A DNA stretch of 33,699 nucleotides. Origin: a bacterium. GTDB taxonomy: Bacteria > Planctomycetota > UBA11346. The notes beneath the pieces are model-generated. The model was given only the letters and a program-made list of their open reading frames with translations. It did not search any database and was not told the DNA's origin. The translations under genes and the position numbers were made by a program. Of the stretch, positions 1 through 33,699 are shown piece after piece (within the stretch, counting starts at the first letter, position 1; each line of letters starts with the position of its first letter). The stretch covers positions 1 through 33,699 of the forward strand of contig JAIFND010000154.1 in NCBI GenBank assembly GCA_020047915.1, given 5' to 3'.

Positions 1-2
1 CC

Positions 3-536
3 GAGGCGACCCAGATCAAGGCGGCGCGCGTGCGCGACGCGGCCCAGAACGGCTCGCCGACCTACTGGACGGCGGTGATCCAGGTGCTGGAGCTGTCGAT
101 CTACCTCAAGGACGTCGGTCTGGTCGATCGCCGCCTGAAGTTCGACGCCACCAACCAGTCCACGCCGGCCGACGATCTGCAAATGCTGCCGCGCAACCCG
201 CGCGACGACAAGCGCGTGCGCCGCGCGCGCAACGCCCTATCCGCCGAACTGTGCCGGCGCTATCAGGAGATCTTCAAGCAGCCAGGCGTCACCGCCAAGG
301 TCGGCTTCACCATCGAGTCGATCGACATCGATGGCATCGCCACCACGGTCTTCCTGCCGGTCGGCGCACCGAAGTTCGCCCCGGTGCGGCGCGAACTGGA
401 CGACGGCACGGTGGTGTTCTTCCTGTGGGAGGAGGGCAAGGATCCGCCGCCCGAGGTTGTCGCCGAAGCGGCGCCCCCTGAACCTGCACCTGCGCCCGCA
501 CCTGCACCCGCCCCCCAGCCGGAGGCCAAGCCGTGA
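3..536 (+). CDS. Unidentified protein, C-terminal part (5' end outside window)
   Basis: An open frame enters from the left edge in frame 3, and nothing marks a start. The GTG at 30 is internal to readable sequence, because the residues before it (EATQIKAAR) continue the same composition. About 177 residues are visible: a charged helical part, a compact part with beta-like segments (roughly window residues 90-140, including TVVFFLWEEG), and a C-terminal tail of alternating Pro-Ala ending PQPEAKP. The tail looks like a flexible linker or wall-spanning end. I do not recognise a family. The stop overlaps the start of the next gene (GTGA at 533-536), so it is probably the upstream member of the operon containing the two TPR-like exported proteins. 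No function is assigned. Confidence 0.7.
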   Translation, partial: EATQIKAARVRDAAQNGSPTYWTAVIQVLELSIYLKDVGLVDRRLKFDATNQSTPADDLQMLPRNPRDDKRVRRARNALSAELCRRYQEIFKQPGVTAKVGFTIESIDIDGIATTVFLPVGAPKFAPVRRELDDGTVVFFLWEEGKDPPPEVVAEAAPPEPAPAPAPAPAPQPEAKP

Positions 537-1564
537 TCCGCGTCCTCCTCGTCCTGTTCTGCAGCTGCCTCGCCTTGGCTGCCGGCGAGGCCCCGCTCGG
601 CCCGCATCAGGGCACCGTGGTCCTCGCCGAGCGTTCCTTCGCCGAGGTGTGGATCCTCAGCGAGACCAGCGATGGCGTCGCCCACACCCTTGATGAGAAG
701 AAGGACAGCCCGCCGACCACGCTCAACCGCGGCAAGTACGTGCGGGTCGATTACAACCGTCCGCAGGATGTGCCGTGGCTGCGCGGCGACGCCGCCGCTG
801 CCAAGGCCGACTGGGCGACCGCCGCGACCCAGTTCCTCGAGGCGACGAAGTCGCGCGAGAGCTGGTACACCCGTGAAAGCGCCTTCCTGCGCGCTGCCGA
901 GGCGTTGCTGCAGGCCAACCGCGCAGATGAGGCGGTCAAGGCCCTCGATGGCCTGGCCGCCCAGTTCCCCAAGTCGGCCAACCAGGCGCGCATCGCCTTC
1001 CTGCGCGCCCAGAGCCTGCAGAAGAAGGGGGATAATGACGGCGCGCTCAAGGCCTACGCCGTCCTCGCCGGCAAGGCCGAGTGGGGCATCAGCGCCATCG
1101 CCCTGGGCGCCACCGGCCAGGCCGAGATCCTCGCCGCCGCCAAGAAGCACGATGAGGCGGCCAAGGCCCTGAATGCCGCCTTCGCCAAGCTGGATGCGGT
1201 GAAGGACGCCGAGTACTTCGCCCAGGTCGGCGTCGCGCTGGCCCAGCAGCAGCAGGCGGCGGGCCAGAATCCCGCCGCCATCGCCACCCTGCGCCGCCTC
1301 GCCTACGGTGCTGGCGATGCCACCGGCCGGGCCCGCGCCCAGGTCGCCTGGGCCCAGGTCCTGGTTGCACTCGGCGATCCGGCCAGCCTGTTCGAGGCTT
1401 TCGACCATGCCGCCATGGCCGACGCCGAGCGCGGCGCCGATCCGGCCGTGGCCGGCCAGGGCGCCCAGCTGATGCGCCAGATCACCGGTCGCATCGACAA
1501 ACTGGCTCCCGACCAGGCGTCCGATGCGCTCAAGGCCGAATACCGCCGCTACATCTCGAGGTGA
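533..1564 (+). CDS. Exported TPR-type repeat protein (paralogue 1)
   Basis: 343 residues. The start is GTG at 533, overlapping the previous stop and preceded by a good ribosome site (GGAGG, about 7 nt upstream). Residues 1-18 form a signal peptide (MIRVLLVLFCSCLALAAG); a Cys lies inside it but there is no clear lipobox, so export rather than lipidation is inferred. Residues 20-80 contain a small domain with the motif EVWILSET. From about residue 85 onward there are helical pairs rich in Ala/Leu with TPR spacing (for example residues 118-200, AEALLQANRADEAVKAL-like). TPR proteins act as protein-binding scaffolds; the partner is unknown. The next gene has the same layout and shares the SET motif, so the two look like tandem duplicates. 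Translation is probably coupled on both sides. Confidence 0.75.
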   Translation: MIRVLLVLFCSCLALAAGEAPLGPHQGTVVLAERSFAEVWILSETSDGVAHTLDEKKDSPPTTLNRGKYVRVDYNRPQDVPWLRGDAAAAKADWATAATQFLEATKSRESWYTRESAFLRAAEALLQANRADEAVKALDGLAAQFPKSANQARIAFLRAQSLQKKGDNDGALKAYAVLAGKAEWGISAIALGATGQAEILAAAKKHDEAAKALNAAFAKLDAVKDAEYFAQVGVALAQQQQAAGQNPAAIATLRRLAYGAGDATGRARAQVAWAQVLVALGDPASLFEAFDHAAMADAERGADPAVAGQGAQLMRQITGRIDKLAPDQASDALKAEYRRYISR

Positions 1565-1569
1565 GTCCC

Positions 1570-2772
1570 ATGCGCCGAGCCCTTTCCGCCGCCGCCCTGC
1601 TGCTCGCCTGCGCCTGCGTCCAGGCCGGCGATGCCGTGATCCTCGACCGTGTCCTGCTCAAGGACAAGGGGCCCAGCGAATGCTGGGTGGTCAGTGAAAC
1701 GCTTGAAGAGATGAAGTGGCGTGGTTCGCCCACCGCGGGTACCGACTCGACGCGCAAGCGCCGTGAGATCCGCGAGGTCGTGTACGCCTTCCAGCGCCAG
1801 CCCGGCGCCTGGACCCAAGGCATGGAGGCGCGCGACCGTGGCCGCTTCGCCGAATCGGCCGAACTCTTCGCCGCGCTGGCTGGCGGCGAGCGCGAAGCCG
1901 AGAAGGTGGTCGGCAGCTTCGAGGAGGGGGCGTCGTGGGATCTCGCCGGGCCGGCCAACGCGGCGGCGGCGGCGGCCGCCTTCGGCAAGATCGTCGCCGG
2001 GTTCCCGGCGCATCCGCTCGCCCTCGATGCGCGCTACCGCCAGGGCATGGTCCTGGCCATGGCCAAGAAGACCGATGAGGCTGACGCCCTGGCCAAGAAG
2101 CTGGAGGAGGACGGCAAGGGCAAGCTCGGCCAGGCCGCCAATGTCCGCGCCGCCGCGATCCGTTCTGCCATGGCGCTGGCCAAGGGCGACGCCAACGAAC
2201 TGCGCCGTAACGTTTCGAAGGCCTCGTTCAGCCCCGAGGCCGAACGCGGGCCGTGGCTGCACTTCAACCTCTTCGTCGCCGACACCCTGCGCAGCACCGG
2301 CCAGGCCAAGGATGCGGTGCCGATCTACGAGCGCATGCTGCCGCAGCTCGCCGCCGACCCCGCCGCTTCGGCGCGGGTGCGGCTGGGCATCGGCGTGTGC
2401 AAGGCCGACAGCGACCGTCAGGGCGCGATCATCGACCTGCTGGCCCTCGACGCCCTGCCCTTCGGATCGCCCGAGCAGAAATGCGAAGCGCGCTGGCACC
2501 TCGGGCGGCTGCTCATCGCTGATGCCGACGCATTGGAGAAGACCAACGGTTTCGCTGCCGACGAGCGCAAGGTCGCGCTCGCCAAGGAGAACCGCGCCGC
2601 CGCCCTGCTGCTGCTGCAGGCCGCCGCCGAGGCCGTCACCGACCATCCGACCAAGGCGCAGGCTGCCGAGCTGCTCAAGACCCTGGCGCCCGCCGCCGAC
2701 GAGGCCAAGCCGGGCGACAAGCCCGCTGAAGCGAAGCCGGCGGACAAACCGGCGGACAAGCCGAAGAAGTAG
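1570..2772 (+). CDS. Exported TPR-type repeat protein (paralogue 2)
   Basis: 400 residues from ATG 1570. I prefer this start to the GTG at 1561 because a GAGGTGA ribosome site lies 6-7 nt upstream and the protein then begins directly with a signal peptide (MRRALSAAALLLACACVQAG). The mature N-terminus carries ECWVVSET, matching EVWILSET in the preceding gene at the same distance from the signal peptide. The remainder is Ala/Leu-rich helical repeats of TPR type (about residues 85-370), ending in a Lys/Pro/Ala tail with repeated KPADKP. The tail may bind polyanions or cross the periplasm, but that is inference. The stop of the preceding gene lies inside this gene's ribosome site, so the two are likely co-translated. 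A periplasmic scaffold role is likely; the specific partner is unknown. Confidence 0.75.
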   Translation: MRRALSAAALLLACACVQAGDAVILDRVLLKDKGPSECWVVSETLEEMKWRGSPTAGTDSTRKRREIREVVYAFQRQPGAWTQGMEARDRGRFAESAELFAALAGGEREAEKVVGSFEEGASWDLAGPANAAAAAAAFGKIVAGFPAHPLALDARYRQGMVLAMAKKTDEADALAKKLEEDGKGKLGQAANVRAAAIRSAMALAKGDANELRRNVSKASFSPEAERGPWLHFNLFVADTLRSTGQAKDAVPIYERMLPQLAADPAASARVRLGIGVCKADSDRQGAIIDLLALDALPFGSPEQKCEARWHLGRLLIADADALEKTNGFAADERKVALAKENRAAALLLLQAAAEAVTDHPTKAQAAELLKTLAPAADEAKPGDKPAEAKPADKPADKPKK

Positions 2773-2851
2773 ATTGCGTCCGTAGCACACCTGCCCAACC
2801 GCTGGGCCTACGCAGATTGCACGCTAACCAGCAGGCCTAGGATGCCGGCCC

Positions 2852-5800
2852 ATGGCTTTCGCCGGCAATCTCCGCACCCTGCCGCTGCCTGACGTCTTCC
2901 AGACGCTCAACAATATCAAGGCGACCGGTGTCCTGCGCCTGCGTTCGCAGGCCGGCTCGCGCGACGTGGTGTTCAACCAGGGCGAGATCGTCGGGGTCGG
3001 ATTCCTCGACAAGCAGGGCCGCGAGGACCTCGAGCTGCGTCTGTCCCTGCTCGGCGTCGAGGGCGATGCTGGCCAGCGGCTGCAAGGGGTGACCTGGTAT
3101 TGGACCGCGATGCAGGCGCGCGAGCGCGCCAACCGCACCGAGCTCGATGAGCTGGTCCACGAGCAGGCGCGCGAGCAGCTGCACAACCTGTTCGCCTGGA
3201 ATACCGCCGAGTTCAATTTCGACGAATCGGGACCGGGCAAGATCGAGGCCAACGAGCTGGTCGCGCGCAGCCTCGAACGGCCACTGTCGATCGACACCGC
3301 GACCATCCTGCTCGAAGCCGCCCGCCAGCAGGACGAATGGGCCGATCTGCGTGCGCGTATCCGCGACGAGACCGGCGCCGCGGCGATGGGATCGTCGCCG
3401 ACCCTGGGGGTGCAGCAGAGCGCGCTGGAAGCGGTCGAGAAGGTCGATGAGCCGCGTCCCGAGGAGAGCTCCTATCACCTCTACCTGAACGGCGAATGGC
3501 AGGGCCCCTATCCGCGTACCCGGATCGTCGGGCTGGTGCAGACCGGCGAGGTGCCGATCGAGACCTGGAGCTACGATCCGCTGACCCAGGACCGCAAGAC
3601 CCTTGACCAGCTGCTCGGCAACGAGGCGAAGCGCATCCGGCCCGAGGATCTTGATGCGCTCCGTCAGGCGGTGAAGGCCGCCGAAGGCCGTCTGGCCGAG
3701 GAACGCGCCGGCCGCGCCGCCGATCTCGCCGAGCTGCGCGGCCTCGCCTCCGAGGTGCTGCGCCTGGCGCGCGACTGCGAGCTCGACGACCCGGCCATCG
3801 AGGCGGTCGTCGCCCGGCTCAACGAGGTGGTCGGCGGCGACGATCCGTCGATCGTCGCCCTCGCTTCAGAGACCGTGGTGGTGGCGCTGGTGCGCCATCT
3901 GCGCGATCTTGCCGGCCGTGATCTGGCCGCCGCCCGCGAGCGCGCCGACGCGCTGGCCCACCGCATCAGCGAGCTGGAAGCCGGCAGTCGCGAGCTGGAG
4001 CGCCAGCTCAGCCAGGCCGAATTGCGTTCCGACGAGGAGCGCGGCAACGCCGAGCGCCTGCGCGAACGCCTGGCCGCCGCCGCCGAGGACGCCGCGCGGC
4101 TCGACCAGGAGCTGGAACGCAGCAAACGCGACAACTCGCGCGTCTCGACGGCGCGCATCGCGGCCATCCGCACGCCCGAGGATGCCGCCGCGGCAAGCGC
4201 CGAGCGCGCCGTGGACCAGCAGCGCGAACTGGGCCGGATGCGCGCCGAGCACGCCCGGCTGCTCAACGAGGTCGCTTCGCTGCAGGCGCGTCTCGACGAG
4301 GACCGCGCCCGTCACCAGGCCGAGCTGGAAGCCAGCCGCGCGTTGCATGGGTCGCTGGGGGAACGTCCGCAGCCGCCGACCGAAGCGATCGCACGCGAGG
4401 GGGCCGGTTCCGAGGGCGGACGCCTCACCGCGCTGCAGGCCGAGATCGATAGGTTGAAGGCGCTGCTCGCCGAAGCCACGCGCCACGCCGCCGGGGACGA
4501 GGCGCAGCGCAACCGGGCCACCGCCGAGCGTGACGAGGCGCGCGGCGACACCGAGCGCCTGCGCCGCGATCTCCACCAGGCGCGCGCCGAGGCCGCCCGC
4601 ACCGCCGAATTGGCGCGCGCCCACGAGCAGGCCGAGGCCCGCGTCACCGTCGCCGAAGGTCGGGCGGTCAGCGCCGAGACCCGCGCCAATACCGCCGGCG
4701 AGCGCGCCGAACGGGCCGAGCACGAGCTGGCCGGGCTGCGCGTCCGCCTGGCCCAGGCCGAGGAGGAGCGGCGCGCCCACGAGCGCACCGCCTACGAGGC
4801 GACCCGGCAGAACACCGAACTGCAGGTCCGGCTGCGTGAACTGGCAGCCCGTCTCGACGAGGGCGAGCAGCGTCTGGCCGAGCTCGGCGACCTGTCAGCC
4901 CAGCTGGCCGAGGCGCGGCAGCGCGCCGCCGAGCTGGAGGACGAAGGCGCCCGGATCCGCAGCGGCCTCGCTTCGGTGCGCGGCCAGACGACCGACAAGC
5001 TGGAGCGCGCCAAGCGCCGGGTTGTCGAACTGCGCGCCCGCCTGCGCGAGGCCAAGCGCGACCGCCACGCCCCGGTGCCCTGGTCGAGTCCGATGACGGC
5101 CGCTTTCAGCGCAGCGTCTGCGATGCCGCAGGCATCCGTCCCCTGGTCCTCGCCCGTCACCGCCGGCTACGCCCAGGGGGCGCCGCCAGCCGGCTGGTCC
5201 GACCCGAGCCAGGCCGGTCTGGCGCTGGCGCCGCACGCGGTCCCCGGACATGTCCTGCCCAACGCCACGCTGCGCACGACCAGCGGCACCTTCGTGCCGA
5301 TGCCGATGCCGGACGATTCCTCGGCCGGCCGGCAGGCGGTCAGGCCGGTGGCCCAGCCCGAGGCCCTGCCGACGGCCGATCTCAGCCGTCCCTCGCGCAC
5401 CCTGCGTTGGAGCCTGGCGGCGGCCGGCATCGCGCTTGCCGCAGCCTGGGCTTGGTTGAGCGCCGCCGCCGCAGTGCCGATCTGCGATGCTGTGGTCAAT
5501 GGCCAGGTGGTCGAGGTGACGGCGCCGATCAGCGGCCAGCTGGTCATCTCCGACAAGGGCGTGGTCGGCACCCTGGTGCGCAGCGGGGACGTCCTTGGCA
5601 CGATCCGTAACCAGGAGATCGATCCGTCGCACCGCGACCGTCTGACCAACAGCCGCAGCGCCAACGAGAACCGCCTGCGCAGCACCGAGGAATCGCTGCG
5701 CCGCGCCCAGCTCGAACACGACCTGGTGACGCGCGAACTCTCCAGCCAGCCGCTGGCGCCCGTGCCCGGCGCGGCGCCCGACCCCCGGCTGCGTCTGCGC

Positions 5801-6313
5801 GATGAGATCGCGATCCGCCTCGTTGAACTGGGCATCGTGCGCGACGACCTGCGCCTGCGCCAGGCCGAGGTCGAGGCCGAGTTGGCGCGCGAACAGCGCC
5901 GGCTCGACGAGCAGCGCGCCCAGGAGGTCGTCGCCAGCCGCAGCGGCCTCGTGTACCGGGTCAGCAGCGACCTCAACATGGCAGCCGGCAAGGTCGCCTT
6001 CTCCATCATCGACGAGGCCACCATCGTGCTCGACGGCGCGATCCCCGCCGAGCATCCGCTGCAGGCCAGGGAGACCGTCGCCGTACGTCTCGGCGGCACC
6101 GTGTTCACCGCCCAGATGCTCGAGGACGACCCGTACGTCCTGCGCGACCTGGCGCGCGACATCGCCGTGCCCAGCGGCCACCGCCGCATCCTGATGAAGA
6201 GTGATTCCGGCGCCATCCAGCTCGCCCAGCAGTTCGGTGCCACCGCCCGCGTCGCGGTCACCGGGAACCAGCCCGGCTTATTGTCTCGTTTAACGTTACA
6301 ATTACGTTTCTAG
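2852..6313 (+). CDS. DUF4388-GYF_2-long coiled coil-TM-HlyD-like fusion protein
   Basis: 1153 residues. Domains in order: residues 1-~165 a DUF4388 (PATAN-like) domain beginning GNLRTLPLPDVFQTLNN with the typical FNQGEIVGV hairpin; ~205-255 a GYF_2-type domain (YHLYLNGEWQGPYP, then TGEVPIETWSY); ~266-740 an uninterrupted Glu/Arg/Ala/Leu coiled coil; ~742-848 a Pro/Ser/Ala linker with two copies of VPWSSPxTA; ~852-873 one membrane span; ~884-920 a lipoyl-like half-motif (VTAPISGQLV); ~925-1027 a second coiled coil; ~1029-1133 the returning half (SGLVYRV) and beta-barrel part of a membrane-fusion (HlyD) protein. The N-terminal 850 residues should be cytoplasmic and the HlyD part periplasmic. 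DUF4388 and GYF_2 are protein-interaction or regulatory domains in other systems. There is no ABC or RND partner in the window. The transported substrate, if any, is unknown. The last ten codons are noticeably AT-rich. Confidence 0.85.
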   Translation: MAFAGNLRTLPLPDVFQTLNNIKATGVLRLRSQAGSRDVVFNQGEIVGVGFLDKQGREDLELRLSLLGVEGDAGQRLQGVTWYWTAMQARERANRTELDELVHEQAREQLHNLFAWNTAEFNFDESGPGKIEANELVARSLERPLSIDTATILLEAARQQDEWADLRARIRDETGAAAMGSSPTLGVQQSALEAVEKVDEPRPEESSYHLYLNGEWQGPYPRTRIVGLVQTGEVPIETWSYDPLTQDRKTLDQLLGNEAKRIRPEDLDALRQAVKAAEGRLAEERAGRAADLAELRGLASEVLRLARDCELDDPAIEAVVARLNEVVGGDDPSIVALASETVVVALVRHLRDLAGRDLAAARERADALAHRISELEAGSRELERQLSQAELRSDEERGNAERLRERLAAAAEDAARLDQELERSKRDNSRVSTARIAAIRTPEDAAAASAERAVDQQRELGRMRAEHARLLNEVASLQARLDEDRARHQAELEASRALHGSLGERPQPPTEAIAREGAGSEGGRLTALQAEIDRLKALLAEATRHAAGDEAQRNRATAERDEARGDTERLRRDLHQARAEAARTAELARAHEQAEARVTVAEGRAVSAETRANTAGERAERAEHELAGLRVRLAQAEEERRAHERTAYEATRQNTELQVRLRELAARLDEGEQRLAELGDLSAQLAEARQRAAELEDEGARIRSGLASVRGQTTDKLERAKRRVVELRARLREAKRDRHAPVPWSSPMTAAFSAASAMPQASVPWSSPVTAGYAQGAPPAGWSDPSQAGLALAPHAVPGHVLPNATLRTTSGTFVPMPMPDDSSAGRQAVRPVAQPEALPTADLSRPSRTLRWSLAAAGIALAAAWAWLSAAAAVPICDAVVNGQVVEVTAPISGQLVISDKGVVGTLVRSGDVLGTIRNQEIDPSHRDRLTNSRSANENRLRSTEESLRRAQLEHDLVTRELSSQPLAPVPGAAPDPRLRLRDEIAIRLVELGIVRDDLRLRQAEVEAELAREQRRLDEQRAQEVVASRSGLVYRVSSDLNMAAGKVAFSIIDEATIVLDGAIPAEHPLQARETVAVRLGGTVFTAQMLEDDPYVLRDLARDIAVPSGHRRILMKSDSGAIQLAQQFGATARVAVTGNQPGLLSRLTLQLRF

Positions 6314-6339
6314 TTTCGGCGCCCCCGCCCCCCGCCGCC

Positions 6340-6585
6340 TCACACCACGCGGAAGCGGGTCAGGTCGTCCAACTCGTTGTCGTCCACGGTCAGCCAGGCG
6401 CCGGTGTCGAATTCCAGATCGTAGCAGAAGCCTTCGTCGCCGTTGTCGCGCTCGGTGGCGATGCCGGTGATGCGGCCGACGGCGCCTGCGGGCGTGACCC
6501 GCTCCTCGTCCTCGCTGTCGAAGTCGGTGACGGCGGCGACGAGGGCGACCTTGGTGCCGCGCGGGAGGGGGTGCTGGATAGCCAT
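6340..6585 (-). CDS. Small acidic hypothetical protein
   Basis: 81 residues from ATG at 6585. A longer reading in the same frame would start inside the neighbouring iron-sulfur gene and has arginine-rich shadow composition, so I cut it at MAIQHPLPRG. The protein is acidic and beta-rich, with TKVALVAAVTDFDSEDEERV, then TPAGAVGRITGI, and a final DNELDDLTRFRVV. The pattern of short strands and a conserved PAGxxGxxxG turn resembles a small SH3-like or KOW-like barrel, but no family is recognised. It is convergent with the large fusion gene (26 nt gap, no hairpin seen between them) and 26 nt downstream of the BFD-like gene, so it may share that transcript. No function is assigned. Confidence 0.6.
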   Translation of the reverse strand: MAIQHPLPRGTKVALVAAVTDFDSEDEERVTPAGAVGRITGIATERDNGDEGFCYDLEFDTGAWLTVDDNELDDLTRFRVV

Positions 6586-6611
6586 GGGCGAACCGTAGTC
6601 AGGCCCGCCAA

Positions 6612-6851
6612 CTACGCCATATCCCAAGCTTCGGCGCGGGCCGGTTGCGGTTCCTGGCCGGGACGGGCGACGGCGAAGCTGGTGGCACCGGTCGCCAGCA
6701 TGCGTTCGAGATAGGGCCGGCAGGCGCCGCAGCCGGTGCCGCAGCCGGTGCCGGCGGCGAGTTGCGGCAGGGTCGTCCAGCCGGCGGAGCGCGCCTGCGG
6801 GACGAGTTCGGCGAAGCTGCGCCGGAAGCAGACGCAACGCGTGACCGCCAT
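6612..6851 (-). CDS. BFD-like [2Fe-2S] ferredoxin-type protein
   Basis: 79 residues from ATG at 6851. This is the bacterioferritin-associated ferredoxin (BFD)/NirB-type [2Fe-2S] fold: a CxC pair near the N-terminus (C6, C8) and a CxxC pair about 33 residues later (C41, C44 in GTGCGACRP). These four cysteines are the expected cluster ligands. A fifth cysteine, C37, comes from a duplicated GTGC step (GTGCGTGCGAC). In E. coli BFD helps release iron from bacterioferritin; similar stand-alone proteins serve other iron-sulfur enzymes. It lies downstream of cysM on the same strand, separated by a palindromic repeat element (6881-6973), so co-transcription is uncertain. The cluster type is fairly certain; the partner protein is not known. 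Confidence 0.8.
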   Translation of the reverse strand: MAVTRCVCFRRSFAELVPQARSAGWTTLPQLAAGTGCGTGCGACRPYLERMLATGATSFAVARPGQEPQPARAEAWDMA

Positions 6852-6880
6852 GTCAGACACAAACCCAAGACAGGTGCGGC

Positions 6881-6973
6881 GTCCGGCGTTCGGCGTTCGG
6901 CGTTTGGACAAGCGGCCCCAGGGGGCAGCCACAGCCCCTCGGAACGTCGAACGCCGAACGCCGAACGACGAAC
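6881..6973. repeat. Hairpin element, GTTCGGC family (copy 1)
   Basis: The left arm (6881-6905) and right arm (6943-6973) are built from 7-nt units (GTTCGGC on one strand, GAACGCC on the other) and are reverse complements over about 25 bp with a few mismatches. The 37-nt loop contains a shorter inner stem, GGGGC/GCCCC (about 6922-6938). The element begins 15 nt past the cysM stop codon (minus strand) and precedes the BFD-like gene. It could fold as a long hairpin in RNA or extrude as DNA; no T-run of an ordinary terminator follows. Confidence 0.85.
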
Positions 6974-6987
6974 GGGGGCATGATCCC

Positions 6988-7905
6988 TCAGACCCGGAAC
7001 AGATCGCTTGAGAGGTAGCGGTCGCCGCGATCGCAGGCGATGAACACGAGGCAGCCCTTTTCGAGCGTGGCGGCGAGTTGCAGCGCGCCCCAGCAGGCGC
7101 CGCCGGCCGATGGGCCGGTGAACAGTCCGGCAGTGCGCGCCAGCATGCGTGCGGTGGCCTCGGCGTCGCGCGCCGTGACGTCGATGACGCCATCGACCCG
7201 GCTGCGTTCGAAGATCTTCGGCATGTACTCCGCCGGCCAGCGGCGGATGCCGGGGATCGAGCTGCCCTCGGTCGGCTGGCAGCCGAGGATCTGCACGGCG
7301 GGGTTGCGCTCCTTGAGGTATCGGCTGGTACCCATGATCGTTCCGGTGGTGCCCATCGCCGAGACGAAGTGGGTCACCGCCCCGGCGGTGTCGCGCCAGA
7401 TCTCCGGCCCGGTGCTCTGATAGTGCGCCAGGGCGTTGTCCGGATTATCGAACTGGTTGAGCATCAGGAAGGCGTCGGGCTGCCCGCGCGTCTGCGCGAC
7501 CATCGCCAGGGCCTTGTCGCGCGCCGCCTCCATGCCGCCGTCGATCAGGTGGACGACGGCGCCGAAGGCGCGCATGGTCTGGGTACGTTCGATGGTCAGG
7601 GTGTCGGGCATCACCAGATGCATCTCGATGCCGACCGCCTGTGCGATCATCGCCAGGGCGATGCCGGTGTTGCCGCTCGTCGCCTCGACCAGGCGCATGC
7701 CGCGGCGCAGTTCGCCACGTGCCAGGGCGCCGGCGATCATGCCTTTGGCAGCACGGTCTTTCACCGACGAGGCGGGATTGTTGCCTTCGCATTTGGCGAG
7801 CAGCTGCACCCCGGGCCGGTTGACCAGGTGCGAGATGTCGAGGAGGGGGGTGTTGCCGACCAGATCGAGCAGGGATGGCACGGCGACAGGAAAGCGGCTG
7901 GACAT
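6988..7905 (-). CDS. cysM: Cysteine synthase B (O-acetylserine sulfhydrylase)
   Basis: 305 residues from ATG at 7905 (MSSRFPVAVP); a reading 11 residues longer has no better start. PLP-dependent beta-family enzyme that makes cysteine from O-acetylserine and sulfide or thiosulfate in the cytoplasm. Residues 44-53 (PASSVKDRAA) hold the PLP lysine K49; EATSGNTGIAL is the substrate/phosphate loop; GTTGTIMG binds the PLP phosphate; and QPTEGSSIPGIRRWPAEY is the CysM-type signature that separates this enzyme from CysK. The length fits the family. The gene is divergent from the first kinase gene, with a 180-nt gap, and is followed by a hairpin element and then the BFD-like gene. No CysE partner is nearby. 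Confidence 0.92.
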   Translation of the reverse strand: MSSRFPVAVPSLLDLVGNTPLLDISHLVNRPGVQLLAKCEGNNPASSVKDRAAKGMIAGALARGELRRGMRLVEATSGNTGIALAMIAQAVGIEMHLVMPDTLTIERTQTMRAFGAVVHLIDGGMEAARDKALAMVAQTRGQPDAFLMLNQFDNPDNALAHYQSTGPEIWRDTAGAVTHFVSAMGTTGTIMGTSRYLKERNPAVQILGCQPTEGSSIPGIRRWPAEYMPKIFERSRVDGVIDVTARDAEATARMLARTAGLFTGPSAGGACWGALQLAATLEKGCLVFIACDRGDRYLSSDLFRV

Positions 7906-8035
7906 GGATCTGCAATGTCTGCGCCGCCCAACATGCACGCGCTCCCGACGCCGGGTTGCAATGGACCCATGTCAAGCGATGTCCCGCTAAACCATTGGCG
8001 CATCCCCCACCAGGCGAGCGGGGCTCCCCGCGTGC

Positions 8036-8064
8036 TTGTGCAGCGCAGGCGCGGGACCTAGAAC
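8036..8064 (+). promoter_or_regulatory. Possible sigma70-type promoter for the kinase pair
   Basis: TTGTGC at 8036-8041 and TAGAAC at 8059-8064 are 17 nt apart, in the divergent gap between cysM and the first kinase, about 20 nt before its ATG at 8086. The match to TTGACA/TATAAT is partial (3 and 4 of 6), so this is a proposal from spacing and position only. Confidence 0.3.
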
Positions 8065-8085
8065 AGAGGACAGTCCAGCCTCGTC

Positions 8086-10083
8086 ATGGCAGAGCACAGC
8101 GACCCGCACCCTTCAGCCCCCCTGCCCGACCTGCCCGATCTACCGGCGCTGGGAGCGGATCCGTCGCGTCCTGAAAGCGCGGGCAGCGAATCGGGCAATG
8201 CTCTGCCGGTCGTGCACGGCCTGACTCCGCCCCGCCTGCTGACCGGCGGTGCCGCCGCCGTGGATGTGCAGTTCTCGACCCCGGAGCGTGATCTCAGCGT
8301 CGCGCTGAGCATTCCCGACGGTCAACCTCCCCCGCCCCAACCCATGCCAGCGGTGCCAGCGCCCGGACAATCCGCCGAAGCCGAGGCGGCGGTCGTCGGC
8401 GGGTTGCCGCGTCTGACCGCTGGACGGATGTTCGGGGGCTATCAGCTCGAGGCCAAGATCGGCCAGGGTGGCATGGGCGAGGTCTACAAGGCCCGCCAGG
8501 TCAGCCTCGACCGCGTGGTCGCGATCAAGATCCTGTCCAAGGCGCTGTACGACAACGACGAATTCATCAAGCGCTTCGAACGTGAGGCCAAGGCGATCGC
8601 ACGCATCACCCACCCGAACATCGTCGGGGTGTACGACTTCGGCCAGGCCGACGGCCTGCGCTTCATGGTCAACGAGTTCGTTGATGGCAACTCGCTGGCC
8701 AAGCTGATCTCCGATCGTCTCCTGCTGCCTGCCTCCGAATTCGTCCCGTTGATGGTGCAGTGCCTTGCCGGACTCGGCTACGTCGGTTCGCAGGGTATTG
8801 TGCACCGCGACATCAAGCCGGACAACATCCTGATCACCAAGGACGGGATCGCCAAGATCGCCGACTTCGGCCTGGCCAAGGATGTCTCGCGCAAGGACGA
8901 CCACACCGACCTCACGGCGGTCGGCCTCGCCATGGGCACCCCGGCCTACATGAGCCCCGAGCAGTGCATGGGCCAGAAGCTTGACGTGCGCTCCGACCTC
9001 TACGCCTTCGGCGTGACGGCCTGGTTCGCCCTGACCGGCCAGAAGCCGTTCACCGGCAATTCCAGCTTCGAGGTGATGACCAAGCAGCGCGAGTACATGC
9101 CGCCGCCGCCGCATGAGGTGGTGCCGGGCATCCCGCCCGCGCTGTCGCCGGTGATCCTGCGCATGCTCGCCAAGAAGGCCGAGGATCGCTTCCCCGACGC
9201 CGAGTCCTGCCGTCTGGCCTGGATCGACATCGGCGTGCAGTTGGGCGTCCTCGGTCGCGCCGAGCTGGATGCCCGTCCGCGCACCAGTGCCGAGATGCCG
9301 GCGCTGGTGCCGCTGCCGCCTCCGCCGTCCTCGGCTCCCCCGCCGGTTCCGGCCCCGGCCCCGGCCGCCGAGCCGGCCATGCCACCGCCGGGCGAAGCTG
9401 GCCGCCAACCCCAGGTGCCGCGGGTCGGGACCGAGAGCGTGCGCAGCCACGAACGCCCGACCGTCGAACGTCCGGCTTCCGAGCGGGCGGCGCGCCGGGG
9501 CGGCGACTCGACCACCTGCCCGCTCTGCGGCAGCCTCAACCGGCCCGAGGCGGCGGTGTGCGGCCGCTGCGGCAACGTCCTGCGCGTGACGGCCGATGCC
9601 GCCACGTTGCAGCAGCAGGAGGCCGAGGCGCAGCGGCTCTATGAGGCCAAGCGCTTTGCCGATGCCGCCTCGCTGTGGGCCCGGCTCGCCGACCGCGAGA
9701 CCGATAAGCGCTCGCGCTCGGTGCTGCGCAGCAAAGAGCGCGAGGCGCGCAAGCAGGAGCACGACCACCGCATCAGCGACCTGCGCGCCCGGGCCGCCGC
9801 CACCATTGCCCGTGGCGACCTGCAGGCCGCCCTGACCATGCTCGAACAGGGCCGCGATCTGCATCGCGATTCTGCCGCCAGCAGCACCAGTTCGTCGGTC
9901 ACCGACGTGCAGCTTGAACGCGATGTCGCGGCGCTGCGCGCCCGCCTGGCGTGGCGCCGGCGTGCGCGGAATATCGCCCTGGTCCTGATTGTCGCCGTCC
10001 TCGCCGTCGTCGCCCTGGTCGCGGTGCGTCAGGGCTGGTTCACCGCGCCGCGGGGTCCGGCCGCGGTAGGAGTCCAGCCATGA
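8086..10083 (+). CDS. Hanks-type Ser/Thr protein kinase with zinc ribbon and membrane anchor
   Basis: 665 residues. A Pro-rich lead (1-110) precedes a complete kinase domain (~118-380): glycine loop GQGGMGEV (126-133), ATP lysine K148, helix-C Glu E167, catalytic HRDIKPDN (D242, N247), DFG 260-262, and SPE in place of APE (290-292). A Pro/Ala linker leads to a zinc ribbon (C478, C481, C492, C495), then a charged helical stretch with a TPR-like look (505-600), and one membrane span (~628-648) close to the C-terminus. The kinase is therefore cytoplasmic and tail-anchored, with only about 15 residues outside. All catalytic residues are present, so it should be active. The stop overlaps the start of the next kinase gene (ATGA), so the two kinases are co-translated. 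Substrates are unknown. Confidence 0.93.
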   Translation: MAEHSDPHPSAPLPDLPDLPALGADPSRPESAGSESGNALPVVHGLTPPRLLTGGAAAVDVQFSTPERDLSVALSIPDGQPPPPQPMPAVPAPGQSAEAEAAVVGGLPRLTAGRMFGGYQLEAKIGQGGMGEVYKARQVSLDRVVAIKILSKALYDNDEFIKRFEREAKAIARITHPNIVGVYDFGQADGLRFMVNEFVDGNSLAKLISDRLLLPASEFVPLMVQCLAGLGYVGSQGIVHRDIKPDNILITKDGIAKIADFGLAKDVSRKDDHTDLTAVGLAMGTPAYMSPEQCMGQKLDVRSDLYAFGVTAWFALTGQKPFTGNSSFEVMTKQREYMPPPPHEVVPGIPPALSPVILRMLAKKAEDRFPDAESCRLAWIDIGVQLGVLGRAELDARPRTSAEMPALVPLPPPPSSAPPPVPAPAPAAEPAMPPPGEAGRQPQVPRVGTESVRSHERPTVERPASERAARRGGDSTTCPLCGSLNRPEAAVCGRCGNVLRVTADAATLQQQEAEAQRLYEAKRFADAASLWARLADRETDKRSRSVLRSKEREARKQEHDHRISDLRARAAATIARGDLQAALTMLEQGRDLHRDSAASSTSSSVTDVQLERDVAALRARLAWRRRARNIALVLIVAVLAVVALVAVRQGWFTAPRGPAAVGVQP

Positions 10084-13000
10084 ACGCCGCCGGCCCCTGT
10101 CCTGCGTGCGGCGCCGACGTAGCCGGCCCTGCCGCCGCTGACGGCCGTCGCCACTGCGGCACGTGCGGCCATCGCTGGGGCAAGGCTAGCGAAAGTGACG
10201 AGTACATGCCGGTTGAAGGCGCCGGGACGCGACCCGGGGCGCTGACCGGGCGGCATTCGCCATCCCGCCCCGTGCCGGCGATCACCAGCACGCCGGGCAA
10301 CCTGCCCTTCGACCGGCTCGAAGAGGAGTCGCGTCGGCTGACCGCGCAGCGCCCGGTCAGCGAGATGGCCTTCCGCCCCTCGACCGACAACATCAGCGAT
10401 GGACGGATCGGCTGCCCGGTATGCGGCCACGCCTTCGTCAGCCGGCCAGGCGAGGACGAACAGCGCTGCCCGCAGTGCGGCACCTCGTTCTCGCACTCGA
10501 CCGGGCGGCTGGTCGCCGGCGGGGCCGGCAGCGGCGATCGCCTCATCGGTCGGGTGCTGCGCGGCTGCATGATCGACCGCAAGCTGGGTGAGGGCGGCAT
10601 GGGCGCGGTCTATCACGCCCGCCAGTTGTCGCTCGACCGCAGTGTTGCGATCAAGGTCCTGCCGCCCGAACTCGCGCGCAACCGCAACTTCATCCAGCGC
10701 TTCGAACGTGAGGCCAAGAGCCTGGCGCGGATCAATCACGCCAACATCCTGCAGATCTACGATTTCGGCGACGACCAGGCGCTAGGCGTCTATTTCATGA
10801 TCATCGAGTACGTCGATGGCTGGGATCTCGGCGAACTGATGCGTCGTCAGCCAACGCTCTCGCAGATCGAGACGCTCGATATCCTGCGCCAGGCGCTGCT
10901 TGGCCTCGAACAGGCGGCCGAGAAGGGCGTGATCCATCGCGACATCAAGCCGGACAACCTGATGGTCGCGACCAATGGCCTCTGCAAGGTCAGCGACTTC
11001 GGCCTGGCCAAGGGCAGTGCCGGCGACTCCGAGGTGACCTCGGTGGGCGTGCGCGTCGGCACGCCGGCCTTCATGTCGCCCGAGCAGTGCGATGGCGTCG
11101 AGGTCGACAGCCGCAGCGATGTGTACAACCTCGGTTGCACCGCCTTCCTGATGCTGACCGGCCATCTGCCGTATGATGGCGAGACGCCGTTCAGCATCAT
11201 GCTCAAGCACAAGGTCGATCCGGTGCCGAGCCTGCGTTCGATCCGCGCCGACATCGATTCCCGGGTCGATGCCCTGATCCGCCGCATGATGGCCAAACGG
11301 CCGGACGACCGCTGCTATGGCCTGCGCGAACTGATCGACGAGGCCGAGGAGCTGCTCATCCATCTCACCGGCACCGCCTCGGTGCTGCGCAAGACCAACG
11401 GCCCGATCCGCGCCCTGGTCCAGCACGCCTCCGGTCAGGGTAGCTCGGGCAGCTCGGGCAGGCGCGGGCATGCCGAGGTCGAGGTCGATCTGCCGGTCGA
11501 CCACCAGCCGCCGGTGCGCAACGACCCCCTGCCCGGGGCCAGGCCGTCCGGGCGCCAGCGCAGCGTGCCGGCCGCCCTCCCCTCGCCCGCGGCTGCGCCG
11601 CCCAAAGCGGGCGAGCCCCCCGCCATCCCCGAGTGGCTGCGGCCGGTCGATGCCGTCGTCGCGCCGCCCTCCCCCCCGCCGCGTCCGGCAGGAAGCACGA
11701 CGGGGGCCATGCCTGCGGTCGGTTCACGCACCGGACCTGCCCCGGCGATCGGTGCGCGTACCGCCCAGGCCGCCGCCCTGGGCCGCGTATCGGCCAGCGC
11801 TTCGCGCCTGCAGCCGCCGCCGACCCTGGCCACGCCCTTCCCCGGCAACGTCACGCCGTTGCCGGGCGAGCGCCGCGCCGCGACGAGCTCCAGCACGCTT
11901 TTGCCCGGCGGGGCTCTCGACCGTGCCCGCGAGCGCGGCATCAAGGCCGAGGTTGCGGCGATCGCGGCCGGTGCCGAACGCCTGGCCGCGTCGGGCAGCT
12001 GGGAGCAGGCGGCCGGCGAATGGCGCAGGGCCGCGCAGCTCGCCCGCGATACCGGCGAAAGCCGTCGCCTGGCCGACCTGTCGCGCGAGGCTGGGCAGCG
12101 CGCCAAGCAGCGCCGGCGCTGGCGCGGACTGGCGATCGGGGCGGCCAGCGCGGTGCTGCTGGGCGTCAACGCCTGGATCTGGCCCCCGGTGGTGCACAAC
12201 CTGATCGCCGAGCGCGAACGGGCCCGGCTTGATGCCGTCGCTGAACCGCAGGCGCGGGCGCGTGGGCTGCGCGAGTTCGCCGCCGCCAACCAGGGCGGCT
12301 GGCGCTGGTACCGCACCCTCTTCGGACGCGGCTACGAGGTGCCGGCCGCCCTTGCCGCGGCGCAGGCGGCAGAGACGCCGTCGCCGGCTCCGGCGCCAGG
12401 GCCGGTGCTGAAGCGGCCGCCGGTCGCGCCGGTGCCGGTGCCGGCGTCCCGCGAGTCGCTCGCCGAGTTCCAGCGCTTGGCCGAAGATCCCGCGGTGCCC
12501 CTGCAACGCGTCCTCGACCAGGGCCGTCCGCTGGCCGCCCATCCGGCCGTGGCCACGGCGCTGGGCGACGCCGAGGCGCGTTTGGCCCAGGCCCGCGCCC
12601 TGCTGCAGCGCAGCCAGGCCGCGCAGACCCAAGGCCGGCACGGCGAGGCCCTCGAGCTCGCCGCCCAGCTTGCCGTCGAGCAGCCGCGCGCCGGGACCCT
12701 GCTCGGCGAACGGCCGCTGCCCGGCCGGGTCCGGGCCCTGGATGCCGACAGCGGCACGGAGATCGCCGGACTGCGCCTGCTGGTCGATGGGGTCGAACTG
12801 GCCTCGGGCGAATCACGTTTCTGCCGCGCCCGTTCCGGCGATACGCAGATCGAGGTCACCGCCTCGGGCTATGCCGTGCAGCGCGTCGCCGTGGTCGCCG
12901 GCAGTGACCCGGCCGAACGCGTGGTCGAGGTCCGGCTTGGACCGGCGCCGCTCTGGCGCGTGGCCGCACCCGAGCAGCGGCCGGCCTGGCTGCGCCTGCA

Positions 13001-13931
13001 CGCCGCCGGGGCGGCAGTGATCAGCCACACCGCAGGTGGCGTCGTCGCCATCGATGCGGCGACGGGCTCCGCCCGGCCGCTGACCCAGCCCGGCGTCCAG
13101 GTGGCGCCGTGGTGGTCGTCGGGCGATACCGGCTGGACCTTTGCCACCGCGGACGGCGAGCAGCGCCAGATCCTGCCGACCCTCGATCGCGCCGTGGCGG
13201 TGCGTCGGCTGGCCGGGGCGCCGGTGGCGATGCTCGACATCGAACTCGTCTATCGGACCGGTGGCCGGCTGGCGCTGGCTGTCGAAGCGGCAGGCGGCGG
13301 TCTGGCGTTGGTGGCCCGTGACGGGACGCGCGAAGCCTGGCGCGTGGCCGGGCTGAGCGGCCCTGCCGATCCGTTGCTGCGCCGGGTCGATGACCGCATC
13401 GTGATCGTGGACAACCAGACGGTGCTGGTGGTCGAGGAGGACGGCACCATCGCCAGCCGCCTGCCGCTGCGGGCGCCTCGTTCCGGGCCCTCGGCCGACC
13501 TGTCTGGTGGTCGCATGCTGATCGCCACCACCGCGGGCGTCGATCTGCTGCTGCTCACCGGAGGCGTGCGCCTGGTCGCCCATCCGTGGCTTGCCGAGGC
13601 GGGGGTCGCGGTCCCCGCCGCCGAAGGCGACGCGGTCGTCCTGGCCCGCGCGGATCGCGCCGTGGACATCGCCACCTGGGCGAGCGATCCGGTGCGGCCG
13701 CGCTGGCGTGCCAAGATCGCCGGCCGCCCGGTCCAGGTCGCACTGTCGGGCGGACTTGCTGCGGTCGCTGACGAGGCTGGCGCGGTCACCGTGCTGCGCC
13801 TGAGCGACGGCGTGACGCTCCGGCGGATCGCGCATGGCGTCGCGCTGGCGACCGCACCTCTGCTGCTGCCCGGCCTGGTCGTACTGGGCGATCAGACCGG
13901 CGCCCTGGCCGGCTACCGACTGCCGCAGTAG
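10080..13931 (+). CDS. Ser/Thr protein kinase with two zinc ribbons, TM, PEGA and PQQ-like propeller
   Basis: 1283 residues from ATG 10080, which overlaps the previous stop and has TAGGAG about 8 nt upstream. Readable sequence further upstream belongs to the preceding kinase in another frame. Order: zinc ribbon 1 (C7, C10, C26, C29), zinc ribbon 2 (C112, C115, C130, C133), kinase domain ~160-425 (GEGGMGAV 170-177, K192, E211, HRDIKPDN with D288 and N293, DFG 306-308, SPE 333-335), a Pro-rich linker, a helical repeat segment (~625-675), one membrane span (~682-702), a PEGA domain (~881-957), and beta-propeller repeats resembling PQQ/WD blades (~960-1283, for example GGVVAIDAATG). The propeller and PEGA parts should be periplasmic sensors or binders signalling to the cytoplasmic kinase. 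A GTTCGGC-family element follows the stop by 14 nt. Confidence 0.93.
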   Translation: MNAAGPCPACGADVAGPAAADGRRHCGTCGHRWGKASESDEYMPVEGAGTRPGALTGRHSPSRPVPAITSTPGNLPFDRLEEESRRLTAQRPVSEMAFRPSTDNISDGRIGCPVCGHAFVSRPGEDEQRCPQCGTSFSHSTGRLVAGGAGSGDRLIGRVLRGCMIDRKLGEGGMGAVYHARQLSLDRSVAIKVLPPELARNRNFIQRFEREAKSLARINHANILQIYDFGDDQALGVYFMIIEYVDGWDLGELMRRQPTLSQIETLDILRQALLGLEQAAEKGVIHRDIKPDNLMVATNGLCKVSDFGLAKGSAGDSEVTSVGVRVGTPAFMSPEQCDGVEVDSRSDVYNLGCTAFLMLTGHLPYDGETPFSIMLKHKVDPVPSLRSIRADIDSRVDALIRRMMAKRPDDRCYGLRELIDEAEELLIHLTGTASVLRKTNGPIRALVQHASGQGSSGSSGRRGHAEVEVDLPVDHQPPVRNDPLPGARPSGRQRSVPAALPSPAAAPPKAGEPPAIPEWLRPVDAVVAPPSPPPRPAGSTTGAMPAVGSRTGPAPAIGARTAQAAALGRVSASASRLQPPPTLATPFPGNVTPLPGERRAATSSSTLLPGGALDRARERGIKAEVAAIAAGAERLAASGSWEQAAGEWRRAAQLARDTGESRRLADLSREAGQRAKQRRRWRGLAIGAASAVLLGVNAWIWPPVVHNLIAERERARLDAVAEPQARARGLREFAAANQGGWRWYRTLFGRGYEVPAALAAAQAAETPSPAPAPGPVLKRPPVAPVPVPASRESLAEFQRLAEDPAVPLQRVLDQGRPLAAHPAVATALGDAEARLAQARALLQRSQAAQTQGRHGEALELAAQLAVEQPRAGTLLGERPLPGRVRALDADSGTEIAGLRLLVDGVELASGESRFCRARSGDTQIEVTASGYAVQRVAVVAGSDPAERVVEVRLGPAPLWRVAAPEQRPAWLRLHAAGAAVISHTAGGVVAIDAATGSARPLTQPGVQVAPWWSSGDTGWTFATADGEQRQILPTLDRAVAVRRLAGAPVAMLDIELVYRTGGRLALAVEAAGGGLALVARDGTREAWRVAGLSGPADPLLRRVDDRIVIVDNQTVLVVEEDGTIASRLPLRAPRSGPSADLSGGRMLIATTAGVDLLLLTGGVRLVAHPWLAEAGVAVPAAEGDAVVLARADRAVDIATWASDPVRPRWRAKIAGRPVQVALSGGLAAVADEAGAVTVLRLSDGVTLRRIAHGVALATAPLLLPGLVVLGDQTGALAGYRLPQ

Positions 13932-13944
13932 ACCGAGATGGGGC

Positions 13945-14092
13945 AGTTCGGCGTTCGGCGTTCGGCGTTCGACGTTTCGAGGCAAGCTCTTGCACGATGC
14001 ATGGTTCGTCACCCTGCGGGTGAGCCACACCGCAATCGTGATTTCAGCGAAAGACCATGCGGAACGTCGCACGCCGAACGTCGAACGTCGAA
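13945..14092. repeat. Hairpin element, GTTCGGC family (copy 2)
   Basis: Arms 13945-13977 (7-nt units, GTTCGGC type) and 14061-14092 (GAACGCC/GAACGTC type) are imperfect reverse complements. The loop is about 83 nt and contains an inner stem GCATGGT (13999-14005)/ACCATGC (14054-14060) and a small hairpin CACC-CTGCG-GGTG. It starts 14 nt after the kinase stop and ends about 30 nt before the P-type ATPase start. The right edge is followed by CTGTCTC, the complement of GAGACAG. Confidence 0.85.
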
Positions 14093-14122
14093 CCTGTCTC
14101 CGGTTTTCGGGTAGGTGCGGCC

Positions 14123-16267
14123 ATGGCCGGCGCCGAACGCGATCTCATCCTCGACGTCACCGAGGGCCTGCATTGCGCCGCCTGCGTCCGGCGCCTGGAG
14201 ACGGCGTTGCGTGGTCAGCCCGGCGTGTCGCAGGTGCGCATCGACCTGATCGCCCGCCAGGTCCGCCTGCGCCTGTCCTCAGGCGGGCTCGACGAGCGCG
14301 CCGTGGCGACGCGCTTGGGCAAGTTCGGCTTTGCGACCAGACCGGTCGCGACCGAGGCGGTGGTCGATCCGGCTCCGCGTTCGGCCTGGCTGCAGGCCGC
14401 CATCGCGGCCGCCCTGGCGGTGGCGGCGATGGCCTGGGCGATGCTCGCACCGCATCATGCGGCCTCGCCCTGGCTGCAGGCCGGTCTGGCGCTGGCGGCC
14501 CTCGCCGGACCGGGCCGCACCCTGCTGGCGCGTGCCGCCCGCGTGGCGCTTCGCCTGCGCCCGGACATGGACGTGCTGGTCGCCCTCGGCGCGGTGGCCG
14601 GCTGTGCGCACGGCGTCGCCGGGCTGCTGCTCGGCTGGCCGCACCTGCACTTCGAATCCTCGGCCGCGATCATCGCCTTCACCCTGGTCGGTCGCGCGCT
14701 CGAGGCGCGTGGTCGCGCCCAGGCCGGCGCTGCGGTCGCCGCCCTCCTCGCGCGCCAACCGCCGCGTGCCGTGCTGCTGCTTGACGACGGCGGCGAGCGC
14801 GAGGTCGAGGCCGCCAGTCTGCGCGCTGGCCAGCGCATCCGCATCCGGCCCGGCCAGGCTGTGCCGGCCGATGGCGTGGTGGTGGGCGGCGGCGGCGAGG
14901 TCGATGAGGCGATGCTCAGCGGCGAACCGCTGCCGCAGGCGCGGTTGCCCGGCGACGTGGTGTCGGCCGGTTCGCTCAACCGGCTTGGCACCCTCGAAGT
15001 GCGGGTGACGGCGAGCGGCGCGGCGACCCGGCTGGCCGGCATCGTCGAGGCGATGCGCGCGGCGCAGGCCGGCAAGCCGCCGATCGCGCGCCTTGCCGAC
15101 CGGGTCGCGGCGGTGTTCGTGCCTGCCGCCATCCTGCTCGCCGTGGCCACCGCCGCAGCGTGGTGGCAACTGGGCGGCGACTGGCAGCGCGGGGTGACTG
15201 CGGCGATGGGCGTGCTGGTCATCGCCTGTCCCTGCGCTCTCGGCCTGGCCACGCCGGCCGCCGTGGCGGTGGCGATCGGTCGGGCGGCGCGCGAGGGCGT
15301 GCTGCTGCGCGATGGTGCGGTGCTGGAGGCGCTGGCCGGTGCGCGCTGCGTCGTGCTCGACAAGACCGGCACGATCACCGCCGGCCGACCGCAGGTCGCC
15401 GAGGTGGTCGCTGCGCCGCATGCCGACCGTGCGACCGTGCTGCGCCTGGCTGCCGCCGCCGAGACCGGTTCCGAGCACCCGCTGGCCGCCGCGCTGCGTG
15501 CGCTCGCCGCCAGCGAGTCGTTGGTCGTGCCGGCAGCCGACGGCTTCGTCGCCACCCCGGGCGGCGGCGTACGGGCGGTGGTCGAGGGCGGTGAGATCCT
15601 GGTCGGCACCCGGGTCTTCCTCGCCGCCGCCGGCATCACCGCCGCGCCGGCCGATCCGCCCGGGCCGGGCAGCATCGCGCACGTCGCCGCCGCTGGGCGC
15701 TGGATCGGCTGCGTCCGGCTGCTCGACGAGCCACGGCCAGGCGCCGCAGCCGCGATCCTCGCGCTGCGTGCTCTGCAGCTCCGGCCGCACCTCGCCAGCG
15801 GCGACCAGGCGGGCGAGGTACGGCGGGTCGCCGGACTGGTCGGCATCAACGACCACCGCGCCGCGCTGTCGCCCGACGGCAAGGCCCGGCTGGTTGCCGA
15901 TCTCGAGGCGGCTGGCGATCCGGTGCTGGCGGTCGGCGACGGGATCAACGATGCGCCGATGCTGGCTCGCGCCTCGGCCGGGGCGGCGGTCGCGGGTGGG
16001 GCCGACGTCGCCGCTTTGGCCGGGGGCCTGGTGCTCGACGCGGCCCGGCCGCTGGAGGCGGCCGCCGGGGCGGTCGCCCTGGCGCGTGCGACCATGCGCA
16101 CCATCCGCTGGAATCTGGCCTTCGCCGCCGGCTACAACCTGATCGCCATCCCCGCCGCCGCGACCGGCCGCCTCGACCCGATGTGGGCTGCCGCGGCGAT
16201 GGCGGCATCGAGCCTGTGCGTGGTCGGCAACAGCCTGCGCCTGGCACGCTGGCGGCGGGGGCGGTGA
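14123..16267 (+). CDS. Cu(+)-type P1B ATPase (heavy-metal exporter)
   Basis: 714 residues from ATG 14123. A reading 22 residues longer would start inside the repeat element. A heavy-metal-associated domain at the N-terminus carries GLHCAACV (C18, C21). Then come membrane spans, an actuator loop with SGEP (the TGES position), the transmembrane CPC motif (C369-P-C371), the phosphorylated Asp in DKTGT (D413), SEHPL for nucleotide binding, and GDGINDAP (605-612). The last spans contain YN and MxxSS, the pattern of P1B-1 (Cu+) pumps. It should export cytoplasmic Cu(I), either for detoxification or for cuproenzyme loading (CcoI/FixI-like). No CopZ chaperone, CueR-like regulator or cytochrome oxidase gene is nearby, so the choice stays open. 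Different hairpin families flank it on each side. Confidence 0.92.
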   Translation: MAGAERDLILDVTEGLHCAACVRRLETALRGQPGVSQVRIDLIARQVRLRLSSGGLDERAVATRLGKFGFATRPVATEAVVDPAPRSAWLQAAIAAALAVAAMAWAMLAPHHAASPWLQAGLALAALAGPGRTLLARAARVALRLRPDMDVLVALGAVAGCAHGVAGLLLGWPHLHFESSAAIIAFTLVGRALEARGRAQAGAAVAALLARQPPRAVLLLDDGGEREVEAASLRAGQRIRIRPGQAVPADGVVVGGGGEVDEAMLSGEPLPQARLPGDVVSAGSLNRLGTLEVRVTASGAATRLAGIVEAMRAAQAGKPPIARLADRVAAVFVPAAILLAVATAAAWWQLGGDWQRGVTAAMGVLVIACPCALGLATPAAVAVAIGRAAREGVLLRDGAVLEALAGARCVVLDKTGTITAGRPQVAEVVAAPHADRATVLRLAAAAETGSEHPLAAALRALAASESLVVPAADGFVATPGGGVRAVVEGGEILVGTRVFLAAAGITAAPADPPGPGSIAHVAAAGRWIGCVRLLDEPRPGAAAAILALRALQLRPHLASGDQAGEVRRVAGLVGINDHRAALSPDGKARLVADLEAAGDPVLAVGDGINDAPMLARASAGAAVAGGADVAALAGGLVLDAARPLEAAAGAVALARATMRTIRWNLAFAAGYNLIAIPAAATGRLDPMWAAAAMAASSLCVVGNSLRLARWRRGR

Positions 16268-16336
16268 TGAGCCGGTGCAGCACCTTCGTGTGGTGGGTCG
16301 TCAGTTCCGGAGACCTTGCAGAGAATGTCTGGCAGA

Positions 16337-16480
16337 GAAGGCGGAAGGCGGAAGGCGGAAGGCGGAAGAATTGCGGCGCGCTGTGCGCGCGTGCTAAAGA
16401 TGTTGGGAATTGTGCATGAGCCGCCTTGCCAACGCTTGCGGGCATCTCTTCCGCCTTCCGCCTTCTGCCTTCCGCCTTCC
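16337..16480. repeat. Hairpin element, GGAAGGC family (copy 1)
   Basis: The left arm 16337-16369 is about four and a half copies of the 7-mer GGCGGAA. The right arm 16447-16480 is its near-perfect reverse complement (one mismatch, CTTCTGCC). The loop of about 77 nt contains a 6-bp hairpin GCGCGC-TGT-GCGCGC (16376-16390). It lies 70 nt downstream of the ATPase stop and about 57 nt before the third kinase gene. Confidence 0.9.
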
Positions 16481-16537
16481 CGATGTAGGCAGTAGCTTCT
16501 GGCGCGTCACACGACCATCTGACAGGTCGGTGCCCGC

Positions 16538-18646
<2,109 letters not shown>

Positions 18647-18692
18647 CTCCCGCCATTGCGGCGCCGGCGACCGGGGGTAATCCAGCGTTGCC

Positions 18693-20849
18693 ATGCCCCA
18701 TGCCTTCACCATCTTCCGCGCCGGCGGCTTCGATCAGGTCCGCCTGCAGAGCGCCGCCGACCTCGTCCACCTTGGCGATCTCGACCGCAAGCTGTGGGCC
18801 GCGCTGGCCTGCCCGGTCAAGGGCCTGGAGTTCGATGAGCGCACCCTGCAGCTCATCGACAGCGACAACGACGGCCGGGTGCGCGCTCCGGAACTGCTCG
18901 CGGCGGTGGTCTGGGCGTGCGAGCGGCTGAACGATCCGTGGGCGATCAGCGCCCGTCGCGAACGCCTGCCGCTGGCGGCGATCGCTTCCGCCAAGCCGGG
19001 CGGCGCGGTCCTGCTCGGTTGCGCCCGGCGCGTGCTGGAACGGGTCGGGACGCCCGGTGCCACCGACCTCGGCGTGGCCGACATCACCGGGGCGTCGGCC
19101 GAGCTGGCCAAGACCGCGTTCAACGGCGATGGCGTCATGCCGCCGGGCAGCGCCGGCGATGCGCGCCTCGACCAGGCGATCGCCGACATCCTCAGCACCC
19201 GGACGGCGGTGCGCGACAGTAGCGGCGTGGACGGCCTCGATCAGCCCGGTCTCGCCGGCTTCGTCGGCGAGGCGACGGCCTGGTTGGCGTGGTGGGATGC
19301 CGGAGCCGCGCAGGCGGCGCATCTGCCCGTGGGCGACCGCACGCCGGCTGCTGCCGCTGCGGTCGCGGCGGTAGGCGCCAAGGTCGATGACTGGTTCCTG
19401 CGCAATGCCGCCGCCGCCTTCGATGCGCGGGCTGCGGCGCAGCTCGGTCGCAGCGAGGCGGAGTGGGCTGCGCTCGCGGTGCGCGACCTCGGCTCGGCGA
19501 CGGTCGAGCTGGCCGGCTTCCCGCTCGCCGGGGTGCGCGCCGGGGCCGCCCTCCCGTTGGGTGCCGGGCTCAATCCAGCGTGGTCGGCGGCGATCGCCAC
19601 GCTGCAGCGCGACGCAATCGTGCCGCTGCTCGGCGAGCGTAGCGAACTGACGGAAGCCGACTGGCGCAGCGTGTGCGGCCGGCTGGCCGCCTACCGCGAC
19701 TGGAGCGCGGGCGAACCGCATCCGGCGGTTGGCAAGCTGGGAGCGGTGCGGGTGCGTGCGCTGCTCGACCCGGCGGTGCAGGCGGGGTTGCAGGGCCTGT
19801 TCGCCAAGGACCGGGAGGTGCAGCCGGAATTCGCCGCGCTGGGTGATCTCGAGCGGCTGGTGCGCTACCACCGCGACCTGTTCTGTCTGCTCAACAACTT
19901 CGTCGCGCTGTCCGATCTCTACGACCCAGCCTACCCGGCGATCTTCCAGTCGGGCACGCTCTACCTCGATGGCCGCGCCAGCCAGTTGTGCGTCGAGGTC
20001 GGCGACATGGCCCGCCACGGCCTGCTCGCCGGGCGCAGCAACGCCTTCCTGGTCTATGCCGACTGCCTGCGCGCCGGGGTCAAACGCACCGTCTGCGCGG
20101 CGATGACCAACGGCGACGCCCACGGCCTGTTCGTCGGACGCAATGGCCTGTTCATCGATCGCAAGGGCCAGGACTGGGACGCCACGGTGGTCAAGGTGGT
20201 CGAGAACCCGATCAGCATCCGCGAAGCCTTCTGGTCGCCGTACAAGCGCGTCGTGCGCTTCGTCGAGGACTTCGCCGCCAAGCGCGCCGCCGAGGCTGAC
20301 AAGGCTTCGGATGCCAAGCTGCAGGGCGCGACCGCCGCGGTAGCGGTCGCCGCGCCCGGCGACGCGCAGGCCAAGCCCAAGATCGACGTCGGCACGGTCG
20401 CAGCCCTCGGTGTCGCGGTCGGCGGCATCACCACCGCCCTCGGTCTGATGCTCAATGCCTTCTTCGGCCTCGGCTGGCTGATTCCGCTCGGCGTGGTCGG
20501 CCTGATCCTGGCGATCAGCGGCCCGTCGATGGTGCTCGCTTGGCTCAAGTTGCGCAGTCGCTCGGTCGGGCCGATCCTCGACGCCAACGGCTGGGCGGTG
20601 AACGGCAACGCACGTATCAACATCCCCTTCGGCGCCGCGCTCACCGCGCTGGCCAGCCTGCCCCTGGATGCCAAGCGCATCGTGGGCGACCCCTATGCCG
20701 AGAAGCGCAGCCCGTGGCGACTCTATGTGCTGCTGGTGCTGGTGCTGTGCGGCGCGACCTGGAGCGGCCTCGACCGCTGGATCCACGGCACGTGGTGGTG
20801 CGAACGGCTCGTGGCCGCCCCGGTCGAGGTGCCGGTCGAGAAGAAGTAG
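18693..20849 (+). CDS. EF-hand-containing membrane protein of unknown function
   Basis: 718 residues. Near the N-terminus a canonical EF-hand calcium loop, DSDNDGRVRAPE (residues 56-67), has Asp at 1, 3 and 5, Gly at 6 and Glu at 12. A weaker, partial loop with FNGDGVMPP lies near 143-151. A long soluble middle part (150-560) has no recognised domain; it includes well-ordered segments such as FCLLNNFVALSDLYDP and LFVGRNGLFIDRKGQDWDATVVKVVENPISIREAFW. Two or three membrane spans follow around 564-620, with one more near 675-695 and a charged C-terminus ending VEKK. Calcium binding at the first loop is likely; the rest is open. It sits directly after the kinase-like gene, 46 nt away, and ends convergently 2 nt from the PpiC-type gene. 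Confidence 0.75.
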   Translation: MPHAFTIFRAGGFDQVRLQSAADLVHLGDLDRKLWAALACPVKGLEFDERTLQLIDSDNDGRVRAPELLAAVVWACERLNDPWAISARRERLPLAAIASAKPGGAVLLGCARRVLERVGTPGATDLGVADITGASAELAKTAFNGDGVMPPGSAGDARLDQAIADILSTRTAVRDSSGVDGLDQPGLAGFVGEATAWLAWWDAGAAQAAHLPVGDRTPAAAAAVAAVGAKVDDWFLRNAAAAFDARAAAQLGRSEAEWAALAVRDLGSATVELAGFPLAGVRAGAALPLGAGLNPAWSAAIATLQRDAIVPLLGERSELTEADWRSVCGRLAAYRDWSAGEPHPAVGKLGAVRVRALLDPAVQAGLQGLFAKDREVQPEFAALGDLERLVRYHRDLFCLLNNFVALSDLYDPAYPAIFQSGTLYLDGRASQLCVEVGDMARHGLLAGRSNAFLVYADCLRAGVKRTVCAAMTNGDAHGLFVGRNGLFIDRKGQDWDATVVKVVENPISIREAFWSPYKRVVRFVEDFAAKRAAEADKASDAKLQGATAAVAVAAPGDAQAKPKIDVGTVAALGVAVGGITTALGLMLNAFFGLGWLIPLGVVGLILAISGPSMVLAWLKLRSRSVGPILDANGWAVNGNARINIPFGAALTALASLPLDAKRIVGDPYAEKRSPWRLYVLLVLVLCGATWSGLDRWIHGTWWCERLVAAPVEVPVEKK

Positions 20850-20851
20850 GT

Positions 20852-21982
20852 CTACTTCCCCGCGCCTGGCAGCGAACCGTATTCGATCACGGCGTTGCGG
20901 CGCAGCTCGCTGACCAGCGCCTTGGTGCGGCCTTCCAGCTCCTTCTCCAGGAGGTCGAGCAGCAGGCGGTCGCGCACCTCGGCGAGGGTGACGGCACGGG
21001 CCGGGCGCTTGGCGTGGACCAGGGCGAGATCGATGCCCGCCTCATGCACCGCCGGCGGCATCAGGATGGGCAGCTGGCCCTCGCTGGCGAAGGCACGCTC
21101 GGTCAGGCTGCGCGGGATGCGCCGGGCGGTCTCGTCCTCGCGCCGACCCTCGAGATCGACCCAGCCGATGCGGCCGCCGGGGCCGGCAGCGTCCCAGCTC
21201 TTGCCGAAGGCCTCCCAGGCCTTCTCGAAGGTCACCTCGCGGGCGACGAGCTGGCGGTGGATCAGGTTGGCGACGCTCTGCAGGCGGATGTGTTCCGCGT
21301 CGCTCACCGCGCCCTGCGCATCACGCTTCCACGGCAGATGGATCACCGACAGGTCGAGCGAGGCGCGCTGGTCCCACAACGCGCGTTCGGCGTCGAGCTT
21401 GGCCTGCAGCTTGGTGTCGTCGTAGTCGCGCGCGACCTGGCGCCGGGCCAGCTCGTGCAGGCCGGCAAGCATGCGCACCGCCGGCTGCGCCAGGAACTGT
21501 TCGACGGTGAGGCGCTCCTTGACCTTCAGGTAGCTGGCGAAGTCGATGTGGCCCTGGCCGCTCTTGGCCATGCGGCGCTGGAAATCGCGCTCCATCAGGC
21601 GGAACTCCGCCGCCAGCGTGGCGTCGTCGAAGATGATGCCGGCCTTGGCCACCGCCTGCTCGACTACCATGATGTCGACCAGCTGCTCGCGCACCTTGGC
21701 GCCGTCCTGCTTGAGCAGCAGGGTGGCGAGGTCGCGTTTGCGCAGTTCGTGGCCGGCCACCGCCATGACCACGGCATCGTCGCCCAGGTCGTTCCACGCG
21801 ATGCCTTCCAGGTGGCCTTGGACCCATTGCAGCAGGGCGTCGGTGCCCTCGCGCTTGAGCAGCTCGCGGGTCAGGTCGGCAGTGGTGATGTCAGCGCCGC
21901 CGACCCGGGCGACGGTTCCGGCGGGCAGCGGTTCGCCGGCGCAGCAGAGGACGGCGAGGAGCAGGGGCAGGACGGGGCGCAT
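20852..21982 (-). CDS. Periplasmic PpiC/SurA-type peptidyl-prolyl isomerase
   Basis: 376 residues from ATG at 21982. The signal peptide is MRPVLPLLLAVLCCAG, with a possible lipobox (LCCAG-type), so it may be a lipoprotein. Residues ~20-200 are the helical chaperone part (VARVGGADITTADLTRELL is the typical SurA/PpiC N-terminal entry). Residues ~205-320 form a parvulin-like domain (VIHLPWK, a GGRIGWVD turn, then ARAVTLAEVRDRLLLDLLEKE at the end). It should help fold outer-envelope proteins in the periplasm. It follows rsmA with a single-base gap, matching the surA-ksgA linkage known in proteobacteria, though the order is reversed here. Parvulin active-site residues are only partly conserved, so chaperone activity may dominate. 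Confidence 0.8.
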   Translation of the reverse strand: MRPVLPLLLAVLCCAGEPLPAGTVARVGGADITTADLTRELLKREGTDALLQWVQGHLEGIAWNDLGDDAVVMAVAGHELRKRDLATLLLKQDGAKVREQLVDIMVVEQAVAKAGIIFDDATLAAEFRLMERDFQRRMAKSGQGHIDFASYLKVKERLTVEQFLAQPAVRMLAGLHELARRQVARDYDDTKLQAKLDAERALWDQRASLDLSVIHLPWKRDAQGAVSDAEHIRLQSVANLIHRQLVAREVTFEKAWEAFGKSWDAAGPGGRIGWVDLEGRREDETARRIPRSLTERAFASEGQLPILMPPAVHEAGIDLALVHAKRPARAVTLAEVRDRLLLDLLEKELEGRTKALVSELRRNAVIEYGSLPGAGK

Positions 21983-21983
21983 G

Positions 21984-22820
21984 TCAGGCTCGTGGCAGGT
22001 GGGCGTGCAGGGCGAGAAGTTCCGGAGCGTCGAGCGATTCCAGCCGTCGGCTGGCCTCGAGGCCCGCAGCGGCGCACGCTGTCTCAGCCGCCGGGCGGTC
22101 GCAGCCGGCGTCCATCAGGGCACGCGGCAGCACCTTGCGGCGGTAGGCAAAGACGGCGCGCAGCCAGGTGGTGAATCCTGGTGGCAGCGCGGCGCGCGGC
22201 TCCCACGCCACGATCGCGCTATCGACATTGGGACGCGGGTGGAAGGCGTCGCGGCCGATGCGGCGCACCAGGCGCGGGCTGCCGGCGGCCTGGAAGGCGG
22301 CGGCGCTGGCGCCCCAGGCGTCCTCGCCGGGGCGGCTGCACAGCCGCCGGCCGCACTCGTACTGCACCGTCGCTGAGATGGCGCGCGGCTGGCGCGGCAG
22401 CGCGACCGCTTCGAGCAGCACCGGGATGGCGGCATCGTAGGGCAGGTTGCTGGCCAGCAGCCATTCGTCGGCCGCCGCCCAGTCGATGATCGCCTGGTGT
22501 AGTCGCGACTTGCTCGCCAGGGCATCGCCGTGCACCAGGGTCAGGCCGCGCGGCACCAGGCTGGTGGTCAGCCAGGCGGCCAGGCCGCGGTCGATCTCCA
22601 CCGCCAGGACCTGGGCGCCGGCGTCGAGCAGACGCGTGGTCAGCACGCCGGTGCCCGGTCCGACCTCGACCACGCGCGCCCCGGCCAGGCGGCCGAGCGG
22701 CGCGAGCAGCGCATCGATGACCCGGGCATCGACCATGAAATTCTGCCCGAAGCGATGCAGCGGCGAGCAGTCGGCGGCGGCGAGGTCGGCGAGGACCTGT
22801 TCTTTGAGCGAGCCTGTCAT
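21984..22820 (-). CDS. rsmA: 16S rRNA (adenine1518-N6/adenine1519-N6)-dimethyltransferase
   Basis: 278 residues from ATG at 22820 (MTGSLKEQVL). Readings upstream run into the repeat element. It dimethylates two adjacent adenines in helix 45 of 16S rRNA late in small-subunit assembly. The motifs are in order: FGQNF (24-28), EVGPGTGVLT with the SAM loop GPGTG (54-58), acidic VEID (E75, D77), HGDAL (~98-102), the catalytic NLPY (125-128), and the C-terminal FHPRPNVDSAIV region with FAYRRKVL. The length is normal for KsgA/RsmA. The PpiC-type gene starts one base after the stop, so the two are an operon. A GGAAGGC-family hairpin lies between this start and the upstream DUF4340 gene. Confidence 0.92.
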   Translation of the reverse strand: MTGSLKEQVLADLAAADCSPLHRFGQNFMVDARVIDALLAPLGRLAGARVVEVGPGTGVLTTRLLDAGAQVLAVEIDRGLAAWLTTSLVPRGLTLVHGDALASKSRLHQAIIDWAAADEWLLASNLPYDAAIPVLLEAVALPRQPRAISATVQYECGRRLCSRPGEDAWGASAAAFQAAGSPRLVRRIGRDAFHPRPNVDSAIVAWEPRAALPPGFTTWLRAVFAYRRKVLPRALMDAGCDRPAAETACAAAGLEASRRLESLDAPELLALHAHLPRA

Positions 22821-22856
22821 AAGGGGCCCCGCCGCGCAGGCGGTGGGGCTGATCTG

Positions 22857-23014
22857 GGAAAGGCGGAAGGCGGAAGGAGGAAGGCGGAAGAAATGCTCGG
22901 GCTGAGTTTGGGGTCGTACCGTGTCGATGCAGGTCGGCTGAGTCTGGGGGACGGATATCCGATCGCGCAATCCAGCAACTCTTCCGCCTTCCGCCTTCCA
23001 CCTTCCGCCTTCCG
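22857..23014. repeat. Hairpin element, GGAAGGC family (copy 2)
   Basis: The left arm 22857-22891 (GGCGGAA units with one GGAGGAA variant) pairs with the right arm 22980-23014 (CTTCCGC units with one CTTCCAC variant). The two variants sit at different places along the arms, so pairing is near-perfect but not exact. The loop is about 88 nt and shares no obvious sequence with the loop of copy 1. It lies 90 nt downstream of the DUF4340 stop and about 36 nt upstream of the rsmA start. Confidence 0.9.
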
Positions 23015-23018
23015 TCGC

Positions 23019-23035
23019 AAAAAACGCTTAGAGCG
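23019..23035 (-). terminator. Possible weak intrinsic terminator after the DUF4340 gene
   Basis: Read on the minus strand, a short stem CGCT-CTA-AGCG (23025-23035) is followed at once by six T residues (23019-23024). The stem has only four base pairs. A second stem, GGGGC/GCCCC with a GAA loop, lies about 20 nt upstream (around 23050-23065). The position, within 90 nt of the stop, fits a terminator, but the stem is weak. Confidence 0.3.
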
Positions 23036-23103
23036 ATGCCATTGGATCAGGGGCGAAGCCCCCGAACAGACAGCAGCCATCCCGCGGTCCTTGAGCGAGC
23101 CAC

Positions 23104-25140
23104 TCACGGGCGAGCTACGTAGGTCGCGGGAGCGAGATCCACCTGCGACCAGATGGCGGCATCGAGGCGGTGTCCGCCGCGCGCATCCTGCGCCACCACG
23201 CCATCCGCAGCGACGACGATGCGCGCGGTGAGGCGTTCGCCCTCGGCGGTCTCCAGGGCGATCGGCACACCGCCGTCTGGGACGCTGGCGGTGGTCCCAC
23301 TCTGCAGGCCGTGCAGGGCGCGCAGCAGACGACGGGCCGCGACCGCATCGGCCGGGGTCCGCTCCTCGCCGCGCAGCAGGCTCCACGCTTCGCCGCGCCG
23401 TTCGAGGCGGAAGCCATCGGCACCGCCGATGACGACACTGGCAACCAGGGCGGGCGTGATCGGGAACAGGCGTGTGCTGGCGAGATCGGCAAGCAGCGTC
23501 TCGGCGTCGGCGTCGCTCAGCTGGTAGGTCAGGCCGCCAGTCACATCGACCGCCAGCCAGGTGTCGTCGCGCCGCGCCAGCCGCCAGGCGCGCTCCTGCG
23601 GCACGGTGTCGGCGAGATCGACATCATTCTCGGTGCCGGTGCGTTCCACCCGCACTGGCGCGATACGCACAGCCAGCTCGGCCTGCCAGGCTGCGGCGCG
23701 GTCCTCGGGCGTGGTGCGGCGGACGCGCTCGGCGGCGGTACGCGCCAGGGCGCGCACCAGGCGGGCCACCGCGTCGGCATCGACCGGTGTCGCCTGGGCT
23801 GGCCACGAGCGCGACCAGCTGCCGCCGGTGGCGCGGATCAGCACTTCGTCGCGTATGACGTCAGCGCTCCAGCGGCGTTGCAGCTTCACCACGCGCTGCG
23901 CCTCGATCGGAAAGATCATGCGGTCGAGCTGGGCGTCGGCACGCAGGCCGGTGAGGGCCTCGGGCAGGCTGATGACGGTGCCGCTCCAGCCGTCGCACCA
24001 GGCGCGGCCGGCTGACAGCACGACGCGCAGGGTGCCGCCGTGGCCGCCTTCGCCAGCGCAGGTGATGGTGGTGGCGTCCGGACCGACCGGCTCGCCGGCC
24101 TGGACGGCCTCGCGTACCGCAAGCTGGCGCAGCGCCTGCTCGATGGACTCGCCCGCTCCCCGGCTGGCGGGTTCGGCGCCCTCCGACCACACGACCCACC
24201 ACGGCTGCACGCCAGAATCATCGGCCAGGCCGCGGCGTTCAAGACGGAAGGACTCGACCCCGGCGCGTTGCACCGTCACGGTGGCAAGTGCCGGCAGCGG
24301 CGTGCCATCGGCGATGCGGTCCTCGACCAGGGCGGCAAGCAGGGCATCCCAGCGAGCCGCGATATCTTCCGTCAGTTCCTGGGGTGGCGCGCCCTCGAGC
24401 GCGAGCCAGCGGCGGGTTCCGGCCGCCATCAGGCGCAGACGGCCGGTGCTGCCGTCGTCCTGCGGCCACTCCAGCGTGTGCGTGGCGGTGGCGTCGCTTG
24501 CGGCTTCTCCCGGACCGGCGAGCCGGGCGGCGCGCAGGGCGGCAAGGAGTCCGGCTACCCGTCCGTCGCACGGTGGCCGCGTGCCACCGGTGCGGCTCCA
24601 GCGTCCGGTGAGGCGGTCGAAGCGCGCGCCATCAGCGATGATCCAGGCCGGGTCGCGCTCCAGCTCGACCAGGTCGGGCCGGTCGAGGCGGGCCGCTGTC
24701 AGCACCACCCGGCGCAGCGCGGCGGCCTCGACCAGCACCACGCGGCCGCGCCGCGGGTCGAACACCGCACCGGTGCCATCGGTCTCGCCCCACTGCCGCT
24801 CTTCGTCGCCGACCACCAGGCGGCGTGACGGATCGACACCCCACGCGCGCGCCGCCGTCGCATCGACCCCATCGACTACGCGCGACGGATCGACGCTCAG
24901 GCTTTTCGCCGCTGCGGCGAAGGTGGCGGTGGCGCGCGGCTCCTCGGGGCGGTTGAGTCCGGCGACGCGCACCCGGCCATCCGCCACCTGCTGGTCGCCA
25001 AGGGCGCCGGTGACGGTGAATGGTGCGCTGATCGCACTTGGGAAGGCGGCCACACCGGTCGGCTTGCCGCTCGGCCAGAACACATAGCCGGCGAGCACGG
25101 CGATCAGGGCGGCGAGCAGCGCGTAGCCCCAGGTCGGCAT
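23104..25140 (-). CDS. DUF4340-like membrane-anchored protein
   Basis: 678 residues from ATG at 25140 (MPTWGYALLAALIAVLAGYVFW), which overlaps the scpB stop by one base (TGATG). Residues 4-22 are a single N-terminal membrane anchor; the rest should be outside the cytoplasm. The soluble part is beta-rich with repeated segments of the DUF4340 type: RLERRGEAWSLLRGEERTPADAVAARRLLRALHGL near the end, and similar Trp-plus-Leu-rich helix patterns around residues 180-300 and 420-560. DUF4340 proteins are often found next to ABC transporter parts (GldG-type systems); none is present here. The close coupling to scpB suggests co-expression. Function is unknown; assignment to DUF4340 rests on motif rhythm only. 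Confidence 0.65.
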   Translation of the reverse strand: MPTWGYALLAALIAVLAGYVFWPSGKPTGVAAFPSAISAPFTVTGALGDQQVADGRVRVAGLNRPEEPRATATFAAAAKSLSVDPSRVVDGVDATAARAWGVDPSRRLVVGDEERQWGETDGTGAVFDPRRGRVVLVEAAALRRVVLTAARLDRPDLVELERDPAWIIADGARFDRLTGRWSRTGGTRPPCDGRVAGLLAALRAARLAGPGEAASDATATHTLEWPQDDGSTGRLRLMAAGTRRWLALEGAPPQELTEDIAARWDALLAALVEDRIADGTPLPALATVTVQRAGVESFRLERRGLADDSGVQPWWVVWSEGAEPASRGAGESIEQALRQLAVREAVQAGEPVGPDATTITCAGEGGHGGTLRVVLSAGRAWCDGWSGTVISLPEALTGLRADAQLDRMIFPIEAQRVVKLQRRWSADVIRDEVLIRATGGSWSRSWPAQATPVDADAVARLVRALARTAAERVRRTTPEDRAAAWQAELAVRIAPVRVERTGTENDVDLADTVPQERAWRLARRDDTWLAVDVTGGLTYQLSDADAETLLADLASTRLFPITPALVASVVIGGADGFRLERRGEAWSLLRGEERTPADAVAARRLLRALHGLQSGTTASVPDGGVPIALETAEGERLTARIVVAADGVVAQDARGGHRLDAAIWSQVDLAPATYVARP

Positions 25141-25786
25141 CAGGCGGCTCCGAACTCGTGTGACTTGGGCAGGTCCTCGACCCGGGCGAGGCCGAAGCGG
25201 GTCAGGAACTGCTCGGTGGTGCCGTAGAGCAGCGGCCGGCCGAGGGCGTTCTCGTCGCGACCGGTGACCTGCACCAGCTTGAGGTCCATGAGCTGGCGCA
25301 GCACCGGGCCGCACTGCACGCCGCGCACGTCCTCGATCGCGCCGCGCGTCACCGGCTGCTTGTAGGCGACCACGGCCAGGGTCTCCAGCGCGCCTTCTCG
25401 AAGCGGCGCACCCACGGGTGCACCTCGGGCCGGGTCAGCAATTGCCACCCGCCGGCGATCTCGACCAGATCCCAGCCACGGTGCTCGCGCGCCCAGCGCG
25501 CCTGCAGGCCGAGCAGCAGGCCGCGCAGGTGGTCCTCGTCGCAGCCCGGCAGGGTGTCGAGCAGGCGGCTCATCGGCACCGCCTTGGGCGAGACGAACAG
25601 CACGCCCTCGACCGCCATGCGCAGCTCGGCCGGCGTCAGATCTGCCGCATCGGGCGGCGCCGCATCGAGGGAGCGCGGGGCTCCTGCCCCGACCGGCTCG
25701 CGGGGCTCCTGCCCCGCGTCGAGGTTGGCCTCTTCCGCTGGCTGCGGCGGCATTCCGGCATCCACGATCTCCTCGTCGGGCATCAT
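25140..25786 (-). pseudogene. scpB: scpB (segregation and condensation protein B), interrupted by a frameshift
   Basis: The two halves of ScpB lie in different frames. The N-terminal half starts at ATG 25786 (overlapping the pabA stop as ATGA) and gives winged helix 1: LTPAELRMAVEGVLFVSPKA to GGWQLLTRPEVHPWVRRFEK. The C-terminal half, read from about 25392 down to 25140, gives winged helix 2: ALETLAVVAYKQPVTR, RGVQCGPVLRQLMD, GRPLLYGTTEQFLTRFG. The junction is near 25390-25400. Only 8 nt separate FE-K from ALET, where ScpB proteins normally have about a dozen linker residues, so bases seem lost, changing the frame by -1. A slippery heptamer is not visible. The downstream gene's coupled start implies ribosomes once arrived in the second frame. 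ScpB works with SMC and ScpA in chromosome segregation and is important for growth, so a sequencing or assembly error is a serious alternative. The N-terminus also carries an inserted palindrome pair. Confidence 0.75.
25676..25718. repeat. Palindrome pair (GGGGCTCCTGCCCC type) inside scpB
   Basis: Two consecutive hairpins share the same loop, CTCCTG: CGGGG/CCCCG (25676-25691) and CGCGGGG/CCCCGCG (25699-25718). They lie in frame within the N-terminal extension of scpB, before the first winged helix, and encode the Gly/Ala/Pro/Glu-rich segment AGQEPREPVGAGAPRS. The repeated loop and stem show a dispersed palindromic element, duplicated here, that has expanded a tolerant coding region. Confidence 0.75.
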
Positions 25787-26355
25787 CGCTTCCCGTCCAG
25801 GAAGTTGCGCAGCATGGCGTGGCCGTGCTCGGTGAGGAAGCTTTCCGGGTGGAACTGCACGCCTTCGATCGGCAAGGTGCGGTGGCGAACGCCCATCAGC
25901 TCGTGCTGGTCCTCGCTCCAGGCGGTCGCCTCGAGGCAGGCGGGCAGGGCGTCATCGACGACCAGCGAGTGGTAGCGCGTGGCGGTGAAGGGGCTGGGCA
26001 GGCCGCTGAACACGCCACGCGCATCGTGCACGATGCGGCTGGTCTTGCCGTGCATCAGGCGCCCGGCACGGCGCACCACGCCGCCGAAGGCGTGGCCGAT
26101 CGACTGGTGGCCGAGACACACCCCGAGCAGCGGGATGCGCGCCTCGCCGGCCAGGCGGATGGTCTCCAGTGAGATGCCGGCCTCGGTCGGCGAGGCCGGT
26201 CCGGGCGAGATGACGATGTGGTCGGGGCGGTCGGCGACCACCCGGGCCGCCGTCACCTCGTCGTTGCGGTAGACCTGCACCTGGCAGCCCAGCTCCCAGA
26301 AGTACTGGACCAGGTTGAAGGTGAAGGAGTCGTAGTTGTCGATGACGGTCAGCAC
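25783..26355 (-). CDS. pabA: Glutamine amidotransferase subunit of anthranilate/aminodeoxychorismate synthase
   Basis: 190 residues from GTG at 26355 (reading [19 protein letters not shown]). Class I glutamine amidotransferase: [12 protein letters not shown] (51-62), nucleophile C80 in [10 protein letters not shown], and H169/E171 in [14 protein letters not shown]. It releases ammonia from glutamine for the chorismate-using partner (PabB for folate or TrpE for tryptophan). The sequence alone does not separate TrpG from PabA; single amphibolic subunits serve both pathways in many bacteria, and neither pabB nor trpE is in the window. The stop overlaps the scpB start (ATGA), so pabA-scpB-DUF4340 form one coupled operon. 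A GGAATGCT-family repeat lies about 40 nt upstream of the start. Confidence 0.88.
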
Positions 26356-26393
26356 GCGGCGCGCAGGATACGGCCGGTGGCGGCGGGTCCATA

Positions 26394-26476
26394 GAATGTG
26401 GAATGCTGGAATGCTGGAATGTCAAATGCTGGAATGGCACGAGAGCCGGGGTGCGGCATTTCAGCATTTGGCATTT
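26394..26476. repeat. Hairpin element, GGAATGCT family
   Basis: The left arm 26394-26436 is made of GGAATGCT/GGAATGTC units. The right arm 26456-26478 is the reverse complement of its last ~22 nt with a few mismatches, and the loop is about 18 nt. The stop codon and last residues (NAKC) of the membrane-protein gene on the minus strand lie inside the right arm, so the element has replaced or extended the 3' end of that gene. The architecture matches the GTTCGGC and GGAAGGC elements: short-unit tandem arms in inverted orientation. Confidence 0.8.
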
Positions 26477-27135
26477 CTCCCTGCCAGCACCGTCGCCATC
26501 AGCACCCAGAAGCACAGCACGATGTTGAACACCGGCACCTGCAGGGCCGGGGGGAAGCTGTAGATCACCGCCACCGAGGGCGTCCACACCATCCACGCCG
26601 AGACGATCAGGGCCGGGATGCGCACCGCGAACATTTCGCGGTCGAGGGCGCCGCGCAGGCGCGACCACGAGGCGTCGCAGTCGTAGAACCAGCGGTAGAC
26701 CACGGCCGTGGTCGGGATGCTCCAGAAGGCGGTGTAGACCAGCATGTCGAAGGCGGTCTTGGCGGCGAGGGTCGCGGCATCGGCGCCGTCGCCGAACATG
26801 CGCGCCTGCAACTGGTAGAACCAATAGACCTCGACCCCGCGATAGATCCAGAACAGCACCAGGAAGACGCCGTGCCGTCCGGCCTGGCCGGTCGGGATGC
26901 GGCGTAGTGCGAGCATCGCCAACCACGGCAGCACCCCGCCGCACAGGGCGCTGGCGGCGGCGGCGAACCACATCCCGCCGGACTCCTGCCAGCCGCGAAT
27001 GGTTTCGAAGGCGGGGCGGGCCGCGGGGACGGCGAACCAGGCCGTGACCAGGGCCGCTCCGATCAGCCACAGGATGATGCCCGGCAGCAGGTTCGAGCGG
27101 GCGGCGGCGAGCGAGGCGGCAAACACGGGGTGCAT
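26461..27135 (-). CDS. Multi-pass inner-membrane protein, unknown (possible Mpv17-like pattern)
   Basis: 224 residues from ATG at 27135 (MHPVFAASLAAARSNLLPG). Longer readings run through the divergent promoter region and antisense to the next gene. There are about five hydrophobic segments: ~18-35, ~60-75, ~90-105, ~130-150 and ~180-215. The last part has Trp, Pro and Asn spaced as W..W.P....Y..P..LQ....N.....W, somewhat like the C-terminal signature of Mpv17/PMP22-family proteins; this is a resemblance seen by eye, not a firm assignment. No catalytic motif is visible. The gene is divergent from the inositol-monophosphatase-like gene (85-nt gap) and its last codons fall inside a GGAATGCT repeat. 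Function is unknown. Confidence 0.65.
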   Translation of the reverse strand: MHPVFAASLAAARSNLLPGIILWLIGAALVTAWFAVPAARPAFETIRGWQESGGMWFAAAASALCGGVLPWLAMLALRRIPTGQAGRHGVFLVLFWIYRGVEVYWFYQLQARMFGDGADAATLAAKTAFDMLVYTAFWSIPTTAVVYRWFYDCDASWSRLRGALDREMFAVRIPALIVSAWMVWTPSVAVIYSFPPALQVPVFNIVLCFWVLMATVLAGRNAKC

Positions 27136-27220
27136 CGCGGTGAGTGTGGCGGGAGCGGCGTTGGGGCAATCCCACGCATCGGTACCTTGCCCATCGTCCA
27201 GCCGGCCGGACGCTGGCGCC

Positions 27221-28045
27221 ATGCCGCCCGACCTCGCCTTCGTCGCCGACCTCGCCCGCTCCGCCGCCGCCCTGGTCGCGGCCCAGGCCGGTTCGGTCGA
27301 GCGGCTGACCAAGACGCATGCCACGACCACCGCCGAGGCGGTGACCGCTTGCGATCGCGCAGCGCAGCGCCACATCGTCGCCGCGCTGCGCCAGCGCTTC
27401 CCGCTCGATGGCATCATCGGCGAGGAGAGCGACGACGGCGCCGGCATCACCAACCTGGCCGGGGCCAGCCGCCGGGTCTGGGTGATCGATCCGATCGACG
27501 GCACCAACAACTTCGTCGCCGGCCTGGGCAACTGGGCGGTGTGCATCGGCGCGCTGGAGGACGGCTATCCGACCCTGGGCGTGGTGCACGACGTGGCGCG
27601 CAACCTCACCCACGCCGCGGCGCGCGGGGCCGGCGCCTGGGCCGGCGAGCGCCGGGTGACCTGCGCCCCGGGCGGGCTGTCCGACCGCTCGTTGATGATG
27701 CTGACCTGCAACCTGGTGCGCTCCGACGGCTCGTTGCCGCCGTGGTTCCTGCGCTGGACGCGGCAGGTGTGGAAGACGCGCATGCTCGGCAGCGCCGCCT
27801 TGGAGGCGGTGCAGGTCGGGGCCGGGGTGGCGCACGGCGCCATCACCATCCACGGCAAGTTGTGGGACCTCGCCGCTGCCGCCGCCATCGTCCTCGAAGC
27901 CGGCGGCGTGATCAGCGACCTCGACGGCCGGCCGGTATTCCCGATCGACCTCGCCGGCTACACTGGGGCCAAGGTGCCCTTCCTGGCGGCGGCACCAGGG
28001 GCGCATGCCCAGTTGCTGGCCGAACTGCGGAACCCGGCACCATGA
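27221..28045 (+). CDS. Inositol monophosphatase-family phosphatase
   Basis: 274 residues from ATG 27221; upstream readings lie antisense to the membrane-protein gene. Metal-dependent phosphatase of the FIG superfamily: GEES (E68, E69) and VIDPIDGTNNF (D90, D93, with G94-T95 holding the phosphate) bind the Mg ions, and WDLAAAAAIVLEAGG (W215, D216) supplies the third metal Asp. Likely substrates are myo-inositol-1-phosphate or a related sugar phosphate. SuhB, HisN and CysQ are relatives with different substrates, and sequence alone does not decide between them. Because cysM lies 20 kb away, a CysQ (PAP phosphatase) role cannot be argued from context. The stop overlaps the start of a 39-residue membrane peptide (ATGA). 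Confidence 0.88.
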   Translation: MPPDLAFVADLARSAAALVAAQAGSVERLTKTHATTTAEAVTACDRAAQRHIVAALRQRFPLDGIIGEESDDGAGITNLAGASRRVWVIDPIDGTNNFVAGLGNWAVCIGALEDGYPTLGVVHDVARNLTHAAARGAGAWAGERRVTCAPGGLSDRSLMMLTCNLVRSDGSLPPWFLRWTRQVWKTRMLGSAALEAVQVGAGVAHGAITIHGKLWDLAAAAAIVLEAGGVISDLDGRPVFPIDLAGYTGAKVPFLAAAPGAHAQLLAELRNPAP

Positions 28046-28161
28046 GCGGCGGCGACTGGATGGCGGTTGTGGTGGTGGCGGCAGCGGCCCTGTGGTTCGG
28101 CTGGCGCGTGTGGAGCTGGTTGCGGCGCCCACCGGGCGGCGGCTGCGACAGATGCAGGTAG
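28042..28161 (+). CDS. 39-residue single-span membrane peptide with CxxC tail
   Basis: Starts at ATG 28042, overlapping the previous stop (ATGA), and ends at TAG 28159-28161. It has a short polar start (MSGGDW), one hydrophobic span (MAVVVVAAAALWFGWRVW, about residues 7-24), a basic/Pro stop-transfer segment (LRRPPGGG), and ends CDRCR. The layout of N-terminal span followed by a cytoplasmic Cys pair resembles FeoB-associated Cys-rich membrane peptides, but there is no feoB nearby and only one CxxC. The coupled start argues that it is real despite its size. Function is unknown. Confidence 0.55.
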   Translation: MSGGDWMAVVVVAAAALWFGWRVWSWLRRPPGGGCDRCR

Positions 28162-28162
28162 G

Positions 28163-28230
28163 AAGTGGCATGGGCGTCTCGCCCATGTGCGCTGCGAGGA
28201 CAACCCCACGGGCAAGATGCCCGTGCCACG
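28163..28230. repeat. Double-hairpin element (GGGC/GCCC palindromes)
   Basis: Two 7-bp hairpins with 5-nt loops, CATGGGC-GTCTC-GCCCATG (28169-28187) and CACGGGC-AAGAT-GCCCGTG (28207-28225), are enclosed by an outer stem GTGGCA (28165-28170)/TGCCAC (28224-28229), which competes with the inner stems at one or two bases. It begins 2 nt after the stop of the 39-residue gene and ends about 44 nt before the exonuclease start. Confidence 0.75.
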
Positions 28231-28273
28231 GACGTCGCATGCTGCACAATGAAGCCTTGCCTGCCGGTGGGGC

Positions 28274-28900
28274 ATGGCGATCACTATGGACGTGATCGAC
28301 TGGTATCCCTGCTTCATTGACGTCGAGGCCTCGGGCTTCGGACCGGAGTCCTACCCGGTGTCGGTCGCCTGGTGCGACCACACCGGCGAGATCCGCAAGG
28401 CCCTGGTCCGTCCAGAGGCCTCGTGGACGCATTGGGATCCGCAGGCCGAGCGGGTGCACGGCATCGACCGCCAGCGCCTGCTCGACAACGGCTGGTCGGC
28501 GGCTGATGTCGCCGCCCGGCTTGAAGAGGATCTCGGCGGGCTGCTGGCGTTCAGTGATGCCCCGGAGTTCGACAGCGGTTGGCTGGGCACGCTGTACCGC
28601 GCGCTGGACCGGCCGATGCCGTTCAAGCTCGACCACGCCGACGATCTGCTGGTCGGCGCTTCGCTGCGCGGCAACGAGATGCTGTGGCAGGCCCAGGCCC
28701 GCCTTGACCGCACCAAGGAGGAACTGCGCGCCACCGCCAGCGGCCGGCATGACGCCGGCTACGATGTCGGCTTCCTGGTCGCGCTGTGGCGTCGTGCCCT
28801 GGGCGAGACGGTGAAGATGAACCACGGCATCGGGCCAGTGCCCGAGCTGACCGCGACCGGCAGCTTCCGCCGCGTCAAGCGCGACGGCTCCGCCGGTTGA
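28274..28900 (+). CDS. DEDDh-type 3'-5' exonuclease (DnaQ/RNase T fold)
   Basis: 208 residues from ATG 28274; ATG 28286 is an alternative start (MDVIDWYP). Exo I motif FIDVEASGFG (Asp and Glu metal ligands, about residues 15-17); Exo II region around AAARLEEDL to AFSDAPEFDSGWL, with an Asp that fits; Exo III RHDAGYDVGFLV (His and, five residues later, Asp), giving the DEDDh set. The length fits small stand-alone exonucleases. The product should remove nucleotides from 3' ends of DNA or RNA in the cytoplasm; whether it acts on DNA repair or RNA cannot be told. It sits between two repeat elements, with the exported peptide gene before it and lipA after it. Confidence 0.8.
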   Translation: MAITMDVIDWYPCFIDVEASGFGPESYPVSVAWCDHTGEIRKALVRPEASWTHWDPQAERVHGIDRQRLLDNGWSAADVAARLEEDLGGLLAFSDAPEFDSGWLGTLYRALDRPMPFKLDHADDLLVGASLRGNEMLWQAQARLDRTKEELRATASGRHDAGYDVGFLVALWRRALGETVKMNHGIGPVPELTATGSFRRVKRDGSAG

Positions 28901-28920
28901 GCCTGCAAAAAGCCTTCGAA

Positions 28921-29052
28921 TTCACACGGAGGAACGAAGGTAACAGAGGCGACATGGTCTTGATCAAAGCCCACTCTTCGCCCGTCGGGTATCTGTCCTG
29001 TCGCCCGCAATTCCTTGTGGCGAGCTCTGTTACCTCCGTTCCTCCTTGTGAA
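28921..29052. repeat. Hairpin element, GGAGGAAC-like family
   Basis: The left arm 28921-28948 begins TTCACACGGAGG and ends AACAGAG. The right arm 29025-29052 is its reverse complement over 28 bp with two mismatches. The loop is 76 nt (28949-29024). The arm reads as degenerate 8-nt steps (GGAGGAAC, GAAGGTAA). It starts 20 nt past the exonuclease stop and ends about 47 nt before lipA. Confidence 0.85.
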
Positions 29053-29099
29053 ATGCGTTGTTTTGGTTGAGCGCCCCGCCGGGGTGCTAGCGTGCCGCG

Positions 29100-29996
29100 A
29101 TGCCCGTCATTCCCGTCTCGCCCACCCGCCAGCGCCTGCCCCACTGGTTCAAGCGCAGCCTGCCGGCCAACGCTGAAAGCTCGGCCACCGACGCGGTGGT
29201 GCGCAAGCACGGCCTGACCACGGTGTGCGAAGAGGCGAGCTGCCCCAACCGCCAGGAATGCTGGAGCAAGCGCGCCGCGACCTTCATGCTGATGGGCGAG
29301 GCGTGCACCCGCACCTGCACCTTCTGCGACGTTGCCTACGTCAAGACACCGCCACCCCTCGATGCCAGCGAGCCCGAGCGTACCGCCGCCGCGGTGGCTG
29401 AACTCGGCCTGCGCTTCGCCGTCGTCACCAGCGTCAACCGTGACGACCTGCCGGATGGCGGCGCGGCGCACATCGCCGCCACGGTGACCGCGATCCGCGC
29501 GCGCTGCCCCGGCACGCTGATCGAGATCCTCACCCCCGACTTCTGCGGCAACTGGCAGGCGTTGCAGGTCGCGGTGGCGGCGAAGCCGGACGTGTACAAT
29601 CACAACCTGGAAACGATCGGCCGCCTCTACCCGACGGTGCGGCCGCAGGCGCGCTATCGCCGTTCGCTGGAACTGCTCAAGCGGGTGAAGGAACAGGACG
29701 CTGCGATGCTGACCAAGAGCGGCATCATGGTCGGCCTCGGCGAGACCGATGACGAGGTGCGTCAGATCATGCTCGACCTGCGCGAGGTCGGTTGCGACAT
29801 CATGACCATCGGCCAGTACCTGCGCCCCAGCCTGCAGCATCACGACATCATCCGCTTCGTGCCGCCCGAGATCTTCGCGCAGTACGAGGCGTGGGGCCGC
29901 GAACTCGGCTTCCGCTACGTCGCCGCCGGCCCCTACGTGCGCAGCAGCTACTTCGCCGAGGAGGTCATGCAGGGGGCGGTGGCGCTGCCGCGCTGA
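29100..29996 (+). CDS. lipA: Lipoyl synthase
   Basis: 298 residues. Radical-SAM enzyme that inserts two sulfur atoms into octanoyl-protein to make the lipoyl cofactor of 2-oxoacid dehydrogenases and the glycine cleavage system. The auxiliary [4Fe-4S] cluster ligands are C43, C48 and C54 (CEEASCPNRQEC). The radical-SAM cluster ligands are C69, C73 and C76 (CTRTCTFC). Also present are TSVNRDDLPDGG, LTPDF, the HNLET and GLGETDDEV segments, and the C-terminal RSSY that supplies the Ser ligand of the auxiliary cluster. The length is normal. The start at ATG 29100 is the first in frame after the repeat element. Its last 30 bases overlap the decayed receiver-domain remnant on the other strand. No lipB is present in the window. 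Confidence 0.95.
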   Translation: MPVIPVSPTRQRLPHWFKRSLPANAESSATDAVVRKHGLTTVCEEASCPNRQECWSKRAATFMLMGEACTRTCTFCDVAYVKTPPPLDASEPERTAAAVAELGLRFAVVTSVNRDDLPDGGAAHIAATVTAIRARCPGTLIEILTPDFCGNWQALQVAVAAKPDVYNHNLETIGRLYPTVRPQARYRRSLELLKRVKEQDAAMLTKSGIMVGLGETDDEVRQIMLDLREVGCDIMTIGQYLRPSLQHHDIIRFVPPEIFAQYEAWGRELGFRYVAAGPYVRSSYFAEEVMQGAVALPR

Positions 29997-30125
29997 ACCG
30001 GCGCAGGGCGGTACGCAGCTCGGCCAGGGTGATCGGCTTCGCCACCAGGGCATCCATGCCCGCCATCTGGCCCGGTCCTCGGCCTCGGTGGCGGCAGACG
30101 AAGCGGTGACGCTGAACATCTTGAC
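29965..30125 (-). pseudogene. Decayed response-regulator receiver domain (C-terminal half, frameshifted)
   Basis: Read on the minus strand, one frame gives KMFSVTASSAATEAEDRA (strand beta4 with its Thr and the following helix). After a frame change near 30060-30070, another gives MAGMDALVAKPITLAELRTALRRF (strand beta5 with the invariant Lys, then the last helix), stopping at 29965-29967. This is the second half of a receiver (REC) domain of the kind found at the end of hybrid kinases. The first half with the acidic pocket and phospho-Asp is missing. The tail overlaps the lipA 3' end by about 30 bases. It lies 70 nt downstream of the free-standing receiver gene and may be the leftover of an adjacent receiver or of a longer protein. 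Confidence 0.7.
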
Positions 30126-30191
30126 TTCACACAGCCACTCTGTGGTTGCCTTGGAACGAGGCGCTTAAGGCGAGGCGCCGCGGGTCGCCGT

Positions 30192-30581
30192 TCAGCTTCC
30201 GGACGGCGGCCGGACGCAGGCGATAAGGGCCTGGTGCAGGGTTGCGAGCGACAGCGGCTTGAGCAGCCAGGAGCAGTGGCCCAGATCCTGCGGCGCCGAC
30301 TCCGCATGCGCGGTCATCAGGATGACCGGGATGTGCGCAGCCGGCCCAGGCAGCGAACGGATGCGTCTGGCGACCTCCTCGCCCCCCAGGTTTGGCATGC
30401 ATACATCCAGCAGGACGACATCATGCAGGGAGGCATCGAGCTGCGCGATGACCTCCTCGCCTTTCGCCAGGACCCGGTGGGTGCAACCCAGCTTGGCTAG
30501 CTGATGGCCCAGGACGACGCGGTTGATCGTCTCGTCATCGGCCGCCAGTACGCGCAGGCCAAGGGGCGGTCGGACCGTCAC
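30192..30581 (-). CDS. Free-standing response-regulator receiver domain
   Basis: 129 residues from GTG at 30581, overlapping the upstream regulator's stop (GTGA). A complete REC domain: acidic pair D15/D16 (AADDE), phospho-acceptor D59 (VVLLDVCMP), T90 (LMTAH) and K108 (LLKPLS). There is no output domain. The segment DETINRVVLGHQLAKLG is typical of receivers in hybrid histidine kinases, which suggests it was separated from one. As a single-domain receiver it probably passes phosphate or acts by protein contact, like CheY or Spo0F. No histidine kinase is in the window. It is translated with the receiver/Fis-HTH protein just upstream; a remnant of another receiver follows. Confidence 0.88.
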   Translation of the reverse strand: MTVRPPLGLRVLAADDETINRVVLGHQLAKLGCTHRVLAKGEEVIAQLDASLHDVVLLDVCMPNLGGEEVARRIRSLPGPAAHIPVILMTAHAESAPQDLGHCSWLLKPLSLATLHQALIACVRPPSGS

Positions 30582-31234
30582 GGTAACACGCCCGGAGGGC
30601 TGGAGGTTCGCGCGGGGATCTGGGCGGGCGAACGCGGGCTGGGCTGCAGGTGGGCTGGATCCACAGCCGCGGGATCGCGGGAGCGTCGGCGCGACAGCCG
30701 CTTGCTGAGGGCCTGGCGGGTGATGCCGAGGATGCCCGCCGCCTCGGCCACGCTGCCGTCGCAGCGGCGCAGGGCTTCACTGATCAGGCTCTGGGTGCAG
30801 TCGGCCAGGGTGGGCAGGGCGATCGGCCAGACCAGGGTGGTGGCGTAGGCGGTGCCGGTGGCGGCGATCAGGGGCTGTCCGAGGAGGCGCTCCACCACGC
30901 TGCGCAGATGGTGGGTCGGGACCGGCTTGACCAGATAGTCGGCGGCCCCGAGGCGCAGCAGCCGGACGGCGGTGGCGGCATCATCGTAACTCGACAGGAC
31001 GACTACCCGGAGTTCGCGGCCCTGGGTGCGCTGGTCCGCGAGCCAGGTCTCGCCCGACTCCCCGGGAAAGCCCAGGTCGAGGATGATCAGATCCGGGCTC
31101 CAATCCGCCTGTAGGCGAGTGGCTGCGCTGGGCGACTCGACCGAGCGCACGGTATGCAGCCCGTCGCGCCCCAGCACGAGTTCCACGGCTCGGCGGACGA
31201 TCACGTCGTCATCGATGATCAGAATGCGCGCCAT
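30578..31234 (-). CDS. Response regulator with receiver and Fis-type HTH (RegA/PrrA-like layout)
   Basis: 218 residues from ATG at 31234. The receiver domain (1-~120) has D8-D10 (IIDDD), phospho-Asp D53 (ILDLGFPG), Ser81 at the Thr position (VVLSSYDD) and K103 (YLVKPVP). After a short linker, a Fis-type helix-turn-helix (~148-183; SEALRRCDGSVAEAAGILGITRQALSKRLSRR) is followed by a Pro/Ser/Arg tail. There is no AAA+ module, so it is not a sigma54 activator; the layout is that of RegA/PrrA/ActR redox regulators, though the tail is longer. Target genes are unknown. A 7-6-7 dyad (31251-31270) lies 17 nt upstream of the start and is a possible autoregulatory site. The next gene is a free receiver with an overlapping start. 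Confidence 0.9.
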   Translation of the reverse strand: MARILIIDDDVIVRRAVELVLGRDGLHTVRSVESPSAATRLQADWSPDLIILDLGFPGESGETWLADQRTQGRELRVVVLSSYDDAATAVRLLRLGAADYLVKPVPTHHLRSVVERLLGQPLIAATGTAYATTLVWPIALPTLADCTQSLISEALRRCDGSVAEAAGILGITRQALSKRLSRRRSRDPAAVDPAHLQPSPRSPAQIPARTSSPPGVLP

Positions 31235-31250
31235 GGCTCAGACTGTGGAT

Positions 31251-31270
31251 CCTGCCATGGCGCTGGCAGG
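31251..31270. promoter_or_regulatory. Operator-like dyad upstream of the receiver/Fis-HTH gene
   Basis: A perfect inverted repeat, CCTGCCA-6 nt-TGGCAGG, lies 17-36 nt upstream of the regulator's start on the minus strand. Its size fits a dimeric DNA-binding site, and Fis-type HTH proteins bind dyads; it could equally be a leader hairpin. The remainder of this 184-nt gap (31235-31418) shows only a loose inverted pair CCTTGGT/ACCAAGG (31347-31353 and 31381-31387). Confidence 0.4.
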
Positions 31271-31418
31271 AACAGCCATACGGAGTCTACCTGATCTGCT
31301 ATCGGACCCGTAGCTCATGACCGCACTAGGCATATTCGAGCTAAGGCCTTGGTCGAGACCCACTTGGACAACGGCTGTCAACCAAGGTTGCGGTTTCCCC
31401 GCTGGCGCAGGCGCAACG

Positions 31419-31907
31419 TCAGGCTGGCGGAGTCCCCCCGCTCACCCGGTCGGCGATGCCGCGCTCGCCCGCTGCGGTCGCGTCCATGCGGCGCAGGCGG
31501 CGCGACAGGTCGCGCGCCAGGTTCATGATCACCAGGGTGAACGATGGCAGGTCCTCACGCTGCAGGGCGAGGATGTCCCTCAGCGCCAGCCCGTACAGGG
31601 TGCAGTCGGTCAGCGCGACCACGGTGCCCGAGCGCGGTTGCATGTCGATCAACTCCATTTCGCCGATCGTCTCGCCGGGTCCGAGGCGGGCGATCACCAC
31701 CGGGGCGCCGGCTACGCCGCGCTGCACCTCGACCGTGCCCTCGGCCACGCACCACAGGCGGTCACCCTTCTCGCCCTGGCGCACGATGATGGTGCCGGCA
31801 GCGAAGGCATCGACCCGGATCCGTTCGATCAGGTGGTTGAGCTGCGTGTCCACCAGGCCGCCGAATAGGCTGTAGCGACGCAGGATGTCGGGAGTAGGGA
31901 GGCCCAT
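31419..31907 (-). CDS. Cyclic-nucleotide-binding domain protein without output domain
   Basis: 162 residues from ATG at 31907. One cNMP-binding (CAP-type) domain, ~10-125: FAAGTIIVRQGEKGDRLWCVAEGTVEV, then the phosphate-cassette-like GETIGEMELIDMQPRSGTVVAL (Glu and the Arg-Ser pair are in place), then a helix TLVIMNLARDLSRRLRRMDA. There is no HTH, so it is not a CRP-type transcription factor; such single domains act as sensors or partners for other proteins. It is 42 nt downstream of the GH28-like gene on the same strand and upstream of the regulator genes. The ligand (cAMP, cGMP or none) cannot be told from this. Confidence 0.88.
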   Translation of the reverse strand: MGLPTPDILRRYSLFGGLVDTQLNHLIERIRVDAFAAGTIIVRQGEKGDRLWCVAEGTVEVQRGVAGAPVVIARLGPGETIGEMELIDMQPRSGTVVALTDCTLYGLALRDILALQREDLPSFTLVIMNLARDLSRRLRRMDATAAGERGIADRVSGGTPPA

Positions 31908-31949
31908 GGCGCGAGCCTAACGTGGCGCACGAGGACCTCCAGAGCGGCC

Positions 31950-33350
31950 TCAGGCGCCGCGCACTGCTGCGTGCATCAACCCGCTCTCCAGGCCGCTGAC
32001 CACCGCCGCGCCGGTGCGCAGGGCGCTGGACAGGCCATGCAGATCGCTGCACCCGCGCACCTCGACCGCAGGCAGACCGGGCGGGGTCGGCAGCCCACGC
32101 AGGTCGGCAAAGGCGGCGTCGCTGACGTGATCGAGCAGCAGCAGGCCGCGATCGTGGCGCTGCAGGGGGACGGCGAGATGGCACGAGATGTCGGCCATGC
32201 GCAGGCCAGCGATATGGGCGAACACGAAATGCCAGGGCTCGGCGGCGAGATCGACGCCGCCGGGTTGCGGATCGACGTGCTCAGAGCCGCGATTCTTCAC
32301 CGCCTTGGGTCCATCGCAGTAGCCATGCACCGTCCACACGACGTCGCGCATGGTCAGGCGCTCGATCGGCGCCAGGGGGTGGCCCTGGACGTAGCAGCGC
32401 CCGCGGCCATGCACGGTCAGACCGGAGAAGCGCAGATCGCGCATGTGGCCGGGATCCGTGTCGCGGGCGTGGCGGCGGGCGGTCGCATCGATGGTGATCG
32501 GGAACTCGCTATCGGCAGAGATCACCAGATCGATGAAGGAGAGGTTCTCGAACAGCCCACCGTCCTTCATGTACACGCCGATACCGACATGCGAGCCTTC
32601 AATGATGCAGTTCGAGAACAGCACATTGCTGATCGTCCCAACCGACTGCGCGCCGATCTTCAGCGCGGCTTGAGACGAGCGCAGGATGCAGTTGGTCACC
32701 GCGATGTTGCTGCACGGCAGGTCGACGGTGGATTTTACCGCCACGGCGTCGTCGCCGCTTTCGATCACGCAGTCACTGACCAGCACGTCGCGGCTGCTGT
32801 CCGCGACCAAGCCGACGCTGGAGATGCGCTGCCGGTGGTTGGAGATGGTGATGCCGCGCACGCGCACGTCGCAGCAGCGCAGCAGATGGATCGTCCAATA
32901 GCGGCTGTCCTTGATCGTCAGGTCGGCGATGCGCACCCGGCAGCAGCCGCGCAACAGGAAGACGGCCGGGCGGAAGCAGGTGGCGAGGTAGAGCGGACCC
33001 GGCATGGGCGAGTCGCCACCACCGTGGATCGAGCCGTAGCCGGTGATCGCGATGTCGTCCTCCTCATCGGCGTGGAACAGGGCGCGGGTCGTGGTCGGGA
33101 AGACGCCATGGCAGCTCGGCACGACGCACTCGTAGTCGGCCTCGTCGGGCGAACCGAAAATCTCGGCGCCGGCCTGGATGTGTAGGTGGACACCACCCTT
33201 CAGCTTGATGCTGCCGCACCGGTAGCGGCCGGGCGGGACGACGACGATGCCGCCGCCGCGCACCGAGCATTGGTTGATGGCGCGTTGGAAGGCGGCGTGG
33301 TCGAGGGTTCGGCCGTCGCCGACGGCCCCGTGGGTGCGGACGTCATCCAC
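31950..33350 (-). CDS. GH28-like right-handed beta-helix protein (pectin-lyase fold)
   Basis: 466 residues from GTG at 33350. I chose this over a TTG 15 nt upstream because GGAGGTGG sits just before it. The N-terminus (VDDVRTHGAVGDGRTLDHAAFQRAI, then GGGIVVVPPGRY) is the usual start of GH28/pectate-lyase-superfamily proteins. Repeated beta-coils fill residues 90-300. The Asp pair of GH28 is seen in ESGDDAVAVKS (D200, D201), but the first catalytic motif NTD reads SSV, and neither GHG nor RIK is present in recognisable form. There is no signal peptide, so it appears cytoplasmic, unlike secreted polygalacturonases. It may be an intracellular oligosaccharide hydrolase of altered specificity, or a non-catalytic helix. 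A perfect 13-bp dyad lies 20 nt upstream. Confidence 0.82.
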   Translation of the reverse strand: MDDVRTHGAVGDGRTLDHAAFQRAINQCSVRGGGIVVVPPGRYRCGSIKLKGGVHLHIQAGAEIFGSPDEADYECVVPSCHGVFPTTTRALFHADEEDDIAITGYGSIHGGGDSPMPGPLYLATCFRPAVFLLRGCCRVRIADLTIKDSRYWTIHLLRCCDVRVRGITISNHRQRISSVGLVADSSRDVLVSDCVIESGDDAVAVKSTVDLPCSNIAVTNCILRSSQAALKIGAQSVGTISNVLFSNCIIEGSHVGIGVYMKDGGLFENLSFIDLVISADSEFPITIDATARRHARDTDPGHMRDLRFSGLTVHGRGRCYVQGHPLAPIERLTMRDVVWTVHGYCDGPKAVKNRGSEHVDPQPGGVDLAAEPWHFVFAHIAGLRMADISCHLAVPLQRHDRGLLLLDHVSDAAFADLRGLPTPPGLPAVEVRGCSDLHGLSSALRTGAAVVSGLESGLMHAAVRGA

Positions 33351-33369
33351 GGACCACCTCCGCAAAAGA

Positions 33370-33401
33370 ATAGGACTGGGGTTGATTCACCCCAGTCCTA
33401 T
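33370..33401. promoter_or_regulatory. Perfect 13-bp inverted repeat upstream of the GH28-like gene
   Basis: The arms 33370-33382 (ATAGGACTGGGGT) and 33389-33401 are exact reverse complements, with a 6-nt loop TGATTC. It is followed on the plus strand by a small GCCGGG/CCCGGC pair. There is no T-run on either strand, so a terminator is unlikely. Its place 20 nt before the start codon fits an operator or a 5' leader hairpin; another dispersed palindrome family is the alternative. Confidence 0.5.
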
Positions 33402-33461
33402 AGGCGCCGGGCCGGGACCCGGCTAGGTAGGGAAGGTCCTACCTGTCAGCCTTGATGCCTC

Positions 33462-33587
33462 CGTTCGATGTTCGGCGTTCGCCGTTCGCCGTTCGCCGTT
33501 CGCCGTTCGATGTTCGGCGTTCGCCGTTCGCCGTTCGCCGTTCGGCGTTCGGCGTTCGGCGTTCGCCGTTCGCCGTTCGGCGTTTGA
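33462..33587. repeat. 18-unit array of 7-mers, GTTCGGC/GTTCGCC family (one arm only)
   Basis: Eighteen consecutive 7-nt units of CGTTCGN/TGTTCGG type. Units 1-6 and 7-12 repeat in the same order (CGTTCGA, TGTTCGG, then CGTTCGC copies), giving a 42-nt higher-order period, with one difference at the twelfth unit. Unlike the other copies there is no reverse-complement arm in the window. It ends at TGAGACAG, and lies about 55 nt downstream (in gene direction) of the stop of the partial minus-strand gene. The intergenic stretch 33351-33641 holds this array and the dyad at 33370-33401, and otherwise nothing I can name. Confidence 0.9.
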
Positions 33588-33641
33588 GACAGAGACGCTA
33601 TATGATTCGTATCGCTCCGATGACGCTCTCTTGACTACGGA

Positions 33642-33699
33642 TCAGTTCTTCGCTGTCGCCTTCGCGGCGTAGGCCGCTGGGGTCATGTCGGCGTAGTCG
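33642..33699 (-). CDS. C-terminal end of an unidentified gene (continues past window)
   Basis: On the minus strand an open frame enters from the right edge and stops with TGA at 33642-33644. The 18 visible residues read DYADMTPAAYAAKATAKN. Ala/Lys composition fits real coding sequence, and the repeat array begins 55 nt after the stop as seen at other genes. Too short to identify. Confidence 0.5.
   Translation of the reverse strand, partial: DYADMTPAAYAAKATAKN

Follow-up and report, generated by a model that had tools for sequence, protein, structure and literature searches.

As judged from its sequence, the 1153-residue protein encoded from an ATG start at positions 2852-6313 (+) of the window (the whole 33,699-nucleotide stretch of DNA analysed here) is a membrane-anchored periplasmic adaptor with a long cytoplasmic rod and two signal-type domains (Table 1). 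Within the open-access literature covered, the architecture is undescribed; the kind of protein, a regulated periplasmic adaptor, is already known. The source is an uncultured planctomycete of class UBA11346, and we know of no cultured member of the lineage. The frame is considered a real gene on account of its strong coding bias (third-position GC of 88%) together with the 77-79% identity of its N-terminal 376 residues to the protein of a same-genus genome.

Pfam detected DUF4388 as the sole domain of the window protein when searched alone, so the GYF_2 and HlyD assignments of the original prediction could be tested only through relatives, where both GYF_2 and HlyD_3 reached significance. With DUF4388 significant in the protein itself and the adaptor fold recognised by AlphaFold2 and Foldseek, the predicted union of DUF4388, a GYF_2-like domain, a rod of ~470 residues and an HlyD-like part on one polypeptide is borne out, for GYF_2 by way of the relatives, and support extends to the accompanying idea that the rod joins a head in the cytoplasm to an adaptor in the periplasm.

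Table 1. Features of the adaptor gene and its two upstream neighbours (window positions; residues of the encoded protein)
Feature	Residues	Position	Strand	Basis or remark
Exported TPR protein 1, neighbour, judged outside the system		533..1564	+	In 22/23 family genomes, independent of the adaptor gene
Exported TPR-like protein 2, neighbour, judged outside the system		1561..2772	+	
Whole frame: DUF4388, GYF_2-like domain, helical domain, coiled-coil rod, linker, TM, periplasmic adaptor (MFP)	1153 aa	2852..6313	+	
DUF4388 (PATAN)	4-164	2861..3343	+	Pfam PF14332, E 4.8e-23
GYF_2-like domain	205-263	3464..3640	+	Family profile; PF14237 matches of relatives
Coiled-coil-like rod, break at ~500-523	~262-735	3635..5056	+	Heptad periodicity, composition
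Conserved helical domain, common to relatives	284-356	3701..3919	+	phmmer against family members, E 5e-9 to 1e-5
Linker with two PWSSPxTAxF/Y repeats	743-754, 764-775	5078..5176	+	Relatives have FTSxxG[KR]PAI here
Single TM span, N-in/C-out	~853-878	5408..5485	+	Hydropathy peak 1.86; 3 K/R before, none after
First half of barrel-sandwich (lipoyl-like) domain	877-919	5480..5608	+	AlphaFold2; Foldseek MacA/EmrA/MexA
Adaptor alpha-hairpin	926-1022	5627..5917	+	AlphaFold2
Second lipoyl half and beta-barrel	1023-1136	5918..6259	+	AlphaFold2, Foldseek, profile; HlyD_3 in orthologues

Cytoplasmic heads, rod and periplasmic adaptor

The DUF4388 domain, which we take to be the same domain as PATAN, scores 81.9 bits against PF14332 (gathering score 25) and is modelled well by AlphaFold2, with a pLDDT mostly of ~90 over residues 1-175 and a poor patch at ~71-90; a fold search of the PDB with the DUF4388 model gave no match below E 0.4. 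The head is ~35-40% identical to that of a ~1350-residue paralogue in the same genome, and signalling input through it is plausible, since this nearest DUF4388 paralogue adjoins CheA and CheW. As an observation in its own right, contig C125 of the window's genome (G000; L042, 9527-13528 and 2864-5540) holds a family-wide ~1350-residue DUF4388-TPR-double zinc ribbon-PQQ protein beside a second DUF4388/PEGA/PQQ protein, CheA and CheW, a group that is a candidate PATAN-linked chemosensory module.

For the GYF_2-like stretch, W11-x-GP and other GYF_2 columns are invariant in the alignment of the window protein with its relatives, and PF14237 matches fall at the same position in all six aligned relatives (E 3.3e-6 to 7.4e-3), that of the G012 relative exceeding the curated cut-off (27.2 against 25.8 bits) and the other five being subthreshold. 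The window protein itself has no Pfam match to PF14237; its E of 1.1e-27 against the family profile of the stretch arises by construction, and the AlphaFold2 model of this part, of low confidence, was left out as evidence. The helical domain that follows is shared with the relatives, which are thus homologous to the window protein beyond the named domains.

Residues 262-735 are rich in A, R, E and L, with a hydrophobic period of 3.5 that lies above 500 of 500 shuffles for residues 262-500 and above nearly all for 530-735. Residues 600-735 by themselves are not significantly periodic (fraction 0.106), and Pro and Gly at ~500-523 interrupt the rod; for these two reasons the reach of ~70 nm foreseen for the coiled coil stands only as an upper limit of straight-helix length, the heptad pattern over ~470 residues being upheld. 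The rod in G003 is 65% identical. Beyond it, the window protein (P0001) lacks the FTS motif that relatives carry in the linker, the PWSSPxTAxF/Y repeats occupying its place. Basic residues before the single span and none after it, an arrangement repeated in the relatives, follow the positive-inside pattern and, with the hydropathy peak, agree with the one membrane crossing expected; the topology indicated by these sequence features is N-in/C-out, with rod and heads cytoplasmic and the adaptor periplasmic.

The AlphaFold2 model of the C-terminal 296 residues (pLDDT 85), a structure prediction that the original reading had called for, comprises half a lipoyl domain, two long helices of ~40 residues each, the other lipoyl half and a beta-barrel: the two lipoyl half-motifs thus flank a helical hairpin and are followed by the barrel, as in MacA/EmrA/MexA-type adaptors, and the single TM directly before the domain would anchor it in the inner membrane. 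Foldseek matched the model to MacA, EmrA and MexA at E 1e-11 to 1e-9, the family sequence profile matched EmrA in the PDB at E 4e-16, and HlyD_3 is above its cut-off in orthologues (E 2e-13, 1.3e-8 and 1.3e-11). Single-sequence searches with the window protein gave no Pfam match to HlyD and, by phmmer with the adaptor part, none in the PDB. On model and profile together, the predicted adaptor (HlyD/MFP) identity is firm. In a tree of adaptor domains only the window-genus clade is resolved (100/99), and the tie to the short adaptors described below is weak.

Relatives and genomic context

Relatives were sought by whole-genome search and with a profile of the GYF_2-like stretch, codon-based gene calls with wrong strands in the very GC-rich stretches L073, L087 and L092 being ignored. 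Proteins of the GYF_2-rod-TM-adaptor type occur in 11 of the 23 genomes of the window's taxonomic family, the G003 homologue counted among them being known from its C-terminal half alone; none was found in ~370 other planctomycete genomes, and the profile gave only weak matches (E about 1e-4) outside the family across the 392 planctomycete genomes. DUF4388 turned up as a head in the window's genus only (G000, G002). In other genera the protein begins just before GYF_2, with frames of 1640-1806 residues where contig ends do not cut them and a coiled coil apparently about twice as long as the ~470 residues of the window protein.

Several relatives are located in or beside polysaccharide (exopolysaccharide/LPS) clusters (G007, G015, G017 and, more weakly, G012 and G022). 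The G015 gene is flanked by a glycosyltransferase gene on one side and by O-antigen ligase/glycosyltransferase genes on the other, all on one strand, and shares 7 nt with the next glycosyltransferase gene; in G017 the 3' end overlaps that of a Wzy gene of opposite orientation, and genes for Wzz-ATPase, Poly_export and sugar transferase lie further on; and in G007 a Wzz-ATPase gene follows and a UDP-sugar dehydrogenase gene stands two genes upstream. The weaker context of G012 is a divergent UDP-sugar dehydrogenase gene. A KdsA-like DAHP_synth_1 gene is adjacent in G017 and G022, with a Kdo transferase near in G017. The window copy and its G002 and G003 orthologues lie outside any exopolysaccharide cluster, and G004, G013 and G019 have no polysaccharide genes on the visible side of the gene. 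Separately, in G022 (L035, 2528-4848) and G017 (L055, 10748-13077) the GYF_2-adaptor gene is preceded by two genes, one for a single-TM protein that matches SPOR weakly and one for a HEAT-repeat protein.

Across the 23 genomes, Poly_export is present in 10 of 11 with the adaptor family and in 2 of 12 others (Fisher p = 0.0006; p = 0.03 by genus), a co-occurrence confounded by shared ancestry and by incomplete genomes. The linker motif gives a further tie: searched as a degenerate DNA pattern in the 392 planctomycete genomes, FTSxxG[KR]PAI has five exact matches, all in the juxtamembrane linker of these adaptors (the reversed control gave 0 matches). Short adaptors (339-344 residues) in exopolysaccharide clusters of G000 and G002 account for two of the five. 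That of the window's genome (G000:C153, L071, 741-1757; 339 residues; HlyD_3 E 1.2e-13) has FTSxxGKPAI ahead of its TM as well as a conserved ISGLRPAV motif, lacks an alpha-hairpin, and lies directly upstream of Poly_export, after which come Wzz-like ATPase, Wzx-like and Wzy_C genes.

The cognate transporter of a periplasmic adaptor is usually encoded beside it, a placement that is not strictly required. As originally remarked of ABC and RND partners, no ABC, RND or MFS transporter gene is adjacent to the adaptor gene in the window or in the relatives' contexts inspected. The neighbours in the window are TPR, ferredoxin-like, PALP and kinase genes, with no Glt/Agl gliding families among the window genes scanned. 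The suggested link to gliding machinery through GYF_2, for which no open-access paper on a GltJ-GYF connection was found, has no support from the neighbours seen, and the location of relatives in polysaccharide clusters points to exopolysaccharide export, not gliding. Elsewhere in the window, a run of three genes for Ser/Thr protein kinases, of which two have zinc ribbons, is broken by a heavy-metal P-type ATPase gene (8062-18646); further genes encode a 718-residue protein with no Pfam match (18693-20849, +) and a family 28 glycoside hydrolase/pectate-lyase-like protein for polysaccharide degradation (31950-33350, -).

Proposed function and its rivals

The preferred reading, offered tentatively and at a little under an even chance, is that of an Alg44-like regulated adaptor for the assembly or export of envelope polysaccharide (Wzx/Wzy-type exopolysaccharide), in which a rod bears different sensor heads. 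The protein would help to control or position that export. The reading draws on the adaptor fold, the polysaccharide clusters around relatives, the co-occurrence with Poly_export, the shared linker motif and the Alg44 precedent. Confidence in it is limited because the window copy lies outside such a cluster, as do its G002 and G003 orthologues; also counting against it are the contexts of G004, G013 and G019, the missing FTS motif of the window protein, and the presence in the window genus of a separate short adaptor in the exopolysaccharide cluster. In the mechanism envisaged, GYF_2, and in the window genus also DUF4388/PATAN, would bind cytoplasmic partners, the coiled coil would keep the protein oligomeric and hold the heads away from the membrane, and the juxtamembrane linker motif may dock on some membrane-located part of the polysaccharide machinery; an occupied head could alter, via the single span, a ring of periplasmic adaptor domains that would connect Wzy/Wzz, the polymerase and co-polymerase, with Poly_export, the exporter of the outer membrane. 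The window copy itself would be a genus-specific variant, having gained DUF4388 and lost the canonical linker motif. A more far-reaching proposal, that these proteins form a new class of Wzx/Wzy-export adaptors confined to class UBA11346, with exchangeable heads (GYF_2 alone, or PATAN plus GYF_2) on a long coiled-coil antenna, one span, a periplasmic ring and a linker motif recruiting the polysaccharide machine, is possible and distinctly doubtful.

The adaptor part has its best sequence match in EmrA and keeps an alpha-hairpin of ~40-residue helices, features that favour a rival reading in which the protein serves an ordinary efflux or secretion pump (MFS/EmrB-, ABC- or RND-type) whose gene lies elsewhere, its cytoplasmic N-terminus being unusually long for such an adaptor; there is also precedent in HlyD, whose cytoplasmic N-terminus matters for TolC recruitment (PMC4446572). 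Such a pump is nevertheless an unlikely partner, given that a transporter gene is adjacent in none of the contexts inspected and that no hairpin is present in the related short adaptors that G000 and G002 encode beside Poly_export. The heads invite another interpretation, in which PATAN and GYF_2 would tie a polar, cytoskeletal or chemosensory/type IV pilus module to the envelope and the adaptor fold would be a mere anchor: in cyanobacteria, PATAN proteins act on type IV pili, downstream of chemosensory systems (PMC7690835), the window head most resembles the paralogue beside CheA/CheW, and a long rod fits a tether. A spatial organiser of this kind is improbable all the same, the DUF4388 head being seen in one genus only where the rod-adaptor family is wider, and no pilus or gliding genes lying near the gene.

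The two exported TPR proteins encoded upstream were originally put forward as partners, and their genes share the strand of the adaptor gene at a gap of 80 nt, the TPR-TPR-adaptor order being retained in G002. They belong, however, to a conserved three-gene unit of nearly all family genomes, in which a ~1250-residue exported protein with no Pfam match (its gene cut by the contig start at window 3-536) is followed by the two TPR-type proteins, of which the first weakly matches PorW/SprE (E 5e-7); the unit recurs at L088, L090 and L091. In G007 and G017 the TPR pair and the adaptor gene are on different contigs, and G001 has the unit with no adaptor found. The pair is accordingly ruled out as specific partners, being an independent operon that in other genera is well separated from the adaptor gene and that also occurs where the adaptor gene is lacking, and a single envelope machine comprising the TPR proteins and the window protein is very unlikely.

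Comparison with known systems

Alg44, a PilZ-TM-MexA-like protein needed for alginate polymerisation (PMC3815931), shares with the window protein a cytoplasmic regulatory domain, one transmembrane region and a periplasmic MexA/HlyD-like adaptor domain, serving polysaccharide export in Alg44 (PMC3815931, PMC4594306), and in both an HlyD_3-type adaptor domain follows one TM. In contrast to Alg44, the head of the window protein is DUF4388 plus GYF_2, with no PilZ match anywhere in the protein by Pfam, a ~470-residue rod is inserted, and no Alg8/AlgK/AlgE-type operon adjoins the gene; without PilZ and an alginate operon it is not an Alg44; it probably works like one. EmrA, MacA, MexA and HlyD have the same split barrel-sandwich, alpha-hairpin, beta-barrel and N-terminal membrane anchor, whereas the window protein adds a ~850-residue cytoplasmic part and has no transporter gene alongside. 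The PATAN response regulators PixE, PixG and PatA also bear PF14332 at the N-terminus; the window protein differs in lacking a receiver domain and in being fused to a membrane adaptor, and the PATAN-pilus work concerns cyanobacteria (PMC7690835). Bacterial GYF_2 proteins have their signature in common with the relatives, and searches of the open-access literature gave no example of GYF_2 combined with HlyD on one protein.

Alg44 is the known case of a cytoplasmic receptor and a periplasmic adaptor placed on one polypeptide to control polysaccharide export. If the Alg44-like reading of the window protein is true, its family would be a second, unrelated head-plus-adaptor design, marked by a very long cytoplasmic rod, implying that such wiring evolved more than once, and the FTSxxG[KR]PAI linker motif, together with the heads, would provide a handle on the cytoplasmic regulation of Wzy-type export.
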